Shown here: positions 1 to 64,000 of the stretch, piece by piece | Layout: each line of letters begins with the position of its first letter | Numbering within the stretch: position 1 is the stretch's first letter | Source of the DNA: Actinomyces weissii | GTDB lineage: Bacteria > Actinomycetota > Actinomycetes > Actinomycetales > Actinomycetaceae | Reading direction: 5' to 3' | Assembly: GCF_016598775.1 (NCBI RefSeq) | Contig: NZ_CP066802.1 | Location: 434,001 to 498,000 of the forward strand | Length of the DNA: 64,000 bases | Program-made: the position numbers and the translations under genes | Notes under the pieces: generated by a model | What the model saw: the letters and a program-made list of their open reading frames with translations, nothing else | Told to the model about the DNA's origin: nothing | Database searches by the model: none

Positions 1-230
1 GAGTTTGCTGTGTGTTTGCTGGTTGGGGTGTTTGGAGGGGGACTTTTTGGCTTGGTCTCGTTGGAAGTCGGTGGCTGGGGGTGGTTTTGGGGTGTCGGTG
101 GCGCTTGGCTTGATTGTGCCGAAAAGTGGGTATAGTGGGGGTGTGCTGGCCGGTCCTGTGGGGTGCTTGCGGGGCCAGTGGCGCTCTGGGTCCTGGAAGT
201 GGCGTGATTGCAAGGCTTCTGGGGGCCAGG
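1..230 (+). promoter_or_regulatory. CRISPR leader with candidate promoter
   Basis: This GT-rich, A/C-poor stretch lies directly before the first intact repeat. The degenerate repeats are at the opposite end of the array, so this side is the leader. A -10-like TATAGT is at 131-136, with TTGATT at 110-115 at a short 15-nt spacing. Transcription from here would run rightward through the array. The promoter call is tentative because the spacing is not optimal and the true leader may begin before the window. No coding gene is supported here. Confidence 0.5.
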
Positions 231-3200
231 GTCAGGAAGCACCACGCACCTGTAGGTGCATTAAGACAATGGGAGAGACTTTCTCCACTGTGCGAACTGT
301 CACGTCAGGAAGCACCACGCACCTGTAGGTGCATTAAGACCTGGCTGGCCGTAAGGCCACCCTGGATAATACGCGTCAGGAAGCACCACGCACCTGTAGG
401 TGCATTAAGACTGACCGTCCATCGGCCGTTGTCGCTGACGACGACAGTCAGGAAGCACCACGCACCTGTAGGTGCATTAAGACCTGGCTGGCCGTAAGGC
501 CACCCTGGATAATACGCGTCAGGAAGCACCACGCACCTGTAGGTGCATTAAGACAAGGCCAATTTGGCCTCCAACTTCTGTGCCTTCTCGTCAGGAAGCA
601 CCACGCACCTGTAGGTGCATTAAGACAAGCAGGCGGCGAACCGCTCGTCCCCCTTGATGAGTCAGGAAGCACCACGCACCTGTAGGTGCATTAAGACTTT
701 TCTAATTATCTCTCATGTTTCACTCGCTGTCCTGTCAGGAAGCACCACGCACCTGTAGGTGTATTAAGACTAGAAGGGTTAGTGATCATCGATTCTTATG
801 TATCGAGTCAGGAAGCACCACGCACCTGTAGGTGCATTAAGACAATAGGCGATCCCCTAGGAACTCTCCTCGCAGTCCCGTCAGGAAGCACCACGCACCT
901 GTAGGTGCATTAAGACTTTGCTCTCCGAACTCTTCGGCAATCTTCTGTCGCGTCAGGAAGCACCACGCACCTGTAGGTGCATTAAGACCGTGTCGCCGGG
1001 TTCGGGTGATTCGACCACATTGTCCGTCAGGAAGCACCACGCACCTGTAGGTGCATTAAGACGGGCCAGAAGAGCCCCTAAGGGGGAAAGGAACACCATG
1101 TCAGGAAGCACCACGCACCTGTAGGTGCATTAAGACCAAGCTCCGATCCGAAGTTCGGGACCAGAAGGGCCGTCAGGAAGCACCACGCACCTGTAGGTGC
1201 ATTAAGACTCTTCTGTCTGGAAAACCCTAGCTCGGCTAGGTTCTCGTCAGGAAGCACCACGCACCTGTAGGTGCATTAAGACCCAGGACGGCGTTGAGGT
1301 CCTTTATAAGACCGCTGTCAGGAAGCACCACGCACCTGTAGGTGCATTAAGACCCAGGACGGCGTTGAGGTCCTTTATAAGACCGCTGTCAGGAAGCACC
1401 ACGCACCTGTAGGTGCATTAAGACTCCACCCGCCGGGACCGGGCGATGGGGCACGCCCGTCAGGAAGCACCACGCACCTGTAGGTGCATTAAGACCGCTC
1501 CTACGCCCCTTTCTTGCCACCCCTATTCTTGTCAGGAAGCACCACGCACCTGTAGGTGCATTAAGACGAGTACCAGTTCTATTGTCATATCTTCCGCCTC
1601 TCGTCAGGAAGCACCACGCACCTTTAGGTGCATTAAGACCTCAACTCCCGGACAGCAATGTAGATAAGCCATAAGTCAGGAAGCACCACGCACCTGTAGG
1701 TGCATTAAGACACCACAGGTAGGACGATAACGGCTGTTGCCAGAGCGGGTCAGGAAGCACCACGCACCTGTAGGTGCATTAAGACCGCTCCTACGCCCCT
1801 TTCTTGCCACCCCTATTCTTGTCAGGAAGCACCACGCACCTGTAGGTGCATTAAGACACTTCTGGAAGTTCTCACAGGCCTCCCGGAAGGAGGCGTCAGG
1901 AAGCACCACGCACCTGTAGGTGCATTAAGACTCCTTCCTAAGCGCCTTCTCGATGGTGTTTCGGAGTGTCAGGAAGCACCACGCACCTGTAGGTGCATTA
2001 AGACGATGGCAAACTCCCTGGCTCCGGCCTCATAGGCGTCAGGAAGCACCACGCACCTGTAGGTGCATTAAGACGACCGGTCAAGCGCCGCACTGATCAC
2101 GGAGCTGTGTCAGGAAGCACCACGCACCTGTAGGTGCATTAAGACCGGTGGATCGACCACTTCCCATTCTTCAGGTTGATCGTCAGGAAGCACCACGCAC
2201 CTGTAGGTGCATTAAGACAACGAGGCGATCACGCCTGCGCTGCCGGTGCTGTGTCAGGAAGCACCACGCACCTGTAGGTGCATTAAGACACCAAGGAGAA
2301 GCGCCTGGCGGTCCTTGAGGCGCGTCAGGAAGCACCACGCACCTGTAGGTGCGTTAAGACCTTCTGGTGATCTTCTTCACTTAGCGCATATAACGTCAGG
2401 AAGCACCACGCACCTGTAGGTGCATTAAGACCTGACGCCTCGCACTCGACCTCGGTCGGACACGCACGTCAGGAAGCACCACGCACCTGTAGGTGCATTA
2501 AGACTTGGAAGAGGCCCTCGAGAAACATAGCTTCCCCTGGTCAGGAAGCACCACGCACCTGTAGGTGCATTAAGACGCGTCATGCTTGGGGTCTGTACCT
2601 TCGACGACAAGTCAGGAAGCACCACGCACCTGTAGGTGCATTAAGACATGACTTTTCACGGGCATCACGTTCCTCGAGCAACCGTCAGGAAGCACCACGC
2701 ACCTGTAGGTGCATTAAGACTCATGATCTCCACCCCGTTCGCGGTGGCGGCCTCGTCAGGAAGCACCACGCACCTGTAGGTGCATTAAGACATACACCTG
2801 ACCGCTTACCACAATCTCGATGACCCAAGTCAGGAAGCACCACGCACCTGTAGGTGCATTAAGACAGCAGCTGGGCGACCCAAAGGTCTCTTTCGTCAGC
2901 CGGTCAGGAAGCACCACGCACCTGTAGGTGCATTAAGACCATCTTGAATACCCTGGCCACCTCGGCCAGGGTCAGGTCAGGAAGCACCACGCACCTGTAG
3001 GTGCATTAAGACGTGTCAGTAGACATTGCGAAGTCCTTTCTGTGGTTGGGTCAGGAAGCACCACGCACCTGTAGGTGCATTAAGACGGCAGCCAGGCTGG
3101 CACACCGCGACTGGTCAGCTCGGTCAGGAAGCACCACACACCTGTAGGTGCATTAAGACATGCGGCACATGATGTGCCCGCAGATGTCTTCGACAGTCAG

Positions 3201-3521
3201 GAAGCACCACGCACCTGTAGGTGCATTAAGACTGGCTTTCGGGTCAGAAGAGTGCGGCTGCTAGCGTGTCAGGAAGCACCATGCACCTGTAGGTGCATTA
3301 AGACAAAACGTTGAGCATTGTGGTTCCTTTCGTAGTGGGGGCAGGAAGCGCCACGCACCTGTAGGTGCATTAAGACAAGCGGCTTGTTATCACAAACCCA
3401 ATTTGCTACGAGTCAGGAAGTATCACGCACCTGTAGGTGCATTAAGACCTCCGGAGAGCCGTATGTAGTCGCTACTCTTGGGGTGTCAGGAAGCACCACG
3501 CACCTGTAGGTGCATTATGAT
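231..3521 (+). CRISPR. CRISPR array, 46 repeats of 37 bp and 45 spacers of about 34-37 bp
   Basis: The repeat starts GTCAGGAAGCACCACGCACC and ends TGCATTAAGAC. Its core GCACCTGTAGGTGC is palindromic and would form a crRNA hairpin, and the 3' eight bases ATTAAGAC fit the 5' handle of type III crRNAs. I counted repeat starts from 231 to 3485 at about 71-74 bp intervals. Repeats starting at 3123, 3268, 3340, 3412 and 3485 carry substitutions, marking the trailer end and plus-strand transcription. Isolated variants also occur in the repeats at 734, 1603 and 2324. Three spacers occur twice: 341-374 with 484-517, 1283-1316 with 1354-1387, and 1496-1530 with 1786-1820. The array faces the minus-strand cas operon, which ends 129 bp beyond it. 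Confidence 0.98.
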
Positions 3522-3556
3522 CACAGGCGGGGAGGCTGGTCGTACCAGCAGTGGTC

Positions 3557-3581
3557 GTCAGGAATCGCCTCGCGGCTGTTG
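3557..3581 (+). repeat. Decayed 47th CRISPR repeat
   Basis: GTCAGGAA followed by TCGCCTCGCGGCTGT lies exactly 72 bp after the start of the last recognisable repeat, which is one repeat-spacer period. It matches the first 25 repeat positions at about 19 places, then diverges completely. It looks like an old array unit that has lost its 3' half. Confidence 0.6.
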
Positions 3582-3586
3582 AGCAG

Positions 3587-3623
3587 CAAAAACGGGGGTG
3601 CGCCAATGGGTTGGCGCACCCCC
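3587..3623 (-). terminator. Intrinsic terminator of the cas operon
   Basis: A perfect 13-bp inverted repeat (3594-3606 and 3611-3623) encloses a 4-nt loop. Read on the minus strand it is followed by GTTTTTG, so it has the stem plus U-tract of an intrinsic terminator, placed 27 bp after the last cas stop codon. It separates the converging array and effector transcripts. On the plus strand no T-tract follows. Confidence 0.85.
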
Positions 3624-3649
3624 GGAGGTGGGTAAGCGGGTGGGGCAGG

Positions 3650-6163
3650 CTAATCTGCGGACGTCGCCAAAGGAGGCAGGTCGTACTTACGAGAAAGCTG
3701 TTTCCCGTTCAGCTTGTGGTTCACCCTGTTTTCCTCCCGCTCCTTGAACCAGTTGATGATCGGAGACAGGTCGCCGTTCGCGGCCTCGCCGGCCCCAGGG
3801 TAGGACACGGTGCCAGAGCGCCACCCAAAAGCGGCCCGCTGGAAGGCACGCACCGGCAGAGACTTCTCAAAGTCAGAGGGCAGGTCAGAGAGCGTGCTCT
3901 CCAGCTCAGCGTCAAGGCTCTCACCATCCAGCCCCAGGCAAGAAGACAGGCTCTGGTAACCCTGGCCAATAGTCTTACTGCTACGGCGCACCACCCTGGT
4001 GGCCCGCACCTCGACGGCCCCCAGGCCCAGCGGCTTGCCCAGGCCAATGTGGTGGTAGCCGATCCCCTGGCCGCCATCGGTGTGGCGCTCCGACTGGGGA
4101 ACCAGTCGCTCCGGGCTCAGCAGCCAGAGCAGCACCGCTAGCTCGGCAGGCTCCAGGCCATCAAAGTGAATACGAGTCCGGAACCTTGCCCCAGGTGCCA
4201 GATAGGAGCCGATTACGGTATCCGCGGAACCGGAGTCCCCGTTAAGGTTACTCACTCCCGGGACGGCGGCAATCTGCTTATCCCGTAGCAGCCGGTGCGT
4301 CGGGTAGACCTTGCGGATCAAGGTCTGCCCCCTCTGGAAGGTATGCGCGCGCGTAGTCTTCTCGTCTAAGGCGCCGCCATCCGTGCGGCGCAGGTAAGGG
4401 AAACCGGTAGAGGGCTTCGGGCTCGCCAGCGTGGGCAGCAGCCAGCCGTTGCTTCCAGAGGCAGGAAGCTGTAAGAAACTCTCACTGCCACCCGAAGGCT
4501 CAGGCTCCACTGCCTCAATGCGCACACGTCCTCTAAGTGCGGCGCCCTGGTCCTGGCCGTCCATCTTGCCGTCGGCCACAAACCCCCAAAGCCTGTCACC
4601 AGGAGAAGCCTCCTCCATGCGCAAGGCAGGGCGGGTACGTGCCTCCTCGGCCAGAACGGCGGGAGCGACGGCGGTACCGTCCGCTCGCCTGCCTACCTGG
4701 GAGGGGCTGAGTTCTGTGATGCGGCCCTGCCTCACCGTCGCGAACAAAGGTATGCCACGGTTGTGCTTGGCTAGCTTGCTGGCAAGGTCCTCCAAGAATG
4801 AGAGTATCTGCTCGCGGCCGGCGTTGCGGCCGGGAGCGCCGTACTTTCCCTTGTCTAGGACATCCACCAGCCAGGTGCTGGGGTCGGACGACTTCCGGGT
4901 GTTGGAGTCGCTGCTCGCTCCACAAGCGCGCCGACGCAGCTCCTGCTGCTCCAGGGTGCGGATATTCGCCAGGTAGGAGTGCAGGACCTCCACCAGGTTG
5001 TTCAGGACGCCATCGTCAACAGGCAGGAAAGTTGATTGCTTGTTTTTGTCGAAGAACACGAACTCCGAGTGCTTGGTGTCAATCAGCGACTGTCCGGCCT
5101 GCGGAGTCGTGCGTACCACGATGCCGCGCAGGCCGAACTGTTTCTCCGCGTTGTCCTTTTTCGAACGGCAGAAGAACGCATTTCCCACCTTGTTGACTAT
5201 CGCGCGCTTCTGTTTGCTATAGAAATGCTCCAGCTCAACCGAGAAGTCAATCTCCTTGAAGTGTGGGGTGACGGCGCGTAGTTCTGTCAGCCTTTCCTCT
5301 GCGCGCGCCCTATCCCCTCTCTGCTTGCTTCGGTCCGCTGAGCCGGTGAAGACATACATACCGTCGGCCTCCAGGAAGTTGGCCGCCACATACAGGCTGT
5401 CAGGAAGGACCGCAGCGCACACGTACCTAGGGTTGTTCCACTCGTGTGGGTTCCTGGGCTTAGGATTCATTCCCAGCATCACCCGGGCGCGCAGACCGCT
5501 CCCGTCCTCCCTGGGTACCAGCAGCACCGGGTACAGGAAGGTGGACTCCTGGGTGGTGCGCCGGTGGGTCAGCACATGGTCGTGCTCCCGGAACACCCGC
5601 ATACGGGAGGCGGTCACCGCCTCATAGGCGCTGGAGAGCATCCCCTTGAGCGAGGTCGCCGGAATAGTGGCATCCTCCCAGCTGCGTGCCCCCAGCGGGT
5701 CGCCGCTGCGCGAGGCCACCACCACCTGGCGAAGCCCTGCCGATCCAGCTGCCTGCTGTCCCGGAACGGTAGGCGTCGCCACCTTGATGGATACGTCGAT
5801 ATGCCCTGAGACTCGGCCCGGCGCCAGGTGGTCCAGCGTGGAAGGCCCCCGGTCCCGGTAGAACGAGCTACTGCCTTTCTTTTTGTCTAGGCGCACCGCC
5901 GGGACGCCGTTGTAGGCGTGGTGCCACTCGCCACCTCCGTGCGAACCTGGCTTGGGGGTCGCACCCGCGCCGTCTTTGGGGGCATGAGGCTTCGGCACCG
6001 CCTTACTCGCTGCCGGGGTCGGTTTCTCCGCCGCTGCCGTCTTCGCTGCGGACGCTGGTGGCGGTACCTGTACCTGTGGTGCTACCGGTTGAGGCCTAGG
6101 TGACTCCCCGTTACTGGGCCGAACACTCTTGGAGCTCCGCGGCCGCTTGTTCTTCGCCATCAT
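3650..6163 (-). CDS. RAMP protein of the TIGR03986 / Cas7-insertion type (type III-D effector subunit)
   Basis: This 837-residue protein is the last gene of the effector operon. The first 100 or so residues are low-complexity (Ala, Pro, Lys). A RAMP signature IPATSLKGMLSSAYE lies near residues 167-181, matching the P-x-(S/T)SLKG(M)LR pattern of Cas7-like proteins, and the C-terminal half contains the TIGR03986-like stretch DRLWGFVADGK. In the Synechocystis III-Dv complex the equivalent Cas7 carries a large insertion and caps the backbone; the same role is inferred here. The ATG at 6163 overlaps the upstream stop codon (ATGA), so the two genes are translationally coupled. A second ATG follows immediately. 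The family assignment rests on motif, size and operon position. Confidence 0.8.
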   Translation of the reverse strand: MMAKNKRPRSSKSVRPSNGESPRPQPVAPQVQVPPPASAAKTAAAEKPTPAASKAVPKPHAPKDGAGATPKPGSHGGGEWHHAYNGVPAVRLDKKKGSSSFYRDRGPSTLDHLAPGRVSGHIDVSIKVATPTVPGQQAAGSAGLRQVVVASRSGDPLGARSWEDATIPATSLKGMLSSAYEAVTASRMRVFREHDHVLTHRRTTQESTFLYPVLLVPREDGSGLRARVMLGMNPKPRNPHEWNNPRYVCAAVLPDSLYVAANFLEADGMYVFTGSADRSKQRGDRARAEERLTELRAVTPHFKEIDFSVELEHFYSKQKRAIVNKVGNAFFCRSKKDNAEKQFGLRGIVVRTTPQAGQSLIDTKHSEFVFFDKNKQSTFLPVDDGVLNNLVEVLHSYLANIRTLEQQELRRRACGASSDSNTRKSSDPSTWLVDVLDKGKYGAPGRNAGREQILSFLEDLASKLAKHNRGIPLFATVRQGRITELSPSQVGRRADGTAVAPAVLAEEARTRPALRMEEASPGDRLWGFVADGKMDGQDQGAALRGRVRIEAVEPEPSGGSESFLQLPASGSNGWLLPTLASPKPSTGFPYLRRTDGGALDEKTTRAHTFQRGQTLIRKVYPTHRLLRDKQIAAVPGVSNLNGDSGSADTVIGSYLAPGARFRTRIHFDGLEPAELAVLLWLLSPERLVPQSERHTDGGQGIGYHHIGLGKPLGLGAVEVRATRVVRRSSKTIGQGYQSLSSCLGLDGESLDAELESTLSDLPSDFEKSLPVRAFQRAAFGWRSGTVSYPGAGEAANGDLSPIINWFKEREENRVNHKLNGKQLSRKYDLPPLATSAD

Positions 6164-6702
6164 GCGCCCCACTTTCCGGTCATGAGCTCGTCCACGAAAA
6201 CGGTGTTCCCGTACTCGTGCTCCTGGAACACCTCGATACTGTCCATCTTTTGAGGCGACTTGCTGGGCAGCGTCGCCCCGTGCTGCAGGTAGGCGTTCGG
6301 GCGGGACCAGCAGGTCGTCGTCCCCGCCCCGCCGTCGCCACCCGCAGCCTCCCGTAACGTCACCTGCACGGCGCCCGTGCCGTTCAGCCACCGCCACTCA
6401 CAGGCCAGCAGACCACCGTCAGCGGCCTCTAGGCCCGCCGTGACCCGCCACAGCCGCAGCTCGTAGACCGTACCCAGCGGCACCTCCCGCAGCGCGCCGT
6501 CGGCCAGGTACCGCAAGGCAGGGGCGGCCCCCAGGACCACCTCAGTCACCGCGAAGGCCTGCGACGTCGTATAAGCCACCCCCTGGAGCGCGCCCCCAGG
6601 ACCCGCGACCCGCCCCAGCAGGCCCACCAGGTCATCCTGCTCAAAGGACACGACCTCCAGGCAGGCCCCCTCTAAGGGCCGCCTGCTCCACGACTTAGCC
6701 AT
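6160..6702 (-). CDS. csx19: Csx19-like small subunit of the type III-D effector
   Basis: This 180-residue protein lies between the double-Cas7 and Cas7-insertion genes, the place Csx19 (TIGR03984) takes in type III-D and III-Dv operons. The central stretch with TVYELRLWR and ACEWRWLNG resembles the Leu-x-E-x-R-x-F/W core I associate with that family, but no catalytic motif is visible. The start ATG at 6702 overlaps the end of the upstream gene by 8 bp and its own stop overlaps the next start, so the gene is embedded in one coupled transcript. Context supports the name more strongly than sequence does. Confidence 0.62.
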   Translation of the reverse strand: MAKSWSRRPLEGACLEVVSFEQDDLVGLLGRVAGPGGALQGVAYTTSQAFAVTEVVLGAAPALRYLADGALREVPLGTVYELRLWRVTAGLEAADGGLLACEWRWLNGTGAVQVTLREAAGGDGGAGTTTCWSRPNAYLQHGATLPSKSPQKMDSIEVFQEHEYGNTVFVDELMTGKWGA

Positions 6703-8488
6703 GCTGCTCCTCCTGCGCCGTCTCCACCAGGTAGGCCGACCAGCCGGTCGCCTCCCTAGCGCCGTCATTAGCGGTGATCGTCTTGTTGACCTCCCGCAGC
6801 CTGGCCAGCAGCTCCCGCGCCACCGCCTGGCCCGGCCGCTGCGCCTCGGCGGCGGCCCCTAGGTGCCATTCAGCCGACCCCAGCCCCAGCCACTCCAGAC
6901 CCTGCACATGCAGCGCCCGGACCTCCACCTGCCCCAGGCCCCGGGTGCCCTTGCCGCCCAGGGGAAGAGTTCCGGTGGCCAGCTCCGCCAGCACCAGCCC
7001 CAGCAGGCAGAAAGCCGCCTTCGCCCGGTCAGCGCCCCTGGCCTCGCTGCCCAGCGCCTGCGCACCAGCACGCTGCAACCAGCTGGCGTCCAGCTCCAGG
7101 ACGATCTTGTTCCAGGACTTGTCATAGAGCTCCTCGCAGAACAAGGCGCCCTCGGCCACGCCCCCGGTCCAGCGGTCGCAGGCATTGTGGGTGACCCGGC
7201 GCGGCCGGTCGCGCAGCTGCGCAGTCAGGGTGTCCAGCACGCGCAGGGCCCCGCGCCGCTCCGTGGTGCCGAACAGGTCCCGCACCAGCGCCGGGTCATC
7301 CGCCAGCTGCTCATGGACGCCCAGGCCCTCGCCCTCCCAGGAGCGCAGGTGCGGCCCAGGCGAGTTCGCCAGCACGGTGCGCCCAATTCGTGAGGCCCGG
7401 CCACGCAGCGCCCCCCGCACCGAGCTGCCCGGCAGCACCAGGGGGCCGTCGTCGCCGCCCGAGTCCCGCAGAGGCATAGCTGGCACTGCATCGCAGCCCT
7501 CCTGGGGGCCGCTCCTGCGCTCCTGCGCCCGATCTACTTTCTCCTGCTTGCTCAGGCCCGGATCGGCCACCAGGATTCCCGTGGGGCTGTCCCACTCGAT
7601 CTCGATCCTGGTCCGCGCCGGGGCCGCACAGTCCACGAGGGAGGGCAGCTCAGCGGCCTGCGGCTTCTCAGCCAGGAAGGCCCGCAGGCCCGCCCGGGAG
7701 GTGGGCTCAAAGGCACGCAGCTCGTAGGGGTGATCCGCATCCAGCACCACCCGGCCCCAGCCCGCGCCCTGCCGCCCGCCAAAGCAGATCCGCTCCGCCT
7801 GGAACAGCCCGACGATCAGCGCCAGCACCTGCTCCACCTGCGCGGTGGTGGCCATCGGCGGCACCTGCTCCGCCCCAGCCCGCACCGGGGCGTCCCCCTC
7901 CGCTGACGACGCCGGAGCCGTTTCCGTAGCAGCCTCCGCGGTCACCACCAGGGTCAGGCTGTGGCCGCGGGGCAGGAACTCGTGCGCGAACAAGGCGCCG
8001 TCCCCCACGGTCCCCCAACGCCGGTCGATGGCGTTGCCCATCCGCTGCGGCAGCCCCGGCGCCTCCCCGGCCCCCGCCGTCTGCTGGGCGCCAGCCTGCG
8101 CTGCCTGCCCCTGCTGCGATTCCTTTACCGCCGTCTGCGGCAGCTTGACAGTGCGGAAGGTCAGGGCGCTGGCCCGCAGCGGCGCACTGTTCTGCGGCGC
8201 GCCCCGTTGGTCGCCCCACAGGCTGCGCTCCGCCTCCCGCAGCTGGCGCCCCAGCGCGTCGCCCTCCGGAAGCTCAGCCAGGTACTGCGCGCAGGCCGCC
8301 CGCACCGCCCCCTTCACGGAGCGGCCGGTCAGCACCGGCTCGCCGTGGGCGTCACGCGCGAACCGCCTGGCCACCACCTCCCGCTCAACGCCCTCACGGC
8401 TAGGGTCCGCCACCTCGTCCACCCCGCCGGAGTGCAGCGGTGAGTCGGTCCTCAGGTGGATGGTGAGCTTGTAACGCTTGCGGCTCAT
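6695..8488 (-). CDS. Double-Cas7 (Cas7-2x-like) RAMP protein
   Basis: This 597-residue protein contains two successive Cas7/RAMP modules. The first has SPLHSGG and then PVLTGRSVKGAVR (residues about 51-63). The second has PLVLPGSSVRGALR (about 349-362), the classic Gly-rich RAMP loop. In the first module the place of the Csm3 catalytic Asp (six residues before the RD that precedes the loop) appears to be Ala. The second module has an Asp in CDAVPAMPLRD that could serve. If so, only one of the two modules would cut target RNA; that needs a structural alignment. The start overlaps the previous stop by 4 bp (ATGA). It corresponds to Cas7-2x of the III-Dv complex. Confidence 0.8.
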   Translation of the reverse strand: MSRKRYKLTIHLRTDSPLHSGGVDEVADPSREGVEREVVARRFARDAHGEPVLTGRSVKGAVRAACAQYLAELPEGDALGRQLREAERSLWGDQRGAPQNSAPLRASALTFRTVKLPQTAVKESQQGQAAQAGAQQTAGAGEAPGLPQRMGNAIDRRWGTVGDGALFAHEFLPRGHSLTLVVTAEAATETAPASSAEGDAPVRAGAEQVPPMATTAQVEQVLALIVGLFQAERICFGGRQGAGWGRVVLDADHPYELRAFEPTSRAGLRAFLAEKPQAAELPSLVDCAAPARTRIEIEWDSPTGILVADPGLSKQEKVDRAQERRSGPQEGCDAVPAMPLRDSGGDDGPLVLPGSSVRGALRGRASRIGRTVLANSPGPHLRSWEGEGLGVHEQLADDPALVRDLFGTTERRGALRVLDTLTAQLRDRPRRVTHNACDRWTGGVAEGALFCEELYDKSWNKIVLELDASWLQRAGAQALGSEARGADRAKAAFCLLGLVLAELATGTLPLGGKGTRGLGQVEVRALHVQGLEWLGLGSAEWHLGAAAEAQRPGQAVARELLARLREVNKTITANDGAREATGWSAYLVETAQEEQHG

Positions 8489-10545
8489 GACTGCGCCTCC
8501 TGGGCGGTGTGGATGAAGTCGTGACGGCGCAGCGTGCGCAGGTTGAAGGCCTCCTGCTCCAGCAGGGGGTGCCCGACCACGAAACGCCCAAAGCCCTGCG
8601 CCGTCAGGCTGCCCACGCCGGTGAGGGCCAGCCGTGTCAACGCCGTCGTGGCCTCCGGGGGTACCTCCACACGCAGCACCGAACCTGCTTGGACCGCCAT
8701 GCGTGTGGCCCGGGGCTGCGAGCTGGCCGGGGACCAGGTGTCCACCCGCCGGTGCCGGATACCTGCCCGGTACCGGTCCGCCTCGCCCTCCGCCAGGCGC
8801 AGGGCTGCGCCCGCACGCCTAAACGCCCCCAGCAGGTCCGTCAGGGAGCCGCCCGGACCCAGCGCGGCCGAGCGCGCCAGCACGTCCGCGGTGAACCACA
8901 GCGTGGTCGTGCCCGCCTGGACCTGCGGCGCCGTCACCTCCACCAGCGGCGTGAAGCAGCAGCGGGTCTGGCCATAGGCCCCGCTCAGACGGCGCAGCCC
9001 CAGCCGCGCCTCCACGCTCCTACCAGCGCCCGCCATCCTGGTGAGCAGCTGGCGGACCCCCGGCCGCTCCGCCAGGTCCTTGGACAAGGTGACTGTGGCC
9101 TCCAGGCGCATGCCCGCAGGCAGGGCCCGCACCAGGAACAGGGAGCCGTCCTTGGTGGCGCCCGTCTGCGCGCTGTGGGCCGTGCCCTGGCGGCCGGTCA
9201 GTGCCGGAACGCCCCAGGCCCCGCTGACCGGCTGCGCCTGCTGCGTCTGGTCCCCCGGCTGAGCCTGCCCCGGCTGCGCCTCCTGCTGGCCCGGCATCGC
9301 CACGCCCGGGAACACGAAGCCGCTGCGCATGGGGGACTGCACCTCCGGGGGCGGGGCGGCGAGCAGCCGGTTGCTCACCTCCAGCCACCACTGCCCCGGC
9401 TGGTCCGCCTTGGGGCGGGTGAGCACCAGCGGCGTGGGCAGCCCCCGGCAGCCCTGCACCACCGGCAGGGCGTCAGAGACCAGCAGCCTGCCGCTCACGA
9501 CGGCGTCGCGCACCACCGGGTCATCCGGCAGCGCCCGCCGCAGCAGCTGGTGGACCCAGGGCAGCACCACGGTCCCCCGCAGGAAGTCCAGGGAACGCAC
9601 CTCGTTGGAGAAAGGCACCTCGTAGGAGACCAGCGGGGTGAGCAGGTCGATGCGCAGGGTGGTCGTGCACCACTGCGAGGCTGACCCGGCACCGTCCCCC
9701 GCCGGGACCCTCGCCGGGGCCACCCCACCCTGGCCGGGGCGCGGAACCTCCGGGCTGTCCCACGGCGCCGCAGGCGTGGGGACGCTGGGCTCCAGCTGGA
9801 TGTCGCCCGCCGTCGCCGTCGGCTCCAGGCTGTCCAGGGCCTGGGCGCACCACCGCCGCACCTCCTGCTTGTGGGTGGCCGCGTCCGCCAGGTTCGGCTG
9901 CTCCGGCCCTGACCCCTGCGACGGCGGGGCCGCCTGCCCGATCAGTACGTCGCACACGCCGTCGCCGTCGGAACGGTTGGAGCCGATGCCCCGGACCAGC
10001 AGGCCCGCCAGGGAGAGCAGCAGGCGGGCGGCGTCACGCTGGGCCTCGGTCCACCTGAGCGCGTGGCCCTGGGCGTCCACGTCCACCAGGGTCACCGTGC
10101 CCTGGAGCTGGCAGCCTCCCGCCCGCTCGAAGACCCGCAGGAAGTTCTCGCGGGCGGTTCCCGTCTGCTCGTCGATGGACAGGGAGATGACCTCATGCAC
10201 CGGCACCCGCTGGCCCACCGGGACGCAGGCGTCCGAGAAGATCACGTGGCTGTGCCGGGGGCGGGCGGCGGCCTCCCGGGTGTCGTCCGGCGCCGGGCCG
10301 AAAAGCTGGTCGGCAAAGCTGTTCCAGGGGCCGGAGGGGCCGTCGTCCAGGGCGGCGGCCGCCTGCCGGGCCTGGGCCCGCACCACGCCGGTCAGCACCG
10401 TGCCGCGGACCACCGGCTGGCCAGCGGTATCCGTCTCGATGACGGAGTCGACGCCGCCCACTACGCCGGTGCCGGTGGACACGCCCCAGTCGGAGTGGAA
10501 GACGAGGGTGAGGGGGAAGGAGAGGGAGGTGGTCTCGTTGCTCAT
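8485..10545 (-). CDS. Cas7-Csx10(Cas5) fusion protein of the type III-D effector
   Basis: This 686-residue protein appears to fuse two RAMP modules. Residues 1-260 look like Csm3/Cas7: GGVDSVIETD followed by PVVRGTVLTG (44-53). Asp33 aligns with the Csm3 catalytic Asp found in the IDSPVIKD context, so target RNA cleavage is probably retained. From about residue 295 the sequence resembles Csx10, the Cas5-like subunit of type III-D: TLRIDLLTPL, then DGSLFLVRALPAG, then a C-terminal GVGSLTAQGFGRFVVG. This matches the Cas7-Cas5-Cas11 fusion of the III-Dv complex, although I cannot confirm a separate Cas11 part. The ATG at 10545 overlaps the cas10 stop (ATGA). Any further upstream start would lie inside cas10. 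Confidence 0.78.
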   Translation of the reverse strand: MSNETTSLSFPLTLVFHSDWGVSTGTGVVGGVDSVIETDTAGQPVVRGTVLTGVVRAQARQAAAALDDGPSGPWNSFADQLFGPAPDDTREAAARPRHSHVIFSDACVPVGQRVPVHEVISLSIDEQTGTARENFLRVFERAGGCQLQGTVTLVDVDAQGHALRWTEAQRDAARLLLSLAGLLVRGIGSNRSDGDGVCDVLIGQAAPPSQGSGPEQPNLADAATHKQEVRRWCAQALDSLEPTATAGDIQLEPSVPTPAAPWDSPEVPRPGQGGVAPARVPAGDGAGSASQWCTTTLRIDLLTPLVSYEVPFSNEVRSLDFLRGTVVLPWVHQLLRRALPDDPVVRDAVVSGRLLVSDALPVVQGCRGLPTPLVLTRPKADQPGQWWLEVSNRLLAAPPPEVQSPMRSGFVFPGVAMPGQQEAQPGQAQPGDQTQQAQPVSGAWGVPALTGRQGTAHSAQTGATKDGSLFLVRALPAGMRLEATVTLSKDLAERPGVRQLLTRMAGAGRSVEARLGLRRLSGAYGQTRCCFTPLVEVTAPQVQAGTTTLWFTADVLARSAALGPGGSLTDLLGAFRRAGAALRLAEGEADRYRAGIRHRRVDTWSPASSQPRATRMAVQAGSVLRVEVPPEATTALTRLALTGVGSLTAQGFGRFVVGHPLLEQEAFNLRTLRRHDFIHTAQEAQS

Positions 10546-12584
10546 GACTGGGCCTCTGTGCTGGTCCGGGTGTTCCTTGACGCGGACTGAACTGGTGGGG
10601 CCAGCTTCGTGGCCTCGCTGAGGAAGGAGTCCGGCAGCAGCTCGCCGAGCTCCAGCAGGTCGTAGAGCGTGTGCGGACCGCCGAGCTCGGTGTCCAGGTT
10701 GGCGCGGACCTCCTTCTTGGCGTCCTCCCACTGGGCGTCCACCTGCCTGAGGGTCTCGGCCTGCTCGCTCTGGCTGCCGCTCTGCTCCGCGTCCGACAGC
10801 AGCTTGCGGATACGGGCGGCCCGGGTGTGCGGGAAGGGCAGGATCTGGTCCGCTTGGTCCTGCGCGTCCCGGAAGCCTTTGAATCGGGCGGTGCGACGGC
10901 AGACGGAGTCCCAGGTCGCGTACTGCGGGCCGTCCTCCGGGGTGCTGGCGCCGGTGGGGCTGTGCTCAGCGGGGCTGCCTGTGGCGGGGCTGGGCTCAGC
11001 GGGGCTGCCTGTGGCTGGCTCCGGCTGCAGGCGGAAGGGCCGGGTGGTGAAGCCCTTGTAGCTGGCCAGCAGCTCGGCAGGTTCCAGCACGGTGGTGTCA
11101 AACAGCACGTGGTAGTCCAGGGTGGAGCATGTGGGCTGCTGGGCCTTGCCCACGCCCTTGGCCCGCTTGACCAGCCGCTCGGCCAGGTCATAGGCCACGT
11201 GGAAGGGGAAGTTGCGGCGCACAATGGCCACCCCGGCCGCCGCCGTCATCGGGCCAGGGCCGGTCACCGACTCCTGGCCGACGGCGTGCAGGTGCCGCAG
11301 GAGGACGTCCGCGCCGGTGTTCTGCTCGAAGTGCTTCAGGAAGCTGGCAGCGAAAGGCAGGGCGTAGTCGCCGCTGGTGATGACGGTGACGTCGTCTCCG
11401 CCCAGGATCACCGGTACCACCGGCGCGACCTGGAAGCCTGCGGCCGGGTCCGCAGGATTGGCGGAGGCCCAGCGGGCTACATCGGCCCAGGCCTGCGCGA
11501 AGGCGGCGGTGACCGCCTGGTCGAGACGCTGGCTGACGGCCAGTACAAAGCACCTGGTAGCGTCCGAGTCCTTCCGCTCGCAGCCAGTGGCGGTCTTGAA
11601 GTCCTCGGGGGCGACGCGCTGCATGGCCAGGTCCAGGTTCAGCATGATCGCGCCCACGCCGTTGCCGTCAATATGGATGACCGCGACCTTGGACAGCGGT
11701 GCATCCTGAGCCCCCTGGAGCTCGTCCGGGACCGGGGGCGCGGAGGGGTAGCGCTCGTCCTCAAAGCGCTTCTCCAAGTCCCGCAGGTCCTGGCTGCTGC
11801 CCTGAGCGTCCTGCTCAGGGACGGTGCTGCTGGGGTTAAAGGCCTGGGTGAGCTCCTGCTTCAGGGCGTTGGCGAGCTCGGTGGGGTTGAGCGCCAGCTT
11901 GCTGCCCTTCTTCAGCTCTGCCAGCAGCTCGGACTGGCCGCTGGCCAGACCCGCTAGGCGGGTGCGGGACTGGTAGGCCTGGTAGCGCTTGACCCGGGAA
12001 GGCAGGGAATGGGGAGTGGCTTTGTCGTCATTAGCCTCATCCCGAATGTCCAGGGGCGGGGCGGCAGGTAGGTTGGAGTCCTTGGCCTGGGCCAGGAAAG
12101 GCATCTGGCTGAAACGGGCCTCTGCGGGCGGACGGTTGAGCGCGTACCTGCTCGCCTCGGCATGGACCTCCTCCAGCAGCTGCCGGTCCACCGTCTTCTT
12201 GTCACCCATGCTGATGTAGACGCCGGAGAGGTCCAGACCGGGAGCCTGCGCCAGAACGGTGCGGGTGACATGACCGATCACCTGCTGGGCCTGTTCCTCG
12301 GTCTCCACCATGAAGATGACCTTGCCGGAGGAGCGAGAGACCCACTGTCGGGTAAGCAGTGAGGCTGGGGTGCTGCTGTCCGCCTTGTCGGCTGCCGAGC
12401 CGGTGGGGCAGAGCTCGGGGCGCTCCTCGGGCCATCCCTTGTCCGCCCCGCAGGAACGTACGGCGGTGGTGACCCAATCCTTCAGCCGTGAGAGCTGGGC
12501 GGAGGCACCGATGTTCTCTCGTAGGCGGGGCGAGGAGAAGATGTAACGCTGGTTCCCGTTGGTCTCAAGCATCACGAGCTGCAT
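10542..12584 (-). CDS. cas10: Cas10 family protein with GGDD cyclase site, no HD domain
   Basis: This 680-residue first gene of the operon is the large subunit. Two palm regions are visible: VIHIDGNGVGAI (from residue 302) and ILGGDDVTVITSG with an intact GGDD at about 395-398. GGDD is the site that makes cyclic oligoadenylates when target RNA is bound. The protein begins directly with palm-like sequence (MQLVMLETNGNQRYIF), so the N-terminal HD nuclease of many Cas10 proteins is absent. Signalling rather than ssDNA cutting is therefore the expected output, which fits the divergent CARF-like/HEPN gene. A GAGAGGA ribosome site precedes the ATG. The region between residues 520 and 560 contains a short imperfect AEPSPATGSP-type repeat, an odd low-complexity insertion. 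Confidence 0.9.
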   Translation of the reverse strand: MQLVMLETNGNQRYIFSSPRLRENIGASAQLSRLKDWVTTAVRSCGADKGWPEERPELCPTGSAADKADSSTPASLLTRQWVSRSSGKVIFMVETEEQAQQVIGHVTRTVLAQAPGLDLSGVYISMGDKKTVDRQLLEEVHAEASRYALNRPPAEARFSQMPFLAQAKDSNLPAAPPLDIRDEANDDKATPHSLPSRVKRYQAYQSRTRLAGLASGQSELLAELKKGSKLALNPTELANALKQELTQAFNPSSTVPEQDAQGSSQDLRDLEKRFEDERYPSAPPVPDELQGAQDAPLSKVAVIHIDGNGVGAIMLNLDLAMQRVAPEDFKTATGCERKDSDATRCFVLAVSQRLDQAVTAAFAQAWADVARWASANPADPAAGFQVAPVVPVILGGDDVTVITSGDYALPFAASFLKHFEQNTGADVLLRHLHAVGQESVTGPGPMTAAAGVAIVRRNFPFHVAYDLAERLVKRAKGVGKAQQPTCSTLDYHVLFDTTVLEPAELLASYKGFTTRPFRLQPEPATGSPAEPSPATGSPAEHSPTGASTPEDGPQYATWDSVCRRTARFKGFRDAQDQADQILPFPHTRAARIRKLLSDAEQSGSQSEQAETLRQVDAQWEDAKKEVRANLDTELGGPHTLYDLLELGELLPDSFLSEATKLAPPVQSASRNTRTSTEAQS

Positions 12585-12778
12585 CGGGCGTCCTCTCAGG
12601 TGGGCTGGTGGTGGCAGTCTGCCACTTGCTTGCCCGGCGCGCGCGATAACTGTGAAGCAGGTTCTACACTGGCCCGCAAAACCCTTTCAGGGGGCTTGCA
12701 AGGACTAAGGGCTATCGCTGCGCGGTGGGCGCCCATCCATAGGCTTTAGCTCATGATGAAGTGGGAGGCAAGGAAGCC
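12585..12778. promoter_or_regulatory. Divergent promoter region between cas10 and the CARF/HEPN gene, with palindrome
   Basis: This 194-bp gap must hold promoters for both the effector operon (left) and the ancillary genes (right). It contains a perfect inverted repeat GTGGCAG-T-CTGCCAC at 12611-12625, only 27 bp from the cas10 start, placed where an operator could control the effector operon. TACACT at about 12665 is -10-like for the rightward gene, without a clear -35. No regulator gene is visible beside it. Confidence 0.45.
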
Positions 12779-15229
12779 GTGACTGTTGTTATAAGTGCCG
12801 TGGGGGCCGGGGACCTGGGGATCGACATCGTCGAGATGGATCCCAGGGAGAGGCAAGAGGCGGATGTGGAGCCTCGGAAGCGGCTGAAGGACAGTGTTGC
12901 TGCCCCGGATACCGAGGCGGTCGCCAAAATGCTCTTGGAGGGGGCGGGAGACGGTCGGTTCCCCGTGCCGCCGGTGACGCTGCTGCTGAACTCTATAGAA
13001 GCCTCTGGTCTGGCAGGAGGGGGTGCGGTAAGGGTGCTGCTGCTCGACAGCAAGAGTGGGAACGCAAGGACTCCCACCGATTCTGTGGCTAAACGCCTTG
13101 AGGAAGCCTATGGGTTGTCAGACGTGCAGAAACAGCTTGAATCTAGGTACGGCTTCAAGGTGGAAGTTGAGACGATTGAAGCCGATCTGCGTGAGAAGGT
13201 TGGCGTAGAGGCGCTGGAGAAAAGAGTACGAGAACTGGGTGAGGCCGAGTATGTGGTAAACGGCATCTCCGGGGCCTCCATGATCGTGTTCGCAGCAATG
13301 GGGTTGCTAGATGAGCTTGCCTGCAGCTGGCGCCTGGCGGTGGCTCCAGGGGAGGGCAAGGAGGCGGCGCATCTGCTTGAGGTGACCTCCCACAAGGAAG
13401 CCGCTTTCTACTGGCTGCGCTCTATGGGGTACCTGGAGCAGGCGCAACGCCTGGCCGAGAGGCTGGGTGCTGGTGCCCGGCCTGTCGACGGGACGCACCG
13501 GGAGATTGTCGCTCTGTCTCGTCGACTCAGAGAGGATCCCGAGCACTTGAACGCCCAGGACCTGGGCCGCCTGCTCGCCCTGGACATGGCGCGAGCCGAC
13601 GGCACGGCGGGCCTGCTGGTGCGTCCCTGGGTGGAGAAGGCCTACCGCCAGATGCTTGCGCAAGAGGGTGCGGGTGAGAGTCGAAATGAGAGTGCTGATG
13701 GGAGCGAAAGAGAGGATGCGGAGAGGGGTGAAAGAGTTAGTCTCTTCAGGAGGGGGGCTCCTTTAGGGGCAGCGATAAGGGCGGCTTCCGAGCAGGTGCG
13801 GTCGCAAGGTCCGGATTGTCCCGAAAGTGCCAGGTGGCTGGCAGGCCAAAGCAGACTTAATGAGATCGGCAAGAAGGCCGTACATGATCTGGGGGAGCCG
13901 CGGCTGAGTGAGGTCAGGTACGTGCTACAGGACCTCGGCCTGGGGCGGGAGCTCCCAGACTGGGTGTCTCGACCGGGGGAGCGGCCGGTTCTCTACATTG
14001 TGCCCTGCGGTACCATGCAGCGGGGTGAACCGGTTCCGCAACGAGTGCTCCTTTCTCCAGTTCCACCCGCTCTAAAGGCGGCGGTTCCAGGAGGACTGCT
14101 CAGTGACGGCCTGCCGCTGGAGGTGGAGTTCTTGCTCCTCCACTCGGAGGACCCAAAGTCTAAGAAGGTCGCGTTAGAGAACGCGGCTGGCGGCATGCTC
14201 GCCGCACTCCACGGAGAGTGGGCGCGTATGTCTCCAATATCGGTTGATTCTATAACTTACGGGGGTGCGGCCACGTCGGAGTACCTGGCCACCCCGGATA
14301 TCATGGAAGCGGTGTCGGCGCAGGTCTCACTGGTTCTCCGGGCAAAGCGTCCGGCGGCGGTCGTGCTGGTGGGTACTGGCCAGAAGCCTGCTGTATACGG
14401 CGCTCTGCAGGCGGCGCAGAAGTGGTGCGCGGACCACGGTGCACCCCTGTTCCTGCAGACCTTCGTAGACGGCGACCGGGCGGCCCCCCAGTTCCACCGG
14501 GTCGCCCTCCACCGGGACACCCGGAAAGCCTTGCTGGAGGTCGCCAAGGAGAGCCTGGCCCGCCTGGACCTGCTCAGTGCGGTGCGCGTGCTAGAGGCAG
14601 GGGACGGGCAGATGCATGATCTGGCGGAACGCTGTAGCAAACTCCGGCAGAAGCTGTTGCATGCCGCCAACAACGACGACGCTCCAGATGAAGGTGCCGC
14701 AGTCCTCATGGACCTGCTGGAAGTGGTGGCGCATCTGTGGGAGTCCGCCACCGACGAGCTGGTCAAGATGCGCCTCATGGTCGTCGTCGCAGAAGCTCTG
14801 GACTTTAAGAGCAATAATCGCACCCTCCTGGTGCGTCAGATTGAGTATACTGAAAGAGTAGGGTGGCGGCAGCGTCGGTTTGGCTCCACGGGTGGTGGTG
14901 CGTGTGCGGGCAATATAGAGGCTAGTCACCGTGACCTCCTAGCCCTCTTGTACCAAGTGCGCAACAACCTGGTAGTCACCCATGGGGGTGAGGCGTCGCG
15001 GAAAGCCTTTGAGGCGGCCGCGTGCTGCCCGTTTAAGAACGGGCCGACTGATGGTCGCCCTAACCCCTTCTTCTATGACTATGAGGAATGGTCCTACCCT
15101 ACGGTGCTTAGGCTGACCAAGAAGAAACTGCTTGAGGGTGCCGCAGAACAATCCATCAACCTGACGGCCTCCACCTGGAAGCAGGACTTTGACAAGCTCT
15201 GCCAGGACATTGAGACCAAGCTCCAGTAA
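12779..15229 (+). CDS. CARF-like / HEPN ribonuclease (Csm6/Csx1-like ancillary effector)
   Basis: This 816-residue protein probably starts at GTG 12779 (MTVVISAVGAG), which follows a GGGAGG..AGGA ribosome site; a GTG 18 bp upstream is the alternative. The C-terminal HEPN motif R-x6-H is clear: RNNLVVTH at residues 728-735 has the polar residue after Arg typical of active HEPN RNases. Two Rossmann-like regions precede it: one N-terminal (TVVISAVG, then NGISGASMIVFAAM) and one central (VLYIVPCGTM, then VVLVGTGQKPAVYGAL). I read these as two CARF-like sensor domains. It is about twice the size of Csm6. The inferred role is cyclic-oligoadenylate-activated RNA degradation downstream of Cas10. The HEPN motif is seen; the ligand is inferred. 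Confidence 0.78.
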   Translation: MTVVISAVGAGDLGIDIVEMDPRERQEADVEPRKRLKDSVAAPDTEAVAKMLLEGAGDGRFPVPPVTLLLNSIEASGLAGGGAVRVLLLDSKSGNARTPTDSVAKRLEEAYGLSDVQKQLESRYGFKVEVETIEADLREKVGVEALEKRVRELGEAEYVVNGISGASMIVFAAMGLLDELACSWRLAVAPGEGKEAAHLLEVTSHKEAAFYWLRSMGYLEQAQRLAERLGAGARPVDGTHREIVALSRRLREDPEHLNAQDLGRLLALDMARADGTAGLLVRPWVEKAYRQMLAQEGAGESRNESADGSEREDAERGERVSLFRRGAPLGAAIRAASEQVRSQGPDCPESARWLAGQSRLNEIGKKAVHDLGEPRLSEVRYVLQDLGLGRELPDWVSRPGERPVLYIVPCGTMQRGEPVPQRVLLSPVPPALKAAVPGGLLSDGLPLEVEFLLLHSEDPKSKKVALENAAGGMLAALHGEWARMSPISVDSITYGGAATSEYLATPDIMEAVSAQVSLVLRAKRPAAVVLVGTGQKPAVYGALQAAQKWCADHGAPLFLQTFVDGDRAAPQFHRVALHRDTRKALLEVAKESLARLDLLSAVRVLEAGDGQMHDLAERCSKLRQKLLHAANNDDAPDEGAAVLMDLLEVVAHLWESATDELVKMRLMVVVAEALDFKSNNRTLLVRQIEYTERVGWRQRRFGSTGGGACAGNIEASHRDLLALLYQVRNNLVVTHGGEASRKAFEAAACCPFKNGPTDGRPNPFFYDYEEWSYPTVLRLTKKKLLEGAAEQSINLTASTWKQDFDKLCQDIETKLQ

Positions 15230-15250
15230 CAGGTGTTAGCGAGCCAGAAA

Positions 15251-15838
15251 ATGTCATTCACGCTGAATAACCTCACGCCCCACCAGGTGGTGCTGGCCCT
15301 GGCGGACGGCACCGAGCTGCGCCTGCCACCCTCCGGCACCGTCCCCCGCCTGCTGCTCAGCCAAGGCAGTCGGCAGACCCTGCAGGTCAGTCGTCCACCC
15401 GTCCCAGGAGAGCCCGGGGAAGGAGCCCCGGGTGCCTCGGGCACCTCGGACGCCTCGGGCACCCCAGACACCCCGGACGCCCCGGATACCTCGGGCACCC
15501 CAGACACCTCGGGCACCTCAGACACCTCGGGCACCTCAGACACCTCGGGCACCTCAGACACCTCGGGCACCTCAGACACCCCGGACGCCCTGACCGTCGT
15601 GGCCACGGTGGAGCTCGCCGTCGGTGCTACCGTCACCGGCCTGGAGCCCCCGCTGCCCGCACCCTGCCCCGGCACGCTGTACGTCACCAGCCGCGTCGTC
15701 GCCGAGCACCACCCGGAGCGCACCGACCTGGTCTGGCCAGACGACCTGCAGCGCGACGCCGCCGGGCAGGTCACCTCCGCCCGCCGCCTGGCCAGCCTCC
15801 ACGCAGTGCAGCCCCAGGCCGCCCACCAGGAAGGATGA
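15251..15838 (+). CDS. Small beta-rich protein with Thr/Ser-Gly-Thr-Asp repeat linker, unknown function
   Basis: This 195-residue protein starts at ATG 15251, 21 bp after the CARF/HEPN gene. The N-terminal part ([18 protein letters not shown], then LRLPPSG) and the C-terminal part ([12 protein letters not shown]...RTDLVWPDD) together resemble a widespread small family starting NLTPHPV and containing PG-x-LYIVS, for which I know no function. A low-complexity linker built on TSGTSD units splits the two halves (about residues 60-112). The stop is 4 bp before the GTG of the next gene, whose ribosome site lies inside this gene, so the two are almost certainly co-expressed. A CRISPR-ancillary role is suggested only by location. 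Confidence 0.6.
15430..15585 (+). repeat. 18-bp tandem repeat inside the small beta-rich gene
   Basis: Units of the form CACCTCGGGCACCTCAGA are repeated in tandem, with the most perfect copies between about 15503 and 15577 and degenerate ones before. Each encodes a Thr-Ser-Gly-Thr-Ser-Asp block. All units are in frame, so copy number could vary without breaking the gene. Confidence 0.8.
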
Positions 15839-15842
15839 CCCC

Positions 15843-17366
15843 GTGCCCACCACCCCCACACTCCCCGGCAGCGGCGCCACCCTGGGCCTGCAGATCACTA
15901 AGGAGGACAACAACGCGCCCCGGCTGGTCATCGTGGTCCCCTGGGAGGTGCCCGGCACCTGGGAGCAGTGGCGTGAACTCCTGCAACCCGGCCCCGTGGT
16001 CATCTCCAGCGCTGAGGGCGCGCCAGTCACCTACGACGCCGCCTCCCGCAGGCTGCGTGAGCCCGTACGGCGACGGCTGCTCTCACCCCAGCACCGCCGT
16101 CACCTGCTGCCCGCCCAGCCCGTGCCGCTGTTCCTTAGAGATAAGGACCGCAGGGCGCCCGGCTCCAGGCCGGAGCTTGAGGTGCTGGCCTGCGACGTGC
16201 TGCACGTAGAGACCATCAGGCCCGCCATCGCAGACCAGGAGAGCCCGCACGACGCCCCCGCTCAGGAGACCACCCGCCTCCTGCTGGCCCTGCACACGGT
16301 GCTGCACGAGCCCACCGCTACGGAGGCCTTCAGCTGGGTGCGGGGCATCATGCGTGAGCCCGCAGGCCGCCGCGAGCTGGAGCGGACCGCGGGCGACGTC
16401 GTCGCCACCTGCCTGCCGGAGCCGGTGGACAGGAACCAGGTGGGCCACGGCTACGGTGCCACCGAGGCCGACGGGAGCGTCGCCGCCGCCCCCTACTGCA
16501 TGACCTACGTGCCTAAGGATCGGGCGCTGAATCCCGGAGCGCAGTGTGAAGGCAATACCGTCCCGAACCAGTTCCCCGCCGACGTCGCCCCCGCCCAGGT
16601 CTCCGCCTGGCTCTGGGGCGAGCTGCCGCGGCGCGGGGGCAAGCGCTTTGAGGACGCCGACGCCGCCGAGCTGCTCGGCCAGGTCCACCAGCTCTCCCGG
16701 ACCTGGACGGCCTACGCCGGGTCCTACGGCTGCGCCTTCATCCAGCTGGCACACGACTCCTTCCGCCCCCTGCTGCACATGGAGGGCCGGTTCCTGGAGG
16801 CGGTGCTGCTCATGCTCCTGCAACGCTACCGGGCTGCATCCCTGATGGAGCGCCTGGCCGCTGTCCAGCCGCACTGCGCTGAGCAGGTGGACCAGGTCAT
16901 AGATCTCGACTCGCAGACGGTCGGATTCGTGGTGACCGAGCAGTGGAGCACCATGACTGACAACGACCCCCAGCTGGACGGTTTCCTGGACTACCTGCTG
17001 CGCACCTACCGGGTGGCGCTCATGGTTGAGGAGGTGCGGGACCAGGCCCACCGGCTGCGGGAGAATGTGCTGATGCGCATCGGCCGCGCGGAGCAGGAGG
17101 CTGAGGAGGCGCGCGCCCGCTCCAGCCGCGTCATGGAGGTCGCCCTGGCCGTGCTGACCTTCGTGGGTATGCCGCTGGGCATCTTCATGGAGGTATGGGC
17201 CAACTGGGAGGCGGCGCAAGGTATCGGCGTGCGGCAGCACAGCATACTGGGGCACCCGGTGGCGTGGGGCTGGTGGCTGCTGGGCGGGCTGGGGGCCTCG
17301 GTGGTCCTGGGGCTCCTGGCCTGGTGGCTGGTGATGCGCTGGGCCCGCTCTCGCTGGGGGCGCTGA
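15843..17366 (+). CDS. Membrane protein with CorA-like C-terminal topology, CRISPR-linked, unknown function
   Basis: This 507-residue protein starts at GTG 15843, eight bases after AGGAAGG. A large soluble N-terminal region (about 1-330) of no recognised family leads into long helices (VEEVRDQAHRLRENV, AEQEAEEARARSS). Two transmembrane segments follow at about 431-452 (ALAVLTFVGMPLGIFMEVW) and 477-500, ending in a basic tail. Soluble domain, long stalk helix and two C-terminal membrane helices is the CorA layout, but the GMN signature after the first helix is missing (VWANW is in its place). CorA-like proteins are known ancillary genes of some type III systems, so a membrane-acting effector is a reasonable guess. 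It could also be an unrelated two-helix membrane protein. Confidence 0.6.
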   Translation: MPTTPTLPGSGATLGLQITKEDNNAPRLVIVVPWEVPGTWEQWRELLQPGPVVISSAEGAPVTYDAASRRLREPVRRRLLSPQHRRHLLPAQPVPLFLRDKDRRAPGSRPELEVLACDVLHVETIRPAIADQESPHDAPAQETTRLLLALHTVLHEPTATEAFSWVRGIMREPAGRRELERTAGDVVATCLPEPVDRNQVGHGYGATEADGSVAAAPYCMTYVPKDRALNPGAQCEGNTVPNQFPADVAPAQVSAWLWGELPRRGGKRFEDADAAELLGQVHQLSRTWTAYAGSYGCAFIQLAHDSFRPLLHMEGRFLEAVLLMLLQRYRAASLMERLAAVQPHCAEQVDQVIDLDSQTVGFVVTEQWSTMTDNDPQLDGFLDYLLRTYRVALMVEEVRDQAHRLRENVLMRIGRAEQEAEEARARSSRVMEVALAVLTFVGMPLGIFMEVWANWEAAQGIGVRQHSILGHPVAWGWWLLGGLGASVVLGLLAWWLVMRWARSRWGR

Positions 17367-17666
17367 CGGCGTTGAGGCGTGCGCGGTTGCGCTGGGGGCC
17401 GACGGTGTCGCGGTGGCGGTGGCTGACGGTGGGCAGTGGCGCAGGCCGTGATCCTGGGTGGGGCCTAGGTGGCTGATGGTGGGGGGCCGGGACGATCTTG
17501 CGCGGCGGGCCGTGAGACTGCCGTGCCCCGCTAGGCTGGTTGTGGCCACACAGAATGCCCGTGCGATCGCGACCATGAAGCCGGGCCCCGCTAGGCCGGT
17601 TGTGGCACTCTGGTGGGGCCAGGGTGGCGCCGGACGGCGTCAGCCCGACCGGAAGGAGCCGACAGC
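17367..17666. other. Noncoding gap between CRISPR ancillary genes and hpt
   Basis: No gene is supported. The sequence CCCCGCTAGGC(T/C)GGTTGTGGC occurs twice (near 17526 and 17584), 57 bp apart, just upstream of hpt. This may be a duplicated promoter segment. An hpt ribosome site (GGAAGGAG) is at 17651. Confidence 0.4.
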
Positions 17667-18221
17667 ATGCAGGCAGCGGACATGGGGGACGACCTCCAGC
17701 AGGTCCTCATAACCGAGGAGCAGATCGGGCACCGTCTGGACGAGCTGGCCCAGCAGATCGACGCCGACTACGCGGGCCAGGACCTGCTTCTGGTGGGGGT
17801 GCTGAAGGGGGCCGTCTACGTGGTGGCGGACCTCTCCCGCCGTCTGCGCCGCAGCGCCGACATGGACTGGATGGCTGTGTCCTCCTACGGCTCGGGCACC
17901 AAGTCCTCCGGGGTGGTGCGGATACTCAAGGACCTTGACGCTGACCTGACCGGCAGGCACGTGCTGATCGTGGAGGACATCATCGACTCGGGCCTGACCC
18001 TGTCCTGGCTGCTGGGCAACCTCTCCAGCCGGGGTGCCGCCAGCGTGGAGATCGCCACCCTGCTGCGCAAGCCTGAGGCCATGAAGGTGCAGGTGGACGT
18101 GCGCTACGTGGGCTTCGACATCCCCAACGAGTTCGTGGTCGGTTACGGCCTGGACTACGCCGAGCGGTACCGCAACCTGCGTTTCATCGGCACCCTGGCC
18201 CCTCACGTCTACGAGGGCTGA
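17667..18221 (+). CDS. hpt: Hypoxanthine phosphoribosyltransferase
   Basis: This cytosolic purine salvage enzyme joins hypoxanthine or guanine to PRPP, giving IMP or GMP. The 184-residue protein has the PRPP-binding loop [14 protein letters not shown] in mid-protein, the early loop [14 protein letters not shown] and the C-terminal [17 protein letters not shown], all diagnostic. The ATG at 17667 follows GGAAGGAG by eight bases. In Actinobacteria hpt usually sits between tilS and ftsH. Here ftsH follows after an AIM24-like gene and 1.3 kb of repeats, while the upstream neighbour is the CRISPR module rather than tilS. Confidence 0.95.
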
Positions 18222-18594
18222 CGGCGGCGTCCCCGGCGGGCTGGCTACCGAGTCCATAGGGCCCGGGCGTCGGGCCTACCTGGCGCGTGACGTGCCGGGA
18301 GGCCGTGAGTGATGTGTGGGGCGGCCGTGAGGTTCGGCGTCGGGGCGGGCCCACCCTGACTTGTGCATTTCGGCGCGAGTGGTGCCGGAATTCCGCACCA
18401 CTCGCGCCGAAATGCACCAGTGGAGGCGAAGGGGGGCCGGGTGCGCGGGTGGTGCCCAGGGGGCGCGGGCAGTATGCACGGTGCGGCGTGGGTCCAGTTC
18501 CCGGGGCGCACATGGTGCGCTGAGGTCCTACCCGGCGCGTGGCCACCGGGATAGCCTGGGGCGGTCCCCTGGCAGACCTCCCTAAGGAGTCCTT
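18222..18594. other. Noncoding gap with palindromic repeat unit
   Basis: This 373-bp gap between hpt and the AIM24-like gene holds copy 1 of the long palindrome (18364-18416) with flanks shared by the copies near 19371 and 20189, including TGGTGCCCAGGGG downstream. No gene is supported. An AAGGAG ribosome site for the next gene lies at its right end. Confidence 0.6.
18364..18416. repeat. Long palindrome, copy 1
   Basis: Two perfect 22-bp arms (18364-18385 and 18395-18416; left arm begins TGCATTTCGGCGCGAG) surround a centre that is itself nearly palindromic (CGGAATTCC). It could fold into a long hairpin in DNA or RNA. It lies downstream of hpt. No T-tract follows, so simple intrinsic termination is not evident. 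Confidence 0.85.
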
Positions 18595-19263
18595 GTGCGT
18601 AGTGCGATCTTTGATCAGGCTCATGCTGAGCAGCAGAGCCAGCAGCGTTGGACCTTGCAGTCGCAGAAGATGCTGCGGGTGCTGATGGGGCCGGAGGTGC
18701 TGGCAGCGCAGGGGGCGATGGTCGCCTACCAGGGGGCCATGGACTTCAGCTATAAGGGTGCTGGTTCCCTGGGCGGGATGCTAAAGAAGGCTGTTACCGG
18801 TGAGGGCGGCAACCTGATGCGGGTCAACGGTCAGGGCGAGGTGTTCTTCGCGCGGGCGGCGCAGAATATCTTCCTGCTGCAGCTGGAGGGGGACGCGATC
18901 ACTATCAACACGCGGTCCTTGCTGGCTTTTGACGCGACCTTGCAGTACGACATCCGGATGCTTGGTAACTCGGGGCTGCTGGCGGGCGGCTTGTTCAACC
19001 TGCTGCTGCAGGGGCACGGGGTGGCGGCGGTATCCACAGACGGTACTCCGATGGTGCTGGACTGCTCGCAGCAGCCGACTTTCGTGGACCCGCAGGCGGC
19101 GGTGTGCTGGTCCGCGAACCTGCAGCCGCAGGTCAAGTCGACCTTCAAGGTGGGTTCGCTGATAGGGCGTGGCTCTGGTGAGTCCTTCCAGCTGGGCTTC
19201 CACGGGCCTGGTTTCGTGGTGGTCCAGCCCTCCGAAGGCGTCCCCATCGTCGGCGCCTCTTGA
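18595..19263 (+). CDS. AIM24 family protein
   Basis: This 222-residue protein matches the AIM24 (DUF124) beta-rich fold. Internal repeats of Gly-x-(G/A) strands include GEVFFARAAQNIFLLQLEGDA, GDAITINTRSLLAFDATLQYDIRM and FHGPGFVVVQPSEG near the end. The family has no firmly known bacterial function. The start GTG (18595) follows AAGGAG by five bases. It stands alone between two palindromic repeat units, in the hpt-ftsH interval where Actinobacteria normally have little or nothing, so it may be a later insertion. No signal peptide or membrane segment is seen. Confidence 0.8.
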   Translation: MRSAIFDQAHAEQQSQQRWTLQSQKMLRVLMGPEVLAAQGAMVAYQGAMDFSYKGAGSLGGMLKKAVTGEGGNLMRVNGQGEVFFARAAQNIFLLQLEGDAITINTRSLLAFDATLQYDIRMLGNSGLLAGGLFNLLLQGHGVAAVSTDGTPMVLDCSQQPTFVDPQAAVCWSANLQPQVKSTFKVGSLIGRGSGESFQLGFHGPGFVVVQPSEGVPIVGAS

Positions 19264-19370
19264 CTACGACGGCTACCAGCCGGGCACGTCCTGGACGCGG
19301 CCGAGGTCGTGGTTGAGGTCGCAGCCACCTAGACCCGCCCCCGGCGTCGGGCTGTGCCCACCCTACCCTG

Positions 19371-19433
19371 ACTTGTGCATTTCGGCGCGAGTGGTGCGGT
19401 TTTCCGGCACCACTCGCGCCGAAATGCACAAGT
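19371..19433. repeat. Long palindrome, copy 2
   Basis: Arms of 27 bp (19371-19397 and 19407-19433) are perfectly complementary around a 9-nt loop (GGTTTTCCG). The stem is the longest of the family, and the arms match copies 1 and 3 except at the extended ends. It lies 107 bp after the AIM24-like gene. Confidence 0.88.
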
Positions 19434-19682
19434 GGAGGCGAAGGTGCAGGGGGCCCGGGTGCGCGGGTGGTGCCCAGGGGGCGGGCAGTACGCGCAGAGC
19501 GGCGCTGGTCCAGGTCCCGAGGGCGCGCATGGTGCGCTGGGCGGAGGTCAGCTGGCCTGGGACGCCAAGAACCCCTGACTGGAGGGACGAACTCGGCGCG
19601 GCGTCGTCCCTAGTCAAAAGAACTGCAAAGACCCCTGACTGGTGGACCGGACCTTCTCCTGAAGGGTTGGCCCGGTGGGGGC

Positions 19683-19806
19683 TTGTCACTGGCGGAGGGT
19701 TACAAGCCCCCGCACCAACCAGTGAACCTTCAACTAGCGCGGAATCAAGCCAGAAAGTTCCTGGCTCCAGTGCCAGGGGGCCGTTCTAATCCTCCACCAG
19801 TGACAA
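19683..19806. ncRNA. 124-nt structured element, copy A
   Basis: The ends TTGTCACTGGCGGAGG and CCTCCACCAGTGACAA pair into a long terminal stem. The inside contains AACCTT and TTCTAATCC, shared in position with the four other copies, plus an inner GCCCCC/GGGGGC pairing and a GCCAG/CTGGC hairpin. A GGGCGCC-TG-GGCGCCC hairpin follows outside. It could be a small RNA, a cis element or a non-autonomous mobile repeat. Transcription direction is unknown. Confidence 0.6.
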
Positions 19807-19884
19807 AACCGATCAGCCGGGCGCCTGGGCGCCCCTGACTGGTGGGCTGGCGTCTTCTCCTGAAGGGTTGGCCCGGTGGGGGGC

Positions 19885-20008
19885 TTGTCACTGGCGGAGA
19901 GTTACAAGCCCCCGCACCAACCAGTGAACCTTCAACTATCGCGGAATCAAGTCAGAAAGTTCCTGGCTCCAGTGCCAGGGGGCCGTTCTAATCCTCCACC
20001 AGTGACAA
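19885..20008. ncRNA. 124-nt structured element, copy B
   Basis: This copy lies about 200 bp after copy A within the same tandem duplication and differs from it at only three positions. The terminal stem and AACCTT block are unchanged. The near identity shows the duplication is recent. Confidence 0.6.
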
Positions 20009-20188
20009 AACCGATCAGCCGGGCGCCTGGGCACCCTTGGCAGGCGGGCTGCCGCCGTGACGGCCGTACACCCGTCCAAGCACGCCTAGCCAGGGGCTGC
20101 CCAGGTGCTTGCGTACGTCGTGCACCATCCAGCCGTCCGCGCCCCCACCGCCCCCGGCGTCGGGCTGTGCCCACCCCACCCTGACTTG

Positions 20189-20241
20189 TGCATTTCGGCG
20201 CGAGTGGTGCCGGAATTCCGCACCACTCGCGCCGAAATGCA
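20189..20241. repeat. Long palindrome, copy 3
   Basis: Arms at 20189-20210 and 20220-20241 are identical in sequence to copy 1, including the CGGAATTCC centre, and the upstream flank (GTCGGGCTGTGCCCACCC) is shared with copy 2. It lies about 300 bp before ftsH. Confidence 0.85.
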
Positions 20242-20538
20242 CCAGTGGAGGTGAAAGGGGTGCCCCGGCATGCGAGTGGTGCCCAGGGGTGCCCAGGTGC
20301 TTGCGTCTGTCGCGCACCAGCCAGGCACTCAAGCACCCCTAGCCAGAGACCCAGCCAGGGGGCAGCCGCCAGCTAGACCCGCCTCGGGCGTCGGGCCGCC
20401 CCCGGCTTCGAGACCTGGCTGTTACCGCAGCGGCCTGCCGCCACGCCGGGCGCGAAAAGTGGCGGCCAGGGCAGCACTCACGCCCGCAAGTCCGCTAGCG
20501 TTCACTGGTCGAAAGCCAGAAGGGACCAGGACGCCACC

Positions 20539-22704
20539 ATGAAGACCGACAAGCCCTCGCAGGACTCCTCCCGCCGCAAGGAGTCCGGTAAGGACCGCCC
20601 GGACACGCGCCGCAAGCGCGGGACGCTCAGCAACCCCATGTTCTGGCTCGTCCCCGTGATCCTGATCGCCACCCTCACCTGGCTGCTGGTCAGCTCCCTG
20701 GGCGGCTTCCGCACCATCGACACCTCCGACGGGCTGGCCCTGCTCAAGGAGAACAAGACCATCGAGTCCGTCACGGTGGTGGACGGCAACCAGTCGGTGG
20801 AGCTGACCCTGACCGAGTCCTACAAGGCCGTGCCCAAGAAGGAGGGCCAGCGCGAGCAGGTCCTGGGCAAGAAGGTCAAGTTCTCCTACTCCGGGGCCCA
20901 GGCCAAGCAGGTTGACGAGCTGATCCAGGCCGCCAACCCCGCGGGCGGCTTCAACACGGTGGTGCCTACCAGCTCCTGGTGGGGCTCCATGCTCCAGCTG
21001 CTGATCCCCACCGCCCTGCTGATCGGCCTGATGTGGTGGATGTTCCGCTCCATGCAGGGGGGCCGCTCCGGGGCGCTGGGCTTCGGCAAGTCCAAGGCCA
21101 AGGTCGGCTCCAAGGAGATGCCGGACGTGACCTTCGACGACGTCGCCGGGGAGGACGAGGCCGTGGAGGAGCTGGAGGAGATCCGCGAGTTCCTCTCCGA
21201 GCCCGACAAGTTCCTGGCCGTGGGCGCCAAGATCCCCAAGGGTGTGCTGCTCTACGGCCCGCCCGGAACCGGTAAGACCCTGCTGGCCAAGGCCGTGGCC
21301 GGGGAGGCGGGCGTCCCCTTCTACTCCATGAGCGGCTCGGAGTTCGTGGAGATGTTCGTGGGTGTGGGTGCCTCCCGCGTGCGCGACCTCTTTGAGCAGG
21401 CCAAGGAGAACGCCCCCGCGATCATCTTCGTGGACGAGATCGACGCCGTGGGCCGTCACCGCGGCTCCGGCATGGGCGGTGGCCACGACGAGCGTGAGCA
21501 GACCCTCAACCAGCTGCTCGTGGAGATGGACGGCTTCGACGCCTCCACCAACGTGATCCTGATTGCCGCCACCAACCGCCCTGACGTGCTCGACCCCGCC
21601 CTGCTGCGGCCGGGACGCTTCGACCGGCAGGTCGCCGTCGAGGCCCCGGACATGGCGGGCCGCGCCGCGATCCTGCGGGTGCACGCCAAGGGCAAGCCCA
21701 TGACCGGCGACGTCGACCTGGACCTGGTGGCCAAGCGCACCCCCGGCTTCACCGGTGCCGACCTGGCCAACGTGCTCAATGAGGCGGCCCTGCTCACCGC
21801 CCGCTCCAACGCCCAGCTGATCGACAACCGCGCCCTGGACGAGGCCATCGACCGCGTGATCGCCGGCCCCCAGAAGCGCACCCGCGTCATGAACGAGCAC
21901 GAGAAGGCCGTCACCGCCTACCACGAGGCCGGGCACGCCCTGTGCGCGGCCGCCGGGGCCTACTCCGACCCGGTCACCAAGGTCACCATCCTGCCGCGCG
22001 GCAAGGCCCTGGGCTACACCATGGTCATGCCCAGCGACGACAAGTACTCCACCACCCGCAACGAGCTGCTGGACCAGCTGGTGTACGCCATGGGCGGGCG
22101 CGTGGCCGAGGAGCTGGTCTTCCGCGACCCCACCACCGGGGCCTCCAACGACATCGAGAAGGCCACCGCCACCGCCCGCAAGATGGTCACCGACTTCGGC
22201 ATGTCCCGGGCCGTGGGCGCCGTCAAGCTGGGCACCACCGAGAACGAGACGGTGCTGGGCCTGTCGGCCACCAACCGGGACTTCTCCGAGCAGGTGGCGG
22301 CCACCGTGGACGCCCAGGTGCGGGAGCTGATCGACGTCGCCCACCGGGAGGCCTGGGAGATCCTCACCCGCAACCGTGCCGTCCTGGAGTCCCTGGCCAC
22401 CGAGCTCCTGGAGAAGGAGACGCTGCTGGAGAAGGACCTGGAGCGCATCTTCGCGGATGTGGTCAAGCAGCCGCAGCGGCCCCTGTGGCACTCCGACGAC
22501 TCCCTGGTGCTGGACGAGGAGCTGGCCTCCGGCAGCTACTTCTCCGGCTCGCGCACCCCGCGCCGCGTCCCCAGGGCCGCCGTCGAGCCTGCGGCCGTGC
22601 CCGCTGCTGGCGCGCCTGCGGCCACGCCGGTGGCTGACGGTACTGCCGCCCCCGGCTACGGGCAGGGCGGCTGGCAGGGGGAGTCCCCGGAGCCGCAGGC
22701 ATGA
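20539..22704 (+). CDS. ftsH: ATP-dependent zinc metalloprotease FtsH
   Basis: This membrane-anchored AAA+ protease degrades damaged and unassembled membrane proteins as a hexamer. The 721-residue protein has a basic N-terminus, a transmembrane helix ([20 protein letters not shown], about 35-54) and a second one near 155-172. Walker A GPPGTGKT is near residue 240, Walker B IIFVDEID near 295, the second region of homology [12 protein letters not shown] near 351 and the zinc site HEAGH near 461, with the third ligand Asp in NDIEKAT. The C-terminus is an Ala/Pro-rich tail of about 60 residues, longer than in most families. Its stop overlaps the folE start (ATGA), so ftsH and folE are coupled. Confidence 0.97.
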
Positions 22705-23489
22705 GCGACGGCGTCGTGGGCGTGCCCGCGGGGGAGGGGGGCGGCTGCCCCCAGGAGGCTGCTGGGCGGGACGGGGGTTCCGGCAGCGCCGCAGCGCTCC
22801 CGGGCCTGGACGCCTCCTCCCCGCGCGCCTACGACGCCGGAGCCCCGGGTGAGACCAGCCCCTCCCCGCGCGTCCACGACGCCAAGGCCCGGCGTCCCGA
22901 CGCTGCCAAGCCCCCGCGCGCCTACGACGCTGCGGCGGTGCGGCAGGCCGTGCGGGACCTGCTGGTGGCCGTGGGGGAGGACCCGGAGCGGGACGGCCTG
23001 CGCGAGACCCCGGACCGCATGGCCCGCGCCTACGCGGAGATGTTCTCGGGCCTGGGGCAGGACCCCGGCGAGCACCTCGACCGGGTCTTCGACGTCGGCC
23101 ACGAGGAGCTGATCCTGGTGCGCGACATCCCCCTGTACTCGGTGTGCGAGCACCACCTGCTGCCCTTCCACGGGGCCGCGCACGTCGCCTACATCCCCAA
23201 CGAGGAGGGGCGCGTGACCGGCCTGAGCAAGATCGCCCGCCTGGTGGACGGCTACGCCCGCCGCCCCCAGGTGCAGGAGCGCCTCACCGCCCAGGTGGCT
23301 GACGCGATCGTAGCGCGCCTCCAGGCCCGCGGCGTGCTGGTGGTGGTGGAGGCCGAGCACCTGTGCATGTCCATGCGCGGGGTGCGTAAACCCGGCTCCA
23401 ACACGGTCACCAGCGCGGTGCGCGGCCAGATGCGCAAGGCCGCCACCCGCGCTGAGGCCATGAGCCTGATCCTGGGCCGCCGATCCTGA
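22701..23489 (+). CDS. folE: GTP cyclohydrolase I
   Basis: This enzyme makes 7,8-dihydroneopterin triphosphate from GTP, the first step of folate synthesis. The catalytic domain runs from about residue 75: [11 protein letters not shown] and HLCMSMRGV carry the zinc ligands Cys, His and Cys, and [23 protein letters not shown] is the family signature. The protein has 262 residues against roughly 190-200 for most homologues. The extra 75 N-terminal residues are low-complexity with a repeated PRAYDA-type motif ([24 protein letters not shown]). The ATG at 22701 overlaps the ftsH stop. A start nearer the core cannot be excluded. Confidence 0.95.
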
Positions 23490-23866
23490 GGGGCCAGCCG
23501 CTCCTGAGCCGGGGCGCCCGCCACTGCTCCCGGGAGCTCCCGCTGTCGGGCACGGTAGCCCGGCAGTCCCCTGGGACGTCCTGTGCCAGGTTGCGTGGAC
23601 TGGCGCAGGGGCCGGGAGGGCGGTTTGTCGTGCATAGCCACTGGGAAAGGCGCAGGCGCCCACGTGCGGGGGCCGAGCCTAGTTTCCGGCGCTTGGCATA
23701 TGCAGTATCTACGCAGGCGCCCACGTGTGGGGGCCGGGAGCGTCTGGCAGCAGGCTCTAGGCCTGCTGGGAAAGGCGCAGGCGCCCACGTGCGGGGGGGC
23801 CGGGAGGATCTGGCCCGGCAGGGGCCTGCCCTCAGACGAGCCTGCTGGGACATCTGGGCCGGTCGC
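23490..23866. other. Convergent gap with three-copy direct repeat
   Basis: No gene is supported between folE and the converging sensor kinase. CGCAGGCGCCCACGTG followed by a G-run recurs three times (around 23650, 23712 and 23778). Two of the copies share a longer block beginning GGGAAAGG. Confidence 0.65.
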
Positions 23867-23878
23867 CTACCGGCCCAG
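23854..23878. terminator. Hairpin over the sensor-kinase stop codon
   Basis: CTGGGCCGGT and ACCGGCCCAG form a perfect 10-bp stem with a 5-nt loop. The stop codon of the minus-strand kinase lies in the loop and the start of the right arm. Placed between converging genes it may end both transcripts, but no T-tract is present. Confidence 0.5.
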
Positions 23879-25243
23879 CGCAACGGTCAGCAGGACGGTG
23901 AAGCGTTCCTCCCCGCGCGTGACCACGAACTCACCACCCAAGGCCTCCGTACGCCGCCGCGCCCCCACCAGCCCCAGCCCTGACGACGTCGCCGCGCCCG
24001 CGTCCCTCCCGCTGCCGTCGGCGGCCGTGGCGTTGCTGACCAGAGCCTCCACGCTCCGGCCGTCACACTCCACCAGCAGCCGTGCGCTACCTGGTGCCGC
24101 GTACTTGGTCACGTTAGCCACCAGCTCGTTCAGCACCCTCGTCAGCTGCTGGCGCATACCAGGGCTGACCTCCGGCCGGTCCAGCACCTCCAGCCCACTG
24201 GCCTCCAGGGCTATCCCGCGTGCTGCCAGCACCTTCTGCGCGGCCGCCACGCTCTGCGCCAAGGGCCGCGGGGCGGAGGACGCCAGTACGTCCAGGGACA
24301 GGCTCGTGGTGGCTGCCCCTGGCCCGCTGCCGGGAGAGCGTGCTGCACCACCTGCGGTGGCGCCGTCGTCCGTCCCGGCCTCGCCAAGCGCCCGCAGGCT
24401 CCCGCGCAGCTGCTCCACGGCCGTGCGCACGGAGGCCGTCATCTCCGCCAGAGCCCCAGCCAGCGACTCCCCGGACTGGCTGGACAGGCGCGCCTGCTCC
24501 GCCGTCATCACCGCCTGGGTGAGGTCACGTACCACCGTGTCGTGCAGCTCGGAGACCACCAGCAGGCGCTGGTGCTCCAGGTCAGCCCGGTGCTGGCGGG
24601 CGCCCGCTTCCGTCTGGGACCGTGGCTGCCGGACCAGCTCGGCCACCACCAGGCACGTCCCGGCGATCACCACGGACAGCTGCACCACCTCGGACGAGGA
24701 CCCAGCAGGCGCCTGCTGCACCCGCAGCGCCGCCGCCAGCAGCAGCGCGTTGAGCACGACCGCCCCGTAGGCGCTGGAGCGGCGAAAGCCCCGGGTCAGC
24801 AGCACTGCGGAGCACAGCCAGGGTCCCGCCAGCGGCAGGACCGGCCCCTGGTGCCCTAAAGGAGCAAGCAGGTCCAGTGCTGAGGCCACCAGCGCCAGCA
24901 CCGTGCCGCCCAGGGGCCACACCGATACCAGAGCCACCCCCACCCCACCCAGCAGCACCCGCAGCGCCCCACCCTGGGTCCAGGGGTACAGGCTCCCCAC
25001 CGACCCTAGCGTCAGGAGCCCTGAAAGGCCCACGCACAGCAGGTGGGTGCGCCGCCGGGGCTGCCAGGTGCTCCAACGGCTCCGCGCCAGCCAGCCCTCG
25101 GTAGGGTCCGTGGCCCCCGCGGCCCGGCCAGTGGCGGCGGCCAGCGGCTCAGCCACGTGCTTGGCCGCGACCTGTCCCCCAAGCAGGCCGGGCCAGGCAG
25201 GGCCTCCGCCAGGACGGGGTACCTGGTCCTGCCTGAACCTCAT
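23867..25243 (-). CDS. Sensor histidine kinase (HisKA_3 type)
   Basis: This membrane sensor kinase of 458 residues probably starts at ATG 25243 (MRFRQDQV), six bases after AGGAG; an upstream ATG at 25273 lacks such a site. Several membrane segments occupy roughly residues 70-230. The phosphoacceptor region VVSELHDTVVRDLTQAV is the HisKA_3 pattern found in NarL/LuxR-partner kinases. The ATPase domain has the N box LNELVANVTKYAAPGSA and the G box SSGLGLVGARRR. Its gene diverges from its likely partner regulator with only 36 bp between starts. Together with the ABC transporter it resembles Gram-positive modules sensing cell-envelope stress or peptides; the signal cannot be read from sequence. 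Confidence 0.88.
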   Translation of the reverse strand: MRFRQDQVPRPGGGPAWPGLLGGQVAAKHVAEPLAAATGRAAGATDPTEGWLARSRWSTWQPRRRTHLLCVGLSGLLTLGSVGSLYPWTQGGALRVLLGGVGVALVSVWPLGGTVLALVASALDLLAPLGHQGPVLPLAGPWLCSAVLLTRGFRRSSAYGAVVLNALLLAAALRVQQAPAGSSSEVVQLSVVIAGTCLVVAELVRQPRSQTEAGARQHRADLEHQRLLVVSELHDTVVRDLTQAVMTAEQARLSSQSGESLAGALAEMTASVRTAVEQLRGSLRALGEAGTDDGATAGGAARSPGSGPGAATTSLSLDVLASSAPRPLAQSVAAAQKVLAARGIALEASGLEVLDRPEVSPGMRQQLTRVLNELVANVTKYAAPGSARLLVECDGRSVEALVSNATAADGSGRDAGAATSSGLGLVGARRRTEALGGEFVVTRGEERFTVLLTVALGR

Positions 25244-25279
25244 AAGCATCTCCTGTCTCCTGCTCGCTAGCATCCTGCC

Positions 25280-25945
25280 ATGACCTCCTCCACCGCCAGC
25301 CCCGCCACCACCCCGGTGCGGGTGGTGCTGGTAGACGATGACCCCTTTGTCCTCACCGCCCTGCGCAGCTACCTGGCCTCCAGCGAGCGGATCGAGGTGT
25401 CATCAACCTTTACCAGCGCCACCGACGCCTTGGCCTTTCTGCGCCAGGTACCAGTGAACGTGCTCCTCACCGACGTGCGGATGCCCGGCATGGACGGCCT
25501 GGAGCTGCTGGCACGGGTGCGCCGCGACCACCCCGGCACCGCCGTCGTGGTGCTGACCTCCTTTGACGACGACGCCGCCCTGCTGACCTCCTTGTCCGCC
25601 TCCGCCCACGGCTTCCTGCTCAAGGACTCGGCTCCGGAGGAGATCGTGCGGGCCGTGCTGGCTGCCGCGGAAGGCGGCACCACCATCTCACCGGCTGCCG
25701 CCTCCCGGCTGGTGGCCAAGCACCTGCGCCCCACCCAGGCGGGGGAGAGGACCGACCTGACGCAGGCGGAGCGGGAGGTGCTGGCGCTCCTGTGCGAGGG
25801 CTACTCCAACGCGGAGATCGCCGAACGCCTGGTGGTGGCCGAGTCCACCGTGAAGACCCACGTCTCCCACCTGATGCGTAAGTACGGGGTGGCTTCCCGG
25901 CTCAAGCTGGTGGTGGCGGTGCACCGCGAGCGCGAGGCCCGGTAG
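25280..25945 (+). CDS. Response regulator, NarL/LuxR family
   Basis: This 221-residue DNA-binding regulator has a receiver domain with acidic residues VDDDPF and phosphoacceptor Asp65 in LLTDVRMPGMDG, followed by VVVLTSF and LLKDSAPEEIVRAV. A LuxR-type helix-turn-helix follows at about residues 158-205 (LTQAEREVLALL, NAEIAERLVVAESTVKTHVSHLM). It is divergent from the kinase gene. No good ribosome site precedes the ATG, so the message may be leaderless or the start may be internal. The likely target is the neighbouring transporter operon, by context. Confidence 0.92.
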   Translation: MTSSTASPATTPVRVVLVDDDPFVLTALRSYLASSERIEVSSTFTSATDALAFLRQVPVNVLLTDVRMPGMDGLELLARVRRDHPGTAVVVLTSFDDDAALLTSLSASAHGFLLKDSAPEEIVRAVLAAAEGGTTISPAAASRLVAKHLRPTQAGERTDLTQAEREVLALLCEGYSNAEIAERLVVAESTVKTHVSHLMRKYGVASRLKLVVAVHREREAR

Positions 25946-25951
25946 CGCGAG

Positions 25952-25982
25952 GCCCGGGCACGGCGCCCCACCATGCCCGGGC
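25952..25982. terminator. Convergent hairpin between regulator and ABC permease
   Basis: GCCCGGGCA (25952-25960) pairs with TGCCCGGGC (25974-25982) across a 13-nt loop in the 69-bp gap between converging genes. This is the expected place for a shared terminator. There is no T-tract. Confidence 0.5.
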
Positions 25983-26014
25983 ACAGCGCCCACGGCGCCG
26001 CCGTCAGCAACCCG

Positions 26015-28477
26015 CTAGTCCGCCGCGAGCGCCGTCACCGGGGCCACGGCAGCCGCCCGCCCGGCCGGGCGCGCAGAGGCCACCACCCCCACCAGGGCGG
26101 AGACCACCACCGCCCCCAGAAGCTGCAGCCACGGCACCACCAGCACCAGCCCCGAACCTGCCTCGGTGCCCAGCAGGGCAGCCACCCCGGCCAGTCCCAG
26201 ACCCGCCCCCAGGGCCGCACCCAGCAGGCCACCTAGCAGGGCCGTCAGCACCGCCTCCGTGATGAACAGGGCACGCACCTGCCCCCGCCCGGACCCGGTG
26301 GCCCGCAGCACCCCGATCTCCCGTACGCGCTCCAGCACGCTCACCTCCGTTGCGCTGGCCAGGCCCGTCAGGGTGATAAGCACCGTCAGTAACAGCACCA
26401 GGCCGACCACCGTGGTGGTGCGGCTGACCTGCCGCATGAAGGCAACCTGCCCGTCCCCGCTGGCGGCCACCACCAGGCCGGAGCCGCGCAGGGCCTCTCG
26501 TACCGCTGAGACCGTCGCCTTGTCGGTGCCGCCGTTGCGCAGCCGCACCCACAGGCCCTGGTCCACCGGCTCCGAGCCCATCAGCTGGTGCGCCACCGTC
26601 GGGGTCACGACCGGCCCGTAGCCGCTCTCCACCACCCGCACGCGCAGGGGCACGCTCCCAGCCGGTCCGGTAAGCACCACCTGGCTGCCCTCCGGCAGGT
26701 GGTAGATGCCGCCCAGCACGAGGCTGTGGTCATCAAGCTTCTCCAGGCCGTGGAAGGAGCGGGCCACCGGCGCCAGGGAGTCCTGGTCCACCGCGTGCAC
26801 GGTCAGGGCATCCTCGGTGCCGTCCGGCCTGCGCAGCTGTACGGTCGGTTCGGTCACCAGCACGGCGGCCTCCACCTGCGGCACAGCCGTCACCCGGGCC
26901 TGCACCGCCTGCGCGTCCTGTCCGGCCAGCACCGTCTCCACCTGCAGGTCCAGGGGACTGCTGGCGGCCAGGTAGCCGTCCGTGGAGGCGGCCACACTGC
27001 TCAGCCCCGTGACCATGGTGGCGGCCACGGACACCGACACCAGCAGGGACGCCGTGGTAGCCGCAGCCCGGCCCGGGTTACGCCCCAGGTTCCGTGCCGC
27101 CAGCCGTAGCAGGGAATGGTCCTCGCCCGCTAGGCGTGCCACGAGCCGGGCGGTCCCGGATACTGCCAGCGGCATGGCCAGCAGCAGGCCCAGCACTACG
27201 ATGACGGCACCTGCTGCCGCCAGCTCGATCATCCGCGTCTGTACGGCCATAGCCAGCACGCCTACGCCTACGAGCGCCCCCAGCAGCCCGGCCACGGCGG
27301 CCCCGGCGCGCCGTCGTCCCAGAGCCCGGTCCTGGGCGATCCGCCCGGTGAGGGCCACCAGCGGGGAGACCCGGCTGGCCTGCCCGGCGGGGCGCACCGC
27401 CGCCAGCACCGTCACCAGCGGGGCCAGGACCAGGCCCAGGGCCACGGAGCGCCAGGAGACCGTGAGGCTGGCAGGCGCCAGCCCCTGCACCGTGCCTGAA
27501 CGCACCAGCAGCCAGGCGGTAGCGGAGCCCAGGACCGTACCCAGCCCCGCCCCTAGCAGACCGGTGGCAACCGCCCCGCGCAGTACCGCCAGACGCACCT
27601 GGCGGCGGCTCGCCCCCACGCAGCGCAGCAGGCCGATCTGCCGGGTCTGGTGGGCCACCAGGGTGGAGAAGGTGGCGGCGATCACGATCGCGGACACCAC
27701 TGCACAGACCGGCCCCAGCAGGGACAGGAGCGTGAGGATCGCTGCTGTGTGGGAGGAGTCCAGGCGCGCCCGCAACGGCAGCAGCTCCTCAGCGGTGTAG
27801 ATCTCGCTGTCCAGGTCCCCGGTGGCGGCCGTGACCGCCTCCTTGAGCGTGTTGACGGAGGTGCCGGGCTGGGCGTGCAGGTAGACGGTCTGGGGACGGT
27901 CGTCCTGACCGAGCCGTGTCCGCCCCTCCGACGTCGCGAACACGAAGGTGTCATCAGGACTGCGCCGGGAGAGCTCCGCAGCGCCCTCCACGATCCCCAC
28001 CACCTGGAGCTGTTGCCCACTGGGGGCGTCAAAGCTCTCCAGCAGGGGGAGGGTGTCTCCTACACGCAGGTCCTCTGCCTCAGCCAGGCCCGTGGACACG
28101 GCCACCTCGGCCGCTCCTTCAGGCAGGCGCCCGGCGGTGAGGTGCTGCGCCGTGCCCGGGGCCTCGGCAGCCAGCACGAACACGTGCTCGTCATAGGCCC
28201 GGCCGGGGTGGTCCACCACGGCGTGACCCTCCAGGTAGGTGCGCGCCTGCGCCACCCCGGCCACCTGCTGCAGCCGGACGGCGGTGTCAGCAGGAAGGGC
28301 CTGGCCGCGCCCTGGCAGCACGATGACGTCGGCCCCGCCCAAGGAGGTCCGGGCCTGCGCGGTCACCTGGGTCCGGTAGGAGTCGGAGATGATGAAGGCG
28401 AAGGTGATCAGGGCGGCGCTGAGGGCCACCGCAACCAGGGCGGCGAGGGCGCGCCGCAGGTCCATGACGGCAGGCAT
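26015..28477 (-). CDS. ABC transporter permease, FtsX/MacB type
   Basis: This 820-residue permease has the duplicated FtsX layout. An N-terminal membrane anchor (RRALAALVAVALSAALITFAF) is followed by a large outer domain, a block of transmembrane helices in the middle, a second outer domain and a final set of three helices. The start at ATG 28477 overlaps the stop of the ATPase gene (TGATG); a second ATG four codons on is possible. Paired with the ATPase it would export or mechanically expel a substrate such as a peptide, lipid or antibiotic. Nothing in the sequence identifies the substrate. Confidence 0.88.
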   Translation of the reverse strand: MPAVMDLRRALAALVAVALSAALITFAFIISDSYRTQVTAQARTSLGGADVIVLPGRGQALPADTAVRLQQVAGVAQARTYLEGHAVVDHPGRAYDEHVFVLAAEAPGTAQHLTAGRLPEGAAEVAVSTGLAEAEDLRVGDTLPLLESFDAPSGQQLQVVGIVEGAAELSRRSPDDTFVFATSEGRTRLGQDDRPQTVYLHAQPGTSVNTLKEAVTAATGDLDSEIYTAEELLPLRARLDSSHTAAILTLLSLLGPVCAVVSAIVIAATFSTLVAHQTRQIGLLRCVGASRRQVRLAVLRGAVATGLLGAGLGTVLGSATAWLLVRSGTVQGLAPASLTVSWRSVALGLVLAPLVTVLAAVRPAGQASRVSPLVALTGRIAQDRALGRRRAGAAVAGLLGALVGVGVLAMAVQTRMIELAAAGAVIVVLGLLLAMPLAVSGTARLVARLAGEDHSLLRLAARNLGRNPGRAAATTASLLVSVSVAATMVTGLSSVAASTDGYLAASSPLDLQVETVLAGQDAQAVQARVTAVPQVEAAVLVTEPTVQLRRPDGTEDALTVHAVDQDSLAPVARSFHGLEKLDDHSLVLGGIYHLPEGSQVVLTGPAGSVPLRVRVVESGYGPVVTPTVAHQLMGSEPVDQGLWVRLRNGGTDKATVSAVREALRGSGLVVAASGDGQVAFMRQVSRTTTVVGLVLLLTVLITLTGLASATEVSVLERVREIGVLRATGSGRGQVRALFITEAVLTALLGGLLGAALGAGLGLAGVAALLGTEAGSGLVLVVPWLQLLGAVVVSALVGVVASARPAGRAAAVAPVTALAAD

Positions 28478-29370
28478 CAGCGGGCCTCCTTCCGTGGGCG
28501 CGCGGCGGCGGGGGCTGCAGTGGCGGGTGAGCCTGCCGCCGGTACGGGGCCGGAGGCGCCGGGACGCTGCGTGTCGTCGGCCACCAGCCGACCGTCGCGC
28601 AGGCGGACGACCCGGTTGGTGAAGGCGGCGGCGCCCTCGTCGTGGGTCACCATCACCACGGTCTGCCCCAGCTGGTCGCACATCTGCGCCAGGGCGTCCA
28701 GCAAAGCCGTGGAGGAGGCGGAGTCCAGGGCGCCGGTGGGCTCGTCAGCGAAGACGACCTCGGGGCGGCCCACCAGGGCGCGGGCCACCGCCACCCGCTG
28801 CTGCTGCCCGCCGGAGAGCTCCGTGGGCCTGTGCGTCAGCCGGTCCCCGATCCCCAGGGTCTCGATCACCAGCCGGTACCAGTCCGGGTCCGGGCGGCGC
28901 CGGGCCAGCCGCAGCGGCAGGCTGATGTTCTCCTCCGCGGTCAGCTGCGGCAGCAGGTTGAAGGACTGGAACACGAATCCCAGGTGGTCCCGACGGACCC
29001 GGGTCAGTGCCTTGTCGTCCAGTCCCGCCAGGTCCTGGCCGCCCACGAGCACGGTGCCGGAGGTGGGGGAGTCCAGCCCGGCCAGGCAGTGCAGGAGCGT
29101 GGACTTGCCGGAGCCGGAGGGGCCCATGACCGCCACGAACTGCCTGCGCGGCACGCTCAGGCTCACCTGGTCCAGGGCCAGCACCTGCGTGGACCCGCTG
29201 CCGTAGACCCGGCTCAGCCCACGGGCCTCCACCACCACCTCGGCTCCACCCTCCGGGCGGCTGGGCCGGGCGCTGCCGCTGGAGCCCGCACTGGCCTGCC
29301 AGGGGTCTGCGGGGGTCTGGGTCTGCCGGGGCGTTCGCTCCGGGCTGCTGGCGCGGCTGGCTTCAAGCAT
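28477..29370 (-). CDS. ABC transporter ATP-binding protein, MacB/LolD type
   Basis: This 297-residue ATPase has Walker A GPSGSGKST, Q-loop VFQSFNLLPQ, signature LSGGQQQRVAVARAL, Walker B VVFADEPTGALD and the H-loop VTHDEGAA. The phrase DEPTGALDS is typical of the MacB/LolD group. N- and C-terminal extensions of about 45 and 40 residues are Ser/Ala/Pro-rich. It is first in a two-gene operon with the permease and lies opposite the response regulator, suggesting it is regulated by that two-component system. Confidence 0.93.
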   Translation of the reverse strand: MLEASRASSPERTPRQTQTPADPWQASAGSSGSARPSRPEGGAEVVVEARGLSRVYGSGSTQVLALDQVSLSVPRRQFVAVMGPSGSGKSTLLHCLAGLDSPTSGTVLVGGQDLAGLDDKALTRVRRDHLGFVFQSFNLLPQLTAEENISLPLRLARRRPDPDWYRLVIETLGIGDRLTHRPTELSGGQQQRVAVARALVGRPEVVFADEPTGALDSASSTALLDALAQMCDQLGQTVVMVTHDEGAAAFTNRVVRLRDGRLVADDTQRPGASGPVPAAGSPATAAPAAARPRKEAR

Positions 29371-29727
29371 GTTCCTCTTTCCCTTCCGGTCGGCGGCCCA
29401 CGGGCTGGGCCTCGGGTTGAGCGTAGGAACGGGGGGTACGGGCCCTGAATGCGCCTAAGGGCGGGACTTCCTGGCGCTCTCCACCTTTGGTATGAGGGCT
29501 CAAGGCGTCGGCGGCCCCGCCCAGGCGGTGGCTCGCAGGGACCGGGACGGCCGCTAGCCCCAGGGCCTTGGCCAGCCCCGGGCGGGCCTGGCCAGGCAGA
29601 CGGCTGCCAAGGCTCCCCCCTCCCACCGGAAACCGACCAGCGGCCGGGACCTTTTGCTGTGCGCTTGGCGCGGAACGGCAGGCTGTCATTACGGTCCGGC
29701 AGGCCCTAGGTCCGTTAGCCTGGGGCT
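29371..29727. other. Divergent gap between the ABC operon and folP
   Basis: This 357-bp gap separates divergent genes and must hold promoters for both the transporter operon and the folP operon. The block GGTTGGCC-type repeats seen elsewhere are absent and I see no convincing palindrome or gene. Confidence 0.4.
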
Positions 29728-30615
29728 GTGTCCACGAGTGCCGTACTCACTCCCGCGCCCCTGCCTGAGCACCTGGGGCGGGCCAGCGCGGCCGGGCGCA
29801 CCCTGGTCATGGGGATCCTCAACGTCACCCCGGACTCCTTTTCTGACGGGGGCCGCTGGGACACCGTGGAGGCCGCCCTCGCCCGCGGCCACGAGCTGGC
29901 CGCGCAGGGGGCGGACATTATCGACGTCGGGGGGGAGTCCACCCGCCCCGGCTCCCAGCGCATCACCCCGGACGTGGAGATCGCCCGCGTGGGTGAGGTG
30001 GTGCGGGGCCTGGCTGCCGCAGGCCACGTCGTCTCCATTGACACGATCCACGCCGAGACCGCCCGCGCCGCCGTGGAGGCGGGAGCCTGCATAGTCAACG
30101 ACGTCTCCGGGGGCCTGGCCGACCCGCAGATGCACGCGTTGGTGGCTCGTACCGGCGTCGTCTACGTCTGCCAGCACTGGCGTGGTACCCCCGAGACCAT
30201 GGACCGGCTCACCGACTACCCCCAGGGCGTGGTCGCCGGGGTGGAGGCCGAGCTCTCCCAGCGCCTGGCTGAGTTGGAGGCCGCCGGGGTGTCCCGCAGC
30301 CAGCTGGTGGTGGACCCCGGCCTGGGCTTCGCCAAGACCCACCCGCAGTCCTGGCAGCTGCTGGCCGCCACCCACCGGCTCAGCACCGACCTGGGGCTGC
30401 CGGTGCTGGTGGGAGCCTCCCGTAAACGCTTCCTGGCCGCTGCCCTGAAGGCGGCCGGGGAAGGTGGCCCGGTGGACCCGACGGCGCGCGACGCCGTCAC
30501 CGCCGCCACCACTGCCCTGGCTGCCGCCGCTGGCGCCTGGGCCGTCCGCGTCCACGACGTCCCGTCCAGCCTGGACGCGGTACGAACCTCCGCTCTTTGG
30601 AAGGAGCACAGCTGA
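29728..30615 (+). CDS. folP: Dihydropteroate synthase
   Basis: This enzyme condenses 4-aminobenzoate with dihydropterin pyrophosphate and is the sulfonamide target. The 295-residue protein shows the family landmarks: VMGILNVTPDSFSDGG (about 27-42), DVGGESTRPGS, ACIVNDVSGG, DPGLGFAKT and VLVGASRKRFL. It starts at GTG 29728. Its stop overlaps the folB-folK start (TGATG) and an AAGGAG site lies within its last codons. The normal upstream partner folE is 6.2 kb away, separated by the inward-facing two-component/ABC block. Confidence 0.96.
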   Translation: MSTSAVLTPAPLPEHLGRASAAGRTLVMGILNVTPDSFSDGGRWDTVEAALARGHELAAQGADIIDVGGESTRPGSQRITPDVEIARVGEVVRGLAAAGHVVSIDTIHAETARAAVEAGACIVNDVSGGLADPQMHALVARTGVVYVCQHWRGTPETMDRLTDYPQGVVAGVEAELSQRLAELEAAGVSRSQLVVDPGLGFAKTHPQSWQLLAATHRLSTDLGLPVLVGASRKRFLAAALKAAGEGGPVDPTARDAVTAATTALAAAAGAWAVRVHDVPSSLDAVRTSALWKEHS

Positions 30616-32771
30616 TGAGTGTCAACCTGACCGGCGCCAGTGACAGGATCTGCCTGAAGGGCTTGTCAGCCCGGGGACTTCACGGTGTCCTGCCCCTGGA
30701 GCGGGAGGAGCCGCAGCTGTTCGTGGTGGACCTGAGCCTGGAGCTGGGGCCCGGTGGCGCCCAGGCCGCCGCCGCCAGCGACCAGCTGGCTGAGTCCGTG
30801 GACTACGCCGCCGTGGCCACCTCCGTCATCTCGGTGATCGAGGGCGACAGCGTCAACCTGATCGAGACGCTGGCGGCCCGGATCGCTGACCTGGTGCTGG
30901 GCTACCCGCGCGTGCGGGCCGTGGAGGTCACGGTCCACAAGCCGGAGGCCCCCCTGGACGTGGCCTTCGACGACGTGTCCGTGACCATCCGCCGTGGCGA
31001 GCTTGCTGCCGGGTCCGTTGGTGCGCCCGCCTCCCAGCAGCTGCCAGCGCCAGCCGCCCAGGTGGCTGCGGCGACGGCTGATCCCGCCTTCCCACCAGTG
31101 CCTGCCCCCGCCTTCGTGCCGGAGGCCGAGCGGGCCTTCCTGCCGGTGCAGGACGCCTCCGTGCCGCCCCCGCCGCCGGTGCTCACGCAGGTGCCGGTCC
31201 CGTCTGAGCCTGCGGCCTTGGAGGTGGAGCCTTCCCCGCAGGAGCTACCGGGAGCGCCGGAGGCACAGTCCGTACCTGGCCCGGAGGAGCCCCTGGCCTT
31301 TGACGCCAGCATCGGCCCGCTGGACTCTGCTATCGGCAAGGCCCCCCAGGCGCCGGTGGACCCCGAGCTGGCTGCCGCCCTGGCCGCCCCCGCCCCCGCC
31401 CCCTTGGACATGAGCGTCTTTGAGGACGCTCCCGAGCTCCTTGAGGCTCCGGTAGCGGATCTCGCAGCCCCCGAGGCCGAGGAGCCCGTACAGGCCGTCG
31501 AGCCCAGTGGCCTGGACCAGGCAGACGGCGCGCCCTCCGGCTTTGAGGGCCCTGCTGTGGACGCAGTGGACGCCGAGGCAGGCGGCCTGGCCGCCGGTGC
31601 CCTAGGAGCCACCGGTGCGGCAGCGGCTGGCACGCTGGCCGCCGGTGCTGTGGCGGCTGAGAGCCGCGCAGAGTCCGGTATCGAGGCTCTGATCGCGGAC
31701 GCCCACGCCGTCGAGGCCTCCGCCGAGGCTGAGTTCGGCCCGGCGGGCTGGGGCCGGGGCGCGGAGCCCTTCTCGCCCTTCGCCCCTGACCCGGAGAACG
31801 TTCCCGCCGCCCCCGTGGCAGAGGACCTCCTGCACCCGCAGGCGGAGTCCGCCCCGCTGGGCGAGAACCACCCGGGGCAGCCTGGCGCAGGCTTCCCGGA
31901 GCCCCCCGTGCCGGGTGGTGGCACGGCTGCCCCGGCCCCCTTCAGCGACCCGCTGCGCAGCCGCCCTGCCCAGCCCGCGGCCTTCGTGCTGGCCCTGGGC
32001 GGCAACGTGGGTGCGGTCCTGCCCAACCTGCGTAACGCGGTGGCAGCGCTGCGCGACACCGTGGGGGTGGAGCTGGCCCAGGTCGCGCCGCTGGCCCGTA
32101 CCGCCGCCGTCACTGACCCCGGTTCCGAGCCCCAGCCGGACTTCCTCAACACGGTGCTGCTGGGCATGACGGTCCTGTCCCCGATGGAGCTGCTGGAGGT
32201 GGCCCGCAAGCTGGAGGCCGACGCCGGGCGGGTACGCACCAAGGTCAACGGCCCACGCACCCTGGACGTGGACCTGATCGACTATGAGGGCGTCGTCTCC
32301 AACGACCCCGAGCTCACCCTCCCGCACCCACGCGCCGTCCAGCGGGCCTTCGTCCTGGTGCCCTGGGCAGAGGTGGACGACCTGGCGGAGATCAGCGGGC
32401 AGTCAGTGGCCCTGCTGGCTGAGAACGCCGCCGACCGGGACGGCGTGCGCTGGCTGGCCCTGGACTGGGAGGACTCGGACAGCCTGCCCGCGCTGCCCAC
32501 CGGCCAGTACATCGCCCCGCCGCTGGCGGCTGACGAGCTGTCCGAGCAGGCCCCCCAGGGGCAGGAGCCGGAGGAGGATGCCCTGCCGCGGCACACTGAC
32601 GAGGCTGCCGCCCCGCTGCCCCAGGAGCACGCCACGGCTTTGGAGGAGATGCCGGAGGCGGAGCCCGCCGCCGTGGCCTCCCCGGAGGCTGAGGCTCCCT
32701 CCGCAGAGGACTCCTGGGGCGCCCCCGTGGCCTGGAAGGACGTCCTGGGCGGCAACCAGGGCCGCGAATGA
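30615..32771 (+). CDS. folBK: Bifunctional dihydroneopterin aldolase / HPPK with long disordered linker
   Basis: The protein catalyses two successive folate steps: aldolase cleavage of dihydroneopterin, then pyrophosphorylation of the hydroxymethyl product. The FolB domain is residues about 12-130 (LKGLSARGLHGVLPLER, then VTVHKPEAPL). The FolK domain is about 455-610 (FVLALGGNVG, then the HPPK signature GPRTLDVDLIDYEG and LPHPR). Between them lie roughly 320 residues rich in Ala, Pro and Glu, and another such tail follows FolK, giving 718 residues in all. Fused FolB-FolK proteins are common in Actinobacteria, but the linker is unusually long. The start overlaps the folP stop by one base, with AAGGAG upstream. 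Confidence 0.93.
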   Translation: MSVNLTGASDRICLKGLSARGLHGVLPLEREEPQLFVVDLSLELGPGGAQAAAASDQLAESVDYAAVATSVISVIEGDSVNLIETLAARIADLVLGYPRVRAVEVTVHKPEAPLDVAFDDVSVTIRRGELAAGSVGAPASQQLPAPAAQVAAATADPAFPPVPAPAFVPEAERAFLPVQDASVPPPPPVLTQVPVPSEPAALEVEPSPQELPGAPEAQSVPGPEEPLAFDASIGPLDSAIGKAPQAPVDPELAAALAAPAPAPLDMSVFEDAPELLEAPVADLAAPEAEEPVQAVEPSGLDQADGAPSGFEGPAVDAVDAEAGGLAAGALGATGAAAAGTLAAGAVAAESRAESGIEALIADAHAVEASAEAEFGPAGWGRGAEPFSPFAPDPENVPAAPVAEDLLHPQAESAPLGENHPGQPGAGFPEPPVPGGGTAAPAPFSDPLRSRPAQPAAFVLALGGNVGAVLPNLRNAVAALRDTVGVELAQVAPLARTAAVTDPGSEPQPDFLNTVLLGMTVLSPMELLEVARKLEADAGRVRTKVNGPRTLDVDLIDYEGVVSNDPELTLPHPRAVQRAFVLVPWAEVDDLAEISGQSVALLAENAADRDGVRWLALDWEDSDSLPALPTGQYIAPPLAADELSEQAPQGQEPEEDALPRHTDEAAAPLPQEHATALEEMPEAEPAAVASPEAEAPSAEDSWGAPVAWKDVLGGNQGRE

Positions 32772-33310
32772 CCCGAACCCGTTGGGCCACTGTCCTGGCC
32801 TGGTTCCTGGGCACCGGCGTCGTGGCCTGGACCGTGCTGGACCTGGTGCTGCGCTACCAGGGCTGGGTGCCCGCACTGACTCCCTGGGGTGCCGCCCTGG
32901 CCCTGGTGGTCAGCGCCGTGGTGCTGTGGTGCGGGCTGGCGGTACGGCGCCTGCGCTCCCGTGAACGTACCTGGATCACCCCTATCGGGGCGGCCCTGAC
33001 AGCAGTGGCCGCTAAGGCCTCCGCCGTGGTGGGGGCGCTGGTGGCTGGGGTGTACGCCGCCGAGCTGGTGATCGCCCTGAGCTCTGACCCCTCCCCGGCC
33101 ATGACCTCCTTGGCCTGGGCCTCCGGAAGCTGCCTGCTGGCTGCCTTGATCTGGTGCGGCACCGGCCTGCTGGTGGAGTCCTGGTGCGCCCTCAAGCAGG
33201 ACGACGACGAGGACGGCACCGGTGGTGCCCCCGGCGCTGAGTCCCCGGACGCCGCCCGTGGGACTGCCCGGACGGCGTCGCCTCCCGGCCCTTCCCGCCG
33301 CCACCATTAG
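32768..33310 (+). CDS. DUF3180 family membrane protein
   Basis: This 180-residue protein has four predicted membrane helices (for example VLAWFLGTGVVAWTVLDLVL and ALALVVSAVVLWCGLAV) and a Ser/Pro/acidic tail. Its place directly after folK, with an ATGA overlap, is the standard location of DUF3180 proteins in Actinobacteria. Function is unknown. The conserved linkage suggests co-expression with folate synthesis rather than a proven role in it. Confidence 0.85.
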   Translation: MTRTRWATVLAWFLGTGVVAWTVLDLVLRYQGWVPALTPWGAALALVVSAVVLWCGLAVRRLRSRERTWITPIGAALTAVAAKASAVVGALVAGVYAAELVIALSSDPSPAMTSLAWASGSCLLAALIWCGTGLLVESWCALKQDDDEDGTGGAPGAESPDAARGTARTASPPGPSRRHH

Positions 33311-33475
33311 CGTGCTGCCGCCGTGAGTTGCAGGCGAGCGACGCCATCGCCGTCAGTAGGCAGCCTCAGACGGGGACGCCAGCCGCAGGCCGTCCTGGCA
33401 CAGACCGTCCTGCAGGAGGATGCCCGGTGGCCGCGGGCCTGAGATGATCGGCTCATCCGAGCCGAAGGAACCTGC

Positions 33476-34165
33476 ATGACCAGCCAGCCAGCCGGGCCCG
33501 CCACGCCCAACAGCACGGCCGCCGCGCCGGTGGGAGACTCCCTGCCAGACTCCCTGCCAGCTTGCCCGGCAGGCCCCCTGCCGGATTCTCTGCCGGACTA
33601 TCATCCACGCTCTCTGCCGGACTCCCAGCCATATTCCCCGGTAGGCTCCGCGGCCCGGCCGCCGCAGACGGTGGTTGCCGTTGGTGGTGACCCCTTCGCC
33701 CCCCAGGGAGTCACCTTCCAGCCGATCTCCCCGCGCCTGGCCACAGCCCGGCTCATACCAGCAGTCGGCTTCGACCTGCTGGCGGCTATCGGCTTCGTGG
33801 TGGCCGGAGTGCTGCTGAGCCCCTGGGCCTACATCGGCGCGGCCGTCTGCGCCCTGGCGCTGCTGTGGGAGCTGTGGCTCATTCCCCGGCAGGTGCGGGC
33901 TATGGGCTACGCCCTGGCCGAGGACCACCTGCTGTGGCGCAAAGGGATCATGTTCCGCAGCCTGTGCGTGATCCCCTACGGGCGTATGCAGTTCGTGGAC
34001 ACCTCCCAGGGGCCGCTGGGCCGCTACCTGGGCATCGCCGAGGTCAAGCTGCACACGGCCTCCGCCTCCACCGACGCCACGATCAACGGGCTGCCGGTGG
34101 CTGAGGCCGAGCACCTGCGCCAGCTGCTCTCGGAACGGGGCGAGCAGCGGATGGCGGGGCTGTGA
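33476..34165 (+). CDS. PH domain-containing membrane protein (YdbS-like)
   Basis: This 229-residue protein begins with a low-complexity region of repeated DSLPDSLP/LPDS units (residues about 20-55). Two membrane helices follow (DLLAAIGFVVAGVLLS, AVCALALLWELWL), then a bacterial PH-like domain: MGYALAEDHLLWRKGIM, VIPYGRMQFVDTSQGPLGRYLGIAEVKLHTA. The motif YGR-x-Q-x-V-D-x-x-x-GPL is typical of the YdbS/DUF304 group. Its stop overlaps the next gene's GTG, and YdbS/YdbT pairs usually act together. A GAAGGA site precedes ATG 33476. Confidence 0.88.
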   Translation: MTSQPAGPATPNSTAAAPVGDSLPDSLPACPAGPLPDSLPDYHPRSLPDSQPYSPVGSAARPPQTVVAVGGDPFAPQGVTFQPISPRLATARLIPAVGFDLLAAIGFVVAGVLLSPWAYIGAAVCALALLWELWLIPRQVRAMGYALAEDHLLWRKGIMFRSLCVIPYGRMQFVDTSQGPLGRYLGIAEVKLHTASASTDATINGLPVAEAEHLRQLLSERGEQRMAGL

Positions 34166-36075
34166 GCAGCAACCGGCGGCCTGCCCAGGAGCGGGCTATC
34201 CCCTTGCCCGAGAAGGCGCAGTGGCGGCGGGTGCACCCGATCACCCCGCTGCTGGAGGGCTGGAAGGTCGTCACCGCCCTGTTCGCCTTCGTGGTGTGGC
34301 AGAACGCCCAGCTGCTGGGTGACGCCTATGAGGCCCTCAACGGCGTCGGCTCCGCCACCCTGGCCCGCGTCTGGCCCTGGGTGCTGGCCACCGTGCTGCT
34401 CGCCCTGGCGCTGGTGTCCCTGGGACTCTGGCTGTCCTGGCGGATGCGGAGCTTCGCGGTGGACCAGGACGCCGTGTACCTGCGCACCGGCGTGCTCAAC
34501 AAGCAGCTGCGCACGGCCCGCCTGCCACGCATCCAGTCAGTCGACGTGGTGCACCCGCTGCTGGGCCGGATCCTCGGGCTGGGGCGGCTCACCGTGGAGG
34601 TGGCAGGTGGCGGCGACTCCCGCGTGGTCATCGGCTTCCTGCGCACCAGCGAGCTGCAGGCCCTGCGCGACCAGATCCTCTCCCTGGCCGCGGGCCAGCA
34701 GCTGCGGGGCAACTTCCTGGCCCCAGCTCAGGCAGGCGCGCGGCCAGCAGGTGCCACAGTCACCGACGGCGTCGCCCGTGGCAGCGCTCCCAGCAGCCCC
34801 GGCGGGGCTGACGGCGTCGCTGGCTATGGGGCGGGGCAGGCCGCAGCGGCTGATGCTGGGCCTGATGCGAGGGGCGGGACTGGCGCCGACGGCGTCGCGC
34901 CGGGTGCAGGGTGGCCACAGGCTGACGCGGCGCCGCGCGGTTTCGCGGACGCGCTCAGCGCCAAGCCGCTGGCCCCGGGCCTGGTGCAGGACGTCGAGCA
35001 CGACCTGTACGAGGTGGATATAAAGGTGCTGCTCGGCTCCATGCTGCGCTCTGGTGCCAGCCTGGTCTTCCTGCTGGTGCTGCTCGGCTACGGCATAGCG
35101 GCCACCGTGGTGCTGCTCTCGATCAACGCCTCCGACGAGGAGCTGAGGGCCGGGGCGGTGCTCTCCGCCCTCCTGCCCGTGCTGACCGTGCCGGTGGCCT
35201 TCGGCGGCTACCTGTGGAACCGCTTTGACAAGGCCTGGCGCTTCCGGGCGGCCGCCACCCCCGCAGGCATACGGATGCGCTTCGGGCTGACGGCGGAGAC
35301 CTCCTCCACCCTGCCCCCGGGACGGGTGCACGGTGTCCACCTGCAGCAGGGGCCGCTGTGGCGGGGCCCCGACTGGTGGCGGGTGGAGACCAGCGTGGCC
35401 GGGCGGGAGAACGTGGAGGCCAGCTCCAACGGAGTGCAGAACACTGGCGCGAACGTGCTGCTGCCCGTGGGGGTGCGGGACACGGCGCTGCGAGCCTTGT
35501 GGCTGGTGGTGCCCGACCTGGGCGTGCCCGACCCTGACGCCTTCCTGGAGGAGGCCCTGGGCCCAGGCCAGGTGGGCGGCGCGGCCGCCGGAGTCGCAGC
35601 GGGTGCGCCTGGAGGCGGCGCAGGCCCGGTCCAGGCTGCGAGCCCGAGCCAGGCTGCCGCCGGGCCGGCCTCCGCCTCGACGACGGTGGCGATCCCCACC
35701 GCGGGCTTCGTGGGCATCTCACCGCGGGGGCGCGTGTTCTCGCCCTTCGCCTGGCGGCGTGAGGGCATTGCGCTGACCGAGACCTGCGTGGTGCTGCGGC
35801 TGGGCCGCTGGTGGCGCCGCACCAGCGTGATCCCCTACGAGCGGATACAGTCCCTGCGGGTCAGCCAGGGGCCGTTCGCCCGACGCCGCGGCCTGGCGAC
35901 CATCCACCTGGACATGGTGGACATCGCGATCGCCCGCAACCTGAGCAACCTGGACCTGGCGGAGGCCGCCGCCGTCGCCCAGGTCATCTCCGAGCGGGCG
36001 CTGCGGCGGCGTGGGGAGGAGCAGCTGGACCGTTGGCTGCAGCGCGCCACCGGCGACGCACCGCAGGCCTCCTGA
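34162..36075 (+). CDS. PH domain-containing membrane protein with repeated PH modules (YdbT-like)
   Basis: This 637-residue partner of the preceding gene starts at GTG 34162 inside its stop codon. It carries three bacterial PH-like modules, each near membrane helices. The first has LPRIQSVDVVHPLLGRILGLGRLTVEVAGGG. The second is degenerate, with the VHGVHLQQGPLWRGPDWWRVETS pattern. The third has VIPYERIQSLRVSQGPFARRRGLATIHLDM. Gly/Ala-rich linkers separate them. Function is unknown; the family is membrane-associated. Confidence 0.87.
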   Translation: MSSNRRPAQERAIPLPEKAQWRRVHPITPLLEGWKVVTALFAFVVWQNAQLLGDAYEALNGVGSATLARVWPWVLATVLLALALVSLGLWLSWRMRSFAVDQDAVYLRTGVLNKQLRTARLPRIQSVDVVHPLLGRILGLGRLTVEVAGGGDSRVVIGFLRTSELQALRDQILSLAAGQQLRGNFLAPAQAGARPAGATVTDGVARGSAPSSPGGADGVAGYGAGQAAAADAGPDARGGTGADGVAPGAGWPQADAAPRGFADALSAKPLAPGLVQDVEHDLYEVDIKVLLGSMLRSGASLVFLLVLLGYGIAATVVLLSINASDEELRAGAVLSALLPVLTVPVAFGGYLWNRFDKAWRFRAAATPAGIRMRFGLTAETSSTLPPGRVHGVHLQQGPLWRGPDWWRVETSVAGRENVEASSNGVQNTGANVLLPVGVRDTALRALWLVVPDLGVPDPDAFLEEALGPGQVGGAAAGVAAGAPGGGAGPVQAASPSQAAAGPASASTTVAIPTAGFVGISPRGRVFSPFAWRREGIALTETCVVLRLGRWWRRTSVIPYERIQSLRVSQGPFARRRGLATIHLDMVDIAIARNLSNLDLAEAAAVAQVISERALRRRGEEQLDRWLQRATGDAPQAS

Positions 36076-36236
36076 GCGCGCGCCTGCCGCAGGCAGGACC
36101 GGCGGACCTGGTGGAGACGGTCGCCGTCGCCCGGAGCGTCTGCGAGCGGACGAGGCAGTCCCTAGCAGGTCTGGCAGGCTCACTGGGTACGGCTGCCCCA
36201 GCGGACCTGGCGGGCACGGCGGGTTAGGGTCGGGCC

Positions 36237-37214
36237 ATGAGCCTTGAGACCTCCTCCAGACCGGGCCGCCTGGGCGTCGGCGTCATCTCCGCCGGGCGCG
36301 TGGGCGCCGTGCTCGGCTCCGCGCTGCGGGCCGCCGGGCACCAGGTGGTGGGTGCGCACGCCGTCTCCGCCGACAGCCGTGAGCGCGCCGAGGTGCTCCT
36401 GCCCGGGGTGCCCCTGCTGGAGGTGCACGAGATCCTCCGCCGCGCCGAGCTGGTGCTGCTGGCAGTGCCCGACGACGCCCTGGCCCCCCTGGTCCAGGGG
36501 GCCGCAGACCTGGGCCACTGGCAGGATGGCCAGCTGGTGGTCCACACCTCCGGCCGCTACGGCACCGCCGTCCTGGAGCCTGCGCGCCGGGCCGGGGCGA
36601 TCCCCCTGGCGATCCACCCCGCCATGACCTTCGGGGGCTTCTCCACGGACGTGGCCCGCCTGGTGGGCTGCCCCATGGCCGTGACCGCGCCCGCCCCCGT
36701 GCTGCCTATCGCCCAGGCGCTCGCGGTGGAGCTCGGCGGTGAGCCCTTCGTGCTGGAGGAGGCCGCCCGCCCCGCCTACCACGCCGCGCTCGCCCACGGG
36801 GCGAACCACCTGGTCACCCTGGTCTCGCAGGCGGTGCGGGTGCTCGCCGCCGCCGGGGTGGCTGACGGCGCAGCCACCCTGCGGCCCCTGCTCGGCACCG
36901 CCTTGGAGCGGGCCCTGAGCGAGGGGGAGGCGGGTCTGACCGGGCCGGTCTCCCGGGGTGACGCCGGAACCGTCGCCGCCCACCTGCAGGCCCTGGGCGG
37001 GTTACGGGACGAGACGGGCCGGGACCTGGGCGACGTCGTCGCCACCTACCGGGTGCTGGCGGAGGCGACGGCGCGTCGCTGCCAGGCATCCGGAAGGATC
37101 AGCGCCAGCCAGGCGCAGGCGGTGCAGGAGGCCCTGAGTGCGGCCGGGCCCGCAGACGGGTGTGAGGACGGGCCTGCGGGTGAGTCTGCGGGCGGTCCCG
37201 CCCCCGGTAGCTGA
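36237..37214 (+). CDS. Rossmann-like / DUF2520 domain protein
   Basis: This 325-residue protein has an N-terminal NAD(P)-binding-like Rossmann start (LGVGVISAGRVGAVLGSALRAAGHQVVG) and LVLLAVPDDAL. A DUF2520 C-terminal part follows, with PLAIHPAMTFGG and AYHAALAHGANHLVTL. These proteins resemble ketopantoate reductase and usually lie directly before panC in Actinobacteria, which suggests a link to pantothenate synthesis. That link is by context only. The Ala/Gly-rich tail is not conserved. No strong ribosome site is seen before the ATG. Confidence 0.87.
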   Translation: MSLETSSRPGRLGVGVISAGRVGAVLGSALRAAGHQVVGAHAVSADSRERAEVLLPGVPLLEVHEILRRAELVLLAVPDDALAPLVQGAADLGHWQDGQLVVHTSGRYGTAVLEPARRAGAIPLAIHPAMTFGGFSTDVARLVGCPMAVTAPAPVLPIAQALAVELGGEPFVLEEAARPAYHAALAHGANHLVTLVSQAVRVLAAAGVADGAATLRPLLGTALERALSEGEAGLTGPVSRGDAGTVAAHLQALGGLRDETGRDLGDVVATYRVLAEATARRCQASGRISASQAQAVQEALSAAGPADGCEDGPAGESAGGPAPGS

Positions 37215-37250
37215 GCCCGGGTGCGGACCGCGAGCCGCAGCGGCCTGGGC

Positions 37251-38963
37251 TCAGGAGCGCTTGACCAGCGGGAAGGTGATGGTCTCGCGGATGCCCTGAC
37301 CGGTCAGGGCCATCAGCAGGCGGTCGATGCCCATGCCCATGCCGCCGCAGGGCGGGAAGCCCTGCTCCATGGCCACCAGGAAGTCCTCGTCCAGGACCAT
37401 GGCCTCCGGGTCGCCGTTGGCGGCCGCCAGGGCCTGGGCCTCGAAGCGCTCGCGCTGCACCACCGGGTCAGCCAGCTCGGAGTAGGCGGTGGCGGTCTCG
37501 AAGCCCCGGATGTAGAGGTCCCACTTCTCGGTCAGGCCCGGCTTGGAGCGGTGGTAGCGGGTCAGGGGGGAGGTGTCCTCGGGGAAGTCGTAGACGAAGG
37601 TCGGCTCCCACAGGCTGTCGCCCACGGTGACCTCAAAGATGTCCTCCACGATCTTCCCGGCCACGGCGTAGTCGTCCACCTCCAGGCCCAGCTTCTCCGC
37701 GAGCTGGACGAGCCGCTCACGGGGGGTCTCCACCGTGACCTCCTCACCCACGCCCTCAGAGACCGCGGTGTACAGGTCGATCTTGCGCCACTGGCCGGAC
37801 AGGTCGTACTCGGTGCCGTCGGCCAGGGTGACGACCTCCTTGCCCTCCTCCAGGCCCAGGGCGTCCCGGGCGGCCTGCTGCACCAGGTTGCGGGTGAGCT
37901 CCGCCATGCCGTCGTAGTCGGAGTAGGCCTCATAGGCCTCCAGCGCGGTGAACTCGGGGGAGTGGGAGGAGTCAACGCCCTCGTTGCGGAAGTTCCGGTT
38001 GATCTCGAAGACCCGGTCCACGCCGCCCACGACCGCCCGCTTGAGGTAGATCTCGGTGGCGATCCGCAGGTAGAGGTCCATGTCGAAGGCGTTCATGTGG
38101 GTCGTGAACGGACGGGCGGAGGCGCCCCCGTGAATCACCTGGAGCATGGGGGTCTCCAGCTCGATGTAGTCACGGCGGTGGAAGTTCTCGCGCAGGGAGC
38201 GCACGACGGCGGCGCGGGTGCGCACCATGTCCCGGGCGGCCGGGCGGATCAGCAGGTCCAGCTCACGACGGCGGACCCGGTTGTCCTCACTGAGGGTGAC
38301 GGCCTCACCGGCCTCGTTGGTCCAGGTCTTGGGCAGGGGGCGCAGGGCCTTGGAGGCGATACGCCAGGCGGGGGTGGCGACGGCGTCGTCACCCAGGTCG
38401 GGCAGGGTGGCCGGGTCCGTGCCCTGCGTCAGCGCGGTCTCAGCGAAGACGGACAGCTCGCCGCGGCGGGAGGCGATCACCCGGCCGTGCACGAACAGGT
38501 GGTCGCCCAGGTCCACGTCGGACTTGAAGGAGGCCAGGCTGGTGTGGCCGTGGCCGGGCAGGGACTTGGCGGAGAGCATGGCCTGGATAGTGGCCCCAGG
38601 GCCGTCCTGGAGGGTCACGAAGCACAGCTTGCCGGTGTTGCGCAGGAAGACCACGCGCCCGGCCAGGCCCACCTCGTCCTGGGTCTCCTCGCCAGGCTGC
38701 AGGTGGCTGTAGGCGGCCCGGACCTGGGCGATGGTGGAGGTGATGGGCAGCTGGACCGGGTAGGGCTCCCAGCCCTCAGCCCGCAGGCGCTCGCGCTTGG
38801 CGGCCCGTACCTCGAACTGCTCTCCCGGGCCAGGGGCCGCCTTGGGGGCCTTAGCGGGGGCGTCCGGGCTGGGCTGGGTGACCTGCTCCTGCACGGCGGG
38901 CGCGGCGGCGTCGGCGGCAGCAGGGACGGGGGTGCTCTCGGGCTGGGTCTGCGCGTCAGTCAC
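37251..38963 (-). CDS. lysS: Lysyl-tRNA synthetase, class II
   Basis: This enzyme charges tRNA-Lys. The 570-residue protein has an OB-fold anticodon-binding region (about 130-230) and class II motifs: FEINRNFRNEGVDSSHSPEFT (motif 2) and GMGMGIDRLLMALTG (motif 3). An N-terminal Ala/Pro-rich extension of about 50 residues is additional to the usual 500-residue enzyme. It is on the minus strand with panD and panC behind it, the reverse of the DUF2520 gene it would normally follow. Confidence 0.96.
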   Translation of the reverse strand: MTDAQTQPESTPVPAAADAAAPAVQEQVTQPSPDAPAKAPKAAPGPGEQFEVRAAKRERLRAEGWEPYPVQLPITSTIAQVRAAYSHLQPGEETQDEVGLAGRVVFLRNTGKLCFVTLQDGPGATIQAMLSAKSLPGHGHTSLASFKSDVDLGDHLFVHGRVIASRRGELSVFAETALTQGTDPATLPDLGDDAVATPAWRIASKALRPLPKTWTNEAGEAVTLSEDNRVRRRELDLLIRPAARDMVRTRAAVVRSLRENFHRRDYIELETPMLQVIHGGASARPFTTHMNAFDMDLYLRIATEIYLKRAVVGGVDRVFEINRNFRNEGVDSSHSPEFTALEAYEAYSDYDGMAELTRNLVQQAARDALGLEEGKEVVTLADGTEYDLSGQWRKIDLYTAVSEGVGEEVTVETPRERLVQLAEKLGLEVDDYAVAGKIVEDIFEVTVGDSLWEPTFVYDFPEDTSPLTRYHRSKPGLTEKWDLYIRGFETATAYSELADPVVQRERFEAQALAAANGDPEAMVLDEDFLVAMEQGFPPCGGMGMGIDRLLMALTGQGIRETITFPLVKRS

Positions 38964-39389
38964 AGGCCGATCCTACCGGGGTGGCGCTGGCCGGGGGCTC
39001 GCCCGCAAGAGGCGTGGGCCACGCCTTGCGGGTGAGAGGCGCGCTTCTGCCGCTCTGGGCGGTTGGACGTGGGACCGTGCGGCGGTGGCTGGCGTGGGCC
39101 GTGCCTGCGGGGGACTGTGCCCCGGCACCTTGCGTGGCCGTGCCTGTGGCGTGTCTGAGCGCTCTTCCTGACTACTCGCCACCCAGGACCTTGCGTGGCT
39201 GTGCTTGGAGGCCGGTGGACTGTGCCCGCCGGGAAGGTGCCCGGGACCTTGCGCGGGCACACCTGTGTACCGGTGGACTGTGCCCGCAGGGGGTGTGTCG
39301 GCCTCAGAGGCGGGGTTTGCTCCGCCAGCAGGCCGGTCCCGTGTCCGCACAGAGCCCCTGCCCCCAGCCTTCTGCTAGGGGCTTGCGGA
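38964..39389. other. Noncoding gap with imperfect repeats between lysS and panD
   Basis: Between about 39080 and 39300 imperfect repeats of GACCTTGCG(T/C)G and GGTGGACTGTGCCCGC recur. No gene is supported. The lysS promoter should lie at the left edge. Confidence 0.5.
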
Positions 39390-39845
39390 TCAGTCCCGCG
39401 CCTCGGCCAGCGGGGTGCCGGAGGAGCGCAGGCCCTGATGGCGGGCGGCGTCTGAGTCCTCAGGGACCTGCCCGGGCTCGCTGCCGTGCTCCACGATCCG
39501 GTTGTGCTCGTCCACGAAGACCACGTGGGGGCGGTAGCTCCGGGCGGTGTCGTCATCCATCTGGGCGTAGGCGATCAGGATCACCACGTCCCCGGGCTGC
39601 ACCAGGTGGGCGGCCGCCCCGTTGACACAGATCTCCCCGGAGCCGCGCCTGCCGGGGATCAGGTAGGTGGACAGGCGGTTGCCGTTGGTGCAGTCGCAGA
39701 TGTCCACGCGTTCGCCGGGCAGGAGGTCCGCGGCGTCTAGGAGGTCCGCGTCCACGGTGATCGAGCCGACGTAGTTCAGGTCGGCCTGGGTGACGGTGGC
39801 GCGGTGGATCTTGGACGTCATCATCGTCCGCAGGCGGGTGCTCAT
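39390..39845 (-). CDS. panD: Aspartate 1-decarboxylase proenzyme
   Basis: This makes beta-alanine from aspartate for pantothenate. The proenzyme self-cleaves at Gly-Ser to form a pyruvoyl group. The site is visible as [10 protein letters not shown] (Ser28 from the chosen start), and the conserved [20 protein letters not shown] follows. The start is taken as ATG 39845 ([18 protein letters not shown]), because aligning to known PanD proteins puts the initiator just before LRTM. ATG 39851 is also possible. The C-terminal 25 residues extend past the usual end. Confidence 0.95.
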
Positions 39846-40032
39846 CGGCATCAGCGTAGGCGTGGGACCTGGGGCCCAAGAAGTGCTGGCAGTGGAAAGT
39901 GGTGGACCTGACAGGGGCGTGCTGGGCGGGCAGGGGGCTCCCCGTGGTCTGTGACCTGGGCACCCTTAAGGGGCGGGTGCGCCGGGCGGGTGGGGCGCAG
40001 AAGGGCGCAACGCGGCTCGCCCCCTGGATGCC

Positions 40033-40180
40033 GAGCTCCAGGCTGGGCCCCGGGCTCCGGGGCGTGGCGGTACCTGTTCCAGACCGTCGCCGAGCTCCAG
40101 GCTGGGCCCCGGGCTCCGGGGCGTGGCGGTACCTGTTCCAGACCGTCGCCGAGCTCCAGGCTAGGCTCCGGGCACCGGGG
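40033..40180. repeat. 59-bp tandem repeat before panD
   Basis: Units starting GAGCTCCAGGCTGGGCCCCG at 40033, 40092 and 40151 repeat with an exact 59-bp period. The first two are identical over the whole unit, while the third diverges after about 15 bases. The tract lies between panC and panD. Confidence 0.9.
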
Positions 40181-40188
40181 GCGTGGGC

Positions 40189-41130
40189 TCAGGCCAGGGG
40201 CACCAGGGTGTTGTCGATCAGGCGGGTCCTGCCCACCCGGGCGGCCAGGGCCAGCAGCCCCTGCCCAGGCCCTGCTACCCCTGCAGGGGCGGGCAGCCCC
40301 AGGCCCGCGCCCGCCAGGTCCACGAAGGAGTCCGGGTCCACCAGCGCCACGTAGTCCACCTCCACGCCGTCGGCCGCCTGCAGGAAAGCCAGCGCAGCCT
40401 CCCGTACCTGCGCGGGTCCGGCCCCCTGCGCGGCAGCCTGCCGCCCCACGGTCAGGGCCTGGGACAGGGCCAGGGCCTGCTGCCGTTCGGCGGCAGACAG
40501 GTAGGCGTTGCGCGAGCTCATGGCCAGCCCGTCCGGCTCCCGGCGGATCTCCACCGGCACTACCTCCACGGGGACCGCCAGGTCGCGCACCATGGCGCGC
40601 ACGATCGCCAGCTGCTGGGCGTCCTTGCGCCCGAACAGCGCCCACTGCGGCGCAGTCAGGTGCATCAGGGTCAGCACCACCTGGCAGACGCCACCAAAGT
40701 GCGTGGGGCGGGTCCTTCCCTCCAGCACCGTGGCCAGGGGGCCGGGGTCGATGCGGACTCCGGGCTCGCCGTCGGGGTACATGACCTGGGGGGTGGGGGC
40801 AAAGACCACCAGACGCCCCACCTGCAGGGCGCCGTCAGCGCCGGTGAGGGTGGCGGCCAGCCCGGCGACGTCGGCCTCCAGAGTGCGGGGGTAGGCATCC
40901 AGGTCCTCCCCGGGGGCGAACTGTAGGGGGTTCACGAAGATGGTCACGACGACGGTGCCCCGCGGCCCCACGCGGCGGGCAGCCTCGGTTACCAGGTCGA
41001 AGTGCCCCTGGTGCAGGGCGCCCATGGTCATGACGACGGCGCGGGGGGCGGTGTCGTGCTGGAGGGCGGCGGCCAGCTCGGCGCGGGTGCGGACCAGGGT
41101 GGCGGGGGCTGTTAGCTGTGCGGGGCTCAT
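40189..41130 (-). CDS. panC: Pantoate-beta-alanine ligase
   Basis: This ATP-dependent ligase joins pantoate and beta-alanine. The 313-residue protein has the nucleotide-binding MTMGALHQGHFDLV (normally MGALHxGH), the VVVTIFVNPLQFAPGEDLDAYPRT pantoate site, FGRKDAQQLAIVRAMVRDLAVPV and the MSSRNAYLS loop. The arrangement panC then panD in the same direction is standard. The two are separated here by a tandem repeat of about 150 bp. The start is ATG 41130. Confidence 0.95.
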   Translation of the reverse strand: MSPAQLTAPATLVRTRAELAAALQHDTAPRAVVMTMGALHQGHFDLVTEAARRVGPRGTVVVTIFVNPLQFAPGEDLDAYPRTLEADVAGLAATLTGADGALQVGRLVVFAPTPQVMYPDGEPGVRIDPGPLATVLEGRTRPTHFGGVCQVVLTLMHLTAPQWALFGRKDAQQLAIVRAMVRDLAVPVEVVPVEIRREPDGLAMSSRNAYLSAAERQQALALSQALTVGRQAAAQGAGPAQVREAALAFLQAADGVEVDYVALVDPDSFVDLAGAGLGLPAPAGVAGPGQGLLALAARVGRTRLIDNTLVPLA

Positions 41131-41433
41131 GGTGCCAAGTTAGTCCCCGGCGGCGCAGCGGCGCACCGCAGCAGGGTGTGGGGGAGTGCCCTGAACCTCG
41201 GGGCGCTGAGAGGCTGTGAGTCGGTGTCCCTGGGGGTGTTGCGGCCCCTGTCTAGACGTGCTGCAAGGTTGTGTGTGCGAGCGTGCGCGCAGGAAGCGGC
41301 TGCGTCGCTTCACCGCCTGTAGCACCCGGAACTGGTGCGAGCGTGCGCGTGGGGAGCGGCTACCGGCGGCGGCTGGCCGCAGGGGTCCGGCCCTCAGGAC
41401 GGACCTGGCCGCAGAGGGCCCCTGGCACTGGCC
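41131..41433. other. Noncoding gap upstream of panC
   Basis: The block GTGCGAGCGTGCGCG recurs at about 41274 and 41336. The panC promoter is expected here. No gene or clear terminator is seen. Confidence 0.4.
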
Positions 41434-42039
41434 TCAGGCCGACTGGGCCTCGTAGCCTGCTAGCGTGCGGGCCACGTCGTCGAGGAAGGCGTTGACCTCA
41501 TTGGGCTCATAGCCGGTGTGGAACATGGTCCGCTGGAAACCGAGCTGGCGGACGTCGGTGGAGGTGAGCATGCCGTAAGGGCCGCCGACCCAGGTGCCGG
41601 CCTCCCGGGCGCGCAGCGTCTGCGTTATCTTGTCCCGCACCGTGTCCACCTGCTCGCGGTCGTAGCCCTCCTGGAGCTTGACGGTGGTGAAGACCAGGTG
41701 GCTGACGTCCTCGGCGGTGAGCGGGCGCCCCGGCACGTTCGCGTTGGCGCGGGCCTCGTAATGCTGCAGGGTGCGCACCACCTCGTCCAGGAAGTCGTCG
41801 ATCTGCTCCACCGAGTAGCCTTCCTCGTCCACCGCGGTGGTTATCGGGAAGATGACGTCGTGGACGTCCTGGGACCGCAGGATGGCCTTGCCCTCGCCGT
41901 CGCTGGCTCCGTGCTCCCAGGCGCGCAGGGTGCTGGTGATCTGGTCCAGGTAGGTGTCCACGGAGTGGATGTCGTAGCCGTCCTGGTACTCGGTGGCAGG
42001 AAACCGTGCTTCAGTCACTTGGGTGGAGGTCAGCAGCAT
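41434..42039 (-). CDS. DivIVA-type repeat protein
   Basis: This 201-residue protein consists of four copies of a DivIVA N-terminal-like motif of about 50 residues: F-P-x-(4)-x-GY-x-x-x-x-V-(D/E)-x-(F/Y)-L-D-x-(I/V)-x-x-T-L. Copies read ARFPATEYQDGYDIHSVDTYLDQI, VIFPITTAVDEEGYSVEQIDDFLDEV, VFTTVKLQEGYDREQVDTVRDKI and LGFQRTMFHTGYEPNEVNAFLDDV. True DivIVA has one such motif plus long coiled coils, which are absent here. A start at ATG 42039 follows GAGGA. It may bind curved membrane at poles or septa, but that is inference. Confidence 0.75.
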   Translation of the reverse strand: MLLTSTQVTEARFPATEYQDGYDIHSVDTYLDQITSTLRAWEHGASDGEGKAILRSQDVHDVIFPITTAVDEEGYSVEQIDDFLDEVVRTLQHYEARANANVPGRPLTAEDVSHLVFTTVKLQEGYDREQVDTVRDKITQTLRAREAGTWVGGPYGMLTSTDVRQLGFQRTMFHTGYEPNEVNAFLDDVARTLAGYEAQSA

Positions 42040-42352
42040 GTCAGGGTCCTCGATGTGTTGCTGTTGCGGTGTCTCCGCCAGGTGGCGGGGTGCGTGGTGA
42101 AGGTTGCGCGTTCCGGTCTGCGGCGTCCAGGCTGCGTGGGCGGGAAGGCCGGTGCGTGAGTCTTTCGGTTCAATTGTCTGGATGAGCTCCGGTGGGCTCA
42201 ACTTTTACTGAGCGGCAGGTGGTGGTTCCGGTGGCGGCGCCGTTTCCGGGGCTGTGCCGGGGCGGGCCCTAAGGCCGCTGAAGGTGGCGGAAAGAGCCCT
42301 TGACCAGCAAAGAGGCTAGCAGCCCTCTATCGCTTAAGGCGCTTGCTGTAAG
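42040..42352. other. Noncoding region upstream of the DivIVA-type gene
   Basis: No gene is supported. A small hairpin GCGCTT-GCTGT-AAGCGC (42339-42355) lies at its right end, leading into a larger palindrome. The promoter of the DivIVA-type gene should be here. Confidence 0.35.
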
Positions 42353-42405
42353 CGCAATGCGGCCCGTACCGGAGCCGTGCTGGTCTCGGTACGGGCCGCA
42401 TTGCG
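42353..42405. repeat. Perfect 19-bp inverted repeat
   Basis: Arms 42353-42371 and 42387-42405 (left arm CGCAATGCGGCCCGTACCG) are perfectly complementary around a 15-nt loop. It is unrelated in sequence to the other palindrome family. It lacks a T-tract on either strand and sits away from gene ends, so its role is unclear. Confidence 0.8.
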
Positions 42406-42442
42406 TTGCCCGGGCGGTTCTGGCGGGCTGGGGCGCGGGAGC

Positions 42443-42566
42443 TTGTCACTGGCGGAGGGTTAGAACTGCTCCGACCGCTCGAGCCCTCCAGTGGAACCTT
42501 GCAATTGCAACGATGCCTGCGTTGCTCGGCTATGTCCAGGACTCTCTAGTCCTCCGTCAGTGACAG
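42443..42566. ncRNA. 124-nt structured element, copy C
   Basis: This copy keeps the terminal stem (TTGTCACTGGCGGAGG and CCTCCGTCAGTGACAG), AACCTT and CTAGTCC in register, but the interior differs almost completely from copies A and B. A hairpin GCAACG-(7)-CGTTGC is visible inside. Its length is still exactly 124. Confidence 0.6.
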
Positions 42567-42607
42567 AACCGCCTCCGGTAAAGGGTCGCACGCCAGTGCG
42601 CAGGTGT

Positions 42608-42760
42608 GCGGCCCCAGCTACGCCGGGCAGGCGGGCCAGCGCACAGCCCGGCTGGTGGTGCGAGGCGGTGCGACCCCAGCGACGCCGGGCAGGCGGGCCA
42701 GCGCACAGCCCGGCTGGTGGTGCGAGGCGGTGCGACCCCAGCGACGCCGGGCAGGCGGGC
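42608..42760. repeat. 62-bp tandem repeat
   Basis: CGCCGGGCAGGCGGGCC recurs at 42621, 42683 and 42745, giving an exact 62-bp period. The tract lies just after the lldD stop on the other side of 124-nt element C. No reading frame in it looks coding. Confidence 0.88.
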
Positions 42761-42867
42761 CCCAGAAGGGCCCAGGGGCACCGCCTGCGCCGTCGCCACA
42801 GTGAACCAGGCCCCGCACAGGCCCCCGCAGGCCTACGGGCGCGGGGTCGAGCAGCACCCGGGCGGCC

Positions 42868-44136
42868 TCAGCGGCTGAGCTGGTCGGCGGCGGCCTTGAC
42901 CTGGCTGTGCACCGGCACCAGCCGGGTCAGCTGGGTGACGTGGCGGGGCTCCAGCTCCGCGATGCTGGAGACGCCCAGCAGCTTCATGGTGCGCACCAGC
43001 TCCTCGCGCAGGATCGCGATCGCCCGGTCCACCCCCTGGCGTCCTCCGGCCATGAGCCCGTAGAGGTAGGCGCGCCCGACCAGGGAGAACTTGGCCCCCA
43101 GGGCGCAGGCGGCCACGACGTCGGCGCCGTTCATGATGCCGGTGTCGATCATGACGGTGGCGTCGCTGCCGACCTCCCGTACCAGCTCAGGCAGCAGGCG
43201 GAAGGGGATGGGGGCGCGGTCCAGCTGGCGGCCGCCGTGGTTGGACAGGAGGATGCCGTCCACGCCGTGGTCCAGGAGGCGCTTGGCGTCGGGGATGTTC
43301 TGCACGCCCTTGATGACGATCTTGCCGTCCCACATGCTGCGGATGACCTTCAGGTCCTCGTAGCTGATGGTGGGGTCCATGGCGGAGTCCAGCAGCTCGC
43401 CGACGGTACCGCCGGTGGAGCTCAGGGAGGCGAACTCCAGCTTGGGCGTGGTCAGGAAGTCGAACCACCACCAGGGGCGGGGGATCGCGTTCAGGACCGT
43501 CCCGGCGGTGATCTGCGGCGGGATCGAGAAGCCGTTGCGCTTGTCCCGCAGTCGGGCTCCGGCCACCGGCGTGTCCACCGTGAACATGAGGGTGTCGAAG
43601 CCAGCCGCCGCGGCGCGCTCCACCAGGCCGTAGGAGATCTCCCGCTGGCGCATGACGTAGAGCTGGAACCAGTTGCGTCCCTGGGGGTTGGCGGCCTTGA
43701 CGTCCTCGATCGAGGTGGTGCCCAGGGTGGAGAGGGTGAAGGGGATCCCGGCGGCCCCGGCGGCCCCGGCCCCGGCGACCTCGCCCTCTGTCTGCATGAG
43801 GCGGGTGAAGCCGGTCGGGGCGATGCCGAAGGGCATGGAGGAGGGGCCGCCCAGGATCTCGCAGGAGGTGTCCACGTCGACGGCGGGGCGCAGGATGTCG
43901 GGGTGGAGCTCTACGTCCCGGAAGGCCTGGCGGGCGCGGCGCAGTGAGAGCTCGCCCTCGGCGGCGCCGTCGGTGTAGTCGAAGGCGGCGGCGGGGGTGC
44001 GGCGCTTGGCCACCTTGCGCAGGTCCCAGATCGTCTGGCAGGCGGCAAGGCGACGGCGGCGCCCGTTCAGGTCCGGGGTCTTGAAGTGCAGCAGCTCAAA
44101 GATCTCGGCGGGGTTGGGGACCTGTCGTTTGACCAT
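42868..44136 (-). CDS. lldD: L-lactate dehydrogenase (FMN-dependent, quinone-linked)
   Basis: This alpha-hydroxy-acid oxidase family enzyme oxidises L-lactate to pyruvate. The 422-residue protein has the FMN-site blocks [17 protein letters not shown] and [11 protein letters not shown], the catalytic [12 protein letters not shown] (His as base), and [20 protein letters not shown]. The start is taken as ATG 44136 (MVKRQVPNP); the ribosome site is weak. An IdeR/DtxR-like iron box lies about 86 bp upstream. LldD is a flavoprotein alternative to the Fe-S LutABC system found 1.7 kb away. The family also includes glycolate and mandelate enzymes, but lactate fits best with the permease nearby. Confidence 0.9.
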
Positions 44137-44222
44137 GATGACCAACTTCGTTGTCGTGGGGTGGTGGGTTCTGTCTGGGTACAAGGGCCCAGTAGTGGCG
44201 AGGGTAGGGGAGGGCGGGCCGG

Positions 44223-44241
44223 TTAGGCAAGGTAAACCTAA
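44223..44241. promoter_or_regulatory. IdeR/DtxR-like iron box upstream of lldD
   Basis: TTAGGCAAGGTAAACCTAA matches the DtxR/IdeR consensus TTAGGTTAGSCTAACCTAA at 15 of 19 positions, with both TTAGG and CCTAA arms intact. It lies about 86 bp before the lldD start on the minus strand. This suggests iron-dependent control of lldD. No regulator gene is in the window. Confidence 0.65.
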
Positions 44242-44305
44242 GTTAATGACTGCTTGTCGTTACCGGGTGGGCTCGTGCGGGGTGGGGCCGGTTGGCTGTT
44301 GGGGT

Positions 44306-44429
44306 TTGTCACTGGTGGAGGCTTAGAGCTGTGCCAGCCGCTGGCTGTCTCTAGGCAAACCTTGTGGTTGCAGCGTTTGCTGTGCTGGTTGACCGCGTCC
44401 GGGCCCTTCTAGTCCTCCGCCAGTGACAG
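44306..44429. ncRNA. 124-nt structured element, copy D
   Basis: Terminal stem TTGTCACTGGTGGAGG with CCTCCGCCAGTGACAG, the AACCTT block and CTAGTCC are all present. The interior has GCCAG-CCG-CTGGC and CAGC-GTTT-GCTG hairpins. It is 171 bp before copy E and almost identical to it. Confidence 0.6.
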
Positions 44430-44476
44430 AAGTGCCGGTGCGCGGGGTGGGCAGGGGGCCGGTTGGCTGTTGGGGT

Positions 44477-44600
44477 TTGTCACTGGTGGAGGCTTAGAGC
44501 TGTGCCAGCCGCTGGCTGTCTCTAGGCAAACCTTGTGGTTGCAGCGTTTGCTGTGCTGGTTGACCGCCTCCGGGTCTTTCTAGTCCTCCGCCAGTGACAG
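44477..44600. ncRNA. 124-nt structured element, copy E
   Basis: This near-copy of D differs at a few positions near the 3' half (CCTCCGGGTCTTTCTAG against CGTCCGGGCCCTTCTAG). The pair D/E is a second independent tandem duplication, like A/B. Confidence 0.6.
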
Positions 44601-44710
44601 AAGTACCGGGGCGCGGGGGGCCGGACGCACTGGACGCGCAGGCACTCAGCGTCCCAGGGGCGCAGTGAATGAAGCGCGGCTTGCTCAGTCCCGCTGGTTG
44701 CCTGGGTGGC

Positions 44711-45376
44711 TCAGGCCCGCTGGCTGCCTGGGCTGGTCGAGGTCTCGGGGGAGCCAATGAGCTCAGCTATCAGCGCCGCGCACTCGTGGCGGCTCACGGG
44801 GCGGCAGCCCTGCTCCACCCACTTGGCGACGGCAGCCGGCTCGGCCTGGGCCAGGCGCAGCCCTCGGGTGAGCAGCACGTAAAGGGGCTTGCGCCGCTCG
44901 GCCAGGTCACGGCGCAGCCGGAACCACCAGGAGCACAGACGGGGGCGCCTGAGTACCAGGGCCTCAGCCAGGACCCCGGCCTGGCGGCACCGCTCTATCA
45001 GCTCTGCCGCGAAGACCCCTTCGGCCACGAAGGCCCGGGTGCTGCCGATGTCCAGGGTGGTGTGGTCGATGGTGGCGTTGTCGGGGATCGAGTAGACAGG
45101 CACCTGGGTCACCCCGGTGCGGCACAGGGACAGGATCGCTTCCAGGGCGCGTCCGCTGTCCCAGGCGAGCGGGTTGTCCCAGTCGATCTGGCTCATGGCC
45201 TGGGCCCGGTCCACGCCCTGCGCGCCTGAGAAGGTGCCGTCCAGCAGGGGCATGCCTGCCTCGTCGCCGTCGCGGTAGAAGTTGTCCAGGTTAAGGCGCT
45301 GTGCTCCCACGTGGCGTAGCAGGGAGGTCTTGCCGGAGCCGGAGGGGCCGGTCAGGAGGATCACGCGGGCGGTCAC
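44711..45376 (-). CDS. Uridine kinase-like P-loop protein
   Basis: This 221-residue P-loop kinase has Walker A GPSGSGKTS at residues 10-18 and LNLDNFYRDGDE, which matches the uridine kinase D-D-F-Y substrate motif with N in place of the first D. WDNPLAWD and VFAAELI follow the same family order. It probably phosphorylates a nucleoside or related alcohol. The exact substrate is not certain because actinobacterial members of this group vary. No operon partner is evident. Confidence 0.75.
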   Translation of the reverse strand: MTARVILLTGPSGSGKTSLLRHVGAQRLNLDNFYRDGDEAGMPLLDGTFSGAQGVDRAQAMSQIDWDNPLAWDSGRALEAILSLCRTGVTQVPVYSIPDNATIDHTTLDIGSTRAFVAEGVFAAELIERCRQAGVLAEALVLRRPRLCSWWFRLRRDLAERRKPLYVLLTRGLRLAQAEPAAVAKWVEQGCRPVSRHECAALIAELIGSPETSTSPGSQRA

Positions 45377-45807
45377 GGCCCCTAAGCCTAAGGCCAGTCA
45401 GCAGCGTCGTTGACCGCTGGAGACCACCGTCCCTCACGACGGCGTTGCCCGGCAGGGGACGCCGGACATGGTGCGGGGTGTGGGCGCAGGTTGTGTGCTG
45501 TGGGCATAGGTGCGGGTTTGGCGTGTGGGCGCAGGTTGTGTGCTGTGGGCGTGGGGTGGGGCGCGTCCGTGGGGGTGAATCCGCGTCGTCTGGGTGGAAC
45601 AGCGTCCGAAAGGTTGAACCCACGCCCAGCCGACGGCCCTTCCCGCCCCGCCAGCCCGGGGCCTGCCCGCACCCGTACTCGCAGCCCCTCCCATTCCGCG
45701 GCCCGCCCCGCCCTGCCGCGGCAGCCCCAAGAAAGCCCTCGCCCCGCCGACTTGTGCAGCCGACGGGGCAAGGGAGTCAAGCGTCCCAGGCTCTCCTGGG
45801 GCGGGTG
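45377..45807. other. Noncoding gap with 28-bp direct repeat
   Basis: A 28-bp block starting GTGTGGGCGCAGGTTG occurs at 45478-45505 and 45523-45550, 45 bp apart and identical. The rest of the gap between the kinase gene and lutC shows no gene. Confidence 0.6.
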
Positions 45808-46467
45808 TCAGTGCGCGATAACCACTCGCAGGTTGCGGGGGCCGTGCACGCCGTTGACCCGCACCAGCTCGATGTCGCTGGTGGCGGAGCCGCCTGCGAT
45901 CCAGGTGGTGGGGCGGGTGGGGTGCTGCCCCAGGACGTCCACCGCCTGCGGGACCGTCGGCATGATCGACTCACGCTCCAGCACCACCACGTGCGTGTCC
46001 GGCACCAGGGAGATCGCGCGGCGCCCCTGGTCCGGCTCGCCGTCCAGGCAGATGGTGCCGGACATGGAGATCCCCACGCGGGCACAGGTGACGACGGCGT
46101 CGATCTGGTCCAGCTCCAGGGTCGGGATGGGCGTCTCGCGGGAGTCCTCGTGGACGGTCCGCCCGCCGCGGCCCGCAGCCTTCTTGTAGGCCTCCGGCAG
46201 ACCGTCGGGGACCACCACGCTACGGGCCTGCGCCTCGTCCAGGAAGGTGGCGATCGCCTCAGCCACCTCCGCCTCCTCCGGGGCCAGGGACACCTGGGCG
46301 GAGTAGTCCTCCAGCTTCTCCACCATGTCGGCCACCACCGGCTCGGAGCCGGGGGCGTGCTCCCCGGTGCGGATGTAGTTGCGTGGCACCTCCAGCACGG
46401 GGCGGCCCTGCTGGGAGCGGGCGATGGCGTCGCGTGCGCGGGCGAGGATTGCGGTCTTGGCGTCCAT
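45808..46467 (-). CDS. lutC: Lactate utilization protein C
   Basis: This third gene of the lutABC operon encodes a 219-residue LUD-domain protein. Landmarks are AVVTCARVGISMSGTICLDG and the C-terminal TTWIAGGSATSDIELVRVNGVHGPRNLRVVIAH, typical of LutC. Together with LutA and LutB it oxidises L-lactate to pyruvate in the cytoplasm. It follows lutB after only 3 bp. Confidence 0.94.
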   Translation of the reverse strand: MDAKTAILARARDAIARSQQGRPVLEVPRNYIRTGEHAPGSEPVVADMVEKLEDYSAQVSLAPEEAEVAEAIATFLDEAQARSVVVPDGLPEAYKKAAGRGGRTVHEDSRETPIPTLELDQIDAVVTCARVGISMSGTICLDGEPDQGRRAISLVPDTHVVVLERESIMPTVPQAVDVLGQHPTRPTTWIAGGSATSDIELVRVNGVHGPRNLRVVIAH

Positions 46468-46470
46468 CTG

Positions 46471-48096
46471 TCAGGCCTCCGGCTGGTCGTTGGTGCGGGT
46501 GGTCATGCCGTCGTGACCGGCTAGCGGCACGCCCCGGGCGGGGGCGTCGGTGCGCGGGGCGCTGGCGTCCGAGTCCGGGTGGGTGCGGTGCCACCACTGG
46601 CGGAAGGTCTCCTTGGGGGTGACCGGCAGGTCGCGGGCGGAGGTCCAGCCGCTGATGACGGGGGCGGGGATGTGCCCGATAGAGCCCTTCTTCCCGCCCA
46701 GCAGCCGGGTGGTCTTAGCGCCCTGCGCCAGGGCGCCCCAGATCGTCTTGTTGGACATGGCGGGGGCGGCGGCGTTCATGGCCAGGTCCCACACGTCCGG
46801 CAGCAGCTTGCGCTTGACGTCCACGCTGCGGGCGCGCAGGTGGATCAGGATCGTGGGGATGTCGATCTTGACCGGGCAGACCTCGCCGCAGGCCCCGCAG
46901 AGCGAGGAGGCGAAGGGCAGGGTGTGCACCGGGTCGTCGTCGGCCAGCCCCTGGGTGAGCTGGGGGGTGAGGATCGCGCCGATCGGGCCAGGGTAGACCG
47001 AGCCGTAGGCGTGTCCGGAGGTGTGCTGGTACACCGGGCAGATGTTCATGCACGAGCCGCAGCGGATACAGGCCAGCGCGGAGCGGCCGATCGGGTCGGA
47101 CAGCACCTTGGTGCGGCCGTTGTCCATGAGGATCAGGTGGAACTCCTGGGGGCCGTCACCGGGGGTGACGCCGGTCCACATGGAGGTGTAGGGGTTCATC
47201 CGCTCGCCGGTGGCCGAGCGCGGCAGCAGCTGGGCGAAGATCTCCGCGTCCTGGTAGCGCGGCACCAGCTTCTCCACGCCCATCAGGGTGATGAGGGTGT
47301 CCGGCAGGGTCAGGCACATGCGGCCGTTGCCCTCGGACTCGAAGATGGACACGGTGCCGGTCTCGGCGATACCCATGTTGGTGCCGGAGATGGCCACGGG
47401 GGCGTGCAGGAACTTCTTGCGCAGGTGGGCGCGGGCGGCTCCCGCCAGCTCCTCCGGCTTGTCAGAGAGGTCCTGGGGGGCGTCCTCCATGCGGTCCAGG
47501 AAGATGCCACGCACCTCGGAGCGGTTGCGGTGGATCGCGGGCACCACGATGTGGGAGGGCATGTCGTCGGCCAGCTGGACGATCATCTCGGCCAGGTCGG
47601 TCTCGTGGACGTCGATGCCCTCGGCCTTGAGGTGCTCGTTCATGTTGATTTCTTGGGTGGCCATGGACTTGACCTTGACGACGTCGTCGCAGCCCTTGGC
47701 CCGCAGGATGTCGGTGATGATGGCGTTGGCCTCGGCGGCGTCCCGCGCCCAGTGCACGATCCCGCCGTGCTTGGTGACGTTGGCCTCGAACTGCTCCAGG
47801 AGCTCGGGCAGGCGGGAGGCCACCTCGAACTTGACGGCCTCACCGGCCTCGCGCAGCTGCTCCCAGTCAGGCATCTCGTCCACGCGCATCTGGCGCTTGC
47901 CGCGGATGGTGCGGGTGGCGTGGCCCAGGTTGCGGCGCATCTGGGTGTTGGCCAGGGTCTTGCGGGCCGCCTCGGGGAAGGTGGGGCCCCAGCGCAGGGC
48001 GTCCTCCGGGATGGAGACGGTGGTGCGCCAGCCGCCGGTGTGGGTCTCCTCCTGGGGGCTGACGGTCTGCGGCATGCCTAGGTACGTCTGCGTCAT
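46471..48096 (-). CDS. lutB: Lactate utilization iron-sulfur protein B
   Basis: This 541-residue protein has an N-terminal LUD domain (for example VVKVKSMATQEINMNEHL and THLxx-like HIVVPAIHRNRSEV) and two 4Fe-4S motifs, CIRCGSCMNICPVY and CGACGEVCPVKIDIP, followed by a C-terminal extension. It carries electrons from lactate oxidation. The stop of lutA overlaps its start (ATGA). It is longer than Bacillus LutB (about 475), mainly from an N-terminal leader and a Pro/Ala-rich tail. Confidence 0.95.
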   Translation of the reverse strand: MTQTYLGMPQTVSPQEETHTGGWRTTVSIPEDALRWGPTFPEAARKTLANTQMRRNLGHATRTIRGKRQMRVDEMPDWEQLREAGEAVKFEVASRLPELLEQFEANVTKHGGIVHWARDAAEANAIITDILRAKGCDDVVKVKSMATQEINMNEHLKAEGIDVHETDLAEMIVQLADDMPSHIVVPAIHRNRSEVRGIFLDRMEDAPQDLSDKPEELAGAARAHLRKKFLHAPVAISGTNMGIAETGTVSIFESEGNGRMCLTLPDTLITLMGVEKLVPRYQDAEIFAQLLPRSATGERMNPYTSMWTGVTPGDGPQEFHLILMDNGRTKVLSDPIGRSALACIRCGSCMNICPVYQHTSGHAYGSVYPGPIGAILTPQLTQGLADDDPVHTLPFASSLCGACGEVCPVKIDIPTILIHLRARSVDVKRKLLPDVWDLAMNAAAPAMSNKTIWGALAQGAKTTRLLGGKKGSIGHIPAPVISGWTSARDLPVTPKETFRQWWHRTHPDSDASAPRTDAPARGVPLAGHDGMTTRTNDQPEA

Positions 48097-48896
48097 CGTG
48101 AAACCACCTGTGCGCTAGCGGGGGCGAAGGAGATGTTGCCGGTGAAGGGGGCGTCCTTGGTGGAGGCCAGGATCTCGGCCAGGTGCATGACACGCACGCC
48201 TGACTTCAGGCGGGACAGTCCGCCACCGATGTGCATCAGGCAGGAGTAGTCGCCGGTGCACAGCACCTCGGCGCGAGTGGAGACGATGTTGGAGACCTTG
48301 TCGGCCAGCATGGCGGTGGAGACGTCGGAGTTCTTCACCGAGAAGGTGCCGCCGAAGCCGCAGCAGACCTTCTCCTCCGGCAGCTCGATCAGGGTCAGGC
48401 CCTCCACGGCCTTGAGCAGCCGGTAGGGGCGGTCCCCGACCTTGGCCACGCGCATGGAGTGGCAGGTGGGGTGGTAGGTGACGGTGTGCGGGAAGTAGGC
48501 GCCGACGTCCTCCAGGCCGAGCACGTCGGTGAGCAGCTCGGAGAGGTCGTAGGTGTGGGCGGCCACGCGGGCGGCCTGCTTGGCCAGCTCCTCGTCGCCG
48601 ACGTGGTTGGCCACCAGCTCCTGCTCGTGGCGGGCGGCGCCGGTGCAGGAGCCGGAGGGCACCACGATGGCGTCCCACTCGCCGTCCAGCACGGGGGAGA
48701 AGGTCTTTACGTGGTTGCGGGTGATGGCGGCCGCCTGCTTGAAGTAGCCGGTGTTGGCGTGCATCTGGCCGCAGCACACCTGCCCCTCGGGGAAGACGAC
48801 CTCGTGCCCGAGTCGCTCCAGGATGCTGACTGTTGCTTGCGCTGCCTGCGGGAACATGGTGTCTGCGAGGCAGGTCGCAAAGAGTGCGATTCGCAC
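48093..48896 (-). CDS. lutA: Lactate utilization protein A (CCG-domain Fe-S protein)
   Basis: This 267-residue protein has two CCG domains: VCCGQMHANTG and VTYHPTCHSMR with KVCCGFGGTFSVKNSD. These bind Fe-S clusters and are shared with GlpC and the heterodisulfide reductase group. The GTG at 48896 is chosen because GGAGG sits five bases before it; longer reading upstream is low-quality sequence. It leads the lutABC operon. No obvious regulator is adjacent. Confidence 0.94.
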   Translation of the reverse strand: MRIALFATCLADTMFPQAAQATVSILERLGHEVVFPEGQVCCGQMHANTGYFKQAAAITRNHVKTFSPVLDGEWDAIVVPSGSCTGAARHEQELVANHVGDEELAKQAARVAAHTYDLSELLTDVLGLEDVGAYFPHTVTYHPTCHSMRVAKVGDRPYRLLKAVEGLTLIELPEEKVCCGFGGTFSVKNSDVSTAMLADKVSNIVSTRAEVLCTGDYSCLMHIGGGLSRLKSGVRVMHLAEILASTKDAPFTGNISFAPASAQVVSR

Positions 48897-49207
48897 GGTT
48901 ACCTCCACGGCTTCGTTGACGAGACCGGGCCAGCATATGGACGCCGTGGGCTGCTTGGCCTCCGGGAACGGGGCGGGCTCCCGGCCGCTAGGACGAAAGG
49001 CCGTGACGGTGCGGAAAAGTCCGGTGGAACCGGAGGCGGGGTGGGGCTCTGGCGGCGCCCTGGAAGCCGTCTTTTGGGAGGTATTGCGCAAGCCCCGGCT
49101 TGGGTTTTGTCAGGAGGGCGACGGCGGGGTGCGGCGGGGCGCGGTGAGCCTCCCGCGCCGGGAGGTCAGGTGGGCTCCGGTGCCCGGGCGGGCGCCCGGG
49201 TGGGACC
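48897..49207. other. Promoter gap upstream of lutABC
   Basis: This 311-bp gap carries the lutABC promoter but no motif I can name. Its left end is close to the converging end of the beta-propeller fragment. No gene is supported. Confidence 0.35.
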
Positions 49208-49672
49208 TTAGGGGCGAGCCGCGAGCTGTTGCAGGTAGCTGGGGCGCAGGGCGACGGACTTTACGAGTAGCTGGTCGGTGAGCAGGCTGCCGTCCAGGTA
49301 GCTGGCGGCACCTGGCACGGTGATCAGGGGCTGGGGGCTGCCGGTGGCCAGGTCGTAGCGGGTCAGGGTCAGGGGCTTGGTGGTGTCCCGGGGCACGTAC
49401 AGGGCGTAGACGGCGGTGTCGGTGACCACGAACCTGGAGCTCCAGTCCCTGTCCGTCAGGGGGACCTGGAAGCGGTTCTGCAGGACGCCGGTGGTGACGT
49501 CCACGCTGAGCACGTCCCCGTTGCGGGTCACGCAGGTGTAGACCGGGCCTTCCAGGTGCCCGGTGTCGGAGAAGGCCTCATCTGAGATGAGCTGGACGGG
49601 GGCGCCGTCGGGGGTGGTGACGGGGACGGTGCTGCGCGCGCTGGTTACCCGCCAATTAAGCCACGCCGCCAC
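49208..49672 (-). pseudogene. Beta-propeller-like C-terminal fragment
   Basis: The 154-residue frame (start GTG 49672) contains repeated short strand patterns such as GPVYTCVTRNGDVLSVDVTTGVLQNRF and TDTAVYALYVP, then LTLTRYDLATGSPQPL. These look like blades of a PQQ/WD-type propeller or a lipoprotein sensor domain. No signal peptide, membrane anchor or ribosome site precedes it, and the upstream 280 bp does not continue the domain. I read it as the remnant of a longer gene between the lactate permease and lutABC. A short intact gene remains possible. Confidence 0.45.
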
Positions 49673-49960
49673 GCTCCAGGGGGGAGATTGCCAGGCGCGC
49701 CGTGGCTTGCTGCATGTGTGCCTGCGTGGACGGGGGTGCCGGGCCTTTCCGCAGGAGGTCGCCAGTTTGAGTCCTACTGTTTGCCTCCGCAGGTGGGGCT
49801 CCGGGGGCTAGGCGATACCGCAGTCCGCAGCCGCGCCAGCAGTGCCAGACGCGCCCGCGCCGCCCGCCGTCGGCACCAGAAAACGGCAGAGGACGGCAGC
49901 GGCGCCGACGAGCCCGTAGGCCCGACCGGCGCCGCTGCGTGCCTGGTGCCAGTGCAGGTG
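49673..49960. other. Noncoding gap upstream of the propeller fragment
   Basis: This 288-bp stretch has open frames but no recognisable gene. It may contain the degraded N-terminal part of the propeller gene, though I see no clear homology. Confidence 0.3.
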
Positions 49961-51655
49961 TCACACGGGCATGTAGCTGCCCAGCCAGCCCTGGGAGGCG
50001 ATGAACACCAGCGTGCACAGCACCAGCAGCAGGCCGATGGAGTAGGGGGCGGCCTTCTTGAGGATCTCCGCGTCCGTGCCGGGTGCGTTCACGGCGGTGG
50101 CCGCGATAGCCAGGTTCTGCGGGGAGACGATCTTGCCCAGGCCGCCACCGACGGTGTTGGCGGCCAGCAGGATCTGGGGGTCCAGGCCCGCCCCGGCGGC
50201 GGCGGTGGCCTGCAGGTTCGCGAACAGCGCGCCCGCCGAGGTGGCGGAGCCTGCCACAGCGGTCCCGATCCAGCCCAGGATCGGGGACAGGAAGCCGAAG
50301 GCCGCGCCGGTGGTAGCCAGGGCCGCGCCGATGGAGGTGGTCTGCCCGGAGAAGTTCATGACGTAGGCCAGGGCCATGACCATGGAGATGGTCAGGATCG
50401 CCAGGCGCAGGTTGTAGACCGTCTTGGGCAGGACGGCGAACATCTCGCCCACGCTGGTCTGGAAGCGCCCGCCCGAGGACCGCAGGCCGTAGACCACCGC
50501 CACGATCACGCCGGTCACGAAGATCCAGGTGCCCGGGTTGGACAGGATCTGCAGGTTGTAGACCGCGGAGCTGGCGGGCTCGCCCTGGGCGTTGAGTAGG
50601 GACCCGTACACGCCCGGCCACTGGATCTTGATGTCAGTGGCGGACAGGGCGGCGGCCAGGGGCTTGGACAGCTTGGTCACGGCGATGATGGTGACCACGA
50701 GCACGTAGGGCAGCAGGGCCAGGACCACGCGCTCACCGTTGGGCTTGTCCGCCGCCGCGACCTCGGTGCGGTACTCCTCGGGGGTGTGGGGGGTCCACAC
50801 CAGCAGGAACAGGTAGCAGGCGGCCAGCCCCAGCAGGGAGGCGACCACGGCGGTCAGCTCGTAGGAGACCGCGGGGGTGAAGAAGTGCCCGGCTGCGGTG
50901 GCGGCGCCGGAGACCAGCGCCAGGGGCCACAGCTGCTTGATGCCGCGGGTGCCGTCGAGGATGAACAGCAGGACCACGGGCACGAAGGAGGCGATGATCC
51001 AGGACAGGTGCCCCATGTTCTGGGCCACCAGGGTGGGCTCGACGCCGCCGAGCTTGCCCGCGGTCGTCGTCGGGATGGCCATGGCGCCGAAGCCCACGTT
51101 GATGGCGTTGCCGACGATGGTGGCGATCGCGGCCTTCAGGGGCGGCAGGCCCAGGGCCACGAGCATGGCGCCGGTGATGGCCACCGGCGCGCCGAAGCCC
51201 GCCAGGCCCTCCATCAGGCCGCAGAAGGAGAAGGCCACGATCAGTGCCTGGGCGCGCTGGTCGCCCTTGCCGATCGTGTTGAACACGGCCTTGAGGTCCT
51301 GGCTGCGCCCGGAGGTCTCCGTGAGGTTGTAGAGCCACACGGCGGCGATGATGATGTAGATGATCGGCACGAAGCCCAGGGCCAGGCCCTGGGTGCCGGA
51401 CATGATCGTCATACCCACCGGCATGCCGAAGGCGAGCACCGCGATCAGGACCGACAGGGCGAAGGAGATGATCGCGCACCAGTGGGTCTTGACCTTGAAC
51501 GCGCCCATGAGCACGAAGAACGCCACCAGGGGCAGCAGGCCCACGGCGGCGGTGGCGAAGACGTTGTCCCCCACCGCGGTGGTGGAGGGAGTGAAGGTGG
51601 CGTTCGGCAGAGCCAGGTACTGGCTCGGCAGGTCTGCAAAGGGTGCAAGAGTCAT
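49961..51655 (-). CDS. lldP: L-lactate permease
   Basis: This proton-coupled lactate importer has 564 residues and about 14 membrane helices. Family landmarks are GLAGFGAPVAITGAMLVALGLPP, VGNAINVGFGAMAIPTTT and GLGKIVSPQNLAIAATAV near the end. The start is ATG 51655 (MTLAPFADLPSQ), preceded by GGAG; anything further upstream is out of context. It lies 1.5 kb from lutABC on the same strand and feeds both the Lut and LldD routes. Confidence 0.95.
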   Translation of the reverse strand: MTLAPFADLPSQYLALPNATFTPSTTAVGDNVFATAAVGLLPLVAFFVLMGAFKVKTHWCAIISFALSVLIAVLAFGMPVGMTIMSGTQGLALGFVPIIYIIIAAVWLYNLTETSGRSQDLKAVFNTIGKGDQRAQALIVAFSFCGLMEGLAGFGAPVAITGAMLVALGLPPLKAAIATIVGNAINVGFGAMAIPTTTAGKLGGVEPTLVAQNMGHLSWIIASFVPVVLLFILDGTRGIKQLWPLALVSGAATAAGHFFTPAVSYELTAVVASLLGLAACYLFLLVWTPHTPEEYRTEVAAADKPNGERVVLALLPYVLVVTIIAVTKLSKPLAAALSATDIKIQWPGVYGSLLNAQGEPASSAVYNLQILSNPGTWIFVTGVIVAVVYGLRSSGGRFQTSVGEMFAVLPKTVYNLRLAILTISMVMALAYVMNFSGQTTSIGAALATTGAAFGFLSPILGWIGTAVAGSATSAGALFANLQATAAAGAGLDPQILLAANTVGGGLGKIVSPQNLAIAATAVNAPGTDAEILKKAAPYSIGLLLVLCTLVFIASQGWLGSYMPV

Positions 51656-51770
51656 ATCTGCTCCGTGGCTAGGGGCTCGGTGGGGCGCCGTTGCGTCCGC
51701 CGGTTGCCCGCACATACTGGCACACACGTGACCGCTGTTACGAGACTGTCTGGGACCAAGGTCTAGGCAA

Positions 51771-51788
51771 TATACCCCCTGGGGTATA
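51771..51788. promoter_or_regulatory. CsoR/CstR-type operator
   Basis: TATACCCCCTGGGGTATA is a palindrome with 8-bp arms, the known operator form for the CsoR/RcnR/CstR group. It lies 57 bp before the first gene of the operon that ends with the CstR-like repressor gene, so autoregulation by that repressor is likely. Confidence 0.85.
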
Positions 51789-51844
51789 CATTGGGTGCTG
51801 AGAGGCCCCGATGACGCCCGTCTAACAAGGAAGTGGAGAGCCCC

Positions 51845-52033
51845 ATGTGCCGACCTGTGACCTGCAAGAAGTGCTCCAAGACCACCTGGGCTGGCTGCGG
51901 CCAGCACGTCGCCAGCGTCAAGGCCCAGGTCCCCCCGGGCCAGTGGTGCACCTGCGACCGCAACGCCCCCAAGGACGGCGGGGCCACCACCTCCCGCGGC
52001 GGCTTCCTGTCCCGTCTGCTCGGGGGGCGCTGA
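51845..52033 (+). CDS. Small cysteine-rich protein of the CstR operon
   Basis: This 62-residue protein begins MCRPVTCKKCSKTTWAGCGQ and ends in a basic tail. Four Cys lie in the first 18 residues, with a Cys pair further on (WCTC). The pattern CxxC-x-n-WAGCGQHV recurs in actinobacterial short proteins near persulfide or copper genes, but no function is known to me. A metal or persulfide carrier role is plausible. ATG 51845 follows GGAAGTGGAG; a GTG 12 bp upstream is possible. Confidence 0.75.
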   Translation: MCRPVTCKKCSKTTWAGCGQHVASVKAQVPPGQWCTCDRNAPKDGGATTSRGGFLSRLLGGR

Positions 52034-52035
52034 GC

Positions 52036-53925
52036 ATGGCTGCCCCCGCCCCTGCTCCCGCTCCCGCCGCCAGCCAGGCCCCGGCTGCCCCCGGCCGCCG
52101 CGTCGTCGTCATCGGTGGGGTGGCAGCCGGGATGAGCGCCGCCACCCGCCTGCGCCGCCTGGACGAGCACGCCCAGATCACCGTGCTGGAGCGCGGCGAG
52201 CACGTCTCCTTCGCCAACTGCGGCCTGCCCTATTACGTGGGCGGAGTCATCCCCCGGCGTGAGGACCTGCTCCTGCAGACCCCCGCCTCCCTGGCCGCCC
52301 GCTTCAACCTGGACGTGCGCGTGCGCACCGAGGCCCTGGGCATCGACCGTGCCGCCCGCACCGTGCAGGCGCGCACCACCCACCCGGACGGCTCCGTCAC
52401 CGAGACCCTCCTGCCCTACGACGCCCTGGTGCTGGCCCCCGGCGCCAGGCCCGTGGTGCCCCCGGTCCCCGGCATCGAGCGGGCCCTGACCCTGCGGGAC
52501 GTGCACGACGCCGACGCCCTGGCCGCCGCCGTCGCCACCGGTGGGGCCGACGGCGGGCCCGCCCGCAGCGCCGTCGTGATCGGGGCCGGGTTCATCGGCC
52601 TGGAGGTGGCCGAGAACCTCCACCGCCAGGGCCTGGCCGTCACCCTGGTGGAGCTCGCCGAGCACGTGCTGGCGCCCCTGGACCCGGAGATGGCCGCCCC
52701 CGTGGCCGAGCGGCTGACCCAGGCGGGCCTGGACGTGCGCACCAGCACCTCCGTCACCGCCCTGACCGCGGGTACGGCCCAGCTGACCGACTCAACCACC
52801 GTGCCCGCCGACCTGGTGGTGGTCTCCGTGGGCGTGCGCCCCGACACCGGGTTGGCCCGCGCCGCCGGGCTGGAGCTGGACGAGCGCGGCGGCATCGTGG
52901 TGGACGCCCAGCAGCGCACCAGCGACCCCGCCATCTGGGCCGCCGGGGACGCCGCCGTCAAGACCGGGGCCATCGACGCCGCCCCCGCCCTCGTGCCGCT
53001 GGCCCAGGTGGCCAACCGCCACGGGCGCGTGGTGGCTGACGCCATCGCGGGCCGCCCCAGCCGGTCCGTGCCCACCATCGGCACCGCGATCGTCGGGGTG
53101 CTGGGGCTGCAGGTCGCCCTGACCGGCTGGTCCGAGACCCGGGCCCGCGCCGCCGGGCTGGAGGTGGAGGTCGTGCACGTCCACCCCACCGACCACGCGG
53201 GCTACTACCCCGGGGCGCGGCCCATGAGCCTGAAGCTGGTCCTTGAGGCTGGCAGCGGGCGGATCCTGGGGGCCCAGGGCGTGGGGGAGACCGGGGTGGA
53301 CAAGCGCCTGGACGTCATCTCCACCGCCATCCGCGGCGGGCTCACCGCCGCCGACCTGGCCGACCTGGAGACCGCCTACGCCCCGCCCTTCGGCTCGGCC
53401 AAGGACCCGGTGCACATGCTCGGGCTGGTGGCGGACAACGTGCTCAGCGGCCTGACCCGCACCATCCAGTGGCATGAGCTCGACGCCGCCGTGGCCGCCG
53501 GGGCCACCGTGGTGGACGTGCGCAGCCCGGCCGAGTACGCGCGCGGGCACGTCCCCGGCGCCGTCAACCTGAGCGTGGACGGCCTGCGCGAGCACCTGGA
53601 CGAGCTGCCCGCCGGGCCCCTGGTGGTCTCCTGCCAGGTGGGCCTGCGCGGGCACGTGGCGGCCCGCCTGCTCAGCCAGCTGGGGCGCGACGTGCGCAAC
53701 CTCGACGGCGGCTACCGCACCTGGTCCGCGGTCCACGGCACCGGGGTGACCGGCAGCGCCCCCGGCGCGGCTACCGTCCCTGGCGCGGGAGCAGGTGCTG
53801 GTGCGGTGCCCGCCGCTGGTAGGGCTACGGGTGCTGGGACGGCCACCGGTCCGGGTGCGGCCACCGGCGCTGGTTCGGCCGCCCGTCCCGATGCGACCAC
53901 TGCCCCCGCCCGGCAGGAGGGCTGA
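52036..53925 (+). CDS. FAD-dependent CoA-disulfide reductase fused to rhodanese domain
   Basis: This 629-residue protein has an FAD-binding start VVVIGGVAAGMSAATRLRRLD and the active-site SFANCGLPYYVGG (Cys62), as in CoA-disulfide reductases. A second nucleotide site AVVIGAGFIGLEVAENL and the C-terminal dimer domain follow. From about residue 490 a rhodanese domain begins (VVDVRSPAEYARGHVPGAVNLS) with catalytic Cys533 in CQVGLRG. Such fusions reduce or transfer persulfide sulfur. The last 60 residues are a Gly/Ala repeat tail. The preceding small protein gene ends 2 bp before, and the CstR-like gene follows after 3 bp, so it is one operon. Confidence 0.88.
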   Translation: MAAPAPAPAPAASQAPAAPGRRVVVIGGVAAGMSAATRLRRLDEHAQITVLERGEHVSFANCGLPYYVGGVIPRREDLLLQTPASLAARFNLDVRVRTEALGIDRAARTVQARTTHPDGSVTETLLPYDALVLAPGARPVVPPVPGIERALTLRDVHDADALAAAVATGGADGGPARSAVVIGAGFIGLEVAENLHRQGLAVTLVELAEHVLAPLDPEMAAPVAERLTQAGLDVRTSTSVTALTAGTAQLTDSTTVPADLVVVSVGVRPDTGLARAAGLELDERGGIVVDAQQRTSDPAIWAAGDAAVKTGAIDAAPALVPLAQVANRHGRVVADAIAGRPSRSVPTIGTAIVGVLGLQVALTGWSETRARAAGLEVEVVHVHPTDHAGYYPGARPMSLKLVLEAGSGRILGAQGVGETGVDKRLDVISTAIRGGLTAADLADLETAYAPPFGSAKDPVHMLGLVADNVLSGLTRTIQWHELDAAVAAGATVVDVRSPAEYARGHVPGAVNLSVDGLREHLDELPAGPLVVSCQVGLRGHVAARLLSQLGRDVRNLDGGYRTWSAVHGTGVTGSAPGAATVPGAGAGAGAVPAAGRATGAGTATGPGAATGAGSAARPDATTAPARQEG

Positions 53926-53928
53926 GCC

Positions 53929-54249
53929 GTGGCCGTGGCGCTGGACCCCGAGCAGCTGCGCCCCACCATCACCCGGCTCAAGCGGGCCCGTGGCCAGCTG
54001 GAGGCCGTGATCCGCATGCTGGAGGAGGGGCGGGACTGCGAGGAGGTGGTCACCCAGATCGCCGCCGTGTCCAAGGCGGTGGACCGGGCCGGTTTCACCG
54101 TGATCGCCACCGGCATGCGCGCCTGCCTGGAGGCAGAGGCCCGGGAGCAGGCCCAGGCGGCGCCCCAGGCACAGGACCAGCCGGGGGGCGCACAGGGACG
54201 GGCCCTGGACACCACCCGGCTGGAGAAGCTGTTCCTGTCCCTGTCCTGA
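53929..54249 (+). CDS. CstR/CsoR-family repressor, persulfide-sensor type
   Basis: This 106-residue repressor has the family core RLKRARGQLEAVIRMLEEGRDCEEVVTQIAAVSKAV. Of the copper-binding Cys-His-Cys set only the two Cys remain: Cys37 and Cys66, 29 apart as in CstR, and no His is present where CsoR has one. It is therefore more likely a persulfide sensor than a copper sensor. The start is GTG 53929. With the operator and the reductase-rhodanese gene it forms a small sulfide/persulfide response operon. The C-terminal 35 residues are a Gln/Gly-rich extension. Confidence 0.85.
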   Translation: MAVALDPEQLRPTITRLKRARGQLEAVIRMLEEGRDCEEVVTQIAAVSKAVDRAGFTVIATGMRACLEAEAREQAQAAPQAQDQPGGAQGRALDTTRLEKLFLSLS

Positions 54250-54281
54250 CAGGTCCCGACCCTCGATCTGTGCGTCCGAGC

Positions 54282-54338
54282 TGTGCATTTTGGCTCGACT
54301 GGTGCGGTATTCCGGCACCAGTCGAGCCAAAATGCACA
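54282..54338. repeat. Long palindrome, copy 4, with compensatory changes
   Basis: Arms 54282-54305 and 54315-54338 (24 bp) are perfectly complementary. The left arm reads TGCATTTTGGCTCGACTGG where the other copies have TGCATTTCGGCGCGAGTGG, and the right arm carries the matching changes. It sits between the converging CstR-like and glpK genes, so it may be a shared terminator. Confidence 0.88.
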
Positions 54339-54353
54339 AGTGGGGCCTGGGGG

Positions 54354-55889
<1,536 letters not shown>

Positions 55890-55949
55890 GGATGGTCCTT
55901 TCAGCTGTTGGTTAGGGGTTGTGGGGGCTCGGGCCGGTGCGGGGCGCGC

Positions 55950-56729
55950 TCAGGCCAGGCCGCTGACGAAGGCGAGCACGGTGCCCGCGACGGCGCCCAG
56001 GAGCGGGCCGACCACCGGGACCCAGGCGTAGCCCCAGTCGGAGTCGCCCTTGCCCTTGATGGGCAGGAGGGCGTGGGCCACGCGCGGGCCCAGGTCGCGG
56101 GCGGGGTTGATGGCGTAGCCGGTGGGCCCGCCCAGGGAGGTACCGATCACCACGATGACCAGGGCCACGCCGAGGGGGCCGATCTGGCTCTGGGTGTGGC
56201 CGGAGACGTAGATCCACAGGATCAGGACGGCGGTGCCGATGGCCTCGGTCAGGGTGTTCCAGCCGTAGGAGCGGATGGCGGGGCCGGTGGAGAACACGGC
56301 CAGCTTGAGGGCCGGGTCGCAGTCCTCGTCAAAGTGCTGCTTGAAGGTCAGCCAGCACAGGACGGCCCCGGTGAAGGCCCCTAGCAGCTGGGCGACGCAG
56401 TAGACCAGCACGTTGGTGGCGGTGACGGCGATCCCGCCGGCGTCCAGGGCGGGCCCGTTCAGGGTGACCGCCGGGTCGAACAGGTGCCCGACCACCTTGG
56501 CCAGGGTCACGGCCGGGTTCAGGTGCCCGCCGGTGCCGTAGGCGACGTAGACGCCTGCGAGCACGGCCAGGCCCCACCCCCAGTTGATCATGAACCAGCC
56601 GGCGTCCTTGCCCTTGGACTTGGGCAGCAGGTTGGTGGCGACCACGCCACCACCAAGTAGCAGGAGGATGGCGGTGCCGAGGAGCTCGGACATAAATATC
56701 TGAGTGAGGCTCATTGCCAGCTGACTCAC
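55950..56729 (-). CDS. glpF: Glycerol uptake facilitator (aquaporin family)
   Basis: This channel of 259 residues has six membrane helices and the two NPA half-helix motifs, GGHLNPAVTLA and GYAINPARDLGPR. Asp after NPAR marks the glycerol-permeable GlpF class rather than water-only channels. I choose GTG 56729, preceded by AAGGA, rather than ATG 56714 which lacks a ribosome site. A still later ATG (SELLG) is less likely. It forms an operon with glpK. Confidence 0.93.
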   Translation of the reverse strand: MSQLAMSLTQIFMSELLGTAILLLLGGGVVATNLLPKSKGKDAGWFMINWGWGLAVLAGVYVAYGTGGHLNPAVTLAKVVGHLFDPAVTLNGPALDAGGIAVTATNVLVYCVAQLLGAFTGAVLCWLTFKQHFDEDCDPALKLAVFSTGPAIRSYGWNTLTEAIGTAVLILWIYVSGHTQSQIGPLGVALVIVVIGTSLGGPTGYAINPARDLGPRVAHALLPIKGKGDSDWGYAWVPVVGPLLGAVAGTVLAFVSGLA

Positions 56730-57133
56730 TTTCTGCACGTCCTTGTGCGTCGTGTGCGGCCTTGCGACGGGCGTCAGGCGCCTGGGGCCGGATCTGGGCG
56801 CCAAGCCTGTGCGGGAAGGTGACCTGGGCCCGTCAGTAGAATGAGGGTAGGTCACAAAGTGCTTGCGCCTGCCTGCTTCTGGTGGGCTGTTCGGGGCCGG
56901 CCGCCGTCCCGGGCCAGCCGTCTCGGCGGGGGTCTGCCTTGTGCCTGTAGGGACAAGTGCAGGTGGTCTACGGGCCGGGCAGGATAAGGTGCAGCCTCCT
57001 GCCCCACCGGGTGAACGTTTGTGCTAGGTGCGTGCACGATTTTCTAACAGCGTGTACTTCTAGAACCAGGACGACTGGGATGGTCCCCAACCGGGACGGC
57101 CCGGCCCCGGCACTCTGGGCTAGGAGGACCAGC
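56730..57133. promoter_or_regulatory. Divergent glpF-glpA intergenic region
   Basis: This 404-bp gap between divergent operons must carry promoters for both and probably sites for the SorC-type regulator encoded after glpC. A -10-like TAGAAT is at 56837-56842 on the plus strand. I cannot find a convincing operator by eye. Confidence 0.4.
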
Positions 57134-58861
57134 GTGAGAACCATGAGCGCGGACGTCGTCGTCATCGGCGGCGGGGCCACTGGCGTCGGTGCCGCCCGCG
57201 ACGCCGCCATGCGCGGGCTGCAGGTGGTGCTCCTGGAGCGGGCGGACCTGGCGCAGGGAACCTCCGGGCGCTTCCACGGGCTGCTGCACTCCGGGGGCCG
57301 CTACGTCGTCTCCGACCCTGAGTCCGCCCAGCAGTGCGCCCAGGAGAACGACGTCGTCAGCCGCATCCACGCCAACGCCGTCGAGCGGACCGGTGGGCTG
57401 TTCGTGGTCACCCCCCAGGACGACCTGGACTTCTCCGAGCAGTTCCTCGCCGGGGCCCGGGAGAACGGGGTGGCCTGTGAGGAGGTCACCCCCGGCCAGG
57501 CCCTGCGCCTGGAGCCCCGCCTCAACCCGGGCCTGAAGCGGGCCTTCCGGGTCAACGACGCCGCCGTGGACGGCTGGCAGATGGTCTGGGGAGCCGCCCG
57601 CTCCGCCCAGGCCTACGGCGCCCAGGTGCTCACCTACCACGAGGTCACCGGCTTCGTCGTGGAAGGCACCGGCAGCGACCGGCGGGTGGTGGCCGTGCGC
57701 GCCCGCGGCCTGAAGACCGGTGAGGAGCTGACCGTCTCCAGCGCCGTGGTCATCAACGCCGCCGGGCCCTGGGCCGGACGGGTGGCCGCGCTGGCCGGGG
57801 CCACCAGCGTGGAGGTGGTCTCCGGCGCGGGCGTGATGGTGGCCGTCAACCACCGGCTCGTCAACCACGTCGTCAACCGCTGCGTCAAGCCCGCTGACGG
57901 TGACATCATCGTCCCCGCCCACACGGTCACGGTTATCGGCACCACCGACCACCGGGCCGAGGACCCTGACCACCTGGCCATCCCCCGGGACGAGGTGGCC
58001 TACATGCTGGACCAGGGGGAGGTGCTCCTGCCCGGCTTCCGGGAGAGCCGGGCCGTGCACGCCTGGGCCGGAGCCCGGCCCCTGGTGCTGGACAAGCGCG
58101 TCTCCGGGGACGACACCCGCCACATGAGCCGCGGCATGACCGTCATCAGCCACCGGGAGGCCGACGGCGTGGCCGGGATGGTCACCGTCGCGGGAGGCAA
58201 GCTCACCACCTACCGCCTCATGGCCAAGCTGGCCGTCGACGCCGCCTGCGCCGAGCTGGGGGTGCAGGCCGCCTGCACCACCGACACCGAGCCCTGCCCC
58301 GGGGCCGAGGCAGGGCGCAACCACCGGGCCACCCACCGCCTGGAGCAGCGTGAGGCCGACCGCCTGGAGAACCAGGTAGTCTGCGAGTGCGAGCTGGTCA
58401 CCCGCCAGCAGGTCACCGACCTGCTGCAGGAGCAGCCCAACGCCTCCATAGACGACCTGCGCCGCCAGCTGCGCGTCGGCATGGGCCCCTGCCAGGGAGG
58501 CTTCTGCTCGCCCCGGGTCGCCGGGATACACGCCAGCTGCCAGCAGGCCCAGGCCGCCACCTCCACCGAGATGCTGCGCACCTTCCTGCGCCACCGCTGG
58601 ATCGGCCTGTGGCCCGTCCTGCACGGGCTGCAGGTGCGTGAGGCGGCCCTGAACCTGTGGATGGTCCAAGGGACCCTGGCCCTGGAGGACCTGCCCGCCA
58701 CCCCGCCGCCACCACAGGTCGCCACCGCCATAACCGGGGCCGAGGACGGCGAGCAGGACGCCGCCGACCTGGCCGCCGCCCGCGCCTGGCTCAGCCAGGC
58801 ACCCGTCGTGGCCGCTGCGGCACCGGCGGTGAGGGAGACCCACCAGGAGGGGGCCGCATGA
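57134..58861 (+). CDS. glpA: Anaerobic glycerol-3-phosphate dehydrogenase subunit A
   Basis: This FAD subunit oxidises glycerol-3-phosphate to dihydroxyacetone phosphate. The 575-residue protein starts at GTG 57134, six bases after AGGAGG. FAD motifs are VVVIGGGATGVGAARDAAMRG and TSGRFHGLLHSGGRYV. The distinctive C-terminal BFD-like [2Fe-2S] region has VCECELVT and GMGPCQGGFC, which separates GlpA from aerobic GlpD. Its stop overlaps the glpB start (ATGA). Confidence 0.95.
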   Translation: MRTMSADVVVIGGGATGVGAARDAAMRGLQVVLLERADLAQGTSGRFHGLLHSGGRYVVSDPESAQQCAQENDVVSRIHANAVERTGGLFVVTPQDDLDFSEQFLAGARENGVACEEVTPGQALRLEPRLNPGLKRAFRVNDAAVDGWQMVWGAARSAQAYGAQVLTYHEVTGFVVEGTGSDRRVVAVRARGLKTGEELTVSSAVVINAAGPWAGRVAALAGATSVEVVSGAGVMVAVNHRLVNHVVNRCVKPADGDIIVPAHTVTVIGTTDHRAEDPDHLAIPRDEVAYMLDQGEVLLPGFRESRAVHAWAGARPLVLDKRVSGDDTRHMSRGMTVISHREADGVAGMVTVAGGKLTTYRLMAKLAVDAACAELGVQAACTTDTEPCPGAEAGRNHRATHRLEQREADRLENQVVCECELVTRQQVTDLLQEQPNASIDDLRRQLRVGMGPCQGGFCSPRVAGIHASCQQAQAATSTEMLRTFLRHRWIGLWPVLHGLQVREAALNLWMVQGTLALEDLPATPPPPQVATAITGAEDGEQDAADLAAARAWLSQAPVVAAAAPAVRETHQEGAA

Positions 58862-60396
58862 GCAGCGACGTCGTCGTGATCGGGGCCGGGATCGCCGGGT
58901 ACAGCGCCGCCCTGCGCCTGCGCCAGGCCGGGGCCCGTGTCACCCTGCTCACCAAGGGGATGGGCGGGCTGTCCCTGTCCACCGGCAACCTGGACGTACT
59001 GGGACGCCTGGGAGGCGTGGCGGGACCTGCTGGCCCCGGGGCGGGTGGCGAGGCCGAGCGCTGGCAGCGCCGCGCCGTCACCCACCCCTACGCCGCTATC
59101 GCCCAGGACGGGCTCCTGCCGGAGGGGCACCCCTACCGGGTCATCGGGGCCCAGCGCACCGCTGCCGCCGTGTCGGGCCTGTGCGCCCTGGTGGGGCCGG
59201 AGCTGCTCAGCCCCCGGGCGCACGAGGACCCGGCAGGCCCGCAGAACCTGTGGCTGCCCACCGCCCTGGGCGCCGTCCGCCCCAGCCTGGTGGTCCAGCC
59301 CACCATGACCGCCTCCGCGCTGAGGCCCGGCGGCAGCTACCTGGTGGTCGGCCTGGCCCGTCTCAAGGACCTGAACGCCGAGCTGGTGGCCGCCAACCTC
59401 AGCCGCAGCGAGCTGCCGGAGGGCGGGCAGGTGCAGGCCCGGGCCGTCACCATCGACTTCCAGGCCCGCAGCGGGGAGGCGGACACCAACGCCGTCGGCC
59501 ACGCCCGCGCCCTGGACACCCCAGCCGGGCGTGAGCGCCTGGCCCAGGCCCTGGCCGGGCAGGTCCGCCCCGGAGAGACCGTGCTGCTGCCTGCCGTGCT
59601 GGGCCTGGAGCGCCCCGGTGCCTGCCAGGAGCTGGCTGAGCGGCTCGGGGCCCCGGTCGGGGAGATACCCCTGGTACCGCCCTCCGTGCCCGGGCTGCGC
59701 CTGGAGCACCACCTGGAGCGCCTGGCCGTCGCCCAGCGCGTACGTGTGGTCATGGGCGGGCGCGTGGTCGCCAGCCGCCGTGAGCGCGGCCGCCTGGTCT
59801 CCGTCACCAGCGCCGCCTCCGGGCGCGCCCGCGAGCACCACGCCGCCGCCTTCGTGCTGGCCGCAGGCGGCTTCGAGTCCGGGGCGCTGGCCATGGACTC
59901 CCACGGGCAGGTCACCGAGACCGTGCTGGGCCTGCCCCTGGCGGGCGTGAGCCCGGACCCCGCTGAGAACCTGCGCCGCCTGATCCACCGCGACTACTGG
60001 GGCATGCCCCAGGGCGTGTTCCGGGTCGGCGTGGCCGTGGACTCCCAGATGCGCCCCCTGGGCCCCGACGGCGAGCCCGCCCTGGAAGGGGTGTACGCCG
60101 CCGGGTCGGTGCTGGCCGGGGCGGTGCGCTGGGCGGAGATGTCCGGTGAGGGCATCGCCCTGGGCTCCGCCTGGGCCGCCGCCGACGCGGTGCTGGCCGG
60201 GCTGGGGCACGGCGGCCAGCCCGCAAGCCAGCCCAGCAGCGCAGCGCGTCCGGGCCAGGAGGCCGCCGCAGACCTCGACGTCGCCAGGCCGGCCACGGCA
60301 GGCAGCCGCCCGAGCCGGATCGCCGGCGCTACCGCCCAGGACCGGGCCGACGTCGTCGGCACCCCGGCAGAGCGCGACCCCAAGGAGCAGCACTGA
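58858..60396 (+). CDS. glpB: Anaerobic glycerol-3-phosphate dehydrogenase subunit B
   Basis: This 512-residue flavoprotein subunit begins SSDVVVIGAGIAGYSAALRLRQAGARV and has the GlpB-type TLLTKGMGGLSLSTGNLDVLG. The C-terminal FAD contacts (GVYAAGSVLAGAVRWAEMSGEGIALGSAW) are complete. It is longer than typical GlpB by an Ala/Pro tail of about 60 residues. The ATG at 58858 is inside the glpA stop, and its stop shares a base with the glpC start. Confidence 0.93.
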   Translation: MSSDVVVIGAGIAGYSAALRLRQAGARVTLLTKGMGGLSLSTGNLDVLGRLGGVAGPAGPGAGGEAERWQRRAVTHPYAAIAQDGLLPEGHPYRVIGAQRTAAAVSGLCALVGPELLSPRAHEDPAGPQNLWLPTALGAVRPSLVVQPTMTASALRPGGSYLVVGLARLKDLNAELVAANLSRSELPEGGQVQARAVTIDFQARSGEADTNAVGHARALDTPAGRERLAQALAGQVRPGETVLLPAVLGLERPGACQELAERLGAPVGEIPLVPPSVPGLRLEHHLERLAVAQRVRVVMGGRVVASRRERGRLVSVTSAASGRAREHHAAAFVLAAGGFESGALAMDSHGQVTETVLGLPLAGVSPDPAENLRRLIHRDYWGMPQGVFRVGVAVDSQMRPLGPDGEPALEGVYAAGSVLAGAVRWAEMSGEGIALGSAWAAADAVLAGLGHGGQPASQPSSAARPGQEAAADLDVARPATAGSRPSRIAGATAQDRADVVGTPAERDPKEQH

Positions 60397-61739
60397 TGTT
60401 TGACCTGGACGTCCTTGCCAAGCGGTGGGACCTGGCCCTGCCCGGTGCCGGGGGACGGGCCGTGCGCAGCGGCTCCGCCGCCCTGGACAGCGCTGGCCAC
60501 AACCTGGCCCGAGCCAGCCTGGACTGCTGCGTGAAGTGCAATATCTGCGAGACCATGTGCCCGGTCATGGCCGTCACCGAGCTCTTCCCCGGGCCCAAGT
60601 TCGTGGGGCCCCAGGCGGAGCGCTACCGCAACGGCCAGAGCGTGGACCACTCCATCGACTACTGCTCCTCCTGCGGCACCTGCACCCGCGTGTGCCCCCA
60701 GGGCGTCAAGGTCGCCGAGCTCAACAACCAGGCCCGCGCCGTCATGCGCGCCCAGACCGGTGCGGTCAGCCTGCGTGACCGGATCATCACCCAGACCACC
60801 CTCATGGGCAAGGTCATGACCCCCGTGGCCCCTGTCGCCAACGCGGTGCTGGCCAACAAGCCCGCACGCGTGGTCATGGAGAAGGTCATCGGCGTGCACC
60901 GGGACGCCCCCATGCCCCAGGCCGAGCCCCGCTCCCTGCGGCACTGGCTCAAGCACCGCCGCAAGCGCACCGACACCCTGGTACCCGCAGGCTCGCGCGG
61001 GCCGATCGTGTTCTTCCACGGCTGCGCGGGCGGGTACTTTGAGGTGGAGACCTCCAAGCGCGCCATCGAGGTGCTGGAGCACATCGGCTACGACGTCGTC
61101 ATCCCCCAGCAGGGCTGCTGCGGCCTGGCCGCCCAGTCCAACGGCCTGTACGGGCAGGCCAGCGCCTCCGTGGTGCGCCTGTGCGAGCAGCTGCGGGCCG
61201 CCGGGGAGGGGCTGACCATCGTGTCCACCGCCGGGTCCTGCGCCGGGATGCTCAAGCACGAGGCCCACGAGATCATGGGCGTGGAGGCTCCTGCGCTCGC
61301 GGACGTGTCCACCCGCACCGTCGAGGTCTCCGAGCTGCTGCGGGACCTGGACGAGGCCGGGCAGCTGCCGCACAGCTTCCGGCGTATCGAGGCTACGGTC
61401 GCCTACCACCCGCCCTGCCAGCTCAAGGGGCAGAACATGGGGCTGCCCGCCATAGACGTCATGGAGCTGGTGCCCGGCTTCCAGGTGGTGGAGTCCGGCA
61501 AGGCCTGCTGCGGCATGGCGGGTACCTACGGCCTCAAGAAGGAGAAGTACGAGGTGGCCCAGGCCGTGGGGGCGTCCCTGTTCGAGCTGGTGCGGGAGGT
61601 CAACCCGGGGCTGGCAGTCTGCGACACGGAGACCTGCCGCTGGCAGATCCAGAAGTCCTCCGGGGTGCGTACCGTGCACCCGGTGTGGGTCATCCACGCG
61701 GCCTACGGGCTCTCCCGGCTGCCTGGGGTGGAGGACTGA
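60396..61739 (+). CDS. glpC: Anaerobic glycerol-3-phosphate dehydrogenase subunit C
   Basis: This 447-residue membrane-linking Fe-S subunit passes electrons to the quinone pool. Two 4Fe-4S motifs lie near the N-terminus (CCVKCNICETMCPV and CSSCGTCTRVCPQG). Two CCG domains follow: GCCGLAAQSNG, and the pair PPCQLKGQNMG and CCGMAGTYGLKKEKYE. The start overlaps the glpB stop (TGATG) after AAGGAG. All three subunits are present, so the complex looks intact. Confidence 0.95.
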   Translation: MFDLDVLAKRWDLALPGAGGRAVRSGSAALDSAGHNLARASLDCCVKCNICETMCPVMAVTELFPGPKFVGPQAERYRNGQSVDHSIDYCSSCGTCTRVCPQGVKVAELNNQARAVMRAQTGAVSLRDRIITQTTLMGKVMTPVAPVANAVLANKPARVVMEKVIGVHRDAPMPQAEPRSLRHWLKHRRKRTDTLVPAGSRGPIVFFHGCAGGYFEVETSKRAIEVLEHIGYDVVIPQQGCCGLAAQSNGLYGQASASVVRLCEQLRAAGEGLTIVSTAGSCAGMLKHEAHEIMGVEAPALADVSTRTVEVSELLRDLDEAGQLPHSFRRIEATVAYHPPCQLKGQNMGLPAIDVMELVPGFQVVESGKACCGMAGTYGLKKEKYEVAQAVGASLFELVREVNPGLAVCDTETCRWQIQKSSGVRTVHPVWVIHAAYGLSRLPGVED

Positions 61740-61835
61740 GCCTTTTGCCAGCCTGAACCGCTGTCCCGCGGCGCCGGTTGTGGAATCATGGGCAGGGACC
61801 CTGAACGGACGTGCACCATCTAGGGGGTGGGCGAC

Positions 61836-62846
61836 GTGCCCGTAGAACCGCCCAGGAGCGCCTCACAGTGTTATGAGGCCGCCTCCATGTACTACGTCCA
61901 GGGCGAGACCATGGAGGTTATCGCCCGGCACCTGGGGGTCTCCCGCTCCACCGTCTCCCGCCTGCTGGCCCGCGCCCGTGAGGACGGCGTCGTGCGCATC
62001 ACCCTGGTAGAGCCTGGTGGGCGCGGCAGCCTGGAGTCCGAGCTGCGGGAGTCCTTCGGCGTGGAGGCCCGTATCGTGCCGGTGCGTGAGGGCACCACCG
62101 AGATCCACCGCCTGGAGCAGGTCTGTGCCGTAGCGGCGCGCAGGCTGGTTGAGCTCGCTCCCGCCGACGGCGTGATCGGCACCGCCTGGGGCACCACCAT
62201 GAGCGAGGTGTGCGCGGCCCTGCCAGCGCGCCCGGTGCCGGGCCTGAGCGTGGTCCAGCTCAACGGCGCCTCCGACCCTGAGGGCGTGGGTCCCAGCGCC
62301 GGGGAGGTGCTGGCGGCCTTCCATGAGCGCCTGGGGGCACGCACCGTCGCCTTCCCCGTGCCCGCCTTCTTTGACCACGCCTCCACGCGGGAGGCCATGT
62401 GGTCGGAGCGCTCGGTGCGGCGCGTGCTGGCACTGGCTGAGCGGGCCGACCTGGCGGTCTTCGGGGTGGGAACCGCCCCGGTTCCCGGGCAGGGGCACGC
62501 CGTCACCCTGCCCAGCCAGGTCTACGCCGGAGGGCACCTTACTGACACCGACCGCCTGCTGCTGAGCCGCGAGGACGTGGTGGGGGACGTGTGCACGGTG
62601 ATGCTGCGCGCCGACGGCTCCTGGCAGGGCATCCCCCTGAACCGGCGGGCCACCGGCCCCACGCCCGCGCAGCTCGCCCGTATCCCCCGCCGTCTGTGCG
62701 TGGTGGCAGGCACGGGCAAGGCCCGGGCCCTGCTGGCGGCCCTGCGGGCGCGGGTGGCCACCGACCTGGTGGTGGACGAGGCCACGGCCCGGGCGGTGCT
62801 GGCCCTGGCCCGCAAGCGCCGCCCCCGGCCACGCGGTAGCCGCTGA
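61836..62846 (+). CDS. SorC/DeoR-type sugar-binding transcriptional regulator
   Basis: This 336-residue regulator has an N-terminal helix-turn-helix (EVIARHLGVSRSTVSRLLARARED). A sugar-phosphate-isomerase-like effector domain follows, with GVIGTAWGTTMSEV, VVQLNGASDPEGVG and DLAVFGVGTAPVP. GTG 61836 is chosen since AGGGGG lies eight bases before it; GTG 61827 is an alternative. It lies 96 bp after glpC in the same direction, so it probably controls the glp genes in response to glycerol-3-phosphate or a related phosphate. That ligand is inferred. Confidence 0.88.
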   Translation: MPVEPPRSASQCYEAASMYYVQGETMEVIARHLGVSRSTVSRLLARAREDGVVRITLVEPGGRGSLESELRESFGVEARIVPVREGTTEIHRLEQVCAVAARRLVELAPADGVIGTAWGTTMSEVCAALPARPVPGLSVVQLNGASDPEGVGPSAGEVLAAFHERLGARTVAFPVPAFFDHASTREAMWSERSVRRVLALAERADLAVFGVGTAPVPGQGHAVTLPSQVYAGGHLTDTDRLLLSREDVVGDVCTVMLRADGSWQGIPLNRRATGPTPAQLARIPRRLCVVAGTGKARALLAALRARVATDLVVDEATARAVLALARKRRPRPRGSR

Positions 62847-62952
62847 GCTGCGCGTAGGCCCTGACACAGGCTGGGCCAGTGACGCATCTGTGAGGCCCAA
62901 GCCGCCTCGTGCCTCCCCGGGCACCTGTGACCTGGCCGGTACAGTGCAGGAC

Positions 62953-64000
62953 ATGGCAGCGGGGGATGAGGCGCACGGGCGGGGACCACGGTGGATCCCC
63001 GTCGAGCAGGGCGTCCGGATAGCCCGCGCTCGCAAGAAGGCGGCGGAAAGCAGACGGCGGGGTGCTGCCGGGGCGGGGCCTGCTGGGGTAGAGCGCGCCG
63101 GGACTGGAAGCACCCCGGGTGCTAACGGCAGGAGCCCGGCCCGGGGAGCGGACGGTGGAGCGCCCAGGACCGCGGCCACGCGCAGCAGTACCGCCAAAGC
63201 CGGTTCAGCCAAGCCTGGTACGGGCCGGGCCGCCCAGAGCGGCACCGGCAGGAGCGGCGCTAGCAGGTCGGGTACAGGCCGCTCCGCGTCGCCAGGGAGT
63301 ACCCACCGGGAGCAGCCGGACTCAGACGTGCCCGGGGCCCCCGGCCGAGGCGCCCGCCAGCAGCGTCCGGCTGCGGCGAGCGGGCGGCAGCAGCGTCCGG
63401 CCGCCGGTGGTGCTAGGACTGCCAGCAGGGCTAGTGCGGCTGGCCGGGCTCGCGGAGGCCCAGGGGCCAGCGCCAGGCAGACGGCGGGCGCCGCGCCAGC
63501 TGCAGGCGGAAAGGGTAGCGCCCCGGGCGGTGCAGGCCGGAGGACGGCGGGCACCACCCGGGCTGCTGCCAGTGGCACCCGGCAGGCAGGAGGCCGGACG
63601 GCCGCTGCGGGCCGCCCCCGCCAGACCGGGGCCGCCCCGCGCGGGGCCAGCCAGGCAAGCCCGGCGGGTGGCAGGCCGAGCCGCTCCACCCGGACCCCGG
63701 CTCCCGGAGGCACCCACGGGCGGCAGCGGCCGCAAGCCGCGCAGCAGCGGGGACAGCGGGCGGGCGGGCGGACGCCGTCGGTACCCGGGAAGAGCGGAGC
63801 CTTGCGCACCCGCCAGGCAGTGAACCCGGTGGCGCAGCACCGTCCGGGGCAGGCGCGCCGTGGGCTCGCCCCCCGGCCCCGCCGCACGCTCTCGCCCCAG
63901 GAGCGCCAGCGCCTTGTCTGGATCGGGAAAGGGGTGGCGGCGGTGCTGGGGGTGATCGTCATCAGCGTGCTCCTGATCTGGGGCACGGCGGCGTACCGGG
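62953..64000 (+). CDS. N-terminal part of a membrane-anchored protein with a long basic disordered region (truncated by window end)
   Basis: An open frame starts at ATG 62953 and runs to the window end without a stop, at least 349 residues. Residues 1-32 (MAAGDEAHGRGPRW, then EQGVRIARARKKAAE) look ordered, followed by about 270 residues rich in Arg, Gly, Ala, Ser and Gln. A hydrophobic segment at about 322-345 (WIGKGVAAVLGVIVISVLLIW) would anchor it in the membrane with the basic part inside the cell. What follows is outside the window, so the family cannot be named; cell-division or cell-wall proteins with such cytoplasmic tails are possible. Confidence 0.65.
   Translation, partial: MAAGDEAHGRGPRWIPVEQGVRIARARKKAAESRRRGAAGAGPAGVERAGTGSTPGANGRSPARGADGGAPRTAATRSSTAKAGSAKPGTGRAAQSGTGRSGASRSGTGRSASPGSTHREQPDSDVPGAPGRGARQQRPAAASGRQQRPAAGGARTASRASAAGRARGGPGASARQTAGAAPAAGGKGSAPGGAGRRTAGTTRAAASGTRQAGGRTAAAGRPRQTGAAPRGASQASPAGGRPSRSTRTPAPGGTHGRQRPQAAQQRGQRAGGRTPSVPGKSGALRTRQAVNPVAQHRPGQARRGLAPRPRRTLSPQERQRLVWIGKGVAAVLGVIVISVLLIWGTAAYR

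Follow-up and report, generated by a model that had tools for sequence, protein, structure and literature searches.

A III-Dv-like CRISPR effector operon without a detectable Cas11 domain in Actinomyces weissii

The effector operon and its neighbours

The window, i.e. the whole 64,000-nucleotide stretch analysed here, carries near its start a CRISPR array, a five-gene effector operon on the minus strand and three accessory genes on the plus strand (E values of the operon subunits against PDB are from phmmer searches):

1-230, plus strand: leader of CRISPR array 2, near-identical, as compared by eye, to that of array 1 outside the window
231-3521, plus strand: CRISPR array 2, 46 repeats of 37 nt ending ATTAAGAC and 45 spacers of 33-37 nt
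6163-3650, minus strand: Cas7-insertion (TIGR03986 family), labelled kind B, 837 aa; 8s9t_E E 1.2e-12, TIGR03986 E 1.4e-43
6702-6160, minus strand: Csx19, 180 aa; PADLOC Csx19 E 4.2e-48
8488-6695, minus strand: Cas7-2x (double Cas7), 597 aa; 8s9t_D E 2.4e-16, Foldseek 8s9x_D 3e-24
10545-8485, minus strand: Cas7-Cas5(Csx10) fusion, 686 aa counted from ATG; 8s9t_A E 8.8e-29, Foldseek 8s9v_A 7e-27
12584-10542, minus strand: Cas10, 680 aa, GGDD; 8s9t_C E 1.7e-45, PADLOC Cas10 E 2.1e-112
12761-15229, plus strand: Csm6-2 (CARF-HEPN-CARF-HEPN), 822 aa; PDB 9w3u E 3.6e-116, PADLOC CARF_m11--CARF_HEPNnew_CARF
15233-15838, plus strand: Unk_01, a Crn4-like ring nuclease, 201 aa, TxH motif; PADLOC Unk_01 1.8e-33
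15843-17366, plus strand: CorA-type membrane effector, the GTG start at 15843 being a guess; PADLOC CorA E 1.4e-132 on the longer ORF 15624-17366

All five overlapping ORFs named by the first-pass annotation are present in the window ORF list. The overlaps are 4 nt at Cas10/Cas7-Cas5, Cas7-Cas5/Cas7-2x and Csx19/Cas7-insertion and 8 nt at Cas7-2x/Csx19, and the gene order equals that of III-Dv on Synechocystis pSYSA: Cas10, Cas7-Cas5(-Cas11), Cas7-2x, Csx19, Cas7-insertion. The proposed III-Dv-like architecture is likewise borne out, as the best solved match of four of the five proteins is the corresponding III-Dv subunit; Csx19, often present in III-D, has no match in PDB or NCBIfam and was identified by its PADLOC profile. 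Cas10 contains the palm/cyclase domain with GGDD that marks type III, and Pfam yields no HD-domain match in it. The 686-residue fusion, for which the lack of a Csx10-like fold had been named as a decisive objection, appears to possess one: the 8s9t_A alignment covers Cas5, and 8s9v_A is the best Foldseek match of the predicted structure. The two models are modest, with mean pLDDT of 59.6 for Cas7-Cas5 and 64.9 for Cas7-2x and best TM by query of 0.38 and 0.53; against 8s9v_A, the Cas7-Cas5 model gives a global TM of 0.36 and an rmsd of 17 Å. The profile searches suggested at the outset were divided in outcome: the PADLOC Cas10 profile matches strongly, while in NCBIfam TIGR03986 reaches 150.2 bits on Cas7-insertion, under its cut-off of 161.35, and the Csx10 model TIGR02674 reaches 20.2 bits where its cut-off is 177.3.

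The models of Cmr2, Cmr3, Cmr4 and Csm3 also match weakly, which could be taken to mean that a III-A, III-B or III-C system has been mistaken for III-D. This is hardly credible, because among solved structures four of the proteins match III-D subunits best by sequence, the two modelled ones do so by fold, and Csx19 and TIGR03986 proteins lie at the locus. At the level of sequence, we regard it as confirmed that the genes would encode a real RNA-sensing type III CRISPR complex of III-Dv-like architecture.

Array 2 is convergent with the cas operon and its last repeat is degenerate; 42 of the repeats were found by script, and four with one mismatch were recognised by eye inside four long 'spacers'. 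Just beyond the window lie Cas6, RT-Cas1, Cas2 and the second array (array 1). The domain matches of RT-Cas1, Cas2 and Cas6 are full-length, and Cas1 is matched at two additional places in the genome. Searches for spacer targets gave no matches for array 2 in phages and plasmids or for array 1 in phages, nor did five exact 24-mers from array 2, representing 5 of its 42 distinct spacers, match IMG/VR.

Among the accessory proteins, Csm6-2 has the CARF-HEPN-CARF-HEPN layout in a single chain of about 800 aa that is typical of its kind; the 9w3u match spans residues 8-752 of 822, and R734-x6-H741 near the C-terminus is taken as its putative HEPN2 motif, R(x4-6)H. A CorA system of the SAM-AMP type would have NrN, DEDD or a SAM-AMP lyase close by; these names are absent from the family matches of the eight window proteins scanned (up to 17366). 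Crn4 proteins are related to Unk01 and conserve T, H and R, of which the TxH motif of the putative window member shows the T and the H. The Crn4-like gene carries an internal repeat of 9-bp units.

Actinomyces III-D loci with Csm6-2, CorA and Crn4, the new name of Unk01 (PMC12830947), are in print (PMC11229360, PMC13187428, PMC12830947), and the window, which shares this accessory set, very probably belongs to the same group. Occurrence in actinobacteria is therefore not new, and the earlier view of this architecture as mainly cyanobacterial does not do justice to its distribution: PMC11229360 already describes Actinomyces III-D loci with Csm6-2/CorA, and 10 of the 11 actinobacterial loci that we fetched from outside the family carry, in the same order, a Cas11-bearing fusion, a double Cas7 and a Cas7-insertion protein. 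The Csx19 profile finds no Csx19 in these non-family loci, nor in Synechocystis itself. In their accessible parts, the three papers describe accessory proteins rather than the effector architecture, Cas11 or the Cas7 sites.

Cas11 and the cleavage aspartates

The closest solved relative is the III-Dv complex of Synechocystis sp. PCC 6803 (PDB 8s9t/u/v/x; PMC11026444), which shares with the window a Cas7-Cas5 fusion, a double Cas7, Csx19, an insertion in the last Cas7 and a GGDD Cas10. The first-pass claim of an identical subunit set holds for these five subunits, but it overlooked that Cas11 and most of the cleavage aspartates are missing. The surroundings differ as well, with RT-Cas1 instead of Cas1 alone, and Csm6-2, a Crn4-like protein and CorA instead of Csm6 and Csx1 (PMC11026444).

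A III-Dv complex assembles single copies of its subunits on a 37-nt crRNA and makes cOA in response to target, and it has a Cas11 domain fused behind Cas5. No stretch of the window fusion aligns with the Cas11 part of the Synechocystis Cas7-Cas5-Cas11 protein, and a single residue follows Cas5. This tail is 1-30 aa in all 35 Actinomycetaceae operons (the L054 fusion is split in two ORFs and was read from the second). The corresponding stretch measures 191-193 aa in both cyanobacterial loci and, in 10 of the 11 actinobacterial loci from outside the family, 167-266 aa. A Cas11 profile detected its target in five of five control genomes outside its building set (E 4e-26 to 3e-32). It gave no match in the window's genome at E 0.1, nor did another search at E 1, and in the genomes of 39 relatives it gave two marginal matches (G020, E 0.04; G041, E 0.02). 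New here are the absence of the Cas11 domain from the fusion in 35 of 35 Actinomycetaceae operons and their grouping in one clade of the Cas10 tree.

Three other places for Cas11 were considered and rejected. The profile matches no other ORF of the family stretches better than E 1.3; the part of Cas10 behind GGDD has a similar length in the family (237-382 aa) and in Cas11-bearing loci (237-399 aa); and Crn4/Unk01 has been published as a ring nuclease, and in 18 of the 35 operons none turned up nearby. A strongly diverged Cas11 might nevertheless escape detection, since the profile misses the C-terminal tails of Csx10 in split III-D loci. These six outgroup loci (L083-L088, from four cyanobacteria, Photobacterium and Persicobacter) have Cas7a and Csx10 as separate genes, in the order Cas10, Cas7, Csx10, Cas7-2x, a small protein at the Csx19 position and Cas7-insertion, which otherwise is the window's order; unlabelled genes were assigned by position and profile. 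Their Csx10 measures 478-548 aa and therefore has a longer C-terminal part than that of the window.

Of the three catalytic Cas7 aspartates of III-Dv, the window keeps one, D33 of Cas7-Cas5, aligned with the catalytic D26 of Synechocystis; A40 and P336 occupy the other two positions, both in Cas7-2x, whose sites in Synechocystis seem to be completed by arginines of Cas11. A profile-profile alignment (E 5.5e-55) yields the same column pairing. Among the best 120 of 3,863 homologues, the Cas7-Cas5 site reads D in 119 with one unread, and among the best 120 of 2,636 Cas7-2x homologues (counted at E <= 0.001) the first site is A in 120 and the second P in 118 with two unread. Across the family operons, Asp is found at the first Cas7-2x site in 0 of 35, in the last Cas7 domain in 1 of 35 (L035) and in Cas7a, the Cas10-proximal domain, in 22 of 35 including the window, compared with 9, 8 and 10 of the 12 Cas11-bearing loci, respectively. 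Two of the latter, L077 and L078, bear Cas11 yet have neither of the Cas7-2x Asps. In the split loci, aspartates were found by eye wherever readable (5, 3 and 4 of the six at the three sites). In L071, a D sits one residue ahead of the aligned position. The main alignment excludes the split L054 and Cas7-2x proteins longer than 900 aa, which were read separately, and the last-domain residues of L032, L037 (one copy), L054, L074, L078 and L079 were likewise taken from separate readings.

An ordinary three-cut III-Dv complex is a less likely but serious competitor; here a diverged Cas11 would be encoded at some other place in the genome, and a different acidic residue would stand in for the lost aspartates. 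To judge from the alignments, D24 of Cas7-2x, which lies in a loop near the first site and is shared by all 28 close homologues aligned, or a D/E present in the loop of the second domain in many alignment rows, might substitute for the missing Asp. The Cas11 profile is blind to the distant split-Csx10 tails, and the two further Cas1 matches leave room for other Cas proteins in trans. However, the same profile that succeeded in all five control genomes finds nothing in this one, and the replaced positions are uniform among close homologues (A in all 120, P in all 118 that could be read). Moreover, D33A and D246A in Synechocystis each disrupt the matching cut (PMC11026444).

Phylogeny of the Actinomycetaceae loci

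The possible new lineage raised by the first-pass annotation is partly upheld by the Cas10 tree, in which the Actinomycetaceae form one clade, although one member from outside the family lies within it. The clade without Cas11 has a support of 100. The coupling of Cas11 loss with Asp loss represents a single phylogenetic event, which counts against the mode of action proposed below. The truncated Cas10 of L024 was excluded from the trees and the partial second Cas10 of L032 included; the 35 tree sequences are accordingly not identical to the 35 counted operons, which take L037 twice. Seven weak class-level Cas10 matches (E 4e-5 to 3e-4) and two weak family matches (G088, G097) lie outside the sample. 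Scanning genome contigs with the single protein returned four loci, three of which were dropped as duplicates because their contigs equal those of L061, L062 and L070 in length. Among plasmids, the Cas10 search found pSYSA, and tblastn with Cas7-Cas5 gave zero matches.

The loss of one domain and of active-site residues might also indicate a decaying, functionless locus. This seems very improbable, since conservation, as in the 2,636 Cas7-2x homologues, already largely refutes it: all eight window genes examined are open reading frames, GGDD is intact in all 34 family Cas10 ORFs spanning that region, and the locus has 45 spacers and full-length RT-Cas1, Cas2 and Cas6 matches.

Proposed mode of action

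From subunit identity, gene order, residue states and the lack of detectable Cas11 at the locus and in the genome, all observed directly, we infer the following activities. The complex probably, though with considerable reservation, works without Cas11, signals via Cas10 and makes no more than one cut in a target RNA. Cas10, Cas7-Cas5, Cas7-2x, Csx19 and Cas7-insertion, presumably in one copy each, would form a crRNA-guided complex, and binding of a foreign transcript would activate the GGDD cyclase of Cas10. Its product, by analogy cA5 (or cA6), would activate Csm6-2, an RNase, and possibly the CorA membrane protein, and the messenger would be removed by Crn4 and by Csm6-2 itself. A single Cas10-proximal cut would free the target's 3' part and thereby turn Cas10 off. 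One cut per target is expected because Asp is kept only at the Cas10-proximal site in Cas7-Cas5. For Synechocystis, PMC11026444 describes D-to-A mutants, a fastest cut at the D26 site and release of the 3' end. Since one part and most of the RNA-cutting sites are apparently missing, the complex may act chiefly as an alarm, not as a cutter.

Retaining one cut is no rule of the clade, because at that site D is replaced by N, H, R or T in 13 of the 35 operons of the family. These operons, and the replacement throughout the family of Cas10 H487, which in Synechocystis assists the Cas10-proximal cleavage site (A in 20 and H in 0 of 36 aligned family rows), would fit a complex that performs zero target cutting and leaves ring nucleases alone to end signalling. 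The window does hold a Crn4-like gene and Csm6-2, the latter described as self-limiting in A. procaprae in the accessible part of PMC13187428. We consider such a pure sensor improbable for the window, as Asp is kept there and in 119 of 119 readable homologues among the best 120, which argues for a function retained at the site. In addition, Crn4 lies near 15 of the 22 operons keeping this Asp and near 2 of the 13 having lost it, which is the opposite of what shut-off by a ring nuclease predicts; more distant Crn4 genes would go unseen because the fetched stretches measure 16-20 kb (one 12.7 kb).

For the family as a whole, we tentatively suggest, with confidence somewhat short of even, a III-Dv lineage dedicated to signalling that gave up target cutting stepwise: Cas11 and the Cas7-2x sites would have been lost first and the last site later, on several branches, with the cyclase motif kept in all readable Cas10 and the filament then varying freely, as in the triple Cas7 of the Schaalia group, which includes a locus without the last Asp, and in the tandem Cas7-insertion subunits of Actinomyces. 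If this is true, Cas11 and multi-site target cleavage would be dispensable for type III immunity.

III-Dv is treated as the stage that connects the multi-subunit complexes of type III to single-protein III-E. The III-E effector Cas7-11 comprises Cas7 fold relatives of the window subunits (by Foldseek), but it is one polypeptide without Cas10 and Cas5, whereas the window complex is multi-subunit with both. III-A2 is, to our knowledge, not a Csx10/Csx19 system. It likewise has no identifiable Cas11, according to the accessible part of PMC12669027. A common natural lineage with III-Dv architecture and cyclase motif but without Cas11 and two or three of the cutting sites offers a direct test of both roles, namely whether signalling can stop without cutting and whether protection persists with one cut or none. 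The effector side is thereby described for the kind of Actinomyces locus that yielded Csm6-2, which cA5 activates, and Crn4, a ring nuclease.

Subunits and surroundings of the effector operon

The first-pass annotation, made from the sequence alone, had named five genes as a III-Dv-like effector operon. All five open reading frames are present on the minus strand, the chosen starts giving overlaps of 4 to 8 nt between neighbours, and their order is that of the Synechocystis III-Dv genes on pSYSA. The closest solved relative is the corresponding Synechocystis III-Dv chain for Cas10 (680 aa; E 1.7e-45), Cas7-Cas5 (686 aa; E 8.8e-29), Cas7-2x (597 aa; E 2.4e-16) and Cas7-insertion (837 aa; E 1.2e-12). 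Csx19 (180 aa) is matched by the PADLOC Csx19 profile (E 4.2e-48) and has no match in the PDB. Reading frames, order and subunit matches bear out the observation of a five-gene operon. The predicted folds have III-Dv chains as top matches, 8s9v_A for Cas7-Cas5 (7e-27) and 8s9x_D for Cas7-2x (3e-24), from modest models whose pLDDT is 59.6 and 64.9, respectively; their best TM scores by query are 0.38 and 0.53, with rmsd values of 9 to 20 Å across the III-Dv chains. The NCBIfam models TIGR03986, Csx10 and Cmr2 all score under their cut-offs, which fits a diverged lineage. The GGDD motif is kept in all 34 family Cas10 reading frames spanning that region. A solved TIGR03986 protein of 1235 aa (PDB 9wxh_D) matches both Cas7-2x and Cas7-insertion, and so is perhaps another III-D fusion form.

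The genes around the operon are as follows; L002 is a fetched stretch whose genes listed here lie just left of the window.

Window 231-3521, convergent with the operon: CRISPR array of 45 spacers
Window 12761-15229, divergent from Cas10: Csm6-2 (PDB 9w3u, E 3.6e-116)
Window 15233-15838, divergent from Cas10: Unk_01/Crn4-like gene (PADLOC profile)
Window, ending at 17366, divergent from Cas10: CorA (PADLOC profile)
L002 15316-16458: Cas6
L002: second CRISPR array, with a leader nearly identical to that of the window array
L002 17338-19674: RT-Cas1 (RVT_1 1.4e-22, Cas1 3.6e-78)
L002 19665-19952: Cas2

The genome is a single contig of 2.56 Mb, in which Cas1 is also matched at G000:C1:99822-100658 and G000:C1:738938-739558, perhaps pointing to two other CRISPR-Cas systems.

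The interpretation of the operon as a III-D variant known mainly from cyanobacteria holds for the III-Dv architecture. It falls short on prior knowledge and on the parts that are missing, i.e. Cas11 and Cas7 aspartates. Csm6-2 has been reported in 16 III-D loci, with an associated divergent clade of Actinomyces CorA and with cA6 as the suggested messenger (PMC11229360); Csm6-2 of Actinomyces procaprae is described as selectively activated by cA5 (PMC13187428), Unk01 as the ring nuclease Crn4 (PMC12830947), and the CorA ligand in III-D is called unclear (PMC12669027). Neither the occurrence of type III-D in Actinomyces nor this set of accessory genes is therefore new. In the literature searched, outside of which lie subscription papers, bioRxiv and supplements, we found no description of the effector architecture, the Cas11 absence or the Cas7-site state of such loci.

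Cas11 and the Cas7 aspartates

A Cas7-Cas5 relative occurs in 17 of the 37 genus genomes examined and in none of 22 others of the order. For Cas10, 34 of 213 family genomes have a relative (two of these are weak matches), as do 19 of 394 genomes sampled from the class, including the window's own. Our comparison comprises 34 family stretches with 35 operons (L037 holds two) and 11 stretches from other families, three duplicates having been removed; fetched stretches were annotated with profiles built from the window's proteins.

The Synechocystis fusion runs on past Cas5 into a Cas11 domain, and the match of the window's Cas7-Cas5 stops at residue 596 of the 791 in the Synechocystis chain. The family operons carry 1-30 aa after Cas5, against 191-193 aa in the two cyanobacteria and 167-266 aa in 10 of the 11 actinobacterial loci from other families; in L054 the fusion is split into two reading frames, with 62 aa behind the first part and 9 behind the second. 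The best 120 of 3,863 Cas7-Cas5 homologues are 642-726 aa long. A Cas11-tail profile finds nothing better than E 1.3 on the family stretches, no match in the window's genome, and two marginal matches in 39 relatives' genomes (G020, E 0.04 over 34 residues; G041, E 0.02). This profile recovers 5 of 5 non-family genomes absent from its building set (4e-26 to 3e-32), and its reach is limited by its failure on the C-terminal Csx10 tails of split III-D outgroups. The remaining non-family locus, L074 of genome G485, is a Cas11-less III-Dv-type locus outside Actinomycetaceae with 22 aa behind Cas5; the Cas11-profile match of this genome sits on another contig, in a Cas11-bearing locus.

One Synechocystis cut is reported to depend on each of D26 in Cas7-Cas5-Cas11 and D33 and D246 in Cas7-2x; two of the sites use R678, R706, R769 and R773 in the Cas11 part of the fusion, and H487 and R490 of Cas10 serve at the third (PMC11026444). 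We infer the pairing of these numbered sites with individual Cas7 domains. Across the 35 family operons, the D33 position never holds Asp (P 22, A 9, else V, R, L or S; L071 has Asp one residue ahead), the D246 position is mostly Pro (21) with Asp in L035 only, and the D26 position holds D 22, N 6, H 5, R 1 and T 1. L074 has His at D33, Val at D246 (in one alignment only) and Asp at D26. Among the 12 Cas11-bearing loci, Asp is kept at D33 in 9, at D246 in 8 and at D26 in 10; two of them, L077 and L078, lack both Cas7-2x aspartates. The pairing of columns is reproduced by a profile-profile alignment (E 5.5e-55). For the six loci of the split outgroup, reading by eye shows Asp in Cas7a of 5, Cas7-2x.1 of 3 and Cas7-2x.2 of 4, the remaining positions being unreadable. 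Among the 120 closest homologues listed, with the window's own in the Cas7-2x set, the states are nearly uniform (Cas7a, D in 119 and one unread; Cas7-2x.1, A in 120; Cas7-2x.2, P in 118 and two unread), so that they represent a fixed condition rather than an accident of a single genome. In Cas10, 29 of the 36 aligned family rows (one row being a gap) retain R490 and none retains H487, which 9 of 11 non-family rows have.

Probable order of losses and proposed mechanism

The Cas10 tree, rooted on the six split III-D loci, contains a fused clade (support 97) of two sister groups: the 35 family sequences with L074 (support 100), and the 12 Cas11-bearing sequences, cyanobacterial and actinobacterial (support 98). 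A single loss of Cas11, in the former group, is the simpler reading, given that Csx10 of the outgroup is long as well (478-548 aa), with C-terminal parts that are Cas11-like to the eye only. Both Cas7-2x aspartates were lost on the same branch, except that L035 has Asp at one of the positions, and the third, at the D26 site, was lost later, scattered over branches. Since the Cas11 and Asp losses share one branch, their coincidence does not amount to statistical proof of a causal link, and the loci L077 and L078 show that the aspartates can be lost while Cas11 remains.

Read from the protein families, crRNA-guided recognition of RNA would activate the cyclase and thereby collateral RNA cleavage by Csm6-2. 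The feature specific to this variant would be that Cas7 cuts only at the Cas10-proximal site. For Synechocystis, cutting there reportedly appears fastest, and the 3' part of the target is released as Cas10 reverts to the resting state (PMC11026444); a timed alarm would require just this single cut to be retained. Operons without the last Asp would have to end signalling by destroying the messenger. A Crn4-like gene lies near 2 of 13 such operons versus 15 of 22 that keep the Asp, and this distribution speaks against a messenger-destruction step in them. As a whole, one cut combined with a Cas10 alarm is the most likely mode of action.

Subunit variants and repeats

In four loci of the Schaalia/Pauljensenia group (L061, L062, L067, L070), Cas7-2x gives way to a triple Cas7 that is 941-1079 aa long from stop to stop; by eye, the canonical Asp of its middle domain seems to be gone too. 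Cas7-insertion comes in two kinds, A of about 720-800 aa (measured from stop to stop) and B, the window's, of about 790-890 aa. Both stand in tandem behind Csx19 in L029, L030, L033, L039, L055 and L066 (kind B being cut by the stretch end in L030, L055 and L066), and L064 has two subunits of one kind. By best profile, B is the only kind in the window, L034, L058, L063, L068 and L071, and A in the other family operons; the second L037 operon is cut off in this typing, and the Cas7-insertion tree was made from 16 members. Accessory proteins are fused in single reading frames as CorA-Csm6-2 (L030, L039) and Csm6-2-Crn4 (L036).

Three spacers occur twice in the 231-3521 array (numbers 2/4, 14/15 and 17/20). 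The Crn4-like gene contains a head-to-tail 9-bp repeat (window 15408-15614) encoding a TSDTSG-rich linker, and within window 18323-20255 a 108-nt direct repeat occurs three times (copies 75-100% alike) and a 189-nt one twice (92%).
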